Positions 1 to 64,000 of a stretch of DNA of 64,000 nucleotides are shown here, piece by piece. Numbering within the stretch: position 1 is the first letter of the stretch; each line of letters starts with the position of its first letter. Both the position numbers and the translations under genes were made by a program. The notes beneath the pieces were generated by a model. That model ran no database searches, had not been told where the DNA came from, and saw only the letters and a program-made list of their open reading frames with translations. Origin of the DNA: Marinobacter sp. F3R11 (GTDB lineage Bacteria; Pseudomonadota; Gammaproteobacteria; Pseudomonadales; Oleiphilaceae); assembly GCF_003318275.1 (NCBI RefSeq), contig NZ_QOCH01000015.1, positions 788,516 through 852,515 on the forward strand, read 5' to 3'.

Positions 1-1750
1 CACAGATAGAACGGATCATGGAGCCGCCTTTACCGATAACGTCACGGATTTTCTCAGGATTGATCTTGATGGCGGTGATGCTCGGCGCGCGCGCTGAAAG
101 CTCGGTGCGCGACTCAGAGATCACCTTGTTCATCTCACCCAGAATGTGCTGACGCGCTTCGTAAGCCTGCTCCAGAGCAAGTTCCATGATCTCGTCAGTG
201 ATTCCCTGGATCTTGATATCCATCTGCAGGGCAGTAACACCGTCTTTGGTACCGGCTACCTTGAAGTCCATGTCGCCCAGGTGATCTTCATCACCCAGAA
301 TGTCGGTCAGGATGGCAAACTTGTCGCCTTCCTTAACCAGACCCATGGCAATACCGGCTACAGGAGCTTTCAGAGGAACACCTGCATCCATCAGGGCCAG
401 ACTTGAACCACAGACCGAAGCCATAGAGCTGGAGCCGTTGGATTCAGTTATCTCGGACACTGCACGAATGGCATAGGGGAACTCTTCCAGAGTCGGCATA
501 ACCGCCATAACACCGCGCTTCGCCAGACGACCGTGACCAACCTCACGGCGGCCAGGAGTACCAACACGGCCAGCTTCACCTACAGAGTACGGAGGGAAGT
601 TGTAATGGAACAGGAACGGATCCTTGCGCTCTCCTTCCAGGGCATCAATTGTCTGTATATCCCGGGAAGTGCCCAGAGTCGTAGTAACGATCGCCTGAGT
701 TTCGCCACGGGTAAACAGAGCTGAACCGTGAACGCTTGGCAGAATACCAACTTCGATTTCGATCGGACGAACCGTTTTGTTGTCGCGACCATCGATACGT
801 GGCTTGCCATCGATAACCTGCTGACGAACAACTAACTTCTCGATTTTCGCGAAGTACTTTTTAACATCCTCAGCGGAAGGCTGGCCTTCTTCTTCGCCGG
901 CCAGTTTCTCTACAGCATCAGCCTTGAGTTCAGCAAGACGGTCGTAGCGAGCCATTTTGTCGCGGATGCCATAGGCTTCTTCAATTGCACCGGAAAATCC
1001 GGACTTGATCGCCTCAAGCAGTTCAGTGTTTTCCACAGGTGGCAGCCATTCTCTGCGTGGCTTGCCATTTTCTGCAGCAAATTCCTTGATCGCTGTAACC
1101 GCTGACTGCATTTCCTGATGCGCGAACAGCACGCCGCCCAGCATCTGGTCTTCAGTCAGGCCTTTGGCTTCAGACTCAACCATCAGAACTGCTTCATCAG
1201 TACCAGCAACAACCATATCCAGCAGGGACGTCTTCAGCTCTTCAAAGCTCGGGTTTACAAAGTAACCTTTCTCATTGGTATAACCAACACGACAGGCACC
1301 AATAGGGCCGTCAAAAGGAATGCCCGAGATTGCCAGAGCGGCAGAAGCGGCCAGCATGGCAGCGATATCCGGATCCTGTTGCTTGCTGGATGACATGACC
1401 GTACAGATAACCTGAGTCTCGTTCATGTAGCCGCTTGGGAACAGCGGCCGAATCGGACGGTCGATCAGACGGGATGTCAGGGTTTCTTTCTCTGAAGGAC
1501 GACCTTCACGCTTGAAGAAACCGCCCGGGATTTTGCCCACAGCATAGGTTTTTTCAAAATAGTTAACAGTCAGCGGGAAAAACGGCTGACCCGGTTTGGC
1601 TTCCTTGGCACCAACAACGGTACCCAGAACCGAGATATCACCGATGGTGACCAGAACGGAACCTGACGCCTGACGGGCAATACGACCCGTTTCCAGAGTG
1701 ACGGTTTCGCCACCCATCTCAAATGATTTTTTACGCGGTTGCAGATCCAC
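1..1750 (-). CDS. pnp: Polyribonucleotide nucleotidyltransferase (PNPase), 3' part cut by window edge
   Basis: Phosphorolytic 3'-5' exoribonuclease and core degradosome enzyme. The minus strand reads [19 protein letters not shown] from a GTG at 1750 with AGGAG just upstream; no in-frame ATG precedes this conserved start. The frame stays open for 583 codons to the window edge, where the KH domain begins ([15 protein letters not shown], with the GxxG loop GKGG). The two RNase PH-like repeats and the helical linker are therefore present, while most of KH and all of S1 lie outside the window. It follows rpsO, the usual order, and is preceded by an unusually long leader stem-loop. Identification is near certain; the GTG start is well supported. 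Confidence 0.97.
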
Positions 1751-1820
1751 AACGAACTCCTGCGTTATCTGTTCAGAATGATTGAAGTGTGACTCTGAAA
1801 GACCCCTGTCTGAAAGCTAA

Positions 1821-1893
1821 CAGGCTGTTGCAAAACCCCGGCCAGGCAACTGGTACGCTACAGCTGCGTACCGCCCGGGCTTTCAACAACCTG
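1821..1893 (-). promoter_or_regulatory. Long stem-loop in the rpsO-pnp intergenic leader (candidate RNase III / PNPase autoregulation site)
   Basis: On the minus strand a 73-nt segment folds into an extended, slightly bulged stem: CAGGTTGTTG pairs with CAACAGCCTG, then AAAGCCCGG with CCGGGGTTTT, then GGTACGC with GCGTACC around an AGCTGTA loop. It lies about 70 nt upstream of the pnp GTG. In Escherichia coli the pnp leader carries an RNase III-cleaved duplex that PNPase uses to limit its own synthesis. The position and shape here suggest the same role, which is inferred. Confidence 0.7.
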
Positions 1894-1954
1894 CTATCAA
1901 TTTCGGCTTTCCAGTCCGACAGAAAATCCCAGGTTCACGGAATAATCAATGCGG

Positions 1955-1997
1955 TGATAAAAAACACAACCGGCAGGCCCCTTGAGGAACCCGCCGG
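1955..1997 (-). terminator. Intrinsic terminator downstream of rpsO
   Basis: A stem of about 12 bp with a TCAA tetraloop (1970-1997 on the plus strand), including several G-U pairs, is followed on the minus strand by a T-rich tract. It sits between rpsO and the pnp leader. As in other gammaproteobacteria it probably terminates part of the rpsO transcripts while allowing read-through into pnp. Confidence 0.7.
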
Positions 1998-2055
1998 CTG
2001 GTGGCTGCTACCGGGAAAATACCCGCGGCAGCCTTCAGGTCGTATAAGACCGGAT

Positions 2056-2325
2056 TTAGCGACGCAGTCCCAGGCGCTTGATCAGCTCCAGGTAACGATC
2101 GGCATTTTTCCGACGGAGGTAGTCCAGCAGTTTACGACGCTGGTTTACCATCCGGATCAGACCACGGCGGGAGTGATGATCCTGCTTGTTGATCTTGAAA
2201 TGATCCTGCAGCTTGTTGATGTTGGCGCTCAGCAGTGCAACCTGCACTTCTGGGGAGCCGGTGTCGCCATCAGCTTGCTGATAGTCTTTAACGATTTGTG
2301 CTTTTTCACTGGCAGAAAGTGCCAT
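2056..2325 (-). CDS. rpsO: 30S ribosomal protein S15
   Basis: Primary rRNA-binding protein of the small subunit platform, contacting helices 20-22 of 16S rRNA. At 89 residues it has exactly the usual length, and the sequence is canonical (N-terminal [23 protein letters not shown], and C-terminal [12 protein letters not shown]). GAGGTGAG precedes the ATG. It sits between truB and pnp as in Pseudomonas and E. coli, and is followed by a terminator hairpin that separates it from pnp. Confidence 0.98.
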
Positions 2326-2402
2326 AACTCACCTCATGTTTGCGATGCTGTTAAATCCGGCCGAACCGCGCATCTCTACAGCCCGGCTATACAATGGCTT
2401 AC

Positions 2403-3332
2403 CTAACGTTTGCCACTGTCACTTACCAGCCGGCGAGGCACCAATCTGGTTTCCTCGCCTTCCGGCATTGCTTCTGCGAGTCCTACAAAACCTTCGTTAC
2501 CATAAATGCGTACGAAACCTTCATAAGCCAGGCCCGGTATTCTAACCGGTTGTCCGTTCAATATCGACACCAAAGGCTGGCCCGACAAGCGGTGCTCGGG
2601 GAACATCGAAAGAGCAGCATCAGGCGCAACCAAAAGGCCATCCAGACTTTCTCCACGATCACGCATAGCCTCAAGATCAGGCACCGCATGGACATCCGAG
2701 AGAGTAAACCCTGCTGCCAGGGTACGCCTCAGGGCGATGACATGAGCACCGCAACCGAGCGCCTCGCCGATGTCTTCGACGAGTGAGCGAATATACGTAC
2801 CTTTGGTGCACTTCACTGCGATATCCAATTCGTTTTCACGAACATCCAGGAGCCGCAGTTCGTAAATGGTTACCGGGCGTGCCGGACGCTCTATCTCGAT
2901 GCCTTCACGGGCATATTCGTATAGCGGGCGGCCGTTGTGCTTGAGCGCTGAGTACATGGAGGGAACTTGCTGGATATTACCGCGGAATTTCTCGAGCACA
3001 GGTTCGAGCACTTCTGGCGAGAGGCCTTCAGGGACAGGCCTTGTTGCAACAACAGAGCCTTCACTATCACCGGTTTCGGTACGTTCACCGAGACGAGCTG
3101 TCGCAATGTAGGCTTTATCGCTGTCCAGCATCATCTGCGAGAACTTTGTGGCCTCACCGAAACACAGGGGCAACACTCCCGTTGCCAGCGGATCAAGGGC
3201 ACCTGTATGGCCTGCCTTCGCAGCTCCATACAGACGTTTTACCTCTTGCAAAATACCGTTAGAGGTAATGCCCAACGGCTTGTCGATGACAAGAATGCCA
3301 TTAACCTCACGGCCCTTACGTCTGCGACTCAA
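2403..3332 (-). CDS. truB: tRNA pseudouridine(55) synthase TruB
   Basis: Converts U55 of the tRNA T-loop to pseudouridine and also acts as a tRNA chaperone. At 309 residues the length is typical. The catalytic aspartate lies in [14 protein letters not shown] (Asp47). The KGTYIRSL motif follows near residue 180, and the C-terminal part matches the PUA-like RNA-binding domain. The start overlaps the end of rbfA by 4 bp, so the two are translationally coupled. It is the penultimate gene of the nusA-infB block before rpsO. Confidence 0.97.
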
Positions 3333-3751
3333 GCGTTCGACTCCGGATCACTCTGGCTGTCATCTGCTGCCTTCACAGCCGGCTTGTCACCGACTGCTTC
3401 ACGGATCAGATTGTCCATTCTGCGACTGTAACCCTGCAAGGCATCAAAGTGGAACCGCAGCTGGGGTATAACTCGCAGCTTCATGGCTCTTCCAACCTGA
3501 CCACGAAGAAACCCTGCCGCCTTGTTCAGCACCGAAATTGAATCCTTCACTTCGGCAGACTCGGCAGTGAGCTCTTCAGTACTCAGCAAAGAGACATAGA
3601 TATCAGCGTAGCCAAGATCACGACTGACCTTGACTGCATTGACTGTCACCATGCCCAGGCGCGGATCCTTGATCTCGCGCTGAATAAGCTGAGCAAGCTC
3701 ACGCTGCATCTGATCGCCAATGCGATCAATACGACTGAACTCTCTAGGCAT
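3329..3751 (-). CDS. rbfA: 30S ribosome-binding factor RbfA
   Basis: Small KH-fold protein that binds free 30S subunits and helps mature the 5' end of 16S rRNA, important in the cold. It has 140 residues, beginning [19 protein letters not shown] and containing the conserved [12 protein letters not shown] segment. It overlaps infB by one base and truB by four, so it is internal to the operon. The last 15 residues (SDPESNA end) are acidic and variable. Confidence 0.96.
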
Positions 3752-6315
3752 CAGGCCCCCGTAGATTCGAGTTTACGCTCGACTCTGACACGGTCGAAGA
3801 CTTCGATCTGGTCACCGACCTTCACGTCATAGCCTTTAACACCGATACCACATTCCATACCGTTGCGGACTTCAGGAACGTCATCTTTGAAGCGACGCAG
3901 GGATTCCAGCTCGCCCTCGAAGATCACCACGTTATCGCGCAGTACGCGAATCGGTTTATTCCGGTATACGTTGCCTTCGACCACCATGCAGCCAGCAACC
4001 TGGCCAAACTTGGGCGAACGGAACACGTCACGGACGTCAGCGATGCCAACAATGTCTTCGCGGAATTCCGGTGCCAGCATGCCGGTCAAGGCTGCTTTCA
4101 CATCGTCCAGAAGGTTGTAGATGATGCTGTAGTAACGCAGATCCAGGCCTTCCTGCTCCACAAGGCGCTTGGAGGCAGTATCTGCACGCACATTGAAACC
4201 GAAAATAACAGCACCGGTCGCCATGGCAAGGCTTACATCTGTCTCAGCAATACCACCAACGCCAGAGGAAACAATCTTCACCTGAACTTCGTCGTTACCA
4301 AGATCCATCAGCGACTTGGTAATCGCTTCCAGGGAGCCGCGAACGTCTGTTTTAAGAACAATGTTGAGGGTTTTCACCTCGTCCTTGCCCATATTCTCGA
4401 ACAGGTTTTCCAGTTTGGCTGCCTGCTGGCGCTGCAAACGCTGCTCGCGCTCACGAATATGGCGGAACTCTGCCAGCTCTTTGGCCTTGCGCTCGTCGGC
4501 TACGGCAAAGAACTCATCGCCCGCATTTGGCGTACCATTCAGGCCAAGAACCTCGACAGGAATAGAGGGGCCAGCTTCTTTAACCTGCTTGCCAGCCTCA
4601 TCCGTCATCGCACGAACCTTACCGAAGTAAGAGCCTGCAACAACCATATCTCCCTGGCGCAAGGTACCATTCTGAACAAGCACTGTGGCAACAGAACCAC
4701 GGCCACGTTCAAGGCTGGATTCAACTACAACACCCTGCGCCGGAGCGTCAGGCGAAGCCTGCAATTCAAGTATCTCTGCCTGCAGCAATACAGCTTCCAG
4801 CAGGTTGTCGACGCCCTCACCTGTGTGAGCAGAGATAGGAACAAACTGAACATCGCCACCCCAATCTTCCGGAATAACCTCAATTGCTGCCAACTCGTTC
4901 TTCACACGGTCGGGGTCGGCCTGTTCTTTGTCCATTTTGGTAATAGCGACAACGATGGGAACACCGGCCGAGCGGGCATGTTCAACCGCTTCTTTGGTTT
5001 GTGGCATAACGCCATCGTCAGATGCTACGACCAGGATAACGATGTCTGTGCACTGGGCTCCACGAGCGCGCATCGCAGTGAAAGCTGCGTGGCCAGGTGT
5101 ATCCAGGAACGAGATCATGCCGTGATCAGTTTCTACATGGTAAGCACCGATATGCTGGGTAATACCACCGGACTCCCCAGAGGCAACCTTGGTGCGGCGG
5201 ATGTAGTCCAGCAGTGATGTCTTACCGTGGTCAACATGCCCCATGACACTCACAACAGGTGCGCGCTTGGCTTTTACCTTGCCCTCAACACTGAACTCGC
5301 TGAGTACGTCTTCTTCAAAGGCATCATCGCTGATGGGTTTGGCTTTGTGCCCCAGCTCTTCAACGACCAGAGTCGATGTTGCCTGGTCCAGCGCCTGGTT
5401 GATAGTTGCCATCACGCCCATGCCCATCAAGGTCTTGATGACATCACCGGATTTGACGGCCATCCGCTGGGCAAGATCGCCAACGGTAATAATTTCTGGA
5501 ACTTCTACTTCTCTGACCATTGGTTTGGTCGGCCTCTCGAAGCCATGACGCTTCTCTTTGGGTTTCTTTTTCGCACGCAGCGGCTTACGCAAGGTGGTGT
5601 CTTCATCATCTTCAGAGATCACCAGCGGCTCATCTGCTGTACGACCGCGCGGGCCACGATGACCAGCCTGTTTCTTCTTGGGCTTGCCATCGTCGGTTTC
5701 TTCACCACGCTCACGAACTTTTTCTTTCTTCTTCTTCGGCTTGCGATCCTTACCGTCAGTTTCTGGCGGTGGGATAGGCATATCTTCCGGAGCAGGAACC
5801 GGCTCAGGTGCCTTTTCAGGCTCAGCCTCACCCGCAGGCGCTTTATCTTCGGCCTCAGCGACAGACTCTTCGGCTTTCGCCACTTCTGCCTCATTTGCTT
5901 CAGCAGCTGCCTGAGGCGCCTCCGCAGCTTCGGTAGCCACAACAGCAGGCTCAGCCTGAGGCTGCTCGACCGCCTGTGTTTCCTGCACTTCTTCCGGAGC
6001 TTCTACTTCCGCCTCTGGTGCCTGCTCTGTGCGTTTTACATAAGTGCGTCGCTTTCGCACTTCTACATTGACGGTCTTGGCTTTGCCAGCCTTGAGTGTC
6101 GTTGTGGTTTTACGCTTCAGAGTAATCTTGTTTGGCTCAGCGCCTGCTTCACCGTGGGTCTTTCTCAAATAGGCCAGCAACTGCTGCTTCTCATCACTGG
6201 ATACAGCGTCGTTTTCTGAGCGGGCTTTCAGGCCAGCTTCCACGATCTGTTTCAGCAAACGATCCACGGGAGCGCCTACATCTTCGGCCAGTTGTTTTAC
6301 CGTTACTTCAGCCAT
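3751..6315 (-). CDS. infB: Translation initiation factor IF-2
   Basis: GTPase that delivers fMet-tRNA to the 30S subunit and promotes 50S joining. At 854 residues it is the long gammaproteobacterial form. An IF2_N domain (1-50) is followed by an Ala/Glu/Lys-rich linker (about 60-260), a second IF2_N domain (about 270-325) and the G domain with GHVDHGKT (359-366), DTPGH (405-409) and TKMD (459-462). The latter replaces the textbook NKxD and is common in IF-2. The beta-barrel and C-terminal fMet-binding domains complete it. It lies 17 bp after nusA and overlaps rbfA by one base. Confidence 0.98.
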
Positions 6316-6332
6316 ACTGGTCTCCTCCCGAA

Positions 6333-7826
6333 TTAAGCCTGGTCTTCAAACCAGGGGGCGCGTGCGGTCATAATCAACTGTCCTGCACGCTCTTCATCCA
6401 TACCTTCAATATCAAGCAAGTCATCAACTGACTGCTCCGCCAGATCTTCCATGGTACGCACACCCATTCCAGCGAGTTTAAACGCCAGGGTGCGATCCAT
6501 TCCGTCCATATTCAGAAGATCTTCTGCCGGCTCAGAGCCATCGAGGGCTTCTTCACTGGCCAGGGCCTGATTCAGCAGGACATCCTTGGCCCGGCGACGC
6601 AGTTCAGTGACTGTGTCTTCGTCAAACCCTTCGATCGCCAACATTTCTTCCATGGGTACGTAGGCAACTTCCTCAATAGAGGTGAAGCCTTCGTCAATGA
6701 GCACTCCAGCGAACTCTTCGTCCACATCCAGGTGAGCAGTAAAGTGCTCAACCAGAGTTTTGTACTCCTGCTCCTGACGCTCACCAGCTTCTTCTTCGGT
6801 CATGACATTCAATGTCCAGCCCGTAAGCTCGGTTGCCAGGCGTACGTTCTGGCCGTTGCGTCCGATAGCCTGTGCCAGATTGTCTTCTGCTACAGCCACT
6901 TCCATGGTGTGACGATCTTCATCCATCACGATGGAGGCAACTTCTGCCGGGGCCATGGCATTGATAACCAGCTGTGCAGGATTATCATCCCACAGCACAA
7001 TATCCACTCGCTCACCGCCCAGCTCATTGGAAACGGCCTGAACGCGGGAACCACGCATGCCGACACAGGCACCAACCGGATCAATACGACGATCATTGGT
7101 TTTCACAGCAATCTTTGCCCGTGAGCCACAATCCCGGGCTGCGCCGCGAATTTCAATAAGCTCTTCTGCAATTTCAGGCACTTCAATGCGGAACAGCTCA
7201 ACCAGCATCTGCGGTGCAGACCGGCTAAGAATCAACTGCGGGCCACGGTGATCCGTGCGAATTTCGAGCAACAGCGAGCGAACCCGGTCGCCCATGCGAA
7301 ATGTTTCACGCGGGATCAGATACTCTCTGGGCAGAAGTGCTTCTGCGTTCGCTCCAAGGTCAACAATAACGTTATCACGGGTAACCTTCTTTACAGTACC
7401 CGAAACCAGTTCTCCAACGCGGTCACGGTAGCTGTCGACGATTTTGCTGCGCTCAGCCTCACGAACCTTCTGGAAAATGATCTGCTTGGCTGCCTGAGCA
7501 CCAATACGGCCGAAAGCGACAGACTCCGCCTTCTCTTCATAGATGTCGCCCGGCTTGAGCGCAGGATCAATTTCCTCCGCTTCCTGAAGCGTTAACTCGG
7601 TACCCAGCGCAGGAACGGCGTCGTTATCAACAACCAGCCAACGGCGGAAGGTTTCGTACTCTCCGGTGCGGCGGTCAATAGATACGCGAACGTCCGCATC
7701 TTCATCTTCGTAACGTTTTTTGGCAGCGGTAGCGAGTGCCAACTCGATCGCCTCGAAAATCACGTCCTTCTCGACACCTTTTTCGTTCGAGACGGCTTCA
7801 ACTACCAGCAAGATCTCTTTACTCAT
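6333..7826 (-). CDS. nusA: Transcription termination/antitermination protein NusA
   Basis: RNA polymerase-associated factor acting in pausing, termination, rRNA antitermination and transcription-repair coupling. The start is placed at [12 protein letters not shown] (ATG at 7826); the 11 residues possible upstream are not family-like. In its 497 residues are the N-terminal polymerase-binding domain, S1 (about 135-200), two KH domains, and two C-terminal acidic repeats ([14 protein letters not shown] and [14 protein letters not shown]). These C-terminal repeats are typical of gammaproteobacteria. It lies between rimP and infB. Confidence 0.98.
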
Positions 7827-7880
7827 TGGATTGCCCTGCCCTGAAAATAAACTGTGCATCTACTGAGTTGTTCAAATGGC

Positions 7881-8342
7881 TCACTCGAATACGGGAACGA
7901 TATGGCCTTTCTCAATGCTGTCAAAAGGCAACAGATACTCATGATCATCCACGACCACGATGACATCATCGCCTTCCACACCTTTGATAAGCCCCTGAAA
8001 CTTACGCCGGCCTTCAAACGCCATGCGCAAACGAATTTGTACTTGATGCCCTACAAACGCCTGATACTGCTCAGGCCGGAACAGGGGGCGATCCATACCA
8101 GGAGATGAAACCTCCAGTGTGTACTCGGTCTGAATAGGGTCTTCCACATCCATAACACCGCTGATCTGACGACTGACTTTTTCGCAGTCATCAATCCCGA
8201 TACCCTTCTCGGCATCGTCAATAAACACCCGCAGCATGGATTGATAGCCCTTGGAGCGGAACTCAATGCCCCAGAACTCGTACCCCAACCCCTCGACCAC
8301 AGGCCGAAGGATGTCTTCCAATTGCTTAAGCTTGCCTGACAA
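7881..8342 (-). CDS. rimP: Ribosome maturation factor RimP
   Basis: Assembly factor for the 30S head region. It has 153 residues with the conserved N-terminal alpha/beta domain ([53 protein letters not shown]) and a C-terminal SH3-like barrel ending VPVFE. It is the first protein gene of the rimP-nusA-infB-rbfA-truB block. Its roughly 230-nt leader starts at a strong promoter and contains two terminator hairpins, so expression is probably attenuated. Confidence 0.97.
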
Positions 8343-8383
8343 GTTAGGCGGTCTCCGTTATTAAATTTACCGGCCCCAAAAAC

Positions 8384-8407
8384 AAAAAAAGGGCTGTTTA
8401 TCAGCCC
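8384..8407 (-). terminator. Intrinsic terminator proximal to rimP
   Basis: GGGCTG-TTTAT-CAGCCC (8391-8407) is flanked on the left by seven A residues, which form a T7 tract when transcribed on the minus strand. There is also a T5 tract on the plus side. It lies about 45 bp upstream of the rimP ATG, so it can act as an attenuator of the rimP-nusA-infB operon. Confidence 0.75.
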
Positions 8408-8447
8408 TTTTTACGCACCAGGGCCCGTTGCGCCAGGCCCCTTAATC

Positions 8448-8469
8448 AAAAAGCCCCGATAACTGGGGC
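8448..8469 (-). terminator. Intrinsic terminator distal to rimP (leader terminator or end of a small RNA)
   Basis: On the minus strand GCCCC-AGTTATC-GGGGC is followed by TTTTT. It lies about 105-110 nt downstream of the predicted start site of the promoter at 8582-8610. It could end a short RNA or act as a premature terminator. A further hairpin (CAGGAAGC / GCTTCCTG, 8489-8517) precedes it and might be part of an alternative fold. Confidence 0.65.
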
Positions 8470-8581
8470 CTTTTGTTGCAAGAACTCACAGGAAGCAAAC
8501 CGGTATACCGCTTCCTGCTAACAGACACCCGGCCTGCCAGGAGCCCGACAACAAAAGATGTCTGACTCCAATATCCGCCGG

Positions 8582-8610
8582 AGTATAGAGACGCCGGACG
8601 AACTGGTCAA
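8582..8610 (-). promoter_or_regulatory. Sigma-70 promoter of the rimP-nusA-infB leader
   Basis: The minus strand reads TTGACC, a 17-nt spacer, then TATACT: a near-consensus promoter. It lies just after the tRNA-Leu terminator and about 230 nt upstream of rimP. No open frame of note lies between it and rimP, so it drives a structured leader. Confidence 0.75.
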
Positions 8611-8626
8611 GGACTGAGCAAAAAAA

Positions 8627-8647
8627 CGGCCTGGAAAATCCAGGCCG
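8627..8647 (-). terminator. Bidirectional intrinsic terminator after tRNA-Leu
   Basis: CGGCCTGG-AAAAT-CCAGGCCG is a perfect 8-bp stem flanked by A7 on the left and T5 on the right. It closes the tpiA-secG-tRNA-Leu transcript and insulates it from the rimP promoter. Confidence 0.85.
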
Positions 8648-8661
8648 TTTTTCTTTTATAT

Positions 8662-8746
8662 TGGTGCCCAAGGCCGGACTCGAACCGGCACGGCTTTCGC
8701 CACTACCCCCTCAAGATAGCGTGTCTACCAGTTCCACCACTTGGGC
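8662..8746 (-). tRNA. tRNA-Leu (GAG)
   Basis: The 85-nt minus-strand sequence starts GCCCAAGTGG and ends CTTGGGC-A-CCA, giving a 7-bp acceptor stem, discriminator A and an encoded CCA. The anticodon arm is CTATC-TTGAGGG-GGTAG, anticodon GAG (with one G-U pair in the stem). A long variable arm (GGCGAAAGCC-type) marks it as class II, and the T-arm is GGTTCGAGTCC. The secG-tRNA-Leu-rimP order is the same as in Pseudomonas. Confidence 0.96.
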
Positions 8747-8753
8747 AACACTC

Positions 8754-9131
8754 TTACTCAAGCTCGGGGAGGTCAGACTCCCCGCTCCCGGTTTCGCTAT
8801 TGCCAGCTTCACCCATATCTGCAGCATCCTGAACAGGAGCCTGCCGGGATTCCTCTACAACCGGAATACCTGCCTCACCTGCTACTTCGGCGCGCTGCTT
8901 GGCGAATACTGCCAGCGAAAAACTTGTCACAAAAAACACGATTGCGAGCATGGTTGTCATGCGGGTCAGAAAGCTACCGCTACCCTGACTACCAAATACA
9001 GTCTGGGACGCGCCGCCACCGAAGGCCGCACCTGCATCCGCACCCTTGCCCTGCTGGATCAGCACCAGACCCACCAGCGCCACCGCGATCACCACGTGCA
9101 CAACGACTACCAGTGTTTCGATCCAATCCAT
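8754..9131 (-). CDS. secG: Protein-export membrane protein SecG
   Basis: Small subunit of the SecYEG translocon in the inner membrane. Of 125 residues, two hydrophobic helices (about 5-25 and 52-76) flank the conserved loop LIQQGKGADAGAAFGGGASQTVFGSQG. The C-terminal 45 residues are acidic and low in complexity, as is common in pseudomonad-type SecG. It follows tpiA by 24 bp and ends 7 bp before tRNA-Leu, so protein and tRNA are cotranscribed. Confidence 0.97.
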   Translation of the reverse strand: MDWIETLVVVVHVVIAVALVGLVLIQQGKGADAGAAFGGGASQTVFGSQGSGSFLTRMTTMLAIVFFVTSFSLAVFAKQRAEVAGEAGIPVVEESRQAPVQDAADMGEAGNSETGSGESDLPELE

Positions 9132-9155
9132 ATCGACTCTCGCGAACCTTTAACT

Positions 9156-9914
9156 TTAGGCATCCGCCGGAAAAGACCGGCAGATACACATAAATTCTTG
9201 TGCGACCAATGATGCGCCGCCAATCAAACCGCCATCTATATCAGGCTCTGAAAAAAGCGCCGCCGCATTATCCGCTTTTACACTGCCGCCGTAAAGCAGT
9301 GAAATATCTTCCGATGGAGCGCCCATATCTTTCAGCACTCCCCGAATGGCTGCATGCATAGCCTGGGCATCATCGGACGTGGCCGTCTTACCGGTACCAA
9401 TTGCCCAGACAGGCTCATAGGCTACCACGACATTCTGCCACTTTTCTGCCGGCACCGAAGCCAGACCTGCGCGTACCTGAGCAGCAACCACTGATTCAGC
9501 CTGCCCCGCTTCCCTCTCTTCCAGAGTCTCACCGACACATACTATGGCAGTCAAACCACTGAAAACAACAAGCGATACTTTTTCAGCAACCAGCTTGTCC
9601 GTTTCACCGAAAAGCTGCCTGCGCTCGGAGTGACCAACAAGCGCGTAATCGCAACCTGCATCTTTGGCCATACCGGCGGAAATTTCCCCGGTATAAGCTC
9701 CCGACTGCCATTGCCCCACGCTCTGAACACCGACAGACAAGACATTCTGAGCCTGCCTTAATACATCCCCGATATAAATTGCGGGAGGAATAATAACAAC
9801 CTCCACGCCGTTATCAAGAGTTCCGGCCTCAGACCGGATTGAGCCAACCAGTTTTTCCGAGAGGTCTTTCGACCCATTCATCTTCCAGTTTCCGGCTACA
9901 ATCTTGCGACGCAT
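9156..9914 (-). CDS. tpiA: Triosephosphate isomerase
   Basis: Interconverts glyceraldehyde-3-phosphate and dihydroxyacetone phosphate in glycolysis and gluconeogenesis. It is a TIM barrel of 252 residues. Visible active-site elements are GNWKMNG (Lys11), GHSERR (His95), AYEPVWAIGTG (Glu167) and the phosphate-binding LYGGSVKADN. Its own promoter lies just upstream, after glmM. The C-terminal tail (RSFPADA) extends slightly past the usual end. Confidence 0.97.
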   Translation of the reverse strand: MRRKIVAGNWKMNGSKDLSEKLVGSIRSEAGTLDNGVEVVIIPPAIYIGDVLRQAQNVLSVGVQSVGQWQSGAYTGEISAGMAKDAGCDYALVGHSERRQLFGETDKLVAEKVSLVVFSGLTAIVCVGETLEEREAGQAESVVAAQVRAGLASVPAEKWQNVVVAYEPVWAIGTGKTATSDDAQAMHAAIRGVLKDMGAPSEDISLLYGGSVKADNAAALFSEPDIDGGLIGGASLVAQEFMCICRSFPADA

Positions 9915-9942
9915 ATCAGTTCCCGAACGTTAGGGAGGCCGC

Positions 9943-9971
9943 ACTATACAGCACTCCCTCAAAACAGACAA
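9943..9971 (-). promoter_or_regulatory. Sigma-70 promoter for tpiA-secG-tRNA-Leu
   Basis: The minus strand shows TTGTCT, 17 nt, TATAGT, about 30 bp upstream of the tpiA ATG and just downstream of glmM. The -10 is preceded by TG-like extension sequence (GCTGTATAGT). Confidence 0.55.
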
Positions 9972-9989
9972 CCGCCTGAAACCAACAAA

Positions 9990-11333
9990 TCAGGGCGTTG
10001 ATTTTTCCACAACCTGAGCAAGCTCCTCAGCAACACGACGTATACCATCAGCGCTCTGGCCTTCGGCCATTACGCGAATCAACGGCTCTGTCCCCGAGGC
10101 TCGCAACAGGACCCTTCCTGAACTACCAAGCTCCGATTCAGCCCGCCGTACAGCTGCAAGGATATCGGCCCGGCTCAATGGATCAAAACGCCTGGCAACC
10201 CGCACATTAATCATCGTCTGCGGCAGTTTGCTCATCCCCTGTCGCAGCTCAGCAAGAGTTTTACCAGATTTTCCGATCGATAACAGCACCTGAAGAGCAG
10301 AGACAATTCCGTCGCCAGTACTGGTGCAATCGCGGATAACCATGTGCCCGGAGCCTTCGCCGCCGAGCACCCAGTTATTGGCCAGCAAACGTTCAGTAAC
10401 GTAGCGGTCGCCAACATTGGCCCGCTCGAACAGGATACCCATTTCTCTCAGGGCCAGCTCAACACCCAGATTAGTCATCAGAGTGCCCACCACACCGCCT
10501 TTAAGGCGGTCTTCAGCAAACCTCTGGGAAGCAATTATATAGAGCAGTTCATCACCGTCGACCTCGGAACCGTCGCTATCAACCATCAGCACACGGTCAC
10601 CATCGCCATCAAAGGCTATACCCAGATCGGCACCTTTCTCCAGCACTGCCTGCTTCAGCGCGCCAAGGTGTGTCGAGCCAACATTGAGATTTATATTGAG
10701 TCCATCGGGGTCTGCACCAATAACAGATACCCTGGCACCAAGTTCACGGAATACTTTCGGTGCAACGTGATAAGTCGCGCCATGGGCACAGTCCAGGACA
10801 ATATTCATATCGTCCAGAGTGAATTCATTGGGCACTGTGCTTTTGCAGAACTCCACGTAGCGCCCGGGAGCGTCCTCTACCCGAGAGGCCTTACCCAACT
10901 CACCTGGTCCGCAAACCTCAACGGGCTTATCCAGCCAGCGCTCTATTTCTGCTTCCAGCGAATCGTTGAGCTTGGTACCGTCAGCGGAAAAGAATTTTAT
11001 GCCGTTGTCGTGATGCGGGTTATGGGAAGCACTGATAACGATACCGGCAGATGCTCGAAAGGTGCGGGTAAGATAGGCAATAGCGGGCGTCGGCATCGGG
11101 CCGAGGAGCTTTACATCTACGCCAGCGGCCGACAACCCCGCCTCCAGGGCAGACTCAAACATATAACCCGACAACCGGGTATCCTTGCCAATCAACACAC
11201 TGTTCCGCTGGCCATCTTTCTTGAAGGCCTGCCCTGCAGCCCATCCCAGATGCAACATGAATTCCGGAGTAATCGGGTGCTCACCTACCCTGCCGCGTAT
11301 ACCATCTGTTCCAAAATATTTTCTTCCGGCCAT
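9990..11333 (-). CDS. glmM: Phosphoglucosamine mutase
   Basis: Converts glucosamine-6-phosphate to glucosamine-1-phosphate for UDP-GlcNAc, peptidoglycan and LPS. The start is [17 protein letters not shown] (447 residues); a TTG one codon upstream is less likely. The catalytic phosphoserine is in [11 protein letters not shown] (Ser103). DGDGDRV forms the Mg2+ loop, and [12 protein letters not shown] near the C-terminus binds phosphate. The ATG overlaps the folP stop as TGATG, so it is translationally coupled to folP. Confidence 0.97.
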
Positions 11334-12163
11334 CAAACTACCTCCTTTACAGCCATCGAAACTCTGACGGCGTCTACGGTTTCCCTGACATCGTGCACAC
11401 GAACAATACTCGCACCTTTCATGGCCGATATGGTCGCGGCCGCAATACTCGCCGGCAACCTCTCATCAACTTCCCGGCCGGTTATCTGGCCGAGCATGGA
11501 TTTTCTCGACATACCTACCAGCAGGGGATGGCCAAGAACGTGCAACTGCTCCAATGACGCCAAAAGCCGCAGATTATGATCAAGATTTTTCCCAAACCCG
11601 AAACCCGGGTCCAGAATTATGCTCTTTGGGCTGACACCCGCTTTCTCAGCGGCACGAATCCGCAAGGTCAGAAACTCACCCACCTCACGCAATACGTTCT
11701 CGTATACCGGCCGATTCTGCATGGTATCCGGCTCACCCTTGATGTGCATCAGGCACACAGGGACACCAGCATTTGCAGCAGCTGAAGCTGCGCCGTCTCG
11801 CTGAAGAGCCCGCACGTCGTTAATCAGCCCCGCACCAAGGCCGACCGCCTGAGACATCACCTCGGGCGTGCTGGTATCTACAGAGACAATCACGTCCAAC
11901 TCCCGGGAGATAGCCTCTACCACCGGGCAAACCCTGTCCAGCTCCTCCTGAACCGACACCCTGGCCGCCCCGGGCCGGGTAGACTCTCCGCCCACATCAA
12001 CAAACGCTGCGCCGTCGCGGGCCATCTGGCGCGCTTTCAGAAGCGCAGCATCCAGGCGGTTGAACCGGCCCCCGTCAGAGAACGAATCGGGCGTCACATT
12101 GAGAACACCCATTACATGACAGCGAGACATATCCAGCACTCGCCCGGCAAAATTCATTTCCAT
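11333..12163 (-). CDS. folP: Dihydropteroate synthase
   Basis: Condenses p-aminobenzoate with 6-hydroxymethyl-dihydropterin pyrophosphate; the sulfonamide target. The start is set at ATG 12163 ([17 protein letters not shown]), preceded by AGGAAG; longer upstream frames are not family-like. The 276 residues contain [26 protein letters not shown], the DPGFGFGKN loop and the C-terminal SIVRVHDV segment. It lies between ftsH and glmM as in E. coli, but a terminator hairpin separates it from ftsH. Confidence 0.97.
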
Positions 12164-12213
12164 AAAAGATCTTCCTGGGCAGACACGCAGAAATCCGGGA
12201 AACCGCGCCTGGC

Positions 12214-12245
12214 AAAAACAAACGCCGCCCATAAACAGGGCGGCG
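12214..12245 (-). terminator. Intrinsic terminator between ftsH and folP
   Basis: On the minus strand CGCCGCCC-TGTTTAT-GGGCGGCG (plus-strand 12223-12245) is followed by TTTGTTTTTG. It sits about 35 bp after the ftsH stop. No clear promoter is seen between it and folP, so read-through probably supplies folP-glmM. Confidence 0.75.
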
Positions 12246-12278
12246 CAAGTCACTTCAGATCAGCAAAAACCCTACGCC

Positions 12279-14222
12279 TCAGTGCTCTCCCGCAGGACGG
12301 CCAACATCGGGCTGATGGTTGTCGCCAGAAGGCGTGGTACCGGACGCCCGCTCCGGAGCGTCTGTCTTCGCTCCCCCGGCAGAATCCCTGTCATCCCAAC
12401 CTTTCGGAGGACGCGGTACCCGACCTTCCATAATATCATCAATCTGGTGACGATCGATGGTTTCATACTTCATCAGCGCCTGCGTCATGATCTCCAGCTT
12501 ATCCCGGTTATCGACCAGAATCTGCTTGGCCTTCTCATAACAGGTATCGATGATATTACGAACCTCTTCATCAATACGCTGCGCCGTTTCGGGCGAATAA
12601 ACAGTGTGGGCCTGACCAGCGGAGCGGCCGAGGAAAGGCTCTTCACTATCGGTATCGTACTGCAGCGGCCCGAGCTTCTCGGACAATCCCCAACGGGTGA
12701 CCATGTTACGGGCCAGGCTGGTGGCGCGTTCAATATCATTCGAGGCGCCGGTAGTAACGCCATCAAAACCAAGGGTCAGCTCCTCGGCGATACGACCGCC
12801 GAACAGACTGCAGATAGAACTGATAAGGAAGCGTTTGCTATGGCTGTACCTGTCTTCTTCGGGCAGGAACATTGTCACACCCAAAGCCCGGCCGCGGGGA
12901 ATAATGCTCACTTTGTAGACCGGATCATGCTCTGGCATCAGCCGGCCAACAATCGCGTGGCCAGACTCGTGGTAAGCCGTATTGAGCTTTTCCTTCTCAC
13001 TCATCACCATGGACTTGCGCTCAGCGCCCATCATGATTTTATCTTTCGCCAGCTCAAACTCTTCCATTGAAACCAGACGCATATTGCGACGCGCGGCAAA
13101 AAGAGCTGCTTCGTTAACCAGGTTGGCGAGATCAGCACCCGAGAAGCCTGGCGTGCCACGGGCAATCAGCGCAGGTTCAACGTTCTCATCCAGGGGCACC
13201 TTCTTCATGTGCACCTTGAGGATCTGCTCACGACCGATAATATCAGGCAGGCCAACAACGACCTGACGGTCAAAACGTCCCGGACGCAGCAGCGCCGGAT
13301 CAAGAACATCCGGACGGTTCGTGGCAGCGATGACAATCACACCTTCATTGCCTTCAAAGCCGTCCATTTCAACCAGCAGCTGGTTCAGGGTCTGCTCACG
13401 TTCATCATGACCACCGCCCATACCAGCGCCACGATGACGACCAACCGCATCGATTTCATCAATGAAAATAATGCAGGGGCTTTGCTTCTTGGCTTGTTCG
13501 AACATGTCCCGCACGCGGGATGCACCAACACCTACAAACATTTCCACGAAGTCAGAACCGGAAATCGAGAAGAACGGAACCTTGGCCTCACCGGCAATAG
13601 CCTTGGCCAGCAGGGTTTTACCAGTACCCGGCTGCCCCACCATCAGGACGCCCTTGGGAATACTGCCACCAAGGCGCTGAAACTTGCTGGGATCCCGCAG
13701 GAAGTCCACCAGCTCCTTGACGTCTTCTTTGGCTTCATCGACACCAGCCACATCGGCAAAGGTGGTTTTGATCTGATCTTCGCTCATCAGGCGCGCTTTA
13801 CTCTTGCCGAACGACATGGGGCCTTTGCCACCACCACCGCCCTGCATCTGGCGCATGAAGAACACAAACAGGGCAATAATAATCAGTATAGGGAATGCTG
13901 CCACCAGCAACTGAGTCCACAGACTCTGGCGCTCGGGCTCCTTACCGATCACTTCTACCTTGTTCGCGAGAAGGTCATCCATCAGTTTGTTGTCCGCCAC
14001 CTGAGGACGGATTGTCTGAAACTGGGAACCATCGCCCCGGGTACCCTGAATTTCCAGACCATCAATAGTGACTTTGTTGACCTGGCCCTGCTGCACCATT
14101 TCAACGAATTGGGAATAATTGACTTGCTGCCCGCTGGTAGTGGGAGAGAAATTCTGAAACACCATCAGCAGTACGGCGGCTATTATCAGCCAGAGAACCA
14201 GATTTTTTGCCATATCGTTCAA
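12279..14222 (-). CDS. ftsH: ATP-dependent zinc metalloprotease FtsH
   Basis: Membrane-anchored AAA+ hexamer that degrades short-lived regulators (such as sigma-32 and LpxC in E. coli) and misassembled membrane proteins. It has 647 residues: TM helix at about 6-23, periplasmic domain, TM at 104-122, Walker A GQPGTGKT (196-203), Walker B IIFIDEID (251-258), and zinc site HESGH (418-422). The C-terminal tail is low-complexity. A TTG at 14222 has the better-spaced Shine-Dalgarno (AGGTG); the ATG at 14213 (MAKNLVL) is the alternative start. The usual upstream neighbour rlmE is missing. Confidence 0.97.
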
Positions 14223-14270
14223 GGATCATCACCTGTGAATTGAAGAGCGTGTCTGCGAAGAAGCGACTCT

Positions 14271-14453
14271 TTACCGACACCTTACACCAAATGTACGTCT
14301 ATCCACCAGAAACGGCCTACCCGTAACGGCCACAGAAAAACGCAGCGGCGGATCAATCTTAAGACGCTTCTGAACGCCGGAATAATCCCCATGTTCTTTA
14401 TATGTGGGCACCATCTCGGAAATTACAACGTCTGCAAGGTGATCTGTATGCAA
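14271..14453 (-). CDS. Possible small unknown protein in the slot usually held by rlmE
   Basis: A 60-residue frame starting at a TTG lies between ftsH and the divergent yhbY. It contains EMVPTYKEHGDYSGVQKR and RFSVAVTGRPFLVDRR. An in-frame TAG three codons upstream limits it. The sequence looks protein-like (charged/hydrophobic alternation, no low complexity), but there is no strong ribosome-binding site and I recognise no family. It bears no similarity by eye to RlmE. It may be a short real gene, a fragment, or chance; the 14223-14543 gap holds nothing else I can support. Confidence 0.25.
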   Translation of the reverse strand: MHTDHLADVVISEMVPTYKEHGDYSGVQKRLKIDPPLRFSVAVTGRPFLVDRRTFGVRCR

Positions 14454-14543
14454 GGTTGTCTGCTACAATCCGGCAATTATACGACGTTGCCAGCGAATAT
14501 ACCGCTGACCTTTTGTTAATAGCACCGATAAAGAGATTACATC

Positions 14544-14855
14544 ATGAGCCTTTCACCGGAACAGCGCCGGGAATACCGGGCCATTGCCCACAACCTGAAG
14601 CCCGTCATTATTGTGGGCGACAAAGGCCTGACCGAAAATCTCCAGGAAGAGCTGGAGCGCGCCCTGAACGACCACGAACTTATCAAAATCAAAGTGGCGA
14701 GCCAGGATCGCGAAACCCGCCAGGAAGCAATAAATGCCCTTTGCGAATCCAGTGGCGCCGAAATCGTACAGACCATCGGCAAGATTGCGGTGATTATGCG
14801 CAGGGCCAAGAAGCCTAACCCGAAATTATCCAACCTGTTACGCCATAAACACTGA
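14544..14855 (+). CDS. yhbY: Ribosome assembly RNA-binding protein YhbY (CRM domain)
   Basis: Single-domain CRM protein associated with pre-50S particles. It has 103 residues. The hallmark GxxG is in IIVGDKGLTENLQEELERAL, followed by LIKIKV and IVQTIGKIAVIMRRAKKPNPKLSNL. It is divergent from ftsH and convergent with greA, with which it shares a bidirectional terminator. Upstream is AAGAG near the ATG. Confidence 0.96.
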   Translation: MSLSPEQRREYRAIAHNLKPVIIVGDKGLTENLQEELERALNDHELIKIKVASQDRETRQEAINALCESSGAEIVQTIGKIAVIMRRAKKPNPKLSNLLRHKH

Positions 14856-14867
14856 CAGGCCCGGACA

Positions 14868-14906
14868 TAAAAAAACCGACTGTGCAAAACACAGTCGGTT
14901 TTTTTG
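14868..14906. terminator. Bidirectional terminator between yhbY and greA
   Basis: ACCGACTGTG-CAAAA-CACAGTCGGT (14875-14899) is a perfect 10-bp stem with A-rich left and T7 right flanks. It ends yhbY on the plus strand and greA on the minus strand. Confidence 0.9.
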
Positions 14907-14941
14907 TTTCATTTACCCTGGAAGTGGCAACCCAGTGCAAA

Positions 14942-15421
14942 TCAGATGTATTCCACCTGTTCGATCTCGTACTCCACTGTACCCGAAGGCACGCGAATAG
15001 CGACGACATCACCCTCATTCTTGCCAACCAGGGCTCGAGCGATAGGCGACGAGATGGAGAGTTTGCCTTCCTTGATGTCGGCTTCGTCTTCACCCACGAT
15101 CTGATAAATCACCTGCTCATCTGTATCCATGTTCATCAGGTGAACAGTCGTTCCGAAGATAACACGACCGGTATTTTCCATTGTGGTGACATCAATCACC
15201 TGAGCCGCAGAAAGCTTACCTTCAATTTCCTGAATGCGACCCTCAATAAAGCTCTGCTGCTCCCGGGCCGCGTGATACTCCGCATTTTCTTTGAGGTCAC
15301 CATGCTCCCGCGCATCTGAAATAGCAGCGATTACCCGGGGGCGATCCTCGGATTTAAGCTTTTGAAGCTCCGTACGGAGGCGGGACTCGCCCGCTTTTGT
15401 CATAGGTACTCTTTCGCTCAT
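14942..15421 (-). CDS. greA: Transcription elongation factor GreA
   Basis: Rescues backtracked RNA polymerase by stimulating transcript cleavage. The start is [19 protein letters not shown] (ATG 15421, with AGGAAAG upstream), giving the standard 159 residues. The N-terminal coiled coil carries the acidic tip ([21 protein letters not shown]), and the C-terminal FKBP-like domain ends in YEIEQVEYI. It follows carB by 4 bp, the carA-carB-greA order known from Pseudomonas. Confidence 0.97.
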
Positions 15422-15425
15422 AACG

Positions 15426-18400
15426 TTACTTTCCTGCGTGAAGATCTTGCAGGCGGCGTACTGTACGCTCCGGGCCAAACTTAATAGCCCTACAGAAGGC
15501 TTCGCCGCCCGCCAGTGTTGTTGTGTAGGCTACCTTGGTCTGCAGAGCCGACTGGCGAATCTGCGCCGAATCAGACACTGCCTTGCGGCCTTCAGTTGTA
15601 TTGATAATCAGCTGAACCTGTCCATTCTTGATAGCATCCACGATGTGTGGCCGGCCCTCGCCCACCTTGTTCACACGCTCCACATCAATACCCGCGTCAC
15701 GGAGGGCTTTCGCAGTACCTGTAGTAGCAACGAGCCGGAAACCTGCGTCAACCAGATCCCTGGCAACCTGAACGGCTCCGGTTTTGTCTACATCACGAAC
15801 CGACATAAACACAATACCACCGGAAGGCAGGCGCTCTCCAATAGCCAGTGAAGCCTTGGCAAAAGCCTCATCGAAGCTGTCACCAAGGCCCATGACCTCA
15901 CCCGTGGACTTCATTTCCGGGCCGAGGATCGGATCAACCAGCGGAAATTTGTTGAACGGGAATACAGATTCTTTTACCGCGTAGTAGCCGGGCACCACTT
16001 CTTTGGTAAAGCCCTGCTCAGCAAGAGACGTCCCCGCCATGACCCGTGCAGCCACCTTGGCCAGAGAAACTCCGATAGCCTTGGACACAAAGGGCACTGT
16101 TCGCGAGGCCCGCGGGTTAACCTCAATTACGTAAATTTCATTATCCTGCCAGGCCAGCTGCACATTCATCAGCCCCACAACCTCCAGCTCGATGGCCATT
16201 TTCTTTACGGCCTCTCGCATGGCGTCCTGAACCTCGGACGGGAGAGTATATGGTGGCAGCGAGCATGCAGAGTCACCGGAATGAATACCTGCTTGCTCAA
16301 TGTGCTGCATGATGCCGCCGATAACCACATCTTTACCATCACAGATGGCATCAATATCCACCTCGATGGCAGCATTCAGGAAGTGGTCGAGCAGTACCGG
16401 GCTATCATTGGAAACCAGCACAGCGCTACGCATGTAGCGGACCAGCTCTTCTTCTCCGAAAACAATTTCCATAGCCCTGCCGCCCAAAACATACGACGGG
16501 CGCACAACAAGAGGATAACCAATCTCGCGGGCCGCCAGAACACCCTCTTCATGGCTGCGTACAGTGGCATTTTCCGGCTGTTTGAGCCCCAGACGAGTAA
16601 TCATCTGCTGGAACCGTTCACGATCTTCCGCACGGTCGATCGCATCCGGGCTGGTACCAATAATTGGTACGCCAGCCGCTTCGAGACCCCGGGCCAGTTT
16701 CAACGGTGTCTGACCGCCGTACTGAACAATCACCCCTTTGGGCTTCTCGACATTGATAATTTCCAGCACATCTTCAAGCGTGATCGGCTCAAAGTACAAC
16801 CTGTCAGAGGTATCGTAGTCGGTCGATACTGTCTCCGGGTTGCAATTGATCATGATGGTTTCATAACCATCTTCACGCATGGCGAGTGCTGCGTGCACGC
16901 AACAGTAATCAAACTCGATACCCTGGCCTATTCTGTTGGGGCCGCCGCCAATTACCACAATCTTCTCACGATCGGTCGCATCCGCCTCACACTCCTCCTC
17001 ATAGGTGGAGTACATATAGGCAGTATCGGAAGCAAACTCCGCAGCACAGGTATCTACCCGCTTGTAAACAGGGCGGATATCTAGATCGTGCCGCACCTGT
17101 CGCAGGCTCGCTTCGGCAACACCCAGAAGCTTGGCCAGGCGGGCATCGGAGAAGCCCTTGCGCTTCAGACGGAACAAGGTGGCATGATCAAGGCCGGCCA
17201 TGCCGGCGGTTTTCAGCGCCTGCTCTTCCTTAATAAGATCTTCTATTTGCACCAGGTACCAAGGATCTACCCGGGTGTACTCGAATACATCATCAAGACT
17301 CAGCCCGGCGCGGAAAGCGTCACCGATGTACCAGATACGATCTGCTCCGGGAACACTGAGCTCACGGGTGAGCGTTTCCCGGGAACTTTCAGAGGAAAAT
17401 TCTTCAAGCTTCTCGTCAAAACCGTCAGACCCGACTTCCAGACCCCGAAGGGCCTTCTGGAGCGATTCCTGGAAGGTGCGGCCAATGGCCATGACTTCAC
17501 CCACAGATTTCATCTGAGTCGTCAGACGGGCATCAGCCTGAGGAAATTTCTCGAAGGTGAACCTGGGAATCTTGGTGACAACATAATCGATACTCGGCTC
17601 GAAAGACGCCGGTGTTACACCGCCGGTTATTTCGTTTCGCAGCTCATCAAGGGTGTAGCCCACAGCCAGTTTGGCGGCCACCTTGGCGATCGGGAAACCG
17701 GTAGCCTTGGAGGCCAGAGCTGATGAACGCGAAACCCGGGGGTTCATTTCGATAACAACCATCCGCCCGGTATCGGGATTGATACCAAACTGCACGTTGG
17801 AACCGCCGGTTTCCACGCCAATCTCACGCAGCACCGCCAGAGAGGCGTCGCGCATGATCTGGTATTCCTTATCGGTCAGAGTCTGCGCCGGAGCGACGGT
17901 GATAGAGTCCCCGGTATGCACGCCCATGGCATCGAAATTTTCAATAGCACAGACAATGATGCAATTATCCGCCTTGTCGCGGACCACCTCCATCTCATAC
18001 TCTTTCCAGCCGATCAGAGATTCGTCAATGAGCAGCTCGTTGGTTGGCGAGAGATCAAGACCGCGCGTACAAATTTCTTCAAATTCATCGCGGTTATAGG
18101 CAATACCACCACCGGACCCGCCCATGGTGAATGACGGACGGATAATGCACGGGAAACCAATATCATCAGCGACTTCCCAGGCTTCAGCCATGGAATGGGC
18201 AATCGATGCGCGAGGGCACTCAAGGCCAATAGCCTTCATTGCAGCGTCAAAGCGGCTTCTGTCTTCGGCCTTATCAATAGTATCTGCATTGGCACCAATC
18301 ATTTCTACGCCGTGCTCCGCCAGCACACCGTGTTTTTCAAGATCAAGTGCGCAGTTAAGGGCAGTCTGACCACCCATGGTGGGCAGCAGTGCATCCGGCT

Positions 18401-18644
18401 TTTCTTTTTCAATGATCTTGGCAACTGTCTGCCAGGTAATCGGCTCGATGTAAGTGGCATCCGCCATCACCGGGTCGGTCATAATTGTGGCCGGATTCGA
18501 GTTAACGAGGATTACCCGATAACCTTCTTCACGCAGGGCTTTACAGGCCTGAGCGCCGGAGTAGTCAAATTCGCACGCCTGCCCTATCACAATCGGGCCT
18601 GCGCCCAGAATCAGGATGCTTTTAATGTCGGTCCGTTTTGGCAT
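15426..18644 (-). CDS. carB: Carbamoyl-phosphate synthase large subunit
   Basis: Makes carbamoyl phosphate from bicarbonate, ammonia and two ATP for pyrimidine and arginine synthesis. At 1072 residues it has two homologous ATP-grasp halves ([10 protein letters not shown] near 178-187; [11 protein letters not shown] in the second half), the oligomerisation region between them, and a C-terminal MGS-like allosteric domain (about 935-1072). It begins [22 protein letters not shown]. It is 90 bp after carA and coupled closely to greA. Confidence 0.98.
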
Positions 18645-18734
18645 GTCTTGGTAAACCTGTCAGCAACGTTTAAATTCTTGCAGCGCAAAAATGCGGCGCG
18701 TGTCCGGGAAGCCGTTTCTGTCCGTATGCAGGCA

Positions 18735-19880
18735 TTACGCCCTGGCGGCTTCCATCAAACGGATAAACTCATCAAACAAGTGAGCCACATCACCCGGCCC
18801 CGGGCTCGCTTCAGGGTGTCCCTGAAAGCTGAACGCCGGCTTGTCGGTACGGCGAATACCCTGCAAAGTGCCATCGAACAGCGATTTGTGGGTAACCTCC
18901 AGCACCGCGGGCAAGGATGCCTCATCCACAGCAAAACCGTGGTTCTGGCTGGTAATCATGACCGTACCCTTATCAAGCCGCTGAACCGGGTGGTTGGCGC
19001 CATGATGACCGTGGCCCATCTTCATACTTTTCGCCCCGCTGGCCAGAGCAAGCAACTGATGCCCCAGACAGATACCAAACACGGGAACCTCGGTTTCAAG
19101 CACTTCCTGGATCGCCTTGATTGCATAGTCGCAGGGCTCAGGATCGCCGGGGCCGTTGGACAGGAATATGCCATCAGGATTCATTGCCAGAACCTCTGAA
19201 GCCGGCGTTTGCGCGGGCACTACAGTAATATCGCAACCACGGGATGCGAGCATGCGCAGGATGTTGAACTTGACGCCGTAATCCCAGGCCACAACCCTGA
19301 ACTTCGTTTCGCCACCCTCAGCGTAGCCTGAGCCGAGCGACCACTCACCCTGGGTCCACTTATAGGTTTTGTCACAGGTAACCTCTTTTGCGAGGTCCAT
19401 GCCCTTAAGGCCGGGGAACGCCTTGGCCAGCTCCAGCGCGCGCTCAGCAGAGGCATTGGCGCCGGCCACAATAGCGCCGTTCTGCGAGCCTTTGTCACGA
19501 AGGATGCGCGTAAGGCGCCGTGTATCAATATCGGCAATTCCAATCACATTACTGCTTCGCAGATAGTCGTCCAGCGACCCGCCACTACGCCAGTTACTGG
19601 CCACCAGAGGGAGATCACGAATAATCAGACCGGCCGCCTGTATGCGATCCGATTCCACATCTTCGTCATTCACACCGGTATTGCCGATGTGTGGGTATGT
19701 CAGGGTAACGAGCTGGCGAGCGTATGACGGATCGGTCAGTATTTCCTGATAGCCGGTCATGGCGGTGTTGAACACCACTTCACCACTGGTTTCGCCGTCA
19801 GCGCCAATAGCAGTGCCGTAAAACAGGCTTCCGTCTGCGAGTGCAAGGATTGCGGGTGTTCTCAAGGCTTGTATCCTCAT
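18735..19880 (-). CDS. carA: Carbamoyl-phosphate synthase small (glutaminase) subunit
   Basis: Class I glutamine amidotransferase that hydrolyses glutamine and channels ammonia to CarB. The 381 residues comprise an N-terminal small domain ([26 protein letters not shown]) and a C-terminal GATase domain with the Cys nucleophile in [11 protein letters not shown] and the His/Glu pair in [11 protein letters not shown]. It is the first gene of carA-carB-greA. Its leader contains a strong promoter and a terminator-like hairpin, suggesting attenuation. Confidence 0.98.
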
Positions 19881-19934
19881 CGAGTGGCGTATCGGTTCGT
19901 CACGAACAGGAACGCAAGCGCAAATTCAGGTCGC

Positions 19935-19968
19935 AAAAAAGCGAGAGGGAGTAAAAACTCCGTCCCGC
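19935..19968 (-). terminator. Terminator or attenuator hairpin in the carA leader
   Basis: On the minus strand GCGGGACGGAGT-TTTT-ACTCCCTCTCGC (one mismatch, one G-U) is followed by TTTTTT. It lies about 55-60 bp before the carA ATG and roughly 65 nt after the predicted start of the 20041-20069 promoter. A second hairpin (CGGGGAC / GTTCCCG) precedes it. Position favours attenuation of carAB over simple dapB termination, because the promoter lies between dapB and the hairpin. Confidence 0.7.
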
Positions 19969-20040
19969 TTTTTGTTATCCGGGAACGGTTTTTGTCCCCG
20001 AGCTTTTAAAAGCCTACGCTTGGTGCAGTTAAACCGCCTT

Positions 20041-20069
20041 ATTATAGGAAATATGCGGTTTTATGTCCA
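20041..20069 (-). promoter_or_regulatory. Strong sigma-70 promoter for carA-carB-greA
   Basis: The minus strand reads TGGACA, 17 nt, TATAAT, a consensus -10 and a 5/6 -35. It begins only about 20 bp after the dapB stop and points towards carA. Confidence 0.75.
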
Positions 20070-20090
20070 TGTAAAATCGCCATGCAAGCA

Positions 20091-20900
<810 letters not shown>

Positions 20901-20914
20901 CTATATGAAGCTGT

Positions 20915-22042
20915 TCAGAATTTCATTTCGTCAAAAAAGCTCTTAACACCCTCAAACCAAGAGGTCTTCTTCGGAGCGTGATTCGTACCACCGCTGCCAT
21001 CAAGCGTAGCCTGAAACTCATTGAGCAACTCTTTCTGCCGCTTGGTCAGCTTGACCGGAGTTTCTACTATCACGCGACAGAGCAGATCACCGGAAGGGCC
21101 CCCACGAACCGGGCTTACACCCTTGTTACGCAACCGGAAGAGTTTTCCGGTTTGGGTTTCGGGAGGAATCCGGAGCTTCACGCGTCCATCCAGCGTAGGC
21201 ACTTCCAACTCGCCCCCCAGTGCCGCATCCACAATACTGATTGGCACCTCGCAATAGAGATTGCGGCCATCACGAGTGAATATCGAATGCTCCCGTACCG
21301 ACATCTGCACATACAGATCGCCTGAAGGACCACCATCTGTACCCATTTCACCTTCACCGGAGAGCCGGATACGGTCACCGGTGTCAACACCCGGCGGCAC
21401 CTTCACGGAGAGTGTTTTCTCCTCCTGCACCCTGCCCTGCCCATGACAGGCCTTGCATGGATTTTTGATTATCTGGCCAGAGCCCCGACATGTAGGACAG
21501 GCCTGCTGAACAGTAAAGAAGCCCTGCTGCATCCGCACCTGCCCCATACCCTTACAGGTACCGCAGGTCTCAGGGCGGGACCCTTTCTCAGCCCCGCTGC
21601 CACCACATTCATCACACTCCCTGTGTCCGGGAATGGTGATTTTGACCGTCTTGCCTTTTACAGCCTCTTCAAGATCCAGTTCCAGGGTATACCGCAGATC
21701 CGAGCCGCGAGTACTACGGCTGCGACCTCCGCCGCCGCCACCAAATATATCGCCGAACACATCGCCGAAGATGTCGGAGAAGTTACCACCGCCCCCGAAG
21801 CCACCACCGGCCTGGCCATCTACACCCGCATGGCCAAATTGATCGTAGGCCGCCCGCTTGGATTGGTCAGCCAATATTTCATAGGCTTCGCTGGCTTCTT
21901 TGAACTTGTTCTCGGCGTCTTTGTCTTCCGGGTTCCGGTCAGGATGGAACTTCATCGCGAGCTTTCGATACGCCCGCTTGATTTCTTTCTCATCCGCACT
22001 CCGAGAGATTCCGAGAATGTCGTAATAGTCACGCTTGGCCAT
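20915..22042 (-). CDS. dnaJ: Chaperone protein DnaJ
   Basis: Hsp40 co-chaperone that loads substrate on DnaK and stimulates its ATPase. Its 375 residues include a J domain (1-70) with HPD in [13 protein letters not shown] and a Gly/Phe-rich linker (about 72-110). The zinc domain has four CxxCxGxG repeats ([32 protein letters not shown]), followed by the C-terminal substrate-binding domains. It follows dnaK, with a stable hairpin between them. Confidence 0.98.
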
Positions 22043-22068
22043 GCTTTAAAACCCTGTTTTTTAAACGA

Positions 22069-22097
22069 GGAAAACGCGGAGCAACTCCGCGTTTTCC
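22069..22097 (-). other. Perfect 13-bp hairpin between dnaK and dnaJ
   Basis: On the minus strand GGAAAACGCGGAG-TTG-CTCCGCGTTTTCC is a perfect stem. No clean T-tract follows (TCGTTTAAAAAA). It probably causes partial termination or stabilises the upstream message, lowering dnaJ relative to dnaK. Confidence 0.7.
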
Positions 22098-22120
22098 AAC
22101 TACCCAGATGTACGCCGGAA

Positions 22121-24046
22121 TTACTTCTTCTCGTCGTCTTTAACTTCTTCAAACTCGGCATCAACCGCGTCATCAGCAGCATTAGACTGCGCATCTTCCT
22201 GGCCACCAGCCTGCTGGGCCTGACCATCCTGATCCGCATACATCTTCTGGGCCAGTTCACCGGAAACCTCAGTCAGTTTCTGGGTCTTCGCCTCGATGTC
22301 AGCCTTGTCAGAGCCAGTCAATGCCTCTTCCAGCTCCTTGATAGACGCTTCAATCGACTCTTTTTCGCTGTCGCTGACTTTATCACCTGCATCTGTCAGA
22401 GTCTTGCGCACAGCATGAACCATGGCATCGCCCTGGTTGCGGGCCTGAACCAGCTCTTCGAACTTGCGATCCTCGTCGGCATTCGCCTCTGCGTCGCGAA
22501 CCATTTTCTCGATTTCTTCATCATTCAGACCAGAAGAGGCCTTGATGACAATGGACTGCTCTTTGCCGGTAGCCTTGTCTTTTGCAGACACGTTCAGAAT
22601 ACCGTTAGCATCGATATCGAAAGTTACCTCGATCTGCGGTACGCCACGGGGTGCAGGCGGGATATCTGCCAAGTCGAAACGACCCAGCGACTTGTTCTGC
22701 GCCGCCTGTTTGCGCTCACCCTGAACCACGTGAATGGTTACAGCAGTCTGGTTGTCATCCGCTGTCGAGAAGGTTTGAGACTTCTTGGTCGGAATCGTGG
22801 TGTTCTTGTCGATCAGCGGAGTAGCTACGCCACCCATGGTTTCAATACCCAGGGTCAACGGAGTCACGTCCAGCAGCAGAACGTCTTTCACATCCCCTGA
22901 AAGTACGGCCGCCTGAATCGCAGCACCCATGGCAACAGCTTCATCCGGGTTAACGTCTTTCCGGGCTTCTTTGCCAAAGAACTCTTTAACTTTTTCCTGA
23001 ACCAGCGGCATACGTGTCTGGCCACCAACAAGGATAACCTCGTCTATTTCACTGGCTTTCATGCCTGCATCTTTGAGAGCGACCTTACAAGGCTCCAGGC
23101 TGCGCTGAACCAGTTCTTCCACAAGCGACTCAAGCTTGGCGCGGGTCAGCTTGATGTTCATGTGTTTAGGACCGCTGGCATCTGCAGTAATGTACGGCAG
23201 GTTTACATCGGTCTGCTGACTGCTGGACAGCTCGATCTTGGCCTTCTCACCAGCTTCTTTCAGACGCTGCATGGCCAGAGAGTCTCCACGCAGATCAATA
23301 CCACTGTCTTTCTTGAACTGGTCAGCCAGGTACTCGATAATTTTCATATCGAAATCTTCGCCACCCAGGAAGGTGTCACCATTGGTTGCCAGCACTTCAA
23401 ACTGATGTTCACCGTCAACATCTGCAATTTCGATAATGGACAGATCGAAGGTACCGCCACCCAGATCGTAAACCGCTACAGTACGGTCTCCGCTTTTCTT
23501 GTCCAGACCATAGGCCAGAGCAGCAGCGGTAGGCTCGTTGATAATACGTTTTACTTCCAGCCCGGCAATTTTGCCTGCATCTTTGGTCGCCTGACGCTGA
23601 CTGTCGTTGAAGTAGGCCGGTACAGTGATAACCGCTTCAGTAACTTTCTCGCCAAGATAGTCTTCCGCAGTCTTCTTCATCTTTTTCAGAATTTCTGCAG
23701 ACACCTGAGGTGGCGCCATCTTCTGGCCTTTGATCTCTACCCAGGCATCACCGTTATCCGCTCCCGCGATCTTGTAGGGAACCATCTTGATGTCTTTCTG
23801 GACAACTTCGTCTGTAAAGCGACGACCGATCAGACGTTTGATAGCGTAAATAGTGTTATCCGGATTGGTAACCGCCTGACGCTTGGCCGATTGACCAACC
23901 AGGATTTCACCATCATCGGTGTAAGCGATAATGGATGGGGTCGTACGGTCACCCTCGGCGTTTTCAATAACCCGGACCTTGTCACCATCCATGATGGCCA
24001 CACACGAGTTGGTTGTTCCAAGGTCAATACCGATAATTTTGCTCAT
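22121..24046 (-). CDS. dnaK: Chaperone protein DnaK (Hsp70)
   Basis: ATP-dependent chaperone with 641 residues. The nucleotide-binding domain shows [30 protein letters not shown] and [10 protein letters not shown]. The substrate-binding domain follows the linker near [18 protein letters not shown]. The C-terminus is the acidic EEVKDDEKK tail. It lies 103 bp after grpE. A second heat-shock promoter overlaps the grpE stop, so dnaK has its own input as well as read-through. Confidence 0.99.
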
Positions 24047-24126
24047 TGAATCGCTCCAGTTCTTCTGAATGCTGTACTAAATAGTTGCCCGGAAAAGTTA
24101 GTTCCGGCTTCTGCCGTTTAATGGAT

Positions 24127-24154
24127 ATATTGGCGCTTTAACTGCTTTTTCAAG
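24127..24154 (-). promoter_or_regulatory. Sigma-32-type heat-shock promoter for dnaK
   Basis: The minus strand reads CTTGAAA, 14 nt, CCAATAT, a 13/14 match to the heat-shock consensus (CTTGAAA / CCCATNT). The -35 overlaps the grpE stop codon. Confidence 0.6.
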
Positions 24155-24755
24155 CCTGCTCATCGATTTTTGGTGCATCCTGAGCCTTGGCCACCACCAC
24201 CATTGCCGGACGAACCACACGCCCATTCAACAGGTACCCTTTTTGAACCACAGCCACCACACTGTTCGGCTCTGCATCCGGTGCCGAAACGAGAGACATG
24301 GCCTCATGCAACTGAGGATCAAACGGCTCTCCAACAGGGTTGAGCGGCTCGACATTGAATTTTTTCAGGCTCGATTCAAGCAGACTGAGAGTCATCTCGA
24401 CACCCTGACGAATAGACGCCACCAAATCACCGGAATTTTCCTGTCCTTCCGTACTTTCAACCGCCTTTTCCAGGCTGTCAGCTACCGGAAGCAGCTCTTT
24501 GACAAATTTTTCCAGTGCAAACTTGTGCGCCTTCTCCACATCCATCTCTGCCCGGCGGCGCACATTCTGCATCTCGGCCTGAGAGCGCAACACCTGCTCC
24601 TGGAATTCCTTAACCTGATCCTTCAGGGCCTCTACCTCAGATGCCTCACCCTGCTCAACCTCCTGTTCATTCGCCTGGGCGTTGTCAGCTGCCGCCTCGG
24701 CGGCCGCGTTCAACTCATCTACCTGCTCATTGTTGCGGTTTTCGTCGGTGCTCAT
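24150..24755 (-). CDS. grpE: Nucleotide exchange factor GrpE
   Basis: Releases ADP from DnaK. The start is [18 protein letters not shown] (ATG 24755, with AGGAG 5 bp upstream), giving 201 residues; the frame remains open upstream but is not GrpE-like. A long N-terminal coiled coil (about 45-110) precedes the conserved DSLEKAVES and [14 protein letters not shown]. The beta-wing ends in [21 protein letters not shown]. It heads the grpE-dnaK-dnaJ cluster and is divergent from recN. Confidence 0.97.
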
Positions 24756-24851
24756 GACTACTCCTGCCAGATCTCCGGTGGCCGGCTCAAACGCGGCCAA
24801 TTGAACATAGGCTCCAGCCCCGCGGAGCCGGAAGAATGTTATTGCGAACGG

Positions 24852-24879
24852 ATATGGGGGCCAGAGCTCAGGTTTCAAC
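24852..24879 (-). promoter_or_regulatory. Sigma-32-type heat-shock promoter for grpE
   Basis: The minus strand reads GTTGAAA, 13-14 nt, CCCATAT, an almost perfect heat-shock promoter, about 100 bp before the grpE ATG. Confidence 0.7.
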
Positions 24880-24920
24880 CATCAGAGCCCGCATTACCCA
24901 AGAAAATCTCGGTCTTGGGT

Positions 24921-24975
24921 TTGCAAACCCGAAAAACCCTGTATATATTCACATGCACTGTATGTACAGACAGTA
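24921..24975 (+). promoter_or_regulatory. SOS promoter of recN with tandem LexA boxes
   Basis: TTGCAA (24921-24926), 17 nt, TATATT (24944-24949) form a promoter. A canonical LexA box CTGTATGTACAGACAG (24958-24973) follows. A weaker one, CTGTATATATTCACAT (24939-24954, one mismatch to CTGT-N8-ACAG), overlaps the -10. The arrangement predicts tight LexA repression. Confidence 0.8.
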
Positions 24976-25000
24976 TCTTTTTACGGCGGAGGTTATCTGC

Positions 25001-26680
25001 ATGCTCACACAGCTCACAGTTTCCAATTATGCGATTGCCGAAAGGGTAGAACTGCAGTTCGGCAAAGGTATGACAGCTCTTACTGGTGAAACCGGCGCGG
25101 GCAAATCCATAGTGCTGGACGCATTGGGCCTGACCATGGGAGGTCGCGCTGACGCTGGAGCTGTGCGCCACGGAGCTAAACGTGCAGATATAACCGCCAC
25201 ATTTGATGTATCCGGCATTCCCGACGCCCTGCAATGGCTGGAGGAGCACGAACTGGATGACGACAGCGACTGTATTCTGCGCCGGGCGATAAGCAAGGAC
25301 GGGCGATCACGAGCTTACATTAACGGCCAGCCCTGCCCCCTTACCCACCTGAAAGAGCTGGGGGGTCTGTTAATGGATATCCACAGCCAACACCAGCACC
25401 AATCTCTCCTGCGTAAAGAAACACACCGCAAACTGGTTGACGAATTCGCAGGCGCAGAGGATCTAGCCAACCAGACCCGAGAGGCGTGGAAAACCTGGAA
25501 TCAGATTCGCACAAAGCTGGCCGAGCGCCAACAGAACGCAGAAGAGTCTGAAGCCAGATTACAGCTATTGCGTTATCAGGTTGAGGAGCTTGACCGGCTC
25601 GCAATGGAAAGTGGCGAACAGGAACTGCTGGAGCATGAACAGGCACAATTAAGCCAGGCGGATGCAATATTGCATAGCAGCCACCAGGCAGCCCTGCTTT
25701 GCACTGAAGATGAAACCAGCGCTGCAGGCCTGGTTCAACATGCCCTGCAACAACTGGAACAACTTCCCGTCGAAGTCCCCGCACTTGCGGATACTATTCA
25801 GATGCTCAGCGAAGCCCAGATTCAGATCAGTGAGGCCGGCAATAACCTTCGCCACTTTGTGGATGACTACGAAGCTGACCCCGCGCGCCTGGCCGAAGTT
25901 GAAGAAAGGCTCAGCGCTATCTACCAGATGGCGCGCAAACACCGTATCAACCCAGAGGAACTTCCAGAATTTCATCAACGGTTAAGCGCAGAACTGGCGG
26001 AACTGGATGGCGGAGAAGGCAGTCTGGAGAAGCTGGAAGCAGAGCTGGAAATCCAGCGCAACAACTTCGACAAACTCGCCAGCAAGCTTTCCAAAGCCCG
26101 GGCCAAGGCAGCCGCAGAGCTGGATCAACGTATTGCGGGCGAACTGGTTCAACTGAGTATGCCGGCAGTGCAGTTTATCACCCAACTGAATCGCAACGAC
26201 CAGAACGACCCGGCGCCACACGGCGCAGAAGAAATAGAGTTCTTGGTCAGCGCCAACCCCGGACAACCAGCAAGACCACTTGCCAAAGTTGCGTCCGGAG
26301 GCGAATTATCACGCATCAGTCTGGCCATTCAGGTTGTGGTTGCCCAGACATCCACAACCCCGACCCTGATCTTTGACGAAGTCGACGTAGGCATTGGCGG
26401 CGGCACAGCAGAAGTGGTTGGCAAGCTGTTACGCTCGCTGGGAGACAGCGGCCAGGTTATCTGCGTAACCCACTTGCCCCAGGTTGCAGCTCAGTGCCAT
26501 CAACACCTGTTTGTCAGTAAGTTCACCCAACAGGAAGCGACTTTCTCGAAAATCGAATCATTGGATGACCAGGGAAGAATCAGTGAAGTTGCAAGAATGC
26601 TGGGCGGCGTGGATATGACCGAGCATACCCTGGCCCATGCTACAGAAATGTTTTCCAAAGGACAGGCTACCCACCACTGA
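25001..26680 (+). CDS. recN: DNA repair protein RecN
   Basis: SMC-like ATPase of double-strand-break repair. The start is MLTQLTVSNYAIAERVEL (ATG 25001 with GGAGG), which gives 559 residues; an open frame upstream is not conserved-looking. Walker A is GETGAGKS near residue 36, the two long coiled-coil arms lie at about 155-395, and the C-terminal ABC signature is ASGGELSRISLAIQ, followed by LIFDEVDVGIGG. Tandem LexA boxes just upstream place it in the SOS regulon, as in E. coli. Confidence 0.98.
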   Translation: MLTQLTVSNYAIAERVELQFGKGMTALTGETGAGKSIVLDALGLTMGGRADAGAVRHGAKRADITATFDVSGIPDALQWLEEHELDDDSDCILRRAISKDGRSRAYINGQPCPLTHLKELGGLLMDIHSQHQHQSLLRKETHRKLVDEFAGAEDLANQTREAWKTWNQIRTKLAERQQNAEESEARLQLLRYQVEELDRLAMESGEQELLEHEQAQLSQADAILHSSHQAALLCTEDETSAAGLVQHALQQLEQLPVEVPALADTIQMLSEAQIQISEAGNNLRHFVDDYEADPARLAEVEERLSAIYQMARKHRINPEELPEFHQRLSAELAELDGGEGSLEKLEAELEIQRNNFDKLASKLSKARAKAAAELDQRIAGELVQLSMPAVQFITQLNRNDQNDPAPHGAEEIEFLVSANPGQPARPLAKVASGGELSRISLAIQVVVAQTSTTPTLIFDEVDVGIGGGTAEVVGKLLRSLGDSGQVICVTHLPQVAAQCHQHLFVSKFTQQEATFSKIESLDDQGRISEVARMLGGVDMTEHTLAHATEMFSKGQATHH

Positions 26681-26720
26681 GGTGGTAGTTACTTTTCCCC
26701 TCTCAACCCTGAGAGCTATT

Positions 26721-26751
26721 GGGGCAAGCTTCACGGCCTGCCCCTTTTTTT
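26721..26751 (+). terminator. Intrinsic terminator after recN
   Basis: GGGGCA-12 nt-TGCCCC is followed by T7 between the convergent recN and fur genes. Confidence 0.85.
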
Positions 26752-26774
26752 ATTTCGTCATTAACACCGCATTC

Positions 26775-27185
26775 CTATGACTTGATAGGCTTTACGTAAA
26801 GAATAAGGCTGTGCTCGACAATTTCGTAGCCATGCTCTTTCGCAATCTTTTTCTGACGCTCCTCAATCACCTCGTCAACAAACTCGATTACCTGCCCGGT
26901 CTGGGTACAAACCATGTGATCGTGGTGGTCTTCGCCAGCCATCTCGAAAACCGCATGCCCACCTTCGAAATTGTGGCGCAACACCAGACCCGCTGTCTCA
27001 AACTGGGTAAGAACCCGGTAAACGGTGGCCAACCCCACGTCATCACCCTGATCCAGGAGTCGTTTGTACACATCCTCTGCACTGAGATGGTGGTCCTTGG
27101 AATTCTCCAGGATGTTGAAGATCTTCACTCTTGGGAGAGTGACTTTAAGACCGACTTTTCTTAATTCGGTGTTTTCAGATGACAT
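26775..27185 (-). CDS. fur: Ferric uptake regulator Fur
   Basis: Fe2+-dependent repressor of iron uptake. The start is MSSENTELRKVGLKVTLPRVK (ATG 27185), giving 136 residues. The winged helix includes VGLATVYRVLTQFE. Metal ligands are visible in EDHHDHMVC and the C-terminal HSLILYV region. The usual second Cys of the CxxC pair is replaced (CTQT), as in the Pseudomonas-type Fur that lacks the structural CxxC zinc site. It is divergent from bamE, as in Pseudomonas. Confidence 0.97.
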   Translation of the reverse strand: MSSENTELRKVGLKVTLPRVKIFNILENSKDHHLSAEDVYKRLLDQGDDVGLATVYRVLTQFETAGLVLRHNFEGGHAVFEMAGEDHHDHMVCTQTGQVIEFVDEVIEERQKKIAKEHGYEIVEHSLILYVKPIKS

Positions 27186-27307
27186 GTTACTATTCACTCT
27201 TTGGTGTGCCTCACGGCTTCCGGTATGATGAAGCCGCCATTTAACGGTTAACCCGTGCCACACCTGCCCCTGGCAGGCGATTTCAAGATAGAGGATTTCC
27301 TCCGGCG

Positions 27308-27634
27308 ATGCAAAAGATCACAGCTCTCATTCTCACCCTGATTCTGTCCGGTTGTTCTTTCCCGGGTGTTTACAAGATCAACGTCCAGCAAGGCAACATT
27401 GTTACCGATGAAGAGCTGTCCAAACTTAACGAAGGCATGCCGCGTAGCCAGGTTCAGGCGCTGCTGGGCAGCCCACTGTTGCTGAACCCTGTTGACAGCT
27501 CCCGCGAATACTACGTGTACACCTTCCAGCGCAGCGGCGGTGAAATCGAAGAGCAACGTATCATCATCTATTACGATGGCGACCGTTACTCCCATTATGA
27601 AGCCCAGCTTCTGGAAGAAACACCAGCCTACTGA
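27308..27634 (+). CDS. bamE: Outer membrane protein assembly factor BamE
   Basis: Lipoprotein of the BAM complex that inserts beta-barrels in the outer membrane. It has 108 residues with a lipoprotein signal and lipobox LILSGC (Cys16). The SmpA/OmlA domain shows KLNEGMPRSQVQALLGSPLL and the Tyr-rich EYYVYTFQR. It is divergent from fur and convergent with rnfH, whose stop is only about 5 bp away. Confidence 0.96.
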   Translation: MQKITALILTLILSGCSFPGVYKINVQQGNIVTDEELSKLNEGMPRSQVQALLGSPLLLNPVDSSREYYVYTFQRSGGEIEEQRIIIYYDGDRYSHYEAQLLEETPAY

Positions 27635-27639
27635 TCCTG

Positions 27640-27921
27640 TCAGGACTTCTTTTTTGCCCGGTTCAGGCGCGCCTGTTTCGGGTCAATCTTGAGTGGGCGA
27701 TACAGCTCCACCCGGTCCCCGTCACGCAACTCATGCTCAGCAGGTTTTTTAATAACCTTGCCGAAGATTCCCATATCAATCGAATCTGCGTCGATTTCCG
27801 GGAAGATTGCCACGATGCCCGACAGTTTAACCGCCTCAACAGCGGTCGTACCCTCCGGCACCTGAACAGGAACGATCTCCTGCTTGTCCGGCCGGGCATA
27901 AGCCACTTCAACGTGCGGCAT
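27640..27921 (-). CDS. rnfH: RnfH family ubiquitin-fold protein
   Basis: Small beta-grasp protein of the RnfH family (formerly RatB), function unclear. The start is MPHVEVAYARPDKQEIV (ATG 27921), giving 93 residues; the conserved core is FGKVIKKPAEHELRDGDRVELYRPLKIDPK. It overlaps the end of ratA by 14 bp, and the ratA-rnfH pair is a standard arrangement beside bamE and smpB. Confidence 0.93.
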   Translation of the reverse strand: MPHVEVAYARPDKQEIVPVQVPEGTTAVEAVKLSGIVAIFPEIDADSIDMGIFGKVIKKPAEHELRDGDRVELYRPLKIDPKQARLNRAKKKS

Positions 27922-28363
27922 CCGGCACCCCCTTATAGATATCATCCGCACGACGACAGAAAGCATCCACCATGGTGGTCGCTGCCTGATTGAACACCGG
28001 CCCAAAGGTCATACGTGACAGGGTGCCGGAGAATTCAAATTCCAACGTCAGAATCACTTTGCAGGCATTCTCATCCAGCGCTTTGAAGTGCCAGCGACCC
28101 GTAAGGTTATGAAAGGGCCCATCCACCAGATTCATTTCAATCGCTTCCGGCATCAATAGCTCATTGCGAGTCGTAAGCTTGTGCCGTATCCCGCCTTTGG
28201 CTATCTCCAGCGAAGCCATAATCTGCTCCGGGCTCTGCTGATGGATCTCTGCACCCGCACACCACGGAAGAAACTCGGGGTATCGGGCAACGTCATTAAC
28301 CAGATGAAACATGCGCTCGGCAGAGTGCATGACCAGGGCTGTCTTATCAATCTGATGCGCCAT
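27908..28363 (-). CDS. ratA: RatA-like SRPBCC (COQ10/START-domain) protein
   Basis: 151 residues with a START/COQ10 fold: ALVMHSAERMFHLVNDVARYPEFLPWC at the N-terminus, and the conserved LVDGPFHNLTGRWHF and LEFEFSG. E. coli RatA was reported as a translation-blocking toxin, while the wider family resembles the ubiquinone-binding COQ10. The role here cannot be decided from sequence. It is coupled to rnfH and divergent from nothing nearby; smpB lies beyond the transporter gene. Confidence 0.88.
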   Translation of the reverse strand: MAHQIDKTALVMHSAERMFHLVNDVARYPEFLPWCAGAEIHQQSPEQIMASLEIAKGGIRHKLTTRNELLMPEAIEMNLVDGPFHNLTGRWHFKALDENACKVILTLEFEFSGTLSRMTFGPVFNQAATTMVDAFCRRADDIYKGVPDAAR

Positions 28364-28437
28364 TGGAACGGGTCGTCCTGCTTACAAACACACTTTAAAA
28401 ATGATGACAGGTGCATAAAGAACCCGCACGACTGCAA

Positions 28438-30087
28438 TCAGACGCTATGATAAAGGATATCGTCGTCTTTAGGGGCATTTTCAGGGGGCAATTGCTCTTC
28501 TTCATGCTCCGTCTTGGGCATCTGCTCTGCAGGTAGCCGTGCCGCTGAACCCTCAACCGCCTTCTTGCTTGCCAGTGCGTCGTCTCCGGCATCTTCTTCA
28601 ACACGGCCACCTGCACCCGCCACTTCAGAAGGGATTTCACTCTTTTCCTGCAAAACCATACCTGGCGCAGGTTCACACCAGAAGGCCCTGCTACCGTTGT
28701 CACACAAGGTTACCAGTGAAGCGGCCGTGTAATGGGTTCCGATATAGACAACAACTACGGGCAATACCAGACGCATTACCCAGAACCATATATCACCAAA
28801 GAGCCTGGGCGCTGCTCCAAGCATGATTTTCGAGAGGTTGCGGGTCATGCACCAACCGGTAAAAAGCGCCACAAGAATCGCTACCAAAGGAATCATCAGC
28901 CCCCCGGTTATCAATTCCAGCCAGCGAAAAACCGTCGCACCACCAGCTCTGTAGTCCGCCCAAATATTGAACGAAAACAAAGTTGCCAGACCCGCAAGCC
29001 AAACCGCCAGCCCGACAATAATCACCGTCAGCCCCCGGGGCGCACTCGTCCATTCACGAAACCAGCCAACAACCGGCTCCAGCAAGGCCAGAGCGGTCGC
29101 CCACACAATCATTACCACCAGCAGAAAAACAGTGGCGATAATGAACTGGCTTCCGGGAAGCTCAGCAAGCGTCACAGGCAGCGATACAAACAACAGGCCA
29201 AAGCCACGCTCACCATCAAAAATGTTGTTTTCGGTAGCCATGGTGAAAATCATCAGGCCGGCGAGAATCGCTACCAGCGTATCCATTAAAACAACAGCCA
29301 GAACGGAACGCTTCAAGCGCGTGTCGGGGGCTGTATAAGCACCCAGAACCGACCACACACCCATCCCAAGACCCAAGGTAAAAAACGCATGGAACAAGGC
29401 TGCACGCAGACTACCCCATGTAAGATCCTGCGGGTGCATACCAAGAATCTGACTAATGGCTCCGTCAATCCGACCGTGCCATGCAGCAAGACCAAATAAA
29501 GCAAACAGGAGCAAAAGCGTGCCCGGCACCACAATTCTGAACGCCCGCTCAAGACCTCCCACCACACCTTGCCCGGAAACCCATAGCACCATAATCAAAA
29601 AGAAAACATGCCAGCCCATGAATGTCCGGTGAGCCCTTGGATCAGAAACCAACCCGGCAAGAATCCCGGTAGCCTCAACCTCACCTGCTCCGGCAAACTT
29701 GCCCGTAGCACCGAGAAACACATAGGCCAGAGTAATAGCCCCGAATACCGCAGTGAATGACAACACCAGAAAAGCCGCCAGTATGCTGAGCCTGCCCGCA
29801 GCCATCCACGCCCTTGAACTTCCCGCACGGCGAATCAGGCCATCCATGGCTAATACAATCCCATGGCGGGCATAGCGACCAATAGAGACTTCAGTAACCA
29901 TCAGAGGCAGTGTTACCAACAGCAAACACCCGAGATACAACAGAATAAACAACCCACCGCCGTGCATGCTTGCAAGGTAAGGAAACTGCCACAGGTTAGC
30001 CAAACCCACAGTTGCGCCCACTGCAGCCCAGAAGAAGGTTGATTTCCGGGTAAATGACCCGATATGTACTTGATATGGCGTTGGCAT
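28438..30087 (-). CDS. Sodium-dependent transporter, neurotransmitter:sodium symporter (NSS/SNF) family
   Basis: Inner-membrane Na+-coupled importer, probably of an amino acid or similar solute. The start is MPTPYQVHIGSFTRKSTFFWAAVG (ATG 30087; a GTG at 30147 would add 20 residues). TM1 carries the family signature GATVGLANLWQFPYLASMHGGG. About 11-12 hydrophobic segments run to residue 460. The last 80 or so residues form a hydrophilic, Glu/Pro/Ala-rich tail not typical of LeuT. Substrate cannot be read from sequence. Confidence 0.88.
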   Translation of the reverse strand: MPTPYQVHIGSFTRKSTFFWAAVGATVGLANLWQFPYLASMHGGGLFILLYLGCLLLVTLPLMVTEVSIGRYARHGIVLAMDGLIRRAGSSRAWMAAGRLSILAAFLVLSFTAVFGAITLAYVFLGATGKFAGAGEVEATGILAGLVSDPRAHRTFMGWHVFFLIMVLWVSGQGVVGGLERAFRIVVPGTLLLLFALFGLAAWHGRIDGAISQILGMHPQDLTWGSLRAALFHAFFTLGLGMGVWSVLGAYTAPDTRLKRSVLAVVLMDTLVAILAGLMIFTMATENNIFDGERGFGLLFVSLPVTLAELPGSQFIIATVFLLVVMIVWATALALLEPVVGWFREWTSAPRGLTVIIVGLAVWLAGLATLFSFNIWADYRAGGATVFRWLELITGGLMIPLVAILVALFTGWCMTRNLSKIMLGAAPRLFGDIWFWVMRLVLPVVVVYIGTHYTAASLVTLCDNGSRAFWCEPAPGMVLQEKSEIPSEVAGAGGRVEEDAGDDALASKKAVEGSAARLPAEQMPKTEHEEEQLPPENAPKDDDILYHSV

Positions 30088-30180
30088 TTGCGCCACTGAC
30101 CTCAGGAAAGTGTCTGGCCTGATAGTGTAGCCGAAGGAATCCGCCACTTACGAACTGACTGTGTCTTTCACGGCCATTTC

Positions 30181-30210
30181 GTGACCAGTCTGGCACTCCT
30201 GGGCTACAAT
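30181..30210 (+). promoter_or_regulatory. Possible smpB promoter
   Basis: GTGACC, 18 nt, TACAAT lies about 65 bp before smpB. A hairpin (GCCGACC / GGTCGGC, 30220-30240) follows in the 5' leader. The -35 is weak, so this is tentative. Confidence 0.35.
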
Positions 30211-30273
30211 GCGCCTTTTGCCGACCCGCGTGCGGTCGGCCCGTTCATTCGTCCGAACCCGGATAATTAATTC

Positions 30274-30753
30274 ATGAGCAAGAAAAAGCCCGGTACGCAG
30301 AGTAGTACCATCGCCCTGAACAAGAAGGCGAAGCACGAATATCACATAGAGCAACGCTTTGAGGCGGGTCTTGTCCTTCTCGGCTGGGAAGTGAAATCAC
30401 TACGCGCTGGCAAAGCCCAGATAACCGACGCCTATGTCCTGCTGAAAGATGGCGAGGCCTTCCTGCTGGGCGGACACATCCAGCCCCTGACTACGGCCTC
30501 CACACACGTTATTGCCGACCCTACCCGCACACGCAAGCTGCTTCTGCACACCAAAGAACTGGCCAAGCTGATCGGGGAAACGAGCCAGGCAGGCCAAACC
30601 TGCGTACCCCTGGCACTGTATTGGAAAAAGAACAAAGTGAAGTGTGAAATTGCCCTTGTGAAAGGCAAGAAGCTGTTTGATAAACGTGCCACCGAGAAGG
30701 AGCGGGACTGGAATCGCCAGAAACAACGCATCCTGCGTGACGGCAACGCCTGA
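30274..30753 (+). CDS. smpB: SsrA-binding protein SmpB
   Basis: Binds tmRNA and brings it to stalled ribosomes in trans-translation. It has 159 residues: [38 protein letters not shown], the RTRKLLLH loop, and a basic C-terminal tail ([23 protein letters not shown]) that enters the mRNA channel. Its partner tmRNA gene is about 1.6 kb downstream on the same strand. Confidence 0.98.
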
Positions 30754-30779
30754 CGGTTAGTTAACCGACAATTTTGCTG

Positions 30780-30801
30780 ACCCGCGTCATAAGCCGCGGG
30801 T
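30780..30801 (+). terminator. Weak terminator-like hairpin after smpB
   Basis: ACCCGCG-TCATAAGC-CGCGGGT is followed by a T-rich TTGCTTGTGT. An inverted repeat CGGTTA-GT-TAACCG (30754-30767) directly precedes it. The U-tract is imperfect. Confidence 0.4.
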
Positions 30802-30889
30802 TGCTTGTGTAGCATACTCGCCCTCTATGCACCTTTTTTATCGCTGCCTATACTGCAGTTGTCCGGTGCAGCACTGAAGAGAGAGGCCT

Positions 30890-32308
30890 ATGCCAGCAAC
30901 TCAGATACCCATGTCGGCCGTCGATCGCGCGTGGCTGCGAATGGACACGCCCGAGAACCCGATGATGATATGCGGCGTTCTTACTCTAGAACGCCGCATA
31001 CCCATGAACCGCCTCAAACATACGATTGAAGAACGGTTCCTGCGCTTCAGTCGTTTCCGGCAAATGGTTGTGGACACAGGGGACAAAACCTACTGGCAGG
31101 AGGACCCTCTGTTTGACCTGGACAATCACCTCCATCAGATAGCCTTGCCGGGCAGAGCTGACAAGGCTGAACTTCAGAAACTAGCCAGTGACATGAACAG
31201 CTCCTCACTGGATTTCCGCCGACCTCTCTGGCAAATGCACTATATAGACAACTACGAAGGCGGCAGCGCACTGTTAGTGCGTATCCACCACTGCATTGCA
31301 GATGGTATTTCACTGGTTCGGGTCATGTTGTCCCTCACTGACAAAACACCAGACCCCAAACCGAGAAAGATTGCCCCCAGACGGACTTCAAAAACAAACC
31401 AGAGATCCTCGCTTCAGCAACTGCTCCACCGTGCTGTCGACAATGCCCAGACTGCTACAAGTCAGGCCCGCCTGTTCATTCAATCCATGCGTGAAGAGCC
31501 CAGTTATCCGATCAAACTGGCCTCGACCGCCAGCAGCGTTATTTTGGATCTGGTAAAACTGGGCCTTGCACCCTTTGAGCCAAAAACCGGACTAAAAAAT
31601 CCACTCTCAGGCCGCAAACAAGTAGCCTGGGCAGACCCGCTGGACCTTGCCGAAGTAAAGGCCTGCTCCAAAGCTCTGGGCGGCACCATCAACGACGTGC
31701 TGCTATGCACGGTAACCGGGGCCCTTCAGCGACACTTTGCAGCCAACAAGGAAGCGGTACCGGAACGAGGAATCCGTGTCGCCGTTCCGTTCAACCTGCG
31801 CCCTCTCGATCAACCTATCGAAACCCTGGGCAACAAATTTGGCCTGGTGCTGGTAACGCTCCCGGCGGAAGTGACGGATCCACTTATGTGCTTCCAGCAG
31901 GTTCAGGAGAATATGAACCGGCTGAAACGGTCGTACCAGGCGCAGGTTACCTACAGCCTCCTTGATTTATTCGGCCGGGGCCCCGACATTCTTGAACGGA
32001 GGGCGCTGGAACTACTCAGCAACAAAGCATCTGCCGTGCTAACCAATGTGCCCGGACCGAAAGAAGCCCTGTACCTGGCGGGGAGCAAGGTAACCCAACC
32101 CATGTTCTGGGTACCTCAAAGCGGAAATATTGGCATCGGCATGAGTATTTTCAGCTACGCAGGCACAGTTCAGTTTGGCATTACCGTCGACAAAGCTATT
32201 CATGCAGATCCGAACGCCGTGATGAACTACTTCCGCGAGAGCTTTAAAGCCTTGAACCGCGCGGCCCTGGCCGGCCGGCACAAGAGCACAAAGCTAAAGA
32301 CAGGCTGA
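30890..32308 (+). CDS. Wax ester synthase / acyl-CoA:diacylglycerol acyltransferase (WS/DGAT)
   Basis: Esterifies fatty alcohols or diacylglycerol with acyl-CoA to make storage wax esters or triacylglycerol. Its 472 residues are the family length. The catalytic HHxxxDG motif is HHCIADG (133-139). The second conserved block NDVLLCTVTGAL lies near residue 267, and the C-terminal half has VPFNLRP and NVPGP. The enzyme is peripheral to the inner membrane. WS/DGATs are characteristic of Marinobacter and related oil degraders. It is a single gene between smpB and ssrA with no operon partner. Confidence 0.95.
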   Translation: MPATQIPMSAVDRAWLRMDTPENPMMICGVLTLERRIPMNRLKHTIEERFLRFSRFRQMVVDTGDKTYWQEDPLFDLDNHLHQIALPGRADKAELQKLASDMNSSSLDFRRPLWQMHYIDNYEGGSALLVRIHHCIADGISLVRVMLSLTDKTPDPKPRKIAPRRTSKTNQRSSLQQLLHRAVDNAQTATSQARLFIQSMREEPSYPIKLASTASSVILDLVKLGLAPFEPKTGLKNPLSGRKQVAWADPLDLAEVKACSKALGGTINDVLLCTVTGALQRHFAANKEAVPERGIRVAVPFNLRPLDQPIETLGNKFGLVLVTLPAEVTDPLMCFQQVQENMNRLKRSYQAQVTYSLLDLFGRGPDILERRALELLSNKASAVLTNVPGPKEALYLAGSKVTQPMFWVPQSGNIGIGMSIFSYAGTVQFGITVDKAIHADPNAVMNYFRESFKALNRAALAGRHKSTKLKTG

Positions 32309-32358
32309 CATTTAAAAGGATTTCGAAGCAGCTAGTGCAAAACAGCAACAAAGAGACC

Positions 32359-32388
32359 TTGAAGTTGGGCAAGACGCCCACATATACT
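32359..32388 (+). promoter_or_regulatory. Sigma-70 promoter of ssrA
   Basis: TTGAAG, 18 nt, TATACT ends 8 bp before the mature tmRNA 5' end. Confidence 0.65.
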
Positions 32389-32396
32389 GTGGATAA

Positions 32397-32759
32397 GGGG
32401 ACGACATGGCTTCGACGCTGGTGGCGAACCCTTGGGTGCATGTCGAGATGGCAGCGAATCTCGTTAATCCAAAGCTGCAATGCAATAGTCGCAAACGACG
32501 AAAACTACGCACTAGCAGCGTAAGCTGCTAGTCGTCCTGACTGGGTCGCCCGTAGCCCAGAGCTACATTTCAGGACGTCATCGCTTACGGGATGCTCCGT
32601 TATCCAGAGTTCACTGGCTAGCGGCTAAGATTTAAAGAACTCGCCTCTTGCACCCTGGCCTTCGGGTCGCTTGAGGTTAAATCAATTGAAGGACATAAGC
32701 ATGTAGATCTCAAGGCACAGTGCTGGCGGACGCGGGTTCAATTCCCGCCGTCTCCACCA
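32397..32759 (+). ncRNA. ssrA: Transfer-messenger RNA (tmRNA)
   Basis: Rescues stalled ribosomes together with SmpB. The 363-nt RNA begins GGGGACG and ends CGTCTCC-A-CCA, which pair as the 7-bp acceptor stem. The T-arm GGGTTCAATTCCC is intact. The tag reading frame at 32491-32523 encodes ANDENYALAA followed by TAA, with GCA as resume codon. The 3' end is also the integration site of a genomic element, whose repeat restores the tmRNA sequence. Confidence 0.98.
32733..32759 (+). repeat. attL: left direct repeat, 3' end of ssrA
   Basis: 27 bp covering the T-arm and acceptor 3' strand of tmRNA, through the CCA. It is repeated exactly at 35712-35738. The match continues past it with one difference (A/G) into CCAAA. 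Confidence 0.9.
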
Positions 32760-32773
32760 ACCAAAGAGAAGAA

Positions 32774-32800
32774 AGCCCCTGATTTTAGGGGCTTTTTTTA
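32774..32800 (+). terminator. Terminator just inside the element, after ssrA
   Basis: AGCCCCT-GATTTT-AGGGGCT is followed by T7. It lies downstream of attL, so the element now supplies the ssrA terminator. Confidence 0.85.
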
Positions 32801-32883
32801 TTGCTTCATAGAAATAAATCGCGAGGAGTGGCCACCACGTGTCCACCGAGGACGAGGATAAATTCAAGTGGAAAGGTGTGCCT

Positions 32884-33957
32884 ATGACTTCAGAGGCACA
32901 CTTAATCGACACATCCCTTTTTCGTCGAGCAGTGCTGATCCCAGTATTTCTCGGGGTAACCTTAATGATTGTGGCTGCATTGAATAGCAGCAATAAATTA
33001 ACGCCATGTTTTGAAATCGAATGCTTCGGCACGTTCTTCAATCTTTTCAAATTCCAGTTTGCTGTCATGGGGCTAGCCATTCCACTAGGAGCACTGGTGG
33101 CCTCACACCACCGCTCTATGCAATCAGCGGCTCAGATCAAAACGCAACTTAATCAGAATATTTTTTCGAACTACATCGATCACAAGAAGCTATTTGAGCA
33201 GTTCTTTCGCGACAATGATCCACTGCGACTAAATGACATAAAAAACAGGCAAATTTGGGAAATATACGACAGAGTGTTTCCTGGGGCACCTTATGGGGAC
33301 CTTTTACCAAATGCTGCATTGAAACCCTTCATGGACAAAGTTGCAGAGCAGTTCAACGAAATCGTTGAAAAGACGAAAAGTGATCTCCACGAAGATTCCC
33401 TTGCCTTAACAACAAGCAGCATTCCGAGACTATGGGTATATGCAAATATCACGGTGTCGAATTTTCTGGGCCTGCCCAGACCCGTCGACGCTGCAGCGAT
33501 TAATAGAGACCCTGTAAATCTGCTTCGATCCTACGCTGACTTCACATTAGCAGTGGCAAACGGACTCCAAGACTGTGCAAATTTCCATAAATTCTATGAC
33601 AATTATTCAGCTCTATCTCAAATAGAGAGCGACTACTCAGATCTAAAAAACGATCTCGAATCCCTTCAAGCGGTTAACGATGCAAGATGTAAGATATTGA
33701 ATGCTATTGGAAATGCTACCGAGGCTTCCGGGGAATTAAATCGAAAAGACGAATACGCAGCACGATCCTTCAGCAATCGCCTAAAAGAGTTCACGGACGA
33801 GCAGAATCCAAGAGACTATATCTCTCCAGAAAACGCGAGGTTAGTTTTTGAAAACTATATCCCTGAATCACATAGAAAGGTGTTTTTACAGCATATTCCA
33901 GCAGCGTGGCAGATTGAGCTGCCCAAGAACACTGAAACCACTACGAAAGGCGATTAA
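32884..33957 (+). CDS. Unknown membrane protein of the ssrA element
   Basis: No family recognised. From ATG 32884 (with AAAGGTG upstream) the product has 357 residues; a GTG at 32839 would add 15 but coincides with a GTGTCCAC motif that also occurs near the other end. Two hydrophobic segments (about residues 16-35, VLIPVFLGVTLMIVAAL, and 55-75, FAVMGLAIPLGALVAS) form a hairpin in the membrane. A long cytoplasmic, largely helical region follows (about 80-357, with a coiled-coil-like stretch near 255-300). Codons are AT-rich compared with neighbours, which fits transfer. Confidence 0.7.
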   Translation: MTSEAHLIDTSLFRRAVLIPVFLGVTLMIVAALNSSNKLTPCFEIECFGTFFNLFKFQFAVMGLAIPLGALVASHHRSMQSAAQIKTQLNQNIFSNYIDHKKLFEQFFRDNDPLRLNDIKNRQIWEIYDRVFPGAPYGDLLPNAALKPFMDKVAEQFNEIVEKTKSDLHEDSLALTTSSIPRLWVYANITVSNFLGLPRPVDAAAINRDPVNLLRSYADFTLAVANGLQDCANFHKFYDNYSALSQIESDYSDLKNDLESLQAVNDARCKILNAIGNATEASGELNRKDEYAARSFSNRLKEFTDEQNPRDYISPENARLVFENYIPESHRKVFLQHIPAAWQIELPKNTETTTKGD

Positions 33958-33961
33958 CACC

Positions 33962-34156
33962 CTATGACAAGCTGTTTAAAGGAGAGAGTCTCACTGCTCG
34001 ATCCAGGTGATCGGGAGCCAAATGCGAATAACAAAGTGTCATTGTCAATGAGCTGTGCCCTAGGATCTCTCTCAGTGTAACGATGTCACCACCATTCATT
34101 ACAAAATGGCTTGCGAAAGTTGGGAGCAGGTCAGGAAATACCAAGCTTCCTTTCCC
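33962..34156 (-). pseudogene. Tyrosine recombinase (integrase) C-terminal remnant
   Basis: The minus strand reads DLLPTFASHFVMNGGDIVTL and REILGHSSLTMTLCYSHL, followed by APDHLDRAV. This is the end of a phage-type integrase. The family normally has LRHTFASHF; here Arg-His is replaced by Leu-Pro, removing two catalytic residues, while the LGH and the Tyr (CYSHL) remain. Only about 60 codons survive, and a TGA lies upstream in frame. It is clearly inactive and is the likely relic of the enzyme that inserted the element. Confidence 0.8.
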
Positions 34157-34190
34157 TCAGAATGATCAAGAATGAGAGTATCTTCAGGTA

Positions 34191-34221
34191 AAAAAAAGCC
34201 GGGGTTTCCCCGGCTTTTTTT
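34191..34221. terminator. Bidirectional terminator inside the element
   Basis: GCCGGGG-TTT-CCCCGGC (34198-34214) is flanked by A8 and T7. It ends the toxin-antitoxin-like transcript on the minus strand. Confidence 0.9.
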
Positions 34222-34236
34222 ACTATAGGAGGCGTC

Positions 34237-34599
34237 TCATCCTACAGCTGCGCAATCATCTTCAAAATGACAGTCGTCGACTGAGTCAGATTCTGCTTTC
34301 GTAGAACCCATTTCTACTGATTTCTCCCTGAGAATCCGCTTTTTCTCTGAATCAGCGAACCGCTTGAGGACCTGCCTGATAAGCGGCTGGTAGCCGATAC
34401 CGTGTATATCAGCGATCATTTTGAAATCTTCAATGAGAGATTTTTGCAGTCTAATGGAAATCGGGTGCAGCTCAGCTGCAGCATTCAGGGCGTCCTCACT
34501 AACACTTTTAGAGACGCGTACATATTCTTCCTCTCTTCCTAATTCTCCATTTTCCCAAGCGTCGGGGGTTCCTTTAATTTTTTTCATGCTCTTTGCCAT
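34237..34599 (-). CDS. CopG/BrnA-like antitoxin
   Basis: 120 residues from MAKSMKKIKGTPDAWENG (ATG 34599 with GGGAG); the frame can be extended 8 codons. The segment HPISIRLQKSLIEDFKMIADIHGIGYQPLIRQVLKRFADSE matches the ribbon-helix-helix of CopG/BrnA antitoxins (strand ISIRL, then two helices). The C-terminus is acidic and Cys/Asp-rich. It follows the toxin-like gene by 82 bp, and the pair probably represses its own operator. Confidence 0.75.
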   Translation of the reverse strand: MAKSMKKIKGTPDAWENGELGREEEYVRVSKSVSEDALNAAAELHPISIRLQKSLIEDFKMIADIHGIGYQPLIRQVLKRFADSEKKRILREKSVEMGSTKAESDSVDDCHFEDDCAAVG

Positions 34600-34681
34600 G
34601 GTAATCTCCCGTCGCGAGGCCACAAAGCTCTTGCCGGCTCTTGGACCTTCATAGCGACCTAATGAGATGGGTTTCTCTCTT

Positions 34682-34963
34682 TTACGCGTACTTTATGTAA
34701 ATACGCTTTTCGTCTTCGTTAGGCACATACGCAGTTTTAACAACCACGTCACCGTCTTTAAGAATGAAAACGATTTTTAGTTGTCGACCACTGTCGGTTT
34801 CAGCAATAAACCACTGAGTAGGTGGATCTGACTTGTGATCTTCTCTCATGTCTTCCAGAAACTTACCCGTACGATTCGCGATACACTCCTGAACTTCCTC
34901 CAAGCTGACTCCATGCCTTTGAGCCAACTTTTGCTTAACCTGCGGTGAACACTTTAGCCCCAT
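34682..34963 (-). CDS. Toxin-like small protein of a type II toxin-antitoxin pair
   Basis: 93 residues. N-terminal SPQVKQKLAQRHGVSLEEVQECIANR, then DPPTQWFIAETDSGRQLKIVFI and TAYVPNEDEKRIY. It resembles small BrnT/DUF4258-like proteins encoded before a CopG-type antitoxin (relatives are sometimes labelled ADP-ribosyl-dinitrogen reductase hydrolase). The predicted fold is one helix pair plus a curved sheet, as in RelE-like RNases. Toxin activity is inferred from gene order and size, not shown. Confidence 0.65.
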   Translation of the reverse strand: MGLKCSPQVKQKLAQRHGVSLEEVQECIANRTGKFLEDMREDHKSDPPTQWFIAETDSGRQLKIVFILKDGDVVVKTAYVPNEDEKRIYIKYA

Positions 34964-34982
34964 CGGATCCCTCTGACGATTT

Positions 34983-35001
34983 GTATATACAAAGTATATA
35001 C
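34983..35001 (-). promoter_or_regulatory. Double palindromic operator before the toxin-antitoxin pair
   Basis: Two copies of the self-complementary octamer GTATATAC are separated by 3 bp, about 20 bp upstream of the toxin ATG, and include a TATACT -10-like hexamer. Tandem small palindromes suit cooperative binding of ribbon-helix-helix dimers. Confidence 0.65.
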
Positions 35002-35148
35002 GCTATTGACGGAAACAGCAATAACGATCACGTGCAGGAAAAACGTCAACAACGTAGTGGTTTTCCGAAGACCCGCGCAGAGAATTTCCAGCACAAAATC
35101 CTGTTTTCTAATGGAAATCGGAACCCTGGACAGGTCTGCCTTCCTCGA

Positions 35149-35550
35149 TCATAGGTTGTTTCGATACCGTGTACATGCCATATCGCGGTAGGCCTTGCTC
35201 TTTTCAGTACCATCCTTTTCATATTCAGCCTGCCAGAATTCGCATAGCTCGCGATTCTTTTGAACCATTGCCAGCTTCCGCTCAGCTTCTCTCTGTGCAG
35301 CTGCCCGCCTACGCTCCCGATCCTTTTGCGATTCTTCCCACTGACTCTGAATGTCACGAGAAGACGGACCAGGTGTTGGAACAGTTATTGGAGGGAATTC
35401 TTGTGAAACTTGCTCATCCATTTTCCTTCCCATGAAATCAGTCATGGAATCAAAAACCACGAAGAAAATCACCCAACCGATGATGCTGATGATGATCCAC
35501 GATACGATATTGGCAACTACTACTGCAGAAAACACCTTGAACCAAGACAT
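35149..35550 (-). CDS. Unknown membrane-anchored coiled-coil protein
   Basis: 133 residues from ATG 35550 with GGAG upstream. One long hydrophobic helix (about 6-34, VVVANIVSWIIISIIGWVIF) is followed by a Pro-rich linker (PPITVPTPGPSS). A highly charged coiled coil comes next (about 68-100, SQKDRERRRAAAQREAERK), and a Cys-containing C-terminus (CEFWQAEYEKDG, MACTRYRNN). It is probably exposed to one side of the inner membrane. No family assigned; it is cargo of the element. Confidence 0.65.
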   Translation of the reverse strand: MSWFKVFSAVVVANIVSWIIISIIGWVIFFVVFDSMTDFMGRKMDEQVSQEFPPITVPTPGPSSRDIQSQWEESQKDRERRRAAAQREAERKLAMVQKNRELCEFWQAEYEKDGTEKSKAYRDMACTRYRNNL

Positions 35551-35711
35551 CGTTCACTCCATTGAAAGACCGATAGGAAGCTTACCTAAGGTGTCAACAA
35601 AGTGTCCACGATCCTGTGATTTACTGTGGTTTTCCGCGGAACTCGATTTTCAGAAGTAACTGATTTGGCACGAAGAGTGGCTTACTGTGTTTCTTTGAAC
35701 GGTTGCGGCAT

Positions 35712-35738
35712 CGGGTTCAATTCCCGCCGTCTCCACCA
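35712..35738 (+). repeat. attR: right direct repeat of the ssrA 3' end
   Basis: Exact 27-bp copy of 32733-32759. It marks the right junction; housekeeping-composition sequence resumes after it. Between 35551 and 35711 I see no gene, only GTGTCAAC and GTGTCCAC motifs that may be recombinase arm sites. Confidence 0.9.
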
Positions 35739-35840
35739 GCCAAATTTCTTGAGGCGCCCGGAACCCGGAGCTTTGAGAGACGTTCTTTTCATTGCCGAAC
35801 AGAGTCGGGGCTGAACAACCGAAGGCAGCAATGCCCCCTT

Positions 35841-38800
35841 TTACGGTCTCGTTCCGGAAGCTGGTTTCCCCAACTGTTTGGGGAGTATGCGATAAGCGTC
35901 TTCAACCCAGTCGCAAAGCAATCGGCGACTATCTCTCGGATCAATCATGTTCTGCACGCCAAATTTTTCAGCTGTGCGGAACGGTGAAGCGATTTTTTCC
36001 ATATTCAGACTGATTCGCTCCAGTTCCCGCTCCCGGTTTTCCACCACGTTAAGCTGGGAGCTAAAGGCTGCTTCAATGCCACCACGTGACGGCAGTGAAC
36101 CCCAGGTACCCGACGGCCAGGACCAGCTGGGCAATGCCCGATGGCGATTGACCATACCAGCACCACCTACTCCAAAGATTCTGCGCAGAATCAGCTCTGC
36201 CTGGGGTACCCGGGCCTGATAGATGGCAGAAATTGCCCTGACCCCGTGGCGTATCGTACCTCGACGCTCCGCTGCAGAGCCTATGGAAACGCCACCCTGA
36301 TCGGTCAAGCTGACAACAGGCAGATGGAAGGTATCGCAAAGGTCCACCAAACGAGTAACAGCCTGTGCTCCCTCTACAGTCATGGTGACACCCTTGAGCG
36401 GGTTGGTCGCGAGAATACCCACCGGATAACCATTTAACCGGCCGAGAGCCGTCACAGTAGAACCACCATATTCAGCATAAGTGAAGACAGAACCCCGATC
36501 GAAGACCGCCTCAAGAATGGCATTGATGTCATAAGGTTTTCTGGAGTTCCTGGGGATAGCACTAAGCAGTTGTTCCTCTCGCCGTCCCACAGGATCATCG
36601 CAAACCTGCCGGGGAGGCAGTTCGTCCACACTCCGCGGCAAATAGGACAAAAACTTCCGAATAACATCGAAGGCCTCCCGCTCTGTGTCGACCAGGCGTT
36701 CAACCACCCCGCTTTCCGCATGAATTCCGGCACCACCCAGCTCTTCCAAGGTCAGATCTTCACCCGTACTGGCTTTTACTATTGGGGGGCCGGCGGTAAA
36801 TGCCTGGCCGATGCCCCGGACCATTACAGCGAGGTGCGACATCGCGAGCCTGGCGGCACCGAGCCCTACAACTGGCCCTAACGCTGCGGCAACAACTGGC
36901 ACTAGTGAGAGATTATCAACAACCGCATCCCAACCCGGGTTGATGGGGACATAATGAAAGCCACGTTCGAGCGCCATCTTGACACTACCACCGCCGGAAG
37001 CGCCGTCGAGCAATCGTACGACCGGCAAGCGCATATCCCTGGCGTAGGTTTCGAGGAAGATCTGCTTACCGTGAATCGCGGCATCACCCGAACTCGCCCG
37101 CAACGTAAAGTCATCGATTCCAACAGTCACTTTGCGTCCATTGAGGCGCACAGTGCCACCGATAAAATTGGCGGGTTTTAGGTTGATCAGGTTGCCCTGT
37201 TCGTCGTATTCGGCAAACCCTGTAAGCGCCCCGACCTCTGTAAATGTGCCTTCGTCGGCCAGGTCCTCGACGCGCTCGCGGGCGGTCAGTTTTCCTTTGG
37301 CTTTTTGCTTACTGACTTTGTCCTTGCCGCCCAGCTGTTGGGCCATCGCGAAACGCCGCTGGCTCTCTTCAACTTCGGCGCCCCAGCCTGCGTCCTGCTC
37401 GTCGAATAGTGGAGGAGAAACTGTTCTTTCGTAGTTCGCTAATGAGTCGGCGTCACCGGGCTCAATAGTGGCAAGAATGTCGTTCTCCCTGATGACATCA
37501 CCAACCTGAGCCGTAACTGCACTTACCCGGCCGCTGTATGCAGCCCGGACAGACTGCTCCATTTTCATGGCTTCGATCACCATGAGCGGCTGCCCCTGCT
37601 GGACAAGATCCCCGATTTCGACATCGACAGAAATGATCATACCCTCCATGGGTGCATGGATGGCGTGGCCAGTATCGAAGCCCATCGTGAGAGCCGAGGC
37701 ATCCTGACGACTTTGGTGCTTATCACAACTCCCGTCTTCGAGCGCAGGGAAAGCTAGTGGAGAAAAGGTACTAATAGCCGTTTGTATCTCCTGCTGATGA
37801 GCAGCAATGAAGTAGGTGCTGTACTCCCCCCGAAGAAATGCTGGATTACTCAGAATTGCTCCAAGGAGCGGGATGTTTGTAGGCAGACCGGTGATGTGGA
37901 ATTCGCGCAGGGCTCCGGTGAGGGTTGCGGCAGCAGAGAGAAAACTCTCACCCCGCGCAATCACTTTCGCGACCAACGAATCGTATCGGTGACTGGCATT
38001 GTAACCGGGGTAACCATAGCTATCGACACGCACTCCCGGACCGGAGGGAGGGATAAACCCGGTAATAAGGCCGGATCTGGGCCTGACTATTCCGTCTGAA
38101 GTGAACTCTTCAAGGTTGACCCGAGCCTGTATCGCAAAGCCATTGGCTGGCGGCGCCGACTCCAACCCCAATTCAGAAAGAGATTTCCCCGCAGCGATTC
38201 TGATTTGAGTCTGCACCAGATCAACACCGGTAATTTCCTCAGTAACTGTATGTTCAACCTGAAGCCGGGGGTTTGCCTCCATGAACCAGAAACCACCCTC
38301 GGAGACCAGAAACTCAAAGGTGCCAATATTTTCATAACGAGCCTGGGATGCCAGTATTTGCGCTGCTTCAAGTATGTGCTCACGCATCGACTGAGGGAGT
38401 ACAGGGCTTGGCGCGATTTCCAACAGCTTCTGGTGGCGCCTTTGCACCGTGCAATCCCGTTCCCAGAGGTGAGTGACCCGGCCAGAACCATCGCCAACAA
38501 TTTGCACTTCGATATGGCGTGCGTTATGAAGCAGCTTTTCCACATACAGGTCGCCGTTACCGAATGCCTGCTCTGCTTCGGACTGGCAGCGCAGATAGGC
38601 ATCATCGAGCTCCTCGATTGACTTCACGACCCTCATTCCTCGGCCACCGCCCCCGGCTATGGCTTTCAGTATAACCGCCCCGCCGTTTTCCAGTGCGAAG
38701 GCCTTGGCCTGCCTAAGCGAAGTCGGGCCAGATGTACCCGGCATAACCGGTATACCTGACTCAGAAGCCGCCTTCAGCGCATTAACTTTATTGCCAAACA

Positions 38801-39128
38801 GATCCAGTGTTTCCGATCGTGGGCCTATGAAGCGGAGGCCTGCATCCTCACAATGCCTTGCAAAGCCACTATTCTCACTCAGAAATCCATACCCTGGATG
38901 GATGGCCCAACAACCTTTCTCCAGCGCAGCCGAAATAATGGCTCTACCATCCAGATAGGCAGCAGAACCTTCACGGGGTAGCTCACAAGCTTCATCCGCG
39001 AAACTGGTATGCAGTGCCTCGGCGTCATCACCCGCATATACCGCAATCGTCTGATACCCCAGTTGACGTGCAGCCCGGATTATCCGAATGGCGATTTCGC
39101 CACGATTGGCGACCAGAATCCTCTCCAT
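35841..39128 (-). CDS. Single-chain biotin-dependent acyl-CoA carboxylase (LCC-like)
   Basis: 1095 residues combine all carboxylase functions. Biotin carboxylase occupies about 1-445 (ATP loop AGGGGRGMRVV; EANPRLQVEHTVTEEITGVD). A biotinyl domain has Lys522 in EAMKMEQSV. A carboxyltransferase half spans about 590-1095 (SGGGSVKMALERG; LVDLCDTFHLPVVSLTDQGG). This architecture matches the single-polypeptide long-chain acyl-CoA carboxylases known from mycobacteria, which accept acyl-CoAs of varied length. The substrate here is unknown. It is the last gene of a three-gene minus-strand operon, 59 bp after an acyl-CoA ligase. Confidence 0.9.
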   Translation of the reverse strand: MERILVANRGEIAIRIIRAARQLGYQTIAVYAGDDAEALHTSFADEACELPREGSAAYLDGRAIISAALEKGCWAIHPGYGFLSENSGFARHCEDAGLRFIGPRSETLDLFGNKVNALKAASESGIPVMPGTSGPTSLRQAKAFALENGGAVILKAIAGGGGRGMRVVKSIEELDDAYLRCQSEAEQAFGNGDLYVEKLLHNARHIEVQIVGDGSGRVTHLWERDCTVQRRHQKLLEIAPSPVLPQSMREHILEAAQILASQARYENIGTFEFLVSEGGFWFMEANPRLQVEHTVTEEITGVDLVQTQIRIAAGKSLSELGLESAPPANGFAIQARVNLEEFTSDGIVRPRSGLITGFIPPSGPGVRVDSYGYPGYNASHRYDSLVAKVIARGESFLSAAATLTGALREFHITGLPTNIPLLGAILSNPAFLRGEYSTYFIAAHQQEIQTAISTFSPLAFPALEDGSCDKHQSRQDASALTMGFDTGHAIHAPMEGMIISVDVEIGDLVQQGQPLMVIEAMKMEQSVRAAYSGRVSAVTAQVGDVIRENDILATIEPGDADSLANYERTVSPPLFDEQDAGWGAEVEESQRRFAMAQQLGGKDKVSKQKAKGKLTARERVEDLADEGTFTEVGALTGFAEYDEQGNLINLKPANFIGGTVRLNGRKVTVGIDDFTLRASSGDAAIHGKQIFLETYARDMRLPVVRLLDGASGGGSVKMALERGFHYVPINPGWDAVVDNLSLVPVVAAALGPVVGLGAARLAMSHLAVMVRGIGQAFTAGPPIVKASTGEDLTLEELGGAGIHAESGVVERLVDTEREAFDVIRKFLSYLPRSVDELPPRQVCDDPVGRREEQLLSAIPRNSRKPYDINAILEAVFDRGSVFTYAEYGGSTVTALGRLNGYPVGILATNPLKGVTMTVEGAQAVTRLVDLCDTFHLPVVSLTDQGGVSIGSAAERRGTIRHGVRAISAIYQARVPQAELILRRIFGVGGAGMVNRHRALPSWSWPSGTWGSLPSRGGIEAAFSSQLNVVENRERELERISLNMEKIASPFRTAEKFGVQNMIDPRDSRRLLCDWVEDAYRILPKQLGKPASGTRP

Positions 39129-39187
39129 CTGCTTCCACCTTTGTCTTGTTGTTCAGTATTCGGGCCTACTACCAGTCTGCAATGCCT

Positions 39188-40897
39188 TCAGCGCGGCTCT
39201 TGCTCCGTAATCATCTGCTTCAGTTTGTATTTCTCTATTTTGTTGGTAGGCGTTACTGGCAAAGTATCCACGATGCGAATATGGCGGGGGCGCATATATT
39301 TCGGCATGTGATCCGCAGCAAAGGTAGCAATGTCGTTCTCTGTGGTACTCCCCGCTTCCTTGAGCTCAATGAATACAGCGATATCATCCTCATTCCCTTC
39401 CTGTGCTGGCATGGGCACAGCAGCCACGGCCCGAACTTCCGGATGATCCACGAGCAGGGATTCCACCTCGTAGGAAGAAACGTTTTCGCCACGCACCCGG
39501 AAATAGCCCCCCATTCGGTCAACAAACCGAAAAGTGCCGTCATCTCCTTCAACCACGGCATCTCCGGTATGGAACCAGAGATTTCTCCAGGCTTTGAGTG
39601 TGGCTTCAGGCTTATTAAGATATTGCTGAAGCAGTAGTCCCGGGAACCTTGGCCGGAATGCCAGCTGTCCAACCTGGCCTGGCGGCAGACGGTTGTCGTC
39701 CTCGTCCAGAATGGCAACATCCACCAACGGTGATGGTCTGCCCATAAAGCCCGCCGGCAGATCTTGTTCACCACTAACAAGCAGTCGGCCGGCTGCTTTG
39801 GCAGAAGCCCGGAGTTCGTCTTTCGACAACCCCTTGTAGAGTTCCGGCTGCGTGCCTGGCTGATCACCCAGCTCGTCAATGATCGCCATAAAACCGGCGC
39901 CGGACTCCGTCTGACCAAATCCGCAAGTAACAAAGTCAAACCCGAAACGCTTGGCGACTTCGTAGTGGTTAGCCGGAAGCGGCTGCATATGCACCTTATT
40001 GAGGGTGTTATTTCGGTCGTCGTCCGAGGGGGGTGCCGACATCAGCCATGGAATCATGACGTCTAACAGAATTCCGGTGCTTGCTCCGCACTCGCGGATC
40101 CGGGACCAGTATTCCGAGGGACTGAACCGGTTCCAGAGGCCCACGGTATTGCCCTTCCAAACCGCTTTAACCAAGAGCGCATAGGCACCACCAACGTGAT
40201 ACATCGGCAAATCGCAATACACCACATCTTCCGGGGTCCACTGGCTGCGGCCCGCAAAGGCATACTGATTGATCCACCGGAATGGAAGCAAAACACCCTT
40301 GGCAGGCCCAGTAGTTCCGGAGGTATAGATAATGGTCGCCGGATCAAAAGGACCCAGCCCGGGATCAGCCAGTGAGATTTCAGAAGCCGCAAGGGTATCA
40401 AGCCGATGCACTGTTGAATTTGGCAATTCAACATCAGACTCACCAGCCTCTCCGGAGGTATCCGGCCCAAATACTACATGGCACGGAGCAATATCCGACC
40501 CTATTTTGTGTAATTCCGAACCAAACGAAGGATCAGTAATCAGTACAGGAGCTGCAGTATCGCTGATCTGATAGCTAAGCAGCTTGCCCTTCAGGTTGAA
40601 GTTGATCGGCGCATAGATCGCCCCGACCTGCCAACAGGCAAACATGGAAATCGCAGCCAACAGCGAATTACTGGTGAGTACGCTGACGGGCTGGCCTCGC
40701 TGGATGCCCAATGAAGCCAGCCCACAAGCAATATTCAGACTTCGGTCATACATTTCTCTAAAGGTCAGGCTTTCGCCCGTTTCCCCGTAGTAGATGAATA
40801 CCTTGTCGCCGTTTTCGAAGGCATGCCTTTTAAGCTGATAGAGCGGTACATCCCCTTCGGACACCATCTGATCAAAAATTTCTTGTGGTTGTTTCAT
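39188..40897 (-). CDS. Acyl-CoA ligase (class I AMP-forming)
   Basis: 569 residues of the ANL superfamily. The P-loop is IIYTSGTTGPAKGVL near residue 192. The adenylate-binding region follows (TCGFGQTESG), then WFHTGDAVVEGDDG with the hinge in RFVDRMGGYFRVRGENVSSYEVE, and the C-terminal catalytic Lys in TNKIEKYKLK. It activates a carboxylic acid to its CoA thioester, presumably the substrate of the flanking carboxylases. It lies 46 bp after the second carboxylase gene and 59 bp before the first. The closest family feel is crotonobetaine/short-to-medium-chain acyl-CoA synthetases. Confidence 0.88.
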   Translation of the reverse strand: MKQPQEIFDQMVSEGDVPLYQLKRHAFENGDKVFIYYGETGESLTFREMYDRSLNIACGLASLGIQRGQPVSVLTSNSLLAAISMFACWQVGAIYAPINFNLKGKLLSYQISDTAAPVLITDPSFGSELHKIGSDIAPCHVVFGPDTSGEAGESDVELPNSTVHRLDTLAASEISLADPGLGPFDPATIIYTSGTTGPAKGVLLPFRWINQYAFAGRSQWTPEDVVYCDLPMYHVGGAYALLVKAVWKGNTVGLWNRFSPSEYWSRIRECGASTGILLDVMIPWLMSAPPSDDDRNNTLNKVHMQPLPANHYEVAKRFGFDFVTCGFGQTESGAGFMAIIDELGDQPGTQPELYKGLSKDELRASAKAAGRLLVSGEQDLPAGFMGRPSPLVDVAILDEDDNRLPPGQVGQLAFRPRFPGLLLQQYLNKPEATLKAWRNLWFHTGDAVVEGDDGTFRFVDRMGGYFRVRGENVSSYEVESLLVDHPEVRAVAAVPMPAQEGNEDDIAVFIELKEAGSTTENDIATFAADHMPKYMRPRHIRIVDTLPVTPTNKIEKYKLKQMITEQEPR

Positions 40898-40943
40898 GCA
40901 GGCCCTCCTTTTGTTTTTGTTACTCTCAGCTTTCCTGGCGAAG

Positions 40944-43900
40944 TTACCAGGTGTCTACCATCGGACGGCGACGTCCGATGCGGGGCCCTGGTTTCCTTGC
41001 CGACTTGAGACCACGGAGGATCCAGTTGCGAGTATCAGCCGGGTCGATAACCGCATCTATTTCCAGAGATACAGCCATACTCAGGGCCTTGCCTTTTTCG
41101 TACTGCTCCGCCACAAGCTTTTCGAACATCGCCTTCTGGGCAGCTTCGTCACCGGCATTAGCGATTTCGTTGCGATAACCAAGACGAACCGCACCCTCAA
41201 GCCCCATCCCACCAAACTCACCGGTGGGCCAGGCCACGTTAAAGAAAGGCGCATGGAACGAACCCGCTGTCATACCCATGGCCCCAAGGCCGTAGCCTTT
41301 CCGCAGAACAACGGAAAACACCGGGATCTTGAGGCTGGCGGCGGTGACAAACATCCGAGTGGTATGTCGGACCAGACCAGTTTTCTCAGCCTCAGGGCCT
41401 ACCATGAAGCCCGGGGTATCACAGAGACTGATCAGTGGTACATCATAGGCATCACATAGCTGCATGAAGCGGGACGCCTTGTCGGCACCATTCGCACAGA
41501 TTGCACCACCCAGGTGGCGCGGGTCATTAGCGATCAGGCCAATCGGCCGCCCTTCAATACGGGCGAAAGCAGTTACCATACCGGGCGTAAACTCCGGCCG
41601 GAGTTCAAGGTAGCTATTGCTATCGACCAGCGTTCGAATCAGTGACCGGATGTCATAGGAGCGTAGCCGGTTCTCCGGAATGCTGGACCGAAGAAGCCGC
41701 TGATCTGCACAGGTCCACTCCGGCAATTTGCCCTGGAAGTACGACATGATCTGACGAGCAACCTTTGCCGCCTCCCGCTCGTCCTCAACCAGGCAATCCA
41801 CGACGCCATTGGCAACCTGGACAGACATGGGACCGACCTCTTCCGCAGAATAGACTCCCAGACCGCCGCCTTCGATCATTGCCGGCCCGGCCATACCCAG
41901 GCTGGCGTTCCTTGTTGCAATCAACAGGTCGCTGGAACCCGCAAATACGGCGTTACCGGCGAAACAGCGTCCTGAAACAATCCCGATACGGGGCGCCAAC
42001 GCGGTCATCCTTGCATACTGCAGGAAGCTGGACTGGTCGAGCCCGGCCACCTTGGTGGCGTTATCTGTATCCCCCGGACGACCACCACCGCCTTCCGCAA
42101 AAAATATAACCGGCAACTGCTGCTCTTCAGCCACTTGGAGCACACGGTCTGTTTTTTTGTGGTTCATGGTTCCCTGGGTCCCGGCCAACACAGTGTAGTC
42201 GTAGGCCAAAACAGCACACCGAGCCTGGTCCTCATCAAACATTTGACCATTCACCGCTCCTAAACCGGCAACCAGACCATCCGCAGGGGTCGAACGCATG
42301 AGGTCATCAACCGAGCGTCGGCGCCGCTGCGCAGCAAAGGTGAGAGCACCGTACTCAATAAAGCTACCGGAGTCGCAGATGTTGTCGATGTTCTCGCGAG
42401 CAGTGAGCATGCCCAGCTTGTGGCGCTTCGCCACTGCATCAGGTCGGACTTCATCGAGAGTCAGACGATGGCGCTCCATAGTTTCCGCCAGATCCGGACG
42501 GATATAATCAAGATCAATTTGTTGTTCAGTTACCTCTTCATCCTGGCCGGTGTCGCCAGGCTCAATATAGGCGATGGCCTGGCCTTCGTTTACATAATCA
42601 CCCTCAGCCAATGGCAGCCCCCGGATAATGCCGGCTACCGGCGCCTTGATCTCATGTTCCATTTTCATGGCTTCGAGAATGGCCAATGTTTGCCCCTTGG
42701 CCACACTGTCACCTTCACCCACCAAGGTCGTCACGAGCTGCCCCTGCATGGGAGCAGAAGCCGACTCAGAGCCTTCCGGCGCCTCTTGTATGGCCTCGGT
42801 TTGGTTCACCCCCCCGGACGCGCCGGAGCTACAAAAAAGCTGCGGATGATCCTGCTGTCCCTCGACCACAAGGTCAGCCATGTGGTCATCAACGAAACGT
42901 GTGTATATGCAGTTTTCGGCGACGTCTTCGCGACAGAGGAGCGACTGCAGGAAGGAAGCGTTAGTCTTTACTCCCTCAACCCGGAACTGACAAAGGGCAC
43001 GATAGGCCTTACGGACCGCCTGCTTATAATCCGCTGCCCGACTGTGAACAATCAACTTCGCCAGCAACGAATCAAAGTGCGGACTTGTGGTGTATCCCCG
43101 GTATCCGAAAGTATCGACACGAAGCCCCGGCCCAGAGGGCGGTTCGAATGTCTCCAGGGTGCCGCCACTGGGGCGGGTTGTGCCGTCGGCGTCCATAGAC
43201 TCCATATTCACTCGGCACTGTATGGCATAACCATTCGGCTCAGCTATTTCAGCTTGAGTGAGGTTGAGGTCTGCCAGACTCGCCCCCCCCAGAACAGCAA
43301 TCTGGGACTGGACAAGGTCAACACCGGTAATCTCTTCAGTAACAGTGTGCTCCACCTGAAGCCGGGGATTCGCTTCAATAAAGAAAAAGTCTTTACCGTT
43401 TTCATCCACCAGAAATTCAAATGTACCCAGTCCGGCATAGTTGACGTGTCTGGCCATTCGTAATGCCGCATCCAGCAGGTATTCTCGGGTAGTGGCCGCC
43501 AATGTCGGACTGGGAGCAACTTCAACCAGCTTCTGATTACGTCGCTGTAGACTGCACTCCCTCTCCCACAAGTGAATGGCATTACCACGGCCATCACCGA
43601 GTACCTGCACCTCAATGTGCCGGGCTTTCCGGACCAGGCGTTCGACGTACAATCCATCGTCTCCGAATGCCGCTGCGGCTTCACGGGCACACGCCTTGTA
43701 AGCCTCCTCAAGGTTCTCGCCCGGCAAAACAATCCTCATCCCGCGACCGCCGCCACCGCAAATGGCCTTGATAACTACGGCCACATCACTATCCAGGCTT
43801 CCAACAAAATCTCTGGTTTCAGCCAGTGACGTACGACCCTTGGTGCCCAGAACAACTGGAACCTCACAGTGTTCTGCAAGCGTCCTGGCGGCCGCCTTGT

Positions 43901-44243
43901 CTCCAAGCATTGCAAGTGTTTCCGGATCAGGCCCGATAAAGGTGATGTTGCTGCTGGCACATTGGCGAGCCAGGTCGGCGTTCTCACTCAGGAACCCGTA
44001 ACCCGGATGCAGAGCGTCCGCCGAAACCTTCCTGGCAACTTCAACAATTGCATCGATATCCAGATATGCACGGGCGCCTATTCCAGGCAGGAGTACCGTC
44101 TGATCAGCATAAGCGAGATGGAGGGAGTTTCGGTCATCCTCAGAGTATATGGCCACGGTTTCCAACCCCATCTCGGCAGCAGCCCGGGCAATACGAATAG
44201 CAATTTCACCACGATTGGCAATCAGCAACTTATTGAACTTCAC
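40944..44243 (-). CDS. Second single-chain biotin-dependent acyl-CoA carboxylase (LCC-like)
   Basis: 1099 residues, same domain order as its neighbour: biotin carboxylase (about 1-455, GGGGRGMRIV; EANPRLQVEHTVTEEITG), biotinyl Lys527 in EAMKMEHEIKAP, carboxyltransferase (about 600-1099, FFAEGGGGRPGDTDN; SLCDTPGFMVGPEAEKTG). The two carboxylases are homologous throughout but clearly diverged, above all in the carboxyltransferase half, which sets acyl preference. First gene of the minus-strand operon, divergent from a TetR gene; the shared 240-bp region carries operator-like palindromes. Confidence 0.9.
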   Translation of the reverse strand: MKFNKLLIANRGEIAIRIARAAAEMGLETVAIYSEDDRNSLHLAYADQTVLLPGIGARAYLDIDAIVEVARKVSADALHPGYGFLSENADLARQCASSNITFIGPDPETLAMLGDKAAARTLAEHCEVPVVLGTKGRTSLAETRDFVGSLDSDVAVVIKAICGGGGRGMRIVLPGENLEEAYKACAREAAAAFGDDGLYVERLVRKARHIEVQVLGDGRGNAIHLWERECSLQRRNQKLVEVAPSPTLAATTREYLLDAALRMARHVNYAGLGTFEFLVDENGKDFFFIEANPRLQVEHTVTEEITGVDLVQSQIAVLGGASLADLNLTQAEIAEPNGYAIQCRVNMESMDADGTTRPSGGTLETFEPPSGPGLRVDTFGYRGYTTSPHFDSLLAKLIVHSRAADYKQAVRKAYRALCQFRVEGVKTNASFLQSLLCREDVAENCIYTRFVDDHMADLVVEGQQDHPQLFCSSGASGGVNQTEAIQEAPEGSESASAPMQGQLVTTLVGEGDSVAKGQTLAILEAMKMEHEIKAPVAGIIRGLPLAEGDYVNEGQAIAYIEPGDTGQDEEVTEQQIDLDYIRPDLAETMERHRLTLDEVRPDAVAKRHKLGMLTARENIDNICDSGSFIEYGALTFAAQRRRRSVDDLMRSTPADGLVAGLGAVNGQMFDEDQARCAVLAYDYTVLAGTQGTMNHKKTDRVLQVAEEQQLPVIFFAEGGGGRPGDTDNATKVAGLDQSSFLQYARMTALAPRIGIVSGRCFAGNAVFAGSSDLLIATRNASLGMAGPAMIEGGGLGVYSAEEVGPMSVQVANGVVDCLVEDEREAAKVARQIMSYFQGKLPEWTCADQRLLRSSIPENRLRSYDIRSLIRTLVDSNSYLELRPEFTPGMVTAFARIEGRPIGLIANDPRHLGGAICANGADKASRFMQLCDAYDVPLISLCDTPGFMVGPEAEKTGLVRHTTRMFVTAASLKIPVFSVVLRKGYGLGAMGMTAGSFHAPFFNVAWPTGEFGGMGLEGAVRLGYRNEIANAGDEAAQKAMFEKLVAEQYEKGKALSMAVSLEIDAVIDPADTRNWILRGLKSARKPGPRIGRRRPMVDTW

Positions 44244-44378
44244 AGGATGACCTCTTCAGATTATTGGCTTTGTTATCAGATCGGTAGCAATGATCAAGGA
44301 ACTGTTCACACGTGTCAGATTCCCTGAAATTTCTGAGCCCGCCTGCTTGACGACCTGCGGAATAGCTACCATCCTATT

Positions 44379-44432
44379 ACTAACTTACACGTCAGTCAGT
44401 TTTAGTCAAAAAAAACTAACTTGCAAGTAAGT
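44379..44432. promoter_or_regulatory. Two operator-like palindromes between the carboxylase operon and tetR
   Basis: Site 1 (44379-44400) is a 22-bp imperfect palindrome with half-sites of the form ACTNACTNAC and GTNAGTNAGT. Site 2 (44415-44432) reads ACTAACTTGCAAGTAAGT, an 18-bp palindrome matching its own reverse complement at 16 positions. Both share ACTNACT/AGTNAGT ends and lie in the divergent promoter region, as expected for TetR autoregulation. The binding assignment is inferred. Confidence 0.65.
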
Positions 44433-44483
44433 CGGTAATTGGCAATGATAAGACCCATACCGTTAATCGCTACCGGAGGCACT

Positions 44484-45119
44484 ATGCCTACAACTGAATC
44501 AACAACTGTGCGCACCAAAGCCTGTGATACCCGGGTACGCATCCTGGAAGTCGCAAGGCGCCTGTTCATTACGCGGGGGGTCGATGCGGTCAGTTACGGC
44601 GATATTGCCAAGGAAGTCGGTTCAACCCGGGCCAACCTGCACTATCACTTCGGCAACAAGGCTGAGTTGGTCAAAGAGGTATTTGCCGACACCTTCGAAG
44701 ACGTGCGCAAGAAGCTTGAAAGCATATGGCTGAAGCCGGGGCTTTCCTTGGAGGAACGGATTGACCTTCTATTTGAAGATGCACAGGAGCGGTTTCACGA
44801 ATTCAATCAGGCGGGCGAGCAGAAGACTCCATGGAGCCTGTCCTCCCGTGCGAGGTTTGACTTCAGCTCAGTAGATACCGAAGTGATGGCAGGTATAGGC
44901 GAAATGTCCCGCTATTTCGAGGAATGCGTGACACACGGTGTGCAGCTGGCTATTGGTGCCGGTGAATACCGGAGTGACATGCCGGTTAAGGACGTGGTTC
45001 TTATGATTACCCCGCTGTGGTATTTCGGTTCACCCATCACCCAGGTCTCCGGGATAAAAAGACTGAAAAACCATTACGCAGCTACAAAGAGAATGATAAA
45101 AGCTGCCTACGGTGCCTGA
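44484..45119 (+). CDS. TetR family transcriptional regulator
   Basis: 211 residues from MPTTESTTVRTKACDTRVR (ATG 44484 with GGAGG). The helix-turn-helix is in RILEVARRLFITRGVDAVSYGDIAKEVGSTRANLHYHFGNKAELV. The ligand domain is not diagnostic. It is divergent from the carboxylase-ligase operon and directly upstream of the ABC importer genes, so it probably controls both directions in response to an acyl-CoA or related ligand. Confidence 0.9.
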   Translation: MPTTESTTVRTKACDTRVRILEVARRLFITRGVDAVSYGDIAKEVGSTRANLHYHFGNKAELVKEVFADTFEDVRKKLESIWLKPGLSLEERIDLLFEDAQERFHEFNQAGEQKTPWSLSSRARFDFSSVDTEVMAGIGEMSRYFEECVTHGVQLAIGAGEYRSDMPVKDVVLMITPLWYFGSPITQVSGIKRLKNHYAATKRMIKAAYGA

Positions 45120-45198
45120 ATGCCCTGAACGTTTGCTCGGCACTACTCTACGAAACAAAAACAACAGCCCGAACTTAGTTCGGATGCGTGGAGGAAAC

Positions 45199-46272
45199 AT
45201 GTTAGTTGCATCAAATAACACGGCTGTGGGCAATAGCACCCGGCTTGCAGAGCGCTCAACGGGCGACGCACAACCTGTCCCTGGCGAAGTAACACCCATC
45301 CTCGATGTGCGCAACTTGAGTATTTCCTTCCGGGGCCGTGATGGGGTAACCCATGTTACTCACAACGTCTCGTTTACCGTCGCCCCCGGAGAACGGGTCG
45401 GTGTTGTCGGAGAAAGCGGCTGTGGCAAGTCCGTTACTGGCCTTTCCCTCCTGCGTCTGCTGCCAGAGCGCACGGCCATCATCGACGGTGAAATCCGGTT
45501 TGATGGACGTGATCTCATGTCCATGCGCCCCAAAGAGATCCGTGCTATCCGGGGGCGAGACATCAGCATGATATTCCAGGAGCCGATGACCGCACTGGAC
45601 CCGGTTTTCACCGTAGGCCAGCAACTGATTGAGACACTTCGTGCGCACTACCCGGTCTCCCAGGCAGAAGCTAGAGAGCAAGCTGTTCAAGCGCTCAAGG
45701 ATGTAGGGATTCCTTCTCCGGAAACGCGGGTTGATGAATACCCTCACCAGTTCTCGGGAGGGATGCGCCAGCGTGTCATGATCGCAATGGCCCTGATCTG
45801 TAAACCGAAACTGATTATTGCAGATGAGCCCACTACGGCACTGGATGTCACGGTCCAGGCGCAAATTATCGATCTGCTGACAGAACTGAGTGAAAACACT
45901 GGTACTGCATTGTTATTCATCACACACGATCTCGGTGTTGTTGCTGAAACCTGCAGCCGGATGATCACCATGTATGCCGGAGAAGTTGTTGAGAGTTCAC
46001 CGGTAGATGATGCTCTCCGCCGCCCTGGCCACCCCTACACTTCCGGACTGTTGCGTTCGCTACCCCGGCTCAGCGACCGTGGCAGCCGCCTCCCTTTCAT
46101 TCCTGGCAGAGTACCCTCGCCACACGCCCTGCCTGAAGGATGCAGTTTCCAGGACCGATGCCCGCATTCTGGTGACGGTTGTGAACGGTATCAGGCTGTG
46201 GTCGAAATTGATCCGACACGGCATGCCCGCTGCCACAAGGCAAAAGAATTGAACCTGGAGGGGGCAGTCTAA
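45199..46272 (+). CDS. ABC transporter ATPase, peptide/opine/nickel type (DppD/OppD-like)
   Basis: 357 residues from [20 protein letters not shown] (ATG 45199 with GGAGG). Walker A is GESGCGKS, the signature [16 protein letters not shown], Walker [13 protein letters not shown], and H-loop FITHDLG. The C-terminal oligopeptide-transporter extension has [17 protein letters not shown], the Cys-rich region that in this subfamily can hold an iron-sulfur cluster. Its stop overlaps the next ATG (TAATG). Confidence 0.92.
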
Positions 46273-47279
46273 TGAGCACTACTGTCAGTCAATCCAAGCA
46301 GCAGCACCCACAGAATATTGTGACCGTTGACAACCTGAAGATTCACTTTCCGCTCAAAGGCGGACAAACCGTGAAAGCGGTGGATGGGGTGAGTTTTCAG
46401 ATACGCGCTGGTGAAACGCTGGGAATCATTGGAGAGTCCGGTTCCGGAAAATCCACAGTGGGGCGGGCACTGGTTGGACTATTAAAGCCTACCGAGGGGA
46501 CACTTCGGTATGGAGAGACAGACATTTCAGCGCTGTCAGCAGCAGAGTATAAACGGCTGCGCAAGAACTATCAGATTATTTTCCAGGATCCTCACGCGGC
46601 TCTGAATCCCCGTATGACCATTCTGCAGAGTCTGGTTGAACCGATGGAGATTCAGAATGAAGGCACCCGTGAATCCAGGCGTAAAACGGCACTGGCATCT
46701 CTGGAACGGGCGGGGCTGGCCCCGGAGATAGCTCTGCGCTACCCACATGAGCTTTCAGGGGGACAAAAACAACGCATTAATATCGCACGAGCATTGACCG
46801 TCCACCCTCAATTTATCGTTTGCGACGAGGTAGTGGCCGCGCTGGACGTATCGGTGCGCGGCTCAATACTGAACCTCTTTGCGGATCTTCAGGAAGAATT
46901 GGGACTGACCTACGCATTTATTACCCACGACATTTCGGTGGTCGCCCATGTCAGTCAACGGGTGGCCGTCATGTACCTCGGCAACATGATGGAACTGGGC
47001 CCCACCGACTCTGTCATTGAACAACCTCTACATCCCTACACCCAGGCGTTGCTGTCTGCGGAACCCCGCCCAGTGCCCAGTGATATGCGAGAAGACCGAC
47101 GCATACAACTCCAGGGAGAAATACCAAGCCCGGCCTCACCACCGAGCGGGTGCCGCTTCCGGACCCGCTGCCCGTACGCCACCGACAGGTGTAAGGCCGA
47201 TGCCCCTGACTGGCGCGAGGTCGCCCCCGAACATTGGGTTTCCTGCCACTACACGACTCCATCAGGCGTCGAGCAATAG
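46272..47279 (+). CDS. ABC transporter ATPase, peptide/opine/nickel type (DppF/OppF-like)
   Basis: 335 residues. Walker A GESGSGKS, signature ELSGGQKQRINIARAL, Walker B-region FIVCDEVVAALDVSVRG. In the last the usual DEPTSALD appears as DEVVAALD: the catalytic Glu is kept, but Pro-Thr is Val-Val. The C-terminal extension carries CRFRTRCPYATDRCK. It pairs with the preceding ATPase as a heterodimer, coupled by a one-base overlap. Confidence 0.92.
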   Translation: MSTTVSQSKQQHPQNIVTVDNLKIHFPLKGGQTVKAVDGVSFQIRAGETLGIIGESGSGKSTVGRALVGLLKPTEGTLRYGETDISALSAAEYKRLRKNYQIIFQDPHAALNPRMTILQSLVEPMEIQNEGTRESRRKTALASLERAGLAPEIALRYPHELSGGQKQRINIARALTVHPQFIVCDEVVAALDVSVRGSILNLFADLQEELGLTYAFITHDISVVAHVSQRVAVMYLGNMMELGPTDSVIEQPLHPYTQALLSAEPRPVPSDMREDRRIQLQGEIPSPASPPSGCRFRTRCPYATDRCKADAPDWREVAPEHWVSCHYTTPSGVEQ

Positions 47280-47339
47280 CTGTGACAACCCAAACAGCCC
47301 ACTAAACCAAAGAACAATCACAAAAAGGAAGTATCCCCT

Positions 47340-48923
47340 ATGCAAAACAAAGATAAATCTGTAGCTGTAAAAGGCAACGGCTTCACTCTTGGCCGCCGGG
47401 AATTCCTGAGCCTGATGGCGGGGACCGCAGCCGTCGCAAGTATGGCCGGCCCTTCAGCACTGCTGGCCAGCCTTAAAGATAATGGCGGCATTCTTAACAT
47501 CGGTGCCCCAGCTAACCCCTCAAGCCTGGACCCCGCAACCGGCGGCGCCGGATCAGACCACATTTTCCTGTTCCCGGTTTACTCCACCTTGGTTGAGTGG
47601 GAATACGACACTCTCCGGGCTCTCCCGGGTCTGGCAAAGAGCTGGGAATACCCTGACCCCAAAACGCTCGTCCTGAATATTCGCGAAGGCGTTACCTTCC
47701 ATGACGGTACAACTCTTGATGGCGAAGCGGTCAAGTTCAATCTGGACCGGAACCGGACCGATCCCCGTTCCAATATTCGCTCTGACCTTTCTTCCGTAGA
47801 AAGCGTTGAAGTCAGCGCTCCCTACCAGGTCACACTGAATCTCAAAGCACCCGACACGTCGCTACCCCTGATTCTGTCTGACCGGGCCGGGATGATGGTC
47901 TCCCCAAGCGCTATCCGGAAATTCGGGGAAGATTCTGACCGCAATCCTGTCGGTGCGGGACCGATGAAGTTTGTCGAGTGGAACGATGGAGACCGCATTG
48001 TCCTTGAACGCAACCCTGACTACTGGAGAGAGGAGCGCCCCTTGGTGGACGGGATAAGCTTCCGGCTCATCACAGACAGCTCCACTCGCCTGCGCTCAGT
48101 TATGTCTGGCCAGAACGACTTGGCTTATCACCTCGACGGGCGTCAAAAGCCCCTGATTGAGCGTAGCGGATCCGTCATGGGCGTGTCAGGTTCCACGGTT
48201 TATTGCTACCAGATATACCTGAACCAAGCAAAAGGCCTCCTGAAGAATATCAAAGTTCGCCAGGCACTGAACTACGCCATCGACCGTGAAGCTTTGATTC
48301 GGGCATCAATGCATGGTGCAGGTGAGCCTGCCTATATGAATCTGCCATCGTCGCACTGGGCCTATGATGCCAACGTGGCCAAGCTTTATGATTATGATCC
48401 GGAGAAAGCAAGAAAGCTTCTTGAAGAAGCAGGTTACCCTGACGGGATTGACCTCGATATACGTGCGTACAATGATCAGGGATCGGTACAGCGTCTGGAA
48501 ATTATTATGGGCATGTTTGCCAAAGCCGGTATTCGTGGCCGATTCAAAACTGGCACCATTTCAGACATGTCCTCTGCTTATTTTGCACGTGGCGAAGGTG
48601 ACTGCCTCATTTCTGCATGGACTGGCCGTCCAGATCCTTCATTAACCTATGCGCTGCTGTATGCCGGCGATTCGTACTTCAATGCCGGAAAGGTTGAACC
48701 ACCCGAAGGGTTGATGGACGCCATTCGGGCCTCCCGCAGTACCAACGATACTGAGGAACGGAAGAAAGCCTTCGCCACAGTGCAGCGCATTGTTATGGAA
48801 AATGCGCTGGCTGTTCCGCTCGCCTTCCGTCAGGACATCATGGCGCACACGGAGAAGGTCAAGAACCTGCAAACCAACCTGCTTGGCAAGCCCAAGTTCG
48901 AACACGTTTATCTGGAAAGCTGA
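47340..48923 (+). CDS. ABC transporter solute-binding protein (family 5), Tat-exported
   Basis: 527 residues with an N-terminal twin-arginine signal (LGRREFLSLMAGTAAVASMAG), so it is probably folded and exported by Tat. The body matches SBP_bac_5: SLDPATGGAGSDHIFLFPVYSTL, FHDGTTLDGEAVKFNLDR, GAGPMKFVEWNDGDRIVLERNPDYW, VRQALNYAIDREAL. Family members bind peptides, opines, glutathione, nickel or sugars; the ligand is not evident here. It is followed by a strong intercistronic hairpin. Confidence 0.92.
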   Translation: MQNKDKSVAVKGNGFTLGRREFLSLMAGTAAVASMAGPSALLASLKDNGGILNIGAPANPSSLDPATGGAGSDHIFLFPVYSTLVEWEYDTLRALPGLAKSWEYPDPKTLVLNIREGVTFHDGTTLDGEAVKFNLDRNRTDPRSNIRSDLSSVESVEVSAPYQVTLNLKAPDTSLPLILSDRAGMMVSPSAIRKFGEDSDRNPVGAGPMKFVEWNDGDRIVLERNPDYWREERPLVDGISFRLITDSSTRLRSVMSGQNDLAYHLDGRQKPLIERSGSVMGVSGSTVYCYQIYLNQAKGLLKNIKVRQALNYAIDREALIRASMHGAGEPAYMNLPSSHWAYDANVAKLYDYDPEKARKLLEEAGYPDGIDLDIRAYNDQGSVQRLEIIMGMFAKAGIRGRFKTGTISDMSSAYFARGEGDCLISAWTGRPDPSLTYALLYAGDSYFNAGKVEPPEGLMDAIRASRSTNDTEERKKAFATVQRIVMENALAVPLAFRQDIMAHTEKVKNLQTNLLGKPKFEHVYLES

Positions 48924-48935
48924 AACGTGTAATCC

Positions 48936-48970
48936 GTCAGGGCCCGGGGTATCAAGCCCGGAGCCCTGAC
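48936..48970 (+). other. Strong intercistronic hairpin after the solute-binding protein gene
   Basis: GTCAGGGC-CCGGG pairs with CCCGG-A-GCCCTGAC across an 8-nt loop. No T-tract follows. It probably stabilises the upstream mRNA, giving excess binding protein over permeases. Confidence 0.7.
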
Positions 48971-49002
48971 CGGTGTCGGCCATATTTCACGACGGACTGA
49001 TT

Positions 49003-49962
49003 ATGATTTCTCGGAGCAAACAGCTTATGTTGCTGAATCGCTTTGTACAGGCGATTCCCATCATGATTCTTGCCACCTTTCTGGTGTTCTCATTACTGCA
49101 ACTGGTGCCAGGCGACGTTGCAATTACAATTGCTGGTGAAAATGCCAGTGAAGAACGAATTCAGGAGATTCGTGAGCTTTACGGCCTGAATCAGCCGTTT
49201 CTGGTCCAGTATGGAAACTGGTTACTGAACGCAATTCAGGGTGATTTCGGTGATTCACTGCTTAGCGGCGAACCCGTACTTGAAACCATTTTCCGGGTAT
49301 TTCCCAACACACTGTTTGTTGTGGTTTATGCCGTCATCCTCTCCGTTGTTATTGGCGTACCACTGGGCATTATGGCGTCAAGCCGGCCGAACTCGAAACT
49401 GGACGGCGCGATCATGGGAGCCTCGTCCCTTGGAGTCGCAGTTCCGAACTTCTGGCTGGGGATGGTCCTGGTTTCGGTATTCGCGCTGACTTGGAACTGG
49501 TTTCCCGCAACAGGTTTTACAAGCCCGAGTGACGGCCTCAGCTCGGCTATCTGGTTTGCCACCTTGCCCGCCATTGCTCTCTGCACCAACGGTATCGCAG
49601 AAGTCGCCCGCCAGCTGAGGAGCTCCCTGGTTGAAATTCACAGCTCACAATATGTCCGCACGCTACACGCCAAGGGGCTATCGCCGGTTGCCATCCTATG
49701 GAAACACGGACTCAAGAACGTCAGCGTAAACCTGCTGACCGTAATCAGCCTGCTATTCAACAAAGCGTTAGCGGCGACTGTAGTCGTTGAGACGGTATTC
49801 GCCATTCCAGGGATGGGAAACACCATTGTGAAAGCTGTACTGGAAGGCGATTTCCCCGTGGTTCAGGGTGCGGTTCTGGCAATGGTCGTTTCCGTCATCC
49901 TGGTAAACCTCGTGACTGATCTTACCTACACTATTCTGGACCCAAGGATTCAACAGGTATGA
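49003..49962 (+). CDS. ABC transporter permease, DppB-like
   Basis: About 320 residues from MISRSKQLMLLNRFVQAI (ATG 49003; a GTG at 48973 is an alternative). It has six predicted TM segments, the first ending in the family motif LVPGDVA. The C-terminal EAA-type loop reads RTLHAKGLSPVAILWKHGLKN, which contacts the ATPases. It overlaps the next permease gene by ATGA. Confidence 0.92.
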   Translation: MISRSKQLMLLNRFVQAIPIMILATFLVFSLLQLVPGDVAITIAGENASEERIQEIRELYGLNQPFLVQYGNWLLNAIQGDFGDSLLSGEPVLETIFRVFPNTLFVVVYAVILSVVIGVPLGIMASSRPNSKLDGAIMGASSLGVAVPNFWLGMVLVSVFALTWNWFPATGFTSPSDGLSSAIWFATLPAIALCTNGIAEVARQLRSSLVEIHSSQYVRTLHAKGLSPVAILWKHGLKNVSVNLLTVISLLFNKALAATVVVETVFAIPGMGNTIVKAVLEGDFPVVQGAVLAMVVSVILVNLVTDLTYTILDPRIQQV

Positions 49963-50837
49963 CAACTCCCACTATGGAAATGGCGATCAGAGAAGATTCT
50001 CTTTTCAGCAAGTTCGGTCAATGGTGCCAGCGAGACAAACGTGGAGCAGTCAGTCTGCTGGTACTGATGATCATCATAGGAATCGCAATCTTCGCGCCGT
50101 GGATCGCGCCGCATTCACCAACAGAGCAGGATTTCAGCAAGATGCTGATGGCACCCAGCGCAGAACACTGGCTCGGTACCGATGACTTGGGACGAGATGT
50201 GCTCAGCCGCCTCATACACGGTACGTCCAAATCCGTTTACGCTGCGTTTCTGGCTGTGGGGGTATCTTTGCTGATTGGCGTACCGATTGGCCTGCTGGCC
50301 GGTTTTCTGGGCGGCTGGATCGATATTGGAATCAGCCGCGTGATTGATACGCTGCTTTCCTTTCCCGCGATCGTCTTGGCTGTAGCCGTCACCGGTGCCA
50401 TGGGCATAGGTTTGACCAACTCGATGATTTCAGTGGGGATCGTATTCTCACCTCACCTTGCGCGCCTGATACGAGCCAGGGCCCTGGTCATCCGGGAAGA
50501 ACTATATGTAGACGCAGCAAGGTGCTTCGGTGCGTCCACTATCCGATTACTGGTAAAGCACGTGACGCCAAATGCCATTCAGCCAGTTATTGTTCAGTGC
50601 ACGCTACTTCTGGCGCTCGCTCTGCTCGCCGAAGCAAGTCTCAGTTTCCTCGGACTTGGTGTACAGCCCCCTGACCCCAGCTGGGGGCAGATGCTTGCCC
50701 GTGCCTATATGTATATGGAAATAACGCCTGAACAGATGTACGCACCCGGATTGATGATCATGGTTACCGCATTGACCTTCAATACGCTGGGAGAATCGCT
50801 GAGAGTTGCCCTCGACCCAACCATGAAAGGCCTTTGA
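49959..50837 (+). CDS. ABC transporter permease, DppC-like
   Basis: 292 residues with six predicted TM segments. The family signature APSAEHWLGTDDLGRDVLSRLIHGT lies near residues 60-88, and the EAA loop is YVDAARCFGASTIRLLVKHV. It ends LRVALDPTMKGL. It partners the DppB-like permease and overlaps it by 4 bp. The next gene, an acyl-CoA ligase, starts 39 bp downstream. Confidence 0.93.
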   Translation: MTTPTMEMAIREDSLFSKFGQWCQRDKRGAVSLLVLMIIIGIAIFAPWIAPHSPTEQDFSKMLMAPSAEHWLGTDDLGRDVLSRLIHGTSKSVYAAFLAVGVSLLIGVPIGLLAGFLGGWIDIGISRVIDTLLSFPAIVLAVAVTGAMGIGLTNSMISVGIVFSPHLARLIRARALVIREELYVDAARCFGASTIRLLVKHVTPNAIQPVIVQCTLLLALALLAEASLSFLGLGVQPPDPSWGQMLARAYMYMEITPEQMYAPGLMIMVTALTFNTLGESLRVALDPTMKGL

Positions 50838-50875
50838 TCCGGAATGAGTTCTACAACAACAAGGAGCAGAATGTT

Positions 50876-52522
50876 ATGAGTCTCCCGAACTCTCACTTTG
50901 CTGATGCGGCAAAAGACATCAAATACCGCAGTGGTGCCCGGCCAATGCATGATTACCTGCTTCTGAACGCTGAGGAGGCACCAGAACAGGTCGCATATAT
51001 TTTTTATGGCCGCGAGATCTCCTGGAAAGAGCTGGCAGACTCTAGCAGAAGACTTGCGGGATTCCTGCGGAAGAAGGGAATTGCCAAAGGAGATCAAATC
51101 GGCCTCTATCTCCAGAACTGTCCGCAATACGTGATAGCTCATTACGCAATTCAGATGCTGGGGGCTGTCATTACGCCTCTTAATCCCCTATACAAAAGCG
51201 CAGAAGTTGAATACCAGCTTGAAAATGCTGGAGCCAGGGCTGTTATCTGTGGAACGGACCTGTACCCCATGGTTGAGGCTGTCAGAGACAAACTGTCCCA
51301 GCTGGATCTGGTCGTCACTACAAGCTATGCAGACTACCTCCCCGGTTTGCCGACTTTGCCAGTCCCTGACGACCTCGCCTTGGCACATGCGACCCCTGAT
51401 AACACCTTTGATCTGGTTTCCGCAATTGATCGGGCCCTACCCATCAACCGGCCCGAGTCCGTCGATTTTGACAACGATATTGCCCTGATGACGTTTACAT
51501 CCGGCACTACAGGACGCCCGAAAGGTGCGATGTTGCCGGTAGGAGCCGCAACGTTCAAAACAGCCGCCCTGTTCCAGTCCAATGGTCTTGAGCAGGATAG
51601 CACTGCACTCGCGATTGCTCCTTTCTGCCATATCGCAGGTATGTGCCTGGGTGTCTATGCAGGGATATATGGGCGTTGGACAACCGTGATCCTGCCAAGG
51701 TTCGATCCGGAAACAACTGCTCAGGCCCTTGAAAAATACAAAGTCGACATGTGGTATAGCATCGCCCCGATGAACCGGGCTATCCTCAGTTTGCCAGACA
51801 TCCAGTCCCGCGACCTGAGTTCCCTGCGATTTAACCCTTCCACCAGCTTCGGCATTCCGGTTACCAAAAGCCTTGCCGATGAATGGAAGGCGCTCACCGG
51901 TTGCCAGATGTACGAGGCATCTTACGGCCTGAGCGAAACCCACACCATGGATACCTACATGCCTCGTGACGCTATCGTCTGGGGTAGCTGTGGCAAGCCT
52001 ATGCCGGGAAATGACATCCGTATCGTCGACATCAAAACCGGAAACGAGCTGCCCCCGGGTCAGTCCGGCGAAATTGCCGTCGGCAACAACTATGTATTCA
52101 AGGGCTACAAAAATCGCCGCGATGCGACTAATGAAACTCTGAAAAACGGATGGGTCTACACGGGCGACGTAGGTTACTTGGATGAAAACGGCTACCTGTT
52201 CTTCACCGGCCGAATCAAAGAGATGATCAAGTGCTCCGGGTACAGCGTTTTCCCAGAAGACGTTGAAGCACTGATGCTGAACCATCCTGCTATCACCCAG
52301 TCTGTGGCGGTAGGTGTACCTGACGAAAACAGGGGTGAAAGCGTGAAGCTCTTCGTGGTCCTCAAGCCTGGCTATGCCAGCGAGGTATCGGAACAGGACA
52401 TCATCGACTGGGCCAAGGACAACATGGCCGCTTACAAGTACCCTCGCTACGTCGAGTTCCGCGACTCCCTTCCCACGACAAGTGCCGGCAAGGTACTGCG
52501 CCGCCTTTTAAAAGATGAATAG
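50876..52522 (+). CDS. Acyl-CoA ligase (AMP-forming), copy 1 of a tandem pair
   Basis: 548 residues from MSLPNSHFADAAKDIKYR (ATG 50876 with AAGGAG). P-loop MTFTSGTTGRPKGAM, followed by YEASYGLSETHT, the hinge region YTGDVGYLDENGYLFFTGRIKEMIKCSGYSVFPEDVE, and catalytic Lys in TSAGKVLRRL. It resembles medium/long-chain fatty acyl-CoA synthetases. It is cotranscribed with the importer and closely related to the next gene, suggesting activation of the imported acid. Confidence 0.9.
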   Translation: MSLPNSHFADAAKDIKYRSGARPMHDYLLLNAEEAPEQVAYIFYGREISWKELADSSRRLAGFLRKKGIAKGDQIGLYLQNCPQYVIAHYAIQMLGAVITPLNPLYKSAEVEYQLENAGARAVICGTDLYPMVEAVRDKLSQLDLVVTTSYADYLPGLPTLPVPDDLALAHATPDNTFDLVSAIDRALPINRPESVDFDNDIALMTFTSGTTGRPKGAMLPVGAATFKTAALFQSNGLEQDSTALAIAPFCHIAGMCLGVYAGIYGRWTTVILPRFDPETTAQALEKYKVDMWYSIAPMNRAILSLPDIQSRDLSSLRFNPSTSFGIPVTKSLADEWKALTGCQMYEASYGLSETHTMDTYMPRDAIVWGSCGKPMPGNDIRIVDIKTGNELPPGQSGEIAVGNNYVFKGYKNRRDATNETLKNGWVYTGDVGYLDENGYLFFTGRIKEMIKCSGYSVFPEDVEALMLNHPAITQSVAVGVPDENRGESVKLFVVLKPGYASEVSEQDIIDWAKDNMAAYKYPRYVEFRDSLPTTSAGKVLRRLLKDE

Positions 52523-52530
52523 GACTCATT

Positions 52531-54186
52531 ATGAACAGAAACACGGAACACACTGATTACTGGCCTCCCGGACTGCCGCGGAAGGTCACCTGGCGCAATG
52601 GGGAAAAACCACTTCACGAGTACCTGTTCGATAACGAACGGGATATTCCGGATCGCGCCGCGTACATTTTTTACGGGCGGGAGGTGACTTGGGGGGAATT
52701 GGGCCAGTCCGTAAGGAAGTTAGCGGCTTTCCTTAAGGAAAAAGGAGTTGGCAAAGGAGACAGAGTCGGCCTCTATATGCAGAACTGCCCTCAGTTCCCC
52801 ATCGCACTCTACGCAATTCAGATGGTCGGAGCTATCGTTTCTCCGCTGAACCCTCAGTACAAAGATGCTGAAGTCGAATATCAGCTCAGTAACGCTGAGA
52901 CCCGCGCCGTTATTGTCACCGAAGACCTGCTTGCCACTATCCAGCGAGTCCAGCCAAACGTGCCCAGCCTTGCTGTTGTCGTATGCACGCCCTTCGCGGA
53001 CTACCTTCCATTGCATCCCACCCTGGACGTGCCCGAGTTCCTGACAGAACGGTACCCTGTGGCTAACGGCGCCGTTGAGCTCTCCCAGATTCTGGACGAT
53101 TACCAGCCCCTGGATCAAGCGGAGCCCATCGATCTGTGGAATGACATTTCCCTGATGACGTTCACATCAGGTACAACCGGGCGACCAAAAGGTGCAATGC
53201 TGAGCTTTGGAAGTGCACTTTACAAAACCGCCGCATCCATGATGGCAAACAAAGTCGAACCAGATGGCTGTACCCTGGCCGTGGCGCCTTTCTGTCACAT
53301 TGCTGGTATGAATTCCGGTGTCTACATGCCCGTCTACACACGCAGAACCACCGTTATTCTACCCCGGTTCGATCCGGAAACCGTTGTCAGGGCGTTTGAG
53401 GTGTATCGCTGCGACATGTGGTACAGCATTGCCCCCATGCTGCGTGCGATCCTGGATATGCCCGGTATCGAACAACGGAACCTGCGATGCATCTGCAATA
53501 ACCCGGCAACAAGCTTTGGCATTCCAGTAACAGAGGAACTTGCTGATGAATGGAAAGCATTGACCGGTTGCCAGATCCATGAGGCTTCCTTTGGTTTAAG
53601 CGAGACCCACACATCAGACACTTTCATGCCCAAAGAAAAAATCAAATGGGGCAGTTGCGGCATACCAATGCCTGAGAACGAAATCCGTATCCTAGATATC
53701 GAGTCGGGAGAGCCTCTGCCCAAAGGACAGAGCGGTCAGATCGTGATTCGTAACAAAGGTGTTTTCAGGGGCTATTGGAAACAACCGGATGCAACGGCCG
53801 AAACGCTCCGCGATGGCTGGGTACATACCGGCGATGTCGGCTACTTCGATAAGGACGGTTATCTGTTCTTTACCGGGCGAATCAAGGAAATGATCAAATG
53901 CTCTGGGTATAGTGTGTTCCCCGAGGATGTCGAGGCGTTGATGCTACGCCACCCATCCATCACCCAGTGTGCCGCCATCGGAGTCCCTGACATGAAACGG
54001 GGAGAAACGGTCAAACTGGTTGCGGTTCTTAACCCGGACTATAAGGGACAGGTAAGCGAACAGGAGCTCATCGACTGGGCCCGGAACAATATGGCTGCCT
54101 ATAAATACCCGAGGATAGTTGAGTTTCGGGACTCACTTCCGGCTACAGGTGCCGGAAAAGTGTTGAGGCGCCTGTTGAAAGACTGA
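52531..54186 (+). CDS. Acyl-CoA ligase (AMP-forming), copy 2 of a tandem pair
   Basis: 551 residues, 8 bp after copy 1 and homologous to it along the full length (shared YIFYGRE, LYMQNCPQFPIALYAIQM, MTFTSGTTGRPKGAM, IKEMIKCSGYSVFPEDVEALM). Catalytic Lys in GAGKVLRRLLKD. Differences cluster in the N-terminal acyl-binding domain (about 130-330), so the pair probably differ in chain or branch preference. Last gene of the plus-strand operon. Confidence 0.9.
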   Translation: MNRNTEHTDYWPPGLPRKVTWRNGEKPLHEYLFDNERDIPDRAAYIFYGREVTWGELGQSVRKLAAFLKEKGVGKGDRVGLYMQNCPQFPIALYAIQMVGAIVSPLNPQYKDAEVEYQLSNAETRAVIVTEDLLATIQRVQPNVPSLAVVVCTPFADYLPLHPTLDVPEFLTERYPVANGAVELSQILDDYQPLDQAEPIDLWNDISLMTFTSGTTGRPKGAMLSFGSALYKTAASMMANKVEPDGCTLAVAPFCHIAGMNSGVYMPVYTRRTTVILPRFDPETVVRAFEVYRCDMWYSIAPMLRAILDMPGIEQRNLRCICNNPATSFGIPVTEELADEWKALTGCQIHEASFGLSETHTSDTFMPKEKIKWGSCGIPMPENEIRILDIESGEPLPKGQSGQIVIRNKGVFRGYWKQPDATAETLRDGWVHTGDVGYFDKDGYLFFTGRIKEMIKCSGYSVFPEDVEALMLRHPSITQCAAIGVPDMKRGETVKLVAVLNPDYKGQVSEQELIDWARNNMAAYKYPRIVEFRDSLPATGAGKVLRRLLKD

Positions 54187-54203
54187 CCTCCTGCCCTTCC
54201 TCC

Positions 54204-54238
54204 GCGCGCCCTACTTTCCCCGTTATTTCAGGGCGCGC
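54204..54238. terminator. Hairpin between convergent ligase and ketosynthase genes
   Basis: GCGCGCCCT and AGGGCGCGC form a perfect 9-bp stem across 17 nt. T-tracts are poor on both sides, so it may be a weak bidirectional terminator. Confidence 0.45.
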
Positions 54239-54282
54239 CGTTTCAAGCTGAAAATTAGCCAGCCAATGCATGACAGGAATAC

Positions 54283-55695
54283 CTACAATTCCGTCAGGCT
54301 GCCCTTCGGCATTAATAAGCCGCGTAATTCCTGAACCAAGGAGCGATACCTTTCGCTGGACAAATCCCTGGAGACCGATGGACATATTCGGAACTGGTTA
54401 ACTCCGAGTGTACGTTTCCAGACATCATTGGCTATAACTTTAGGGTCCAGCGTTGCCAAATCCGCCTGAAATAAGTTGTCGGTGGCAGTTTCGGAACCAG
54501 AAGATTGCTGCCGTGTGTGGCAATGCAGCTGGCCATTCATAGCTTTCAGCTCAATCACGACCGAGCGCTCCGGCCGAGCGGAGCTCAGCCGTTTCATCAA
54601 CATCGTATTTACTTTGAACCCAGACCCGAAGCTCATCATCAGAACACGATCCCGCTTTTTAGGCCCGTGCATTTCAATTTCCCGTAATACATAGAAAATC
54701 GAGGGCGAACTCATGTTTGAGCGCTGATCAAAAACCCTGAAACTGAATGCCAGATTTCCTTGCGCAAGTTTCAGGTTGCGGGCCAGGCCATTCAAAACTG
54801 CAGTACCACCAGGGTGCAGCGCCCAGTATTCAAGCCTGTTCTGCCAGTCAGGGATCTTTTTCGTTACCAAAAACCGGAGCTTGTCCCAAGGGGAGACCAC
54901 TCTGGGAACAAACTGCTGGAGATTGTCTTTAATTGCGCCCGCAGCCACCTGAGGAAGCTCCCGCGACAAACGGATGGAAGGCCCCTTTTCATTCTCAGTG
55001 AACCTTATAACCTCATAGGCTTCCTTGTGCGCTGCGATCGTTCGTACCGATTCTTTTATTGCGTATTTAGCGGGTTCACGATGTGTTGACAGCAGTATCG
55101 CAGCAGCGCCCTCCCCGAATACCACATTGGGAACAACCCCGTATTCAGACTGGTTAAACAGGTTGGTAACTGCTTCCAGCGCAACGACCAGGCAGCGTTT
55201 CGGAGCTCGTTCTGACCGGAGAAAACGCACCCCTGCGTCAACCGCTGCAAGCCCGCTGGAGCATGCCATATCCCCGAGGTTCAAAGTGACGGTTTTGGAC
55301 GCAAACCCGAACTCACTCGCAATAATGCTTGCGGCGCTGGGCATCGTTTTACCCACGCTGCTGGTGACTACAATAAAGTCAATGTTGTCAGGCCCGACAC
55401 CGGCCTGTTTAAAAAGCCCGGCCACCGCGTCTACCATCAAACCACGAATGGATTCTTCGTATAGCTTCAGCCGCTCAGAACGGTCAGTTATCGAGGCTAT
55501 ATAGGCAATATCATGGGTAACATGCCGGCTTCGTTCTGGGTTATCCAACAGAAGCTTCTGATATAACTTCCGCGATTCATCGGACAATGTTGGTAACACG
55601 GTTTTTTCAATATCCTGGTACAAGTCTGCATTACTGATAGCTTTACCGTGGTCCGAACAATAAAAATCAACTAACTTTACACCCCGTGTAAACAT
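54283..55695 (-). CDS. Type III PKS / 3-ketoacyl-CoA synthase-like ketosynthase
   Basis: Thiolase-fold condensing enzyme, 470 residues from MFTRGVKLVDFYCSDHG (ATG 55695 with GGAG; an ATG 4 codons earlier is possible). A Cys-His-Asn triad is visible: Cys145 in NLGDMACSSGLAAVD, His294 in WALHPGGTAV, Asn327 in SNMSSPSIFYVL. This pattern is that of chalcone-synthase-like and plant KCS-like enzymes, not FabH (Asn context differs). A C-terminal extension of about 80 residues, with no recognised domain, exceeds the usual family length. It acts on acyl-CoA; last gene of the seven-gene operon. Confidence 0.8.
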   Translation of the reverse strand: MFTRGVKLVDFYCSDHGKAISNADLYQDIEKTVLPTLSDESRKLYQKLLLDNPERSRHVTHDIAYIASITDRSERLKLYEESIRGLMVDAVAGLFKQAGVGPDNIDFIVVTSSVGKTMPSAASIIASEFGFASKTVTLNLGDMACSSGLAAVDAGVRFLRSERAPKRCLVVALEAVTNLFNQSEYGVVPNVVFGEGAAAILLSTHREPAKYAIKESVRTIAAHKEAYEVIRFTENEKGPSIRLSRELPQVAAGAIKDNLQQFVPRVVSPWDKLRFLVTKKIPDWQNRLEYWALHPGGTAVLNGLARNLKLAQGNLAFSFRVFDQRSNMSSPSIFYVLREIEMHGPKKRDRVLMMSFGSGFKVNTMLMKRLSSARPERSVVIELKAMNGQLHCHTRQQSSGSETATDNLFQADLATLDPKVIANDVWKRTLGVNQFRICPSVSRDLSSERYRSLVQELRGLLMPKGSLTEL

Positions 55696-55730
55696 AACAA
55701 TCTCCATTTGCTCTCTTTTGCGAACACGCT

Positions 55731-57011
55731 TTACCAGTAGTAACTCAAACTCAGGGTTACGTAGCTTTCCCTCTGGTAAAGAGCCAAGGGTTGATCAATC
55801 GTATTATTCGCAATCAAAGCGGCTGCAAGTGAGTCAGTTGTATAGTCTGGTCCATCGGATAAATATGCCTGCCCGGAAAGCCCCAGGGTCACATTCTCGA
55901 GGATGCGGGTCTCTGCTTCGATGTCGATCAGCGAATCATCATCGTCAGCGTCTACGACCCACCCCAGCTCTATAAATGACGAATTGACATCGTTCAGATC
56001 CAGCCTTGCTCCAACAAAAACATCATTATCAAACAGAGGCTCGATCACGGAGTCCTGAGTATCAAAGAGGTATTCAACATAGAGCGTCACATCTACCCGC
56101 GTGTCGATCAGACTGTAAATTCCGTGTTCAAACCCCACATTGCCCCGCCAATACTGAGAATCCGGTAGATCCCTATAGGCCACTTCACCTTTCCACTGGG
56201 TATCTCCAACAAAGTAAGTCGCTTCAAACCCCACCTGATTCAACTGGTCGTAGCGGGGCACCAAAGCAACATTATTCCCCTCAGGCAACTCTCCGGTTGT
56301 CGCTAACTCTTGTGCTTCCGCGTTACTGATACGCAAATCGAAATCAGGCTCCCGGTTCAAACCGTGGAAATAAGACAGTGCCATTTCGAAGCTGCCCAGA
56401 AGCCATTGGCCACGGATAGCGACGTCCCACTGCTCGAACCCGGGCTCTTCTGCATGTCTTGCCTCATCCGAATCTATGACGAGAGGCAGGGATGGCCGCC
56501 CGTCCTTCCCCGCAAACTGACGGTCCTGAAAGTCCGTCAGGAGATAGAGATTGATAATGCTGACGCCACTATCGTGCGTCAGGTTGATCATGGGCTGAGT
56601 CGTCTTGACCTCCCCATCCAGGCCGTCGTTCATCCGGGACTGGTTGAGAATGTTTACAGGGTTGCTTGCTTCAGTAACCCCCCAAAATGTTTCGATATAA
56701 CCCGCACGACCAGAGAAACCATTCTGAAACCAGCGTTGCCAGTACGCCTCATCGATCGAGAGGTGTGTACGTTCAGAGTCTCTCTGGTCTACTCGTCCAG
56801 TAAGACCAAATACCCAGCTATTGTCTGGAAAGGGATCATCACGAAGCCTGATCGATCCCACCAGGGAAGTGTTATATTGCCAATCGTTGAGCTCACCGGT
56901 ATCGAAGAAGTAGTCCTGCTCCACCGTAAGAACCGCTGTACCTTCCACTGCCAGTGCGTAAGGAGCGACCAGCAGCAGGAGGAATGCCAGCTTTGAATCA
57001 CTAGCGGCCAT
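55731..57011 (-). CDS. Outer-membrane beta-barrel protein of the lipid operon
   Basis: 426 residues from MAASDSKLAFLLLLVAPYALA (ATG 57011). The cleaved signal peptide ends near ALAVEG. The rest is rich in alternating hydrophobic/polar strands with aromatic belts (NTSLVGSIRLRDD, FGLTGRVDQR) and ends in SYVTLSLSYYW, an aromatic outer-membrane C-terminus. It resembles DUF1302-like or alginate-type porins, but I cannot assign a family. Its start overlaps the end of the LolA-like gene by 11 bp, so the two are tightly coupled. Confidence 0.75.
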   Translation of the reverse strand: MAASDSKLAFLLLLVAPYALAVEGTAVLTVEQDYFFDTGELNDWQYNTSLVGSIRLRDDPFPDNSWVFGLTGRVDQRDSERTHLSIDEAYWQRWFQNGFSGRAGYIETFWGVTEASNPVNILNQSRMNDGLDGEVKTTQPMINLTHDSGVSIINLYLLTDFQDRQFAGKDGRPSLPLVIDSDEARHAEEPGFEQWDVAIRGQWLLGSFEMALSYFHGLNREPDFDLRISNAEAQELATTGELPEGNNVALVPRYDQLNQVGFEATYFVGDTQWKGEVAYRDLPDSQYWRGNVGFEHGIYSLIDTRVDVTLYVEYLFDTQDSVIEPLFDNDVFVGARLDLNDVNSSFIELGWVVDADDDDSLIDIEAETRILENVTLGLSGQAYLSDGPDYTTDSLAAALIANNTIDQPLALYQRESYVTLSLSYYW

Positions 57012-57777
57012 AACGCAGCTGACTTCGGTTGAAGTCCGAGTCCCGGAGGCCTTGACCGAACTGATAGTTTGAGAAGGCCATACGTGTCTTTCGGCCAGTT
57101 TCATGGTTTTCCATAAACAGCTCGGAAGGCCGCCAGAATTCGTCGTTGTATAGTTCGTACCCAATCAGGGTCAGAGTTTTGGTGTGCTCATTTTTATGAT
57201 CATAGAAATGTACTTGCCTGGTCCTGTATTCAGACTGGTCTACCCAAAGCACTTCCTTCGTATACCCGGAGTCCCTGTCCTTGGGACGACGCTCATAAAC
57301 AAAGCAAAGCTCGCCATTCAATTCCTTTTCTCCCAGGTACTCGTATTCGTAGTCATCAACATCCTGTGGCGACAGGTCCTCGAAAGTGAACTCGCTCCCC
57401 ATAAAGGCACCTGAGCGATTACTTGACGATATGGCCTTAACCCGTTTAATCGCGGGCAGATAAAGCCACTGAAGATCATCTTCACCTGGAACACTCCAGG
57501 TTAGCAGCGCCGTTCCAGCTATATCTCTGGGATGGTTAAAGGACATCAGCGATTTGTCGTTATCGGTCGCTGTACCACCTTCCAATTCCTTAACCGTTAG
57601 TGTGCGACGATCCTCGTCGCCGGTTTTATTGATCAGGGTCATAACGACTTCAGCTTCACTATCGCCGTAACCGCTATGGCGCCGGTCTGCTTCCACAGCA
57701 ATATCGTATCCCTGATTCGCAGAAGCTATCGAAGCCGATGCGGCTAAAGTTGCCACAATAATTTTCCATCTCTTCAT
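57001..57777 (-). CDS. LolA-like periplasmic protein (outer-membrane lipoprotein-sorting family)
   Basis: About 258 residues from MKRWKIIVATLAASASIASAN (ATG 57777; 7 codons upstream are also open), with a Sec signal. The body has the half-barrel LolA-like pattern: RTLTVKELEGG, GTALLTWSVPGEDDLQWLYLPAIKRVKAISSSNRSGAFMGSEFTFEDL, VLWVDQSEYRTRQVHFYDHKN. Family members often sit beside RND/MMPL transporters and are thought to carry lipids across the periplasm. Here it is between the GNAT-like and beta-barrel genes. Confidence 0.82.
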   Translation of the reverse strand: MKRWKIIVATLAASASIASANQGYDIAVEADRRHSGYGDSEAEVVMTLINKTGDEDRRTLTVKELEGGTATDNDKSLMSFNHPRDIAGTALLTWSVPGEDDLQWLYLPAIKRVKAISSSNRSGAFMGSEFTFEDLSPQDVDDYEYEYLGEKELNGELCFVYERRPKDRDSGYTKEVLWVDQSEYRTRQVHFYDHKNEHTKTLTLIGYELYNDEFWRPSELFMENHETGRKTRMAFSNYQFGQGLRDSDFNRSQLRYGR

Positions 57778-57804
57778 GATAATCCTGACTCCCTCCAATC
57801 CGGG

Positions 57805-58521
57805 TTAATGTGCTGTTTGTCTGAACATGGATTCAAACAGTTTGTAAATTCGTATTGCAAAGTGCCGGGGCACATCAAATAAGGGGCATACACATACCAT
57901 CACAAGCACGCCGTTATCTGCATCTCCACCAATAAACTCCATAAACCGCTGACCTCTCTCATCCAACCGTGCATGGTCAACTTCACTCGATCGGATTCTG
58001 AAACCAAGGCCACTGCATCGCCCGGGAATTAGCCCGCCGGCTTCAACCCCATCCAGATGCAACAAATCCGGAAGACGGTTAAATAAAGAGTGATACTTGA
58101 ACTTCTTTGAGGGCTGCAATACATCAGGATATACATTCGGACCAATTGAATACATATTAAAGTAGCTTCGTGGATTATTTGAAACTGTCACGAATGCACT
58201 TTTACGAAGAATGTGCCGAAAACTGAATACATACTTGAAGTACAGATAAGTACCCAGCTTCTTTTGAACGCCTCGGGAAGCCTCATACTTTCCACTTAAA
58301 CTAAGGTGTAGTATCTGCATACCTTCAAAATCCAATATCTGATAGAAAAGAAAAGCGCTCGCTTCCCCCTTTTCATAATAAACCAGAACTCTTTCTACTG
58401 AATTTGTATAACAAAGAAGATGTTCACGGGGAGACGTGGAATCGAATGCCCGCGAAAAAACAAACATCAAATCTTCAAAATCTTTCGATTCAAGATCTTT
58501 ACAGGCGATATCCTTTATCAT
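57805..58521 (-). CDS. Putative GNAT-like acyltransferase, unknown function
   Basis: 238 residues beginning MIKDIACKDLESKDFEDLMFVFSRAF. The arrangement of FVFSRAF, VLVYYEKGEASAFLFYQI, LHLSLSGKYEASRGVQKKLGTYLYFKYV is reminiscent of a GNAT fold (acyl-CoA loop RGVQKKLGTYL), but the match is weak. No signal peptide. The gene is visibly AT-rich compared with the housekeeping region. Position in the operon suggests it modifies the lipid product. Assignment is tentative. Confidence 0.5.
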   Translation of the reverse strand: MIKDIACKDLESKDFEDLMFVFSRAFDSTSPREHLLCYTNSVERVLVYYEKGEASAFLFYQILDFEGMQILHLSLSGKYEASRGVQKKLGTYLYFKYVFSFRHILRKSAFVTVSNNPRSYFNMYSIGPNVYPDVLQPSKKFKYHSLFNRLPDLLHLDGVEAGGLIPGRCSGLGFRIRSSEVDHARLDERGQRFMEFIGGDADNGVLVMVCVCPLFDVPRHFAIRIYKLFESMFRQTAH

Positions 58522-58560
58522 GTGAATCCCTTCGACATAAATAAGAAGTTAGAACCAAAT

Positions 58561-58998
58561 TTACTCTTCCAGTACCTTTTTCATAAGCTCGTGACGCTTT
58601 TTGAAAATCCGGCGGGTTAAAGGAACGCTGATCAAGCCATCGGCCACATTCCCAAAACCACCAGAAAATTCAAGACGGTCCGTGTAGAGGGTTTTCTCTC
58701 CATCTCCTATTGGCTCAAAAATATGTTCATGGCGAAAAAATTTATAAGGCCCTTTGCGCATAACATCCACAAAACGCACGTTCTTTTCGAATTCGATTAT
58801 TTCAGCCGTATAACGGACGGGTACGCCGAATAACCGAAACGAAAAGTTCAAGATATCCCCAGGGGCAGTCCAGTCGTCCGGACCTCCAATCCATTTGGTA
58901 GTGAATGGAAAATGAGCCAAAAACCCTGACTTTGAAGCGCAAAACCGGAACACCCTGTCTACGGGCCGGTTTATCTCGCTCTGAAACTCCAGCTTCAT
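58561..58998 (-). CDS. SRPBCC superfamily lipid-binding/cyclase-like protein
   Basis: 145 residues. The order INRPVDRVFRFCASKSGFLAHFP, GDILNFSFRLFGVPVRYTAEIIEFEKN, FRHEHIFEP, YTDRLEFSGGFGNVADGL is that of START/polyketide cyclase-like SRPBCC proteins with a deep hydrophobic cavity. In the context of a ketosynthase and a desaturase it could be a cyclase or a carrier for the lipid intermediate. Both are inferred. Confidence 0.75.
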   Translation of the reverse strand: MKLEFQSEINRPVDRVFRFCASKSGFLAHFPFTTKWIGGPDDWTAPGDILNFSFRLFGVPVRYTAEIIEFEKNVRFVDVMRKGPYKFFRHEHIFEPIGDGEKTLYTDRLEFSGGFGNVADGLISVPLTRRIFKKRHELMKKVLEE

Positions 58999-59014
58999 CA
59001 GACCTTTCCTCCAC

Positions 59015-59995
59015 TCAGTTCAAGGAGTCGATGTACAGACTAACGGGGTCCGATGTTCTCAATTTGGCTGAAAAGCCAAGGAAAGGAACATCATGATAAT
59101 CACTCAGATCATTCGTTTCCTGAACCAACTCATACACCCTCGGCAGGTTGTGCCAGGGAACAGTTGGAAAATAGTGATGTTCAGTATGAAAATTAAAATT
59201 GTAAGCCAGTGTGATTGAGATCCATTTAGAAAATGCAGATGTTCTGGACACCTGATCCTGCTCATATAGTGGAATCGGGTTTGGGTGGTTATCAGATGTG
59301 TAAGGAAAAAGCCCTGAATGATGTGTGAAATTAACCGTTTCAAACCAAAAGAAGTAAAACAGCATGGCTGGAAGTATAAATACCATATAAGTCCAGGGGC
59401 CGATAAATAAAATCAGCAATGCATGAGGGAGCACACAAACAATCAAAGCCAGAAGCGCTTCCGGTGCTTCCTTACTACCTGAGGCCATCAACCGGAAAGG
59501 ATGCAACCAGAACACCGAAAAAATCAGCTGGATAGAAGGAATGGGGATACATAACCACCAGACCCAGCGAAAAGCCTGCCTTTTGATAAACGATGCTTCT
59601 TTCAGCTTGATAAGACCGGCCTGTGTGGGATCTTTGTCGATCACACCAACCCAACGGTGATGCTGAAGGTGCAAGTCGCGCCAGCAAGCATATGGAATAA
59701 GGCAAAAAGGGCTCATTAAATAACCCACTAATGTATTAGCCCGCTGACTTGTAAACATTGCCCGGTGCCCGCATTCATGTAATAGAGCAAAGCACCTGAA
59801 AGCACTGACACCTATAAAAACAATAGCCAGAAAATAACTGATACTCATTGGCTCAGTCGATAGTAACCAGGACACCAAAGCCAGCATTATACTTAGTTCG
59901 ATAAATACAACGGCGGCAGAGAAGTAGTTATTCTTTTTGAATAACCCTTCACTTCGCACGCGATCACGAAGGGTAGAATAAGTTGCTTTGTTCAT
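59015..59995 (-). CDS. Membrane fatty acid desaturase
   Basis: 326 residues, di-iron integral membrane desaturase. The three histidine boxes are HECGH (73-77), HLQHH (109-113) and HTEHH (270-274), with an extra NFTHH near 222. Four hydrophobic segments sit between them. It introduces a double bond in an acyl chain; whether the substrate is a phospholipid acyl group, acyl-CoA or the product of the ketosynthase is unknown. Its ATG overlaps the stop of the RND gene (ATGA). Confidence 0.9.
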   Translation of the reverse strand: MNKATYSTLRDRVRSEGLFKKNNYFSAAVVFIELSIMLALVSWLLSTEPMSISYFLAIVFIGVSAFRCFALLHECGHRAMFTSQRANTLVGYLMSPFCLIPYACWRDLHLQHHRWVGVIDKDPTQAGLIKLKEASFIKRQAFRWVWWLCIPIPSIQLIFSVFWLHPFRLMASGSKEAPEALLALIVCVLPHALLILFIGPWTYMVFILPAMLFYFFWFETVNFTHHSGLFPYTSDNHPNPIPLYEQDQVSRTSAFSKWISITLAYNFNFHTEHHYFPTVPWHNLPRVYELVQETNDLSDYHDVPFLGFSAKLRTSDPVSLYIDSLN

Positions 59996-62340
59996 CCTGA
60001 CTGTCCTTGTGTTGGGTGTGAGAGAGCCTCAGCTAAAGCCATATCATCAACAACTTCTCTGTCGAATATATATAAAAAGCAAGGGACAAAAATAAGATCG
60101 AAAACCAGCGCAGAAACAATGGTCAATGCCAACAAGTTCCCCAAATGAGAGGTGGGCTCAAATGGTGAGAAACCCAAAACAATAAATCCACTTGCTAAAA
60201 TTACTGTTGAAATAACCATGGCAACGCCAACCGTGCCATAAGCATATTCCAGAGAACTCTGGACTGATTTTCCCAGCGTCTCCTTTGCGTACCTGTATTT
60301 ATTCAGGAAGTGAATGGTGTCGTCCACAATGATCCCGATGGCCATAGCTACAACCGCAGAGGTAGCCAGCCCGACTTGATCAACCGTCAACGCCCAGACA
60401 CCGAAAGCGAGAAATGCTGGCGTGATGTTGGGAAGCAGGCTTATCAAACCATACTTCAATGACTTATTTGCCATAGCGAGAATGAGTGAAATTACTGCGA
60501 AAGCCGCAAGGGTTCCCCAAAGCATGCTCTGGGTATTGGAACGAGCTATATTTCCAAAAGCGACGTCGAGACCGATCGCATCAGAAACCTCCACACCTGG
60601 AACCTCATTTTTTTCGAGCCAGTCGCTAATGGAATCCGCAATTTTAAGAACCTGCTCAGAAGTGGTTTTGTTGAGCATTACCGTGACTCGCGATGACTTC
60701 TTGTCGAAAGCGACCTGATGATTCATATCTAAGCCATATGGCAAGGACATTTCATAAAACAGGAGGTACTGCGCACCCAGGAAATCGTTGTCCGGCGGGC
60801 TGTAATAGGCTGGGTCATCGCCATGCATGTTCATATTCAGGCGTGACATAGTGTCGGAAAGGCCGGACACATAGCGAACACCACTCATATCCCGAAGCCA
60901 GGAAACAAACCGGTGCGTAAAGGCCAGGTAATCGGGCGAATTAATACTTTTGCCGTCAGTAGCTTTCACCTCAAAATCGAGACGGTGAAGGCCAGTCAAG
61001 ACTTCATTAATTCGGTCTGAATCTTTTCGTAGCTGGAAAGATTCGTCAAAATAGTTGTTCCAGTTATCATTCAGATCATTGGTTGTCGCGAGCCATCCAA
61101 GCGGGGCAGCTACAACGAGGCACCCAATAAAATAGCCGTACCGGTTGCTTAACACATGGCGCCCGAATTTCGGCATCAAACGGCTAAAGCCAGGGCGTCT
61201 GACCTTTTTCGGGCGAGGCAGCTTAAATAATATTGCCGGTAACAAAAGAACAGAGAGTCCGTAGGCGAACAGTGTCCCCAAAGCAACCATGTTTCCGAGA
61301 TCACGGTATGGGGGGGATTCGTTGAAGTTGAGACACAGAAAGCCTGCGATCGACGTGAGACTGGTTAACGTGATCGATTTGAAGTTCTGCGAAAGGCTGG
61401 AGGACACTGCGTCAGAGACTGAATCCCCTTCAGCTAACCGACTGTAGTAAGTTGTCAGGATGTGGATGCAGTCTGCAACTGCGATAACCAGAATCGCATT
61501 GGGTACAAAACCGATAATGGGTGCCAGTACTGGATCAGTCCAGCCAGTCAGGCCCAGAGCGAATCCATTCGATAAAGTAACAACTCCCATTGTCAGTGCA
61601 ACGCCCGTGATGCTGCGAAGGAGCAGAAGCATCAATAGGATGATCACGAAATAGCAAACTGGCACCAAATACAGGATATCCTGAACAGCCGCCTCGCCCA
61701 TAACCTGGTTCATCATTACTGAACCGGCCAAATGCACTTTCAGTTCCGGATAGCGTGTCTGAAACTCGGAGAGAAGTGAGCGAACAAAAAACACAGCTTC
61801 AGGAGTTTGCTGCATACGCTCTTCAAGAGAGTCGCTAAGGTGCAGTGTTACCTGAATACCTGCAGCCTGGCCATCCGGCGCGTATAGGAAATGCTCAAGA
61901 AAGGGTTCTGAGGCTGCTATATCGTGGATAGTAGCCAGCTCATCTTCGGACAGACTACCAGGGCTGGCAATCAGATCCTCAACCAGGATCTCATCACCTT
62001 CTGCGTAGGAATACTGGTAATTAGTCAGCGAGTCGACTCGACGGGAATGGGGGGTATCCCACAATGCCCTGGTTAATTCCGCTACTGCCAATAAAGTGCG
62101 CTGGTCCAGCTGGTGGTCAGCCGGTGGTGCAATGGCAATAAAGAGCGTCTCATTCTTTGTGAATTTTTCTTCGAGTCGGTCAATTTCCTGAACATCAGGA
62201 TGGTTCTCACCCAAATAGACCCTGAAATCAGTACTGAAGCGAAGACTCAGCATTCCCAGAGCAGCTACCAGGAAAGCGGCGATTGAGCAGACAATTATGA
62301 GGTTAGCGCGGGCTTTTACCCACGAAGTGTAGCGATCCAT
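59992..62340 (-). CDS. MMPL/RND-superfamily transporter (lipid exporter type)
   Basis: 782 residues with two homologous halves of about six TM segments (TM1 near 10-30; clusters near 210-400 and 600-760), each after a large periplasmic loop. Features: FSTDFRVYLGENHPD after TM1, PNAILVIAVADCIHILTTYYSRLAEG, and AMAIGIIVDDTIHFLNKYRYA in the second half, with the acidic residues typical of proton-driven MMPL/HpnN-like exporters. It starts at ATG 62340 with GGAG and is the first gene of the operon. Cargo is probably the lipid made by the following genes. Confidence 0.85.
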   Translation of the reverse strand: MDRYTSWVKARANLIIVCSIAAFLVAALGMLSLRFSTDFRVYLGENHPDVQEIDRLEEKFTKNETLFIAIAPPADHQLDQRTLLAVAELTRALWDTPHSRRVDSLTNYQYSYAEGDEILVEDLIASPGSLSEDELATIHDIAASEPFLEHFLYAPDGQAAGIQVTLHLSDSLEERMQQTPEAVFFVRSLLSEFQTRYPELKVHLAGSVMMNQVMGEAAVQDILYLVPVCYFVIILLMLLLLRSITGVALTMGVVTLSNGFALGLTGWTDPVLAPIIGFVPNAILVIAVADCIHILTTYYSRLAEGDSVSDAVSSSLSQNFKSITLTSLTSIAGFLCLNFNESPPYRDLGNMVALGTLFAYGLSVLLLPAILFKLPRPKKVRRPGFSRLMPKFGRHVLSNRYGYFIGCLVVAAPLGWLATTNDLNDNWNNYFDESFQLRKDSDRINEVLTGLHRLDFEVKATDGKSINSPDYLAFTHRFVSWLRDMSGVRYVSGLSDTMSRLNMNMHGDDPAYYSPPDNDFLGAQYLLFYEMSLPYGLDMNHQVAFDKKSSRVTVMLNKTTSEQVLKIADSISDWLEKNEVPGVEVSDAIGLDVAFGNIARSNTQSMLWGTLAAFAVISLILAMANKSLKYGLISLLPNITPAFLAFGVWALTVDQVGLATSAVVAMAIGIIVDDTIHFLNKYRYAKETLGKSVQSSLEYAYGTVGVAMVISTVILASGFIVLGFSPFEPTSHLGNLLALTIVSALVFDLIFVPCFLYIFDREVVDDMALAEALSHPTQGQSG

Positions 62341-62361
62341 CCGGGTACTCCATTACCTTTG

Positions 62362-62432
62362 AGATCAACCACCATGTTGATCTTTTATATACAAGCCACT
62401 CTTGTTTACTCAGACCCATATCCATTGATATG
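62362..62432. promoter_or_regulatory. Inverted repeats upstream of the lipid operon
   Basis: AGATCAAC-N6-GTTGATCT (62362-62383) is a perfect 8-bp inverted repeat 22 bp before the RND start codon. CATATC-CATT-GATATG (62417-62432) lies a little upstream. Both lack T-tracts, so they look like operators. The 62341-62703 gap otherwise holds no supported gene; it is AT-rich and has several -10-like hexamers but no convincing promoter. Confidence 0.5.
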
Positions 62433-62703
62433 CTTCATTTGTGCAACAGTTCACATTCTCAGACAAAAGATTGCCGAACGTTACTCTGCCAGTCAAGTAT
62501 ATATTTAACATTTTTTTACAATTCGATGCCGGCCAATTCTGGTTACCACCACGACGACGCGGAATACGATTCGTTACCAAAGTTGTCACAGCAACGGATG
62601 ATAACCGCCCGTAAGCTTGCTATCTTCAGTCCCTATCGCATTTGACTACCCTTTCGCGAAAGCCCCTGCTTTCCCGGAAGGCTATGTTCGCAAGGACCGG
62701 GTT

Positions 62704-63591
62704 ATGACCAGCAAAACAAAACAATCCCAGAAACTCCTTCTGTTCCGCTTGTCCGGCACCCGGCTGTTCGGCATAGGCACACTGAAAATCCGTGAAATAC
62801 TGCCTCTGAAGCCACTTGCCCGGCTGCCTCACAGCCATCAAGCGGTTATCGGAACTACCAGTTTCCGCGGCGCCACCGTCCCGGTAATTGATATGGCAGC
62901 GGCGGTCGGTTACCGGCCGTTATCGTCAGAAGAAATGACGGGGGCTTCAATCATCATTACGGATGTTCAGCGTCAGGAAATCGGCTTCTTGGTGAGGGGC
63001 GTAGATAAAATCATTGAAGCTGACTGGAAGAAGGTAAAAGCACCACCGGCAGCACTGGGGGACAAAGCATTTATAACCGGCCTGCTGGAGGCAGAAGGCG
63101 ACATCGTTCAGCTGTTGGATGTTGAACTGCTATTGGCAAATGTATACCCCGACTCTCTGGATTCCGGGGATGTAGCACTTACGGATGTGCAGAGTGAGGT
63201 TCTGAAAGCACTCAATATACTGCTGGTGGATGATTCCCGCGTTGCCCGCAAACAACTCTGTGACGTGCTGGATGCAAAGGATATCCCCTACAAGGTTACC
63301 ACCAATGGTGACGACGCTCTGCAGATACTCCTGAGCGACAATGAGCTCGGACAACCTGTTGATATTCTGGTGAGCGATATTGAGATGCCCGGCCTGGACG
63401 GCTACGAGCTGGCATTCGATGTGCGGGACAATAGCGCGCTGAAACAGCCTTACATCATCCTGCACACATCCCTGAACAGTGAAATGAGCCTGAGTTACGC
63501 CAATCAGGTAGGTGCCAACGACGCTCTCACCAAGTTTGATGCCGACGAGCTTTTGCATGCCATGTTAAGAGGCACCATGCAACCGGCCTAA
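62704..63591 (+). CDS. CheV-type chemotaxis coupling protein (CheW-receiver)
   Basis: 295 residues from MTSKTKQSQKLLLFRLSGTR (ATG 62704 with AAGGA). The CheW-like domain (about 8-150) is followed by a REC domain (about 170-295) with acidic pocket LLVDDSR, phospho-acceptor Asp225 in ILVSDIEMPGLDGYEL, and Lys in TKFDADEL. It couples chemoreceptors to CheA and adjusts signalling on phosphorylation. No other che genes are nearby. Confidence 0.93.
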   Translation: MTSKTKQSQKLLLFRLSGTRLFGIGTLKIREILPLKPLARLPHSHQAVIGTTSFRGATVPVIDMAAAVGYRPLSSEEMTGASIIITDVQRQEIGFLVRGVDKIIEADWKKVKAPPAALGDKAFITGLLEAEGDIVQLLDVELLLANVYPDSLDSGDVALTDVQSEVLKALNILLVDDSRVARKQLCDVLDAKDIPYKVTTNGDDALQILLSDNELGQPVDILVSDIEMPGLDGYELAFDVRDNSALKQPYIILHTSLNSEMSLSYANQVGANDALTKFDADELLHAMLRGTMQPA

Positions 63592-63654
63592 AAGGAAGGC
63601 CGGCGCGCACCAAGGGTGCGCCCGTACCTTACCGGTTCAGATCAACCGGAACTC

Positions 63655-64000
63655 TCAGTTCAGCTTCAGGGTAGAGAGCGTTCTTTCACGCACTTTGGTC
63701 AAAAGAGCTTCATCGTTCACCAGTGACTGGCCGTATGAAGGCACCATCTGTTTCATGCGTTCCTGCCACTCAGGCGTCTGGATTTTCTTGGGGAAGCAAC
63801 GCTCAATCACACTGAGCATGGCGTTCGCTGCAGTAGACGCACCAGGTGAGGCCCCGAGCAAAGCAGCCAGAGTGCCATCTTTTGATGCCACTATTTCCGT
63901 TCCGAATTCCAGCTTCCCACCGCCGCCTTTGGCCTGTTTGATAATCTGAACTCGCTGACCGGCATTACGCAGCTCCCAGTTACCTTCCCGGGCTTCCGGG
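63655..64000 (-). CDS. mqo: Malate:quinone oxidoreductase, C-terminal part
   Basis: Membrane-associated FAD enzyme that oxidises malate to oxaloacetate and reduces quinone. The minus strand carries about 115 C-terminal residues: [20 protein letters not shown], then [22 protein letters not shown], ending RTLSTLKLN. This is the diagnostic end of Mqo. The gene continues beyond the window, so start and regulation cannot be seen. Confidence 0.92.

Follow-up and report, generated by a model that had tools for sequence, protein, structure and literature searches.

The window, a stretch of 64,000 nucleotides from Marinobacter sp. F3R11, contains two genes for single-chain acyl-CoA carboxylases, C1 and C2, on either side of a gene for an AMP-forming acyl-CoA ligase (Table 1). 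The initial annotation had read these as an operon-like run of two enzymes, each joining biotin carboxylase (BC), biotin carrier and carboxyltransferase (CT), together with a ligase, and this is borne out by Pfam, by the reading frames and by the short gaps of 59 bp (C1/ligase) and 46 bp (ligase/C2). Pfam places the BC N-terminal, ATP-grasp (CPSase_L_D2), BC C-terminal, Biotin_lipoyl and Carboxyl_trans domains in the same order in both proteins, all above cut-off, and the EAMKM motif at residues 519-523 of C1 and 524-528 of C2 makes the biotinyl lysines proposed earlier exact. Both frames are free of internal stops, full-length relatives of each occur in other genomes, and BC, biotin and CT motifs are retained in C1 and C2 alike. 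Odd letters near residue 990 of C1 raised the suspicion of a frameshift, which was dropped because orthologues read the same way; nor does C1 look decayed, since its BC and biotin motifs and its CT loops are kept. Divergent from C2 run the genes of a regulator, an Opp-type importer and two further ligases, LigB and LigC, which are 62% identical to each other. The best named matches, M. segnicrescens and M. daqiaonensis, agree with the genus suggested in the initial annotation. A wax-ester synthase-like gene is located at 30890-32308, and an MCC-type carboxyltransferase is encoded elsewhere in the same genome.

Table 1. Genes and protein features of the carboxylase locus (positions in the window).
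Feature	Position	Strand	Basis
C1, putative hybrid single-chain acyl-CoA carboxylase, 1095 aa	35841..39128	-	ORF call, Pfam, identity profile
C1 carboxyltransferase (CT), residues 590-1075, kin of free-standing CTs	35904..37361	-	trees, signatures
C1 break point, residues ~565-580, where similarity to LCC ends	37389..37436	-	identity profile
C1 biotin carrier domain, residues 488-556, LCC-like	37461..37667	-	identity, motif
C1 biotinyl Lys522	37563-37565	-	EAMKM motif
C1 biotin carboxylase (BC) domain, residues 1-448, LCC type	37785..39128	-	BC trees, identity
AMP-forming acyl-CoA ligase, 569 aa	39188..40897	-	Pfam AMP-binding and AMP-binding_C; adjoins C1 in 16/19 named loci
C2, LCC-family carboxylase, 1099 aa, GTG start	40944..44243	-	structure matches 4rcn/5fif, trees
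C2 biotinyl Lys527	42663-42665	-	EAMKM motif
TetR-family regulator, divergent from C2, 195-bp gap	44439..45119	+	Pfam
OppD-type ABC ATPase	45112..46272	+	Pfam
OppF-type ABC ATPase	46272..47279	+	Pfam
Family 5 solute-binding protein (SBP_bac_5)	47340..48923	+	Pfam
OppB-type permease	48973..49962	+	Pfam
OppC-type permease	49959..50837	+	Pfam
Acyl-CoA ligase LigB (AMP-binding)	50834..52522	+	
Acyl-CoA ligase LigC	52531..54186	+	final gene of block kept in L136/L137

C2 belongs to the long-chain acyl-CoA carboxylases (LCC) and is an ordinary member of that family, scoring 1055 bits to 4rcn and 612 bits to the CT of 5fif. It has the LCC architecture of a single BC-carrier-CT chain of ~1,090 residues, and in trees both its CT and its BC fall within the LCC group, which in BC also contains C1. 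The single-chain carboxylase domains of 5fif/5h80 are presumably those of D. radiodurans YCC. LCCs are said to form hexamers with swapped domains, and MapLCC reportedly prefers long-chain acyl-CoA.

The resemblance of C1 to LCCs, by comparison, ends abruptly behind the carrier. Identity between C1 and LCCs equals that among LCCs in the BC domain (0.518 versus 0.518; difference 0.000, 95% interval -0.010 to 0.011) and nearly so in the carrier (0.376 versus 0.381; difference 0.006), but past residues ~565-580 it is 0.281 versus 0.594, a difference of 0.313 (95% interval 0.281-0.347); these intervals cover 11 C1 and 21 LCC proteins and reflect resampling of alignment columns only. C1 has the LCC domain order and an LCC-type BC joined to a CT that is not of LCC type, and is best read, from these sequence comparisons, as an LCC with an exchanged carboxyltransferase. 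The view that both proteins are long-chain acyl-CoA carboxylases holds for C2 and fails for C1, as only the CT of C2 is of LCC type. Likewise the "two diverged copies" are indeed two carboxylases but not plain copies, the halves of C1 differing in history.

Comparison of the CT halves, which the initial annotation had proposed, places C1 and C2 in different lineages. In the CT tree C1 and LCC proteins form separate clades (100/100 each, stems 2.42 and 2.1), and nesting C1 beside the LCC rows nearest to it in BC is rejected (87 log units, p-AU 0.0004). In the absence of free-standing CTs, a sister position of the C1 and LCC CTs is not formally rejected (p-AU 0.176); in their presence its rejection is borderline (33.8 log units, p-AU 0.0586). 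With free-standing CTs the C1 CT forms a joint clade (100/100) in a 43-row subset taken in even steps from 78 rows, a selection that passes over MCC_L104, F_L153 and three PCC-like rows. Its mean identity is 0.483 to free-standing CTs, compared with 0.265 to LCC, 0.262 to MCC and 0.289 to PCC; three proteins labelled F in one tree that fall near PCC (L191-L193) were set apart in this comparison. The C1 CT carries the signatures DGASGGGSVK and WPSGTWGSLPSRGG, and the glycine-rich loop and WGSLP signatures are common to it and the free-standing CTs, from which it departs in being part of a fused chain. It lies outside the PCC clade and outside the MCC clade, in trees that hold no rows labelled geranyl-CoA carboxylase. 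The free-standing CTs (~520 aa) occur in 29 of 397 sampled Pseudomonadota genomes, the window's own excluded; four members scanned received no curated NCBIfam name at cut-off, and a BC gene lies near the CT in only some of 14 regions and two plasmid loci. Among solved structures the C1 CT scores best with PCC-type beta subunits. AlphaFold modelled this half with mediocre confidence (pLDDT 66.7, and under 50 in several loops), so the PCC-like neighbours returned by a fold search, in which the first 5fif chain stands at rank 36, count weakly.

The BC domains tell the complementary part of the history. C1 and LCC form one BC clade (100/99); in a quick tree with row X_L114split left out, shifting C1 costs 202 log units whether the target is MCC (p-AU 0.0007) or PCC (p-AU 0.0001), and both placements are rejected. 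A test that moved this row together with C1, and was not clean for that reason, likewise rejects C1 away from LCC (59 log units, p-AU 0.00175). Near-identical rows (>88% in CT, >84% in BC), L148 and a fragment of L036 were left out of the trees. Matched BC and CT trees comprised 47 proteins hand-picked from the rows to hand, with split enzymes represented by the first BC and first CT of each locus, true partners or not. A BC clade of LCC alone is not rejected (p-AU 0.364), so the exchange may have run in either direction. That result, and the mostly free-standing occurrence of the CT family, would also fit an independent origin, in which a BC-carrier alpha subunit of the LCC parent lineage was fused separately to a free-standing CT and C1 was never an LCC. 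We consider this unlikely: the C1 and LCC clade (44 of 101 BC-tree rows) consists entirely of single-chain proteins or pieces cut by the end of a stretch, domain order is identical in C1 and LCC, and the two are as similar in BC and carrier as LCCs are among themselves. Because single-chain proteins served as queries when the sample was collected, it may have missed a free alpha subunit.

C1 orthologues span several phyla, with members in actinobacteria, beta- and alphaproteobacteria and a myxobacterium. Among genus mates 1 of 60 has one (LCC, 20 of 60), which does not support the suggested Marinobacter trait; a class survey found no C1 orthologue among 368 other genomes, its four matches all being LCCs. 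The ligase adjoins C1 in 16 of 19 named loci and Opp genes lie near C1 in six. Within the ≤10 kb seen, an LCC accompanies C1 at four of these loci (two Marinobacter species, Rubrivivax and Alloalcanivorax, in three arrangements) and is absent from the other 15; a separate LCC is encoded in 11 of the 19 genomes, among them Brevibacterium G477 and, as partial matches, G465 and G468. In three related genomes TetR and Opp-importer genes run divergently from C1-ligase-C2, and the conserved partners are the Opp-type ABC importer and two further ligases. Two other genomes (G783 and G712) combine genes for a sigma54-type regulator, a free-standing CT, an LCC, a CoA-transferase III and a TctC receptor. 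At seven annotated LCC loci inspected, a CoA ligase adjoins the LCC in six, the P. aeruginosa locus having neither ligase nor importer adjoining, and polar-solute importer genes lie near it in four (Opp in L111, HAAT in L112, a lone binding protein in L115, TRAP in L117). Queried with the window's proteins, eight control LCC loci (L130-L135, L138, L139), seven from the same genus and one from the same order, yielded neither a homologue of any ligase of the window nor a counterpart of its whole importer. One could picture a two-gene C1-ligase unit that happened to land beside a separate LCC-Opp unit, as C1 and its ligase often occur without LCC or Opp in the ≤10 kb seen and some such units have their own TetR gene. 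This, too, we doubt, for both units are found together, in differing orders, in three genera, LCC occurs with a free-standing CT in a fourth genus, and by genus LCC tracks the CT family (7 of 18 with it versus 16 of 194, genera not being independent).

The neighbourhood also bears on the substrate. The initial annotation favoured branched or isoprenoid acids, which would make C1 and C2 two long-chain carboxylases; the reported long-chain preference of MapLCC, the wax-ester synthase-like gene and the MCC-type carboxyltransferase elsewhere in the genome could be taken that way. We find such a role improbable and isoprenoid substrates not indicated, because the conserved partners include an Opp-type importer beside two ligases, several LCC relatives also neighbour polar-solute importers, the 11 conserved-block genes include no acyl-CoA dehydrogenase or hydratase, and the C1 CT falls outside the MCC clade. 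Strongly disfavoured, and very improbable, is plain duplication with rapid divergence of the C1 CT after a substrate change: the sister position described above would allow it, but this CT is no nearer to LCC than to MCC or PCC, shares motifs and a fully supported clade with free-standing CTs, and is rejected as nested in LCC.

We consider it probable that C2 is an LCC, that C1 is a hybrid in which the BC and carrier part of an LCC was joined in frame to the CT of a different, mostly free-standing family, and that the 11 genes at 35841-54186 form one catabolic unit for import, activation and carboxylation. The linkage of these genes most likely reflects a single pathway. The Opp operon would feed it by importing a soluble carboxylate, which may resemble a peptide or an amide, and the three AMP-forming ligases would convert it to CoA thioesters. 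In C1 and C2, ATP and bicarbonate would then charge biotin in similar BC domains; carboxylation as their reaction is suggested by what is known of the family. Because their CTs differ, the two would carboxylate different acyl-CoAs, as two substrates or in two steps. Both options had been raised before and are made plausible by the different CT lineages, and neither active-site loss nor a substrate type common to both copies was found. According to PMC6491548, substrate choice is set by the CT. The most likely role, judged from the encoded proteins, is that an imported, CoA-activated soluble carboxylate is carboxylated by two differently specific CTs. More tentatively, CT exchange might have created a second class of single-chain carboxylase, with LCC and this CT, fused or free, carboxylating in two successive steps along a catabolic pathway as yet undescribed, whose imported starting compound would be a peptide- or amide-like carboxylate.

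If an LCC does naturally bear the CT of another family, fused in frame and retained across several phyla, then these large enzymes are modular in nature, and the C1 junction would mark a working fusion site for engineering. By grouping an importer, ligases and both carboxylases, the cluster may also offer a route to a physiological LCC substrate. The literature searched on the architecture of C1 yielded no description of it. LCCs are classed as a rare group III in PMC6491548. The same paper describes S. erythraea SACE_4237, which also carries BC, carrier and CT in a single bacterial chain, but at ~200 kDa, with a central region and a eukaryote-type CT (group V), whereas C1 and C2 have ~1,100 residues and no central region; on size, central region and CT type, as given there, C1 is not a SACE_4237-like enzyme. 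With the beta subunits of PCC (1vrg, 3n6r) and of MCC and geranyl-CoA carboxylase (3u9r, 5ikl) the C1 CT shares the domain family PF01039, but identity to PCC and MCC beta is low and the clades are separate. The free-standing CTs, unlike C1, are fused to neither BC nor carrier. LCC (4rcn) and 5fif are matched by C2 over its length, and C1 has in common with 4rcn and 5fif/5h80 its size, domain order and BC-carrier part, joined to a CT that lies outside the LCC clade.

In the window two single-chain biotin-dependent carboxylases, C2 and C1, flank an AMP-forming acyl-CoA ligase, with gaps of 46 bp (C2/ligase) and 59 bp (ligase/C1), and a divergent oligopeptide-importer-type (Opp) run ends in two ligases that are 62% alike. 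Both carboxylases share the domain order biotin carboxylase (BC), biotin carrier, carboxyltransferase (CT), and both contain the GGGGRG loop, the EANPRLQVEHTVTE stretch and EAMKM, which places the biotinyl residues at Lys522 (C1) and Lys527 (C2) as the initial annotation had claimed. Stretches of M. daqiaonensis carry 11 of 11 cluster genes in identical order, and the flanks visible beyond this block, 9.0 kb and 5.6 kb long, matched no further window ORF; that of M. segnicrescens holds seven, C1 through the binding protein, where it stops. A FAE1/type III polyketide synthase-like ORF adjoins the cluster and is unmatched in the visible M. daqiaonensis flank. Directly past the tmRNA, a protein of 372 aa with weak similarity to the membrane effector of retron Ec48 and to PADLOC 2TM_IV is followed by CopG-antitoxin-like and DUF4258-like ORFs, both just under the Pfam cut-off, and the region could be a small defence or toxin-antitoxin patch.

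Features of the carboxylase cluster and nearby regions (window coordinates)
Feature	Position	Strand	Product
tmRNA	32397-32759		
Possible defence or toxin-antitoxin patch at tmRNA	32397-34963		
C1	35841-39128	minus	1095 aa
AMP-forming acyl-CoA ligase	39188-40897	minus	569 aa
C2	40944-44243	minus	1099 aa
TetR, OppD, OppF, family 5 binding protein, OppB, OppC, two ligases	44439-54186	divergent from C2-ligase-C1	
FAE1/type III polyketide synthase-like ORF	54283-55707		

By sequence, C2 is assigned to the long-chain acyl-CoA carboxylases (LCC): it scores 1055 bits against the solved structure 4rcn and 612 bits against the CT domain of 5fif, and its BC and CT halves both fall within the LCC group in trees. 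LCC matches at 53-82% occur in 20 of 60 genus mates (18 full length, one two-piece, one partial). In one genus mate (G035:C7:297715-300956) an LCC is split over two overlapping frames, possibly through frameshift or sequencing error.

The two halves of C1 point to different histories. Over its whole length the best solved-structure match is again 4rcn (525 bits), and the CT half alone prefers PCC-type (propionyl-CoA carboxylase) beta subunits (1vrg 216 bits, 5fif 143, 4rcn 125). In one alignment of 11 C1 and 21 LCC proteins, C1-LCC and LCC-LCC identities are equal in BC (0.518 and 0.518) and close in the carrier (0.376 and 0.381), and in CT C1-LCC identity is only 0.281 versus 0.594 for LCC-LCC, the similarity breaking at about C1 residues 565-580 in the linker past the carrier. 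The LCC-LCC minus C1-LCC difference is 0.000 (-0.010 to 0.011) for BC and 0.313 (0.281 to 0.347) for CT, ranges obtained by resampling columns, not sequences. The likeness in BC is not general conservation of that domain, because C1 is only 0.434 identical there to methylcrotonyl-CoA carboxylase (MCC) and 0.426 to PCC.

Trees of 47 matched proteins agree with this division. In BC, C1 and LCC form a single clade (support 100/99) with short inner branches, within which the test allows LCC to be a clade of its own (p-AU 0.364); a quick tree of 46 rows loses 202 log units when C1 is placed with MCC (p-AU 0.0007) and as many with PCC (p-AU 0.0001). In CT, C1, LCC, PCC and MCC are four separate clades (99-100% each), with stems of 2.42 (C1) and 2.1 (LCC) changes per column. 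Holding the C1 CT with the LCCs nearest to C1 in BC was rejected (87 log units, p-AU 0.0004). Plain sisterhood of C1 and LCC was not rejected in the 47-protein set (p-AU 0.176), and with free-standing CTs included, a forced C1-LCC grouping is 33.8 log units worse (p-AU 0.0586, borderline).

These free-standing CTs, a family of about 520 aa, are the closest kin of the C1 CT among the families compared, forming with it (15 C1 rows) a clade at 97-100% in a 78-row tree; a more careful tree built from 43 of the 78 rows supports this clade at 100/100. Mean identity of the C1 CT is 0.483 to this family versus 0.262-0.289 to LCC, MCC and PCC. Two signatures are shared: the glycine-rich loop is longer, reading DGASGGGSVK in C1 and much the same in the family, and WPS[GA]xWG[SA]LPxxGG is present; a distant family member (L153) partially departs from them. 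Most C1 proteins (A1, A2) also have a conserved C-terminal tail near P-[AS]-x-G-x-R-P, and the free-standing Tistrella CT ends similarly. A profile of 14 C1 CTs and this Tistrella CT (A1; E up to 1e-100) found matches in 30 of 398 Pseudomonadota genomes, the window's own included, the remaining 29 being open frames of 510-585 aa with no room for BC too. In the phylum of Actinomadura, 11 of 296 genomes matched: two in fused frames of ~1,100 aa, of which one is the query's own centre, one in an 886-aa frame without BC match, one truncated by the edge of a contig, and no fewer than three near PCC and outside the free-standing family.

We conclude that C1 is a putative hybrid in which a BC-carrier of LCC type is joined to a foreign CT. 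Independent fusion of the two parts is disfavoured relative to CT exchange inside an LCC (direction not proven) because all rows of the C1+LCC BC clade, gathered with single-chain queries, are single-chain proteins or pieces cut at fetched-stretch ends. The Brevibacterium C1 (L041) pairs a typical C1 CT with a BC among actinobacterial LCCs outside the main C1 group (support 82 in one tree, unresolved in the 47-protein tree), possibly a second exchange.

One scan with six short patterns, no census, gave C1 orthologues at 19 named loci: Marinobacter, Microbulbifer, Actinomadura, Amycolatopsis, Saccharopolyspora, Gordonia, Brevibacterium, Rubrivivax, Hydrogenophaga, Roseiarcus, Labilithrix, Alloalcanivorax, Desulforhopalus and two MAGs of unsettled genus. 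A ligase adjoins C1 in 16 of the 19 (S. flava and A. hibisca are without, and L042 stops at a contig edge); within stretches of up to 10 kb per side, some shorter, Opp genes are near in 6/19 and LCC in 4/19. The order is C2-ligase-C1 in two Marinobacter species, C2-C1-ligase in Alloalcanivorax, and divergent C2-LigB (LigB being one of the post-Opp ligases) and C1-ligase in Rubrivivax. A separate LCC occurs in 11 of the 19 C1-bearing genomes, two as partial matches. The C1 on a Desulforhopalus singaporensis contig is about 90% identical to that of Microbulbifer, far above expectation between these phyla, reflecting either recent transfer or contamination.

The CT family and LCC may also tend to meet. 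Among the 398 Pseudomonadota genomes the family occurs in 30, LCC in 41 (some in pieces) and both in 16; by genus, LCC presence goes with CT-family presence (7/18 against 16/194, Fisher p 0.001), a hint of co-occurrence across genera that are not independent. In two genomes of one genus (G783, G712) LCC adjoins a free-standing CT; CoA-transferase III and TctC receptor genes follow, and a sigma54-type regulator gene is divergent (TctC and regulator were assigned through Pfam for G783 and through similarity for G712). G654 groups its free-standing CT with TctC, a succinyl-CoA-ligase-like protein and BC, and LCC is about 15 kb off on the same contig. A Rhodococcus opacus plasmid (L114, 9524-18681) has an LCC close to a split CT and BC pair with ligase genes, another two-carboxylase locus; in trees its split CT is placed, at moderate support, closest to the CTs of LCC.

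As is known for the family, BC loads biotin from bicarbonate at the expense of ATP, and CT passes the carboxyl group to acyl-CoA. Substrate choice is set by CT, according to PMC6491548. The most likely scheme would be import of a solute, its activation with CoA, and two carboxylations of different specificity; we infer the substrate class from the importer types alone. The initial annotation correctly saw two carboxylases with a ligase, the C1 hybrid being more interesting than it stated, and its isoprenoid reading finds no support. Searches with the window's proteins at eight further LCC loci, from other genomes of the sample, found no homologue of its ligases or of its complete importer. Among seven annotated LCC loci, picked from best plasmid matches, a CoA ligase adjoins LCC in six and polar-solute importer genes are near in four: Opp in Haematobacter, HAAT in Paracoccus, TRAP in Pseudosulfitobacter and a lone binding protein in Tistrella. 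Next to the Deinococcus LCC lies the ligase only, Rhodococcus has a ligase with CoA-transferase and MFS genes, and the P. aeruginosa locus has neither ligase nor importer genes adjacent; the P. aeruginosa LCC has reportedly been linked to the utilisation of certain carbon and nitrogen sources.
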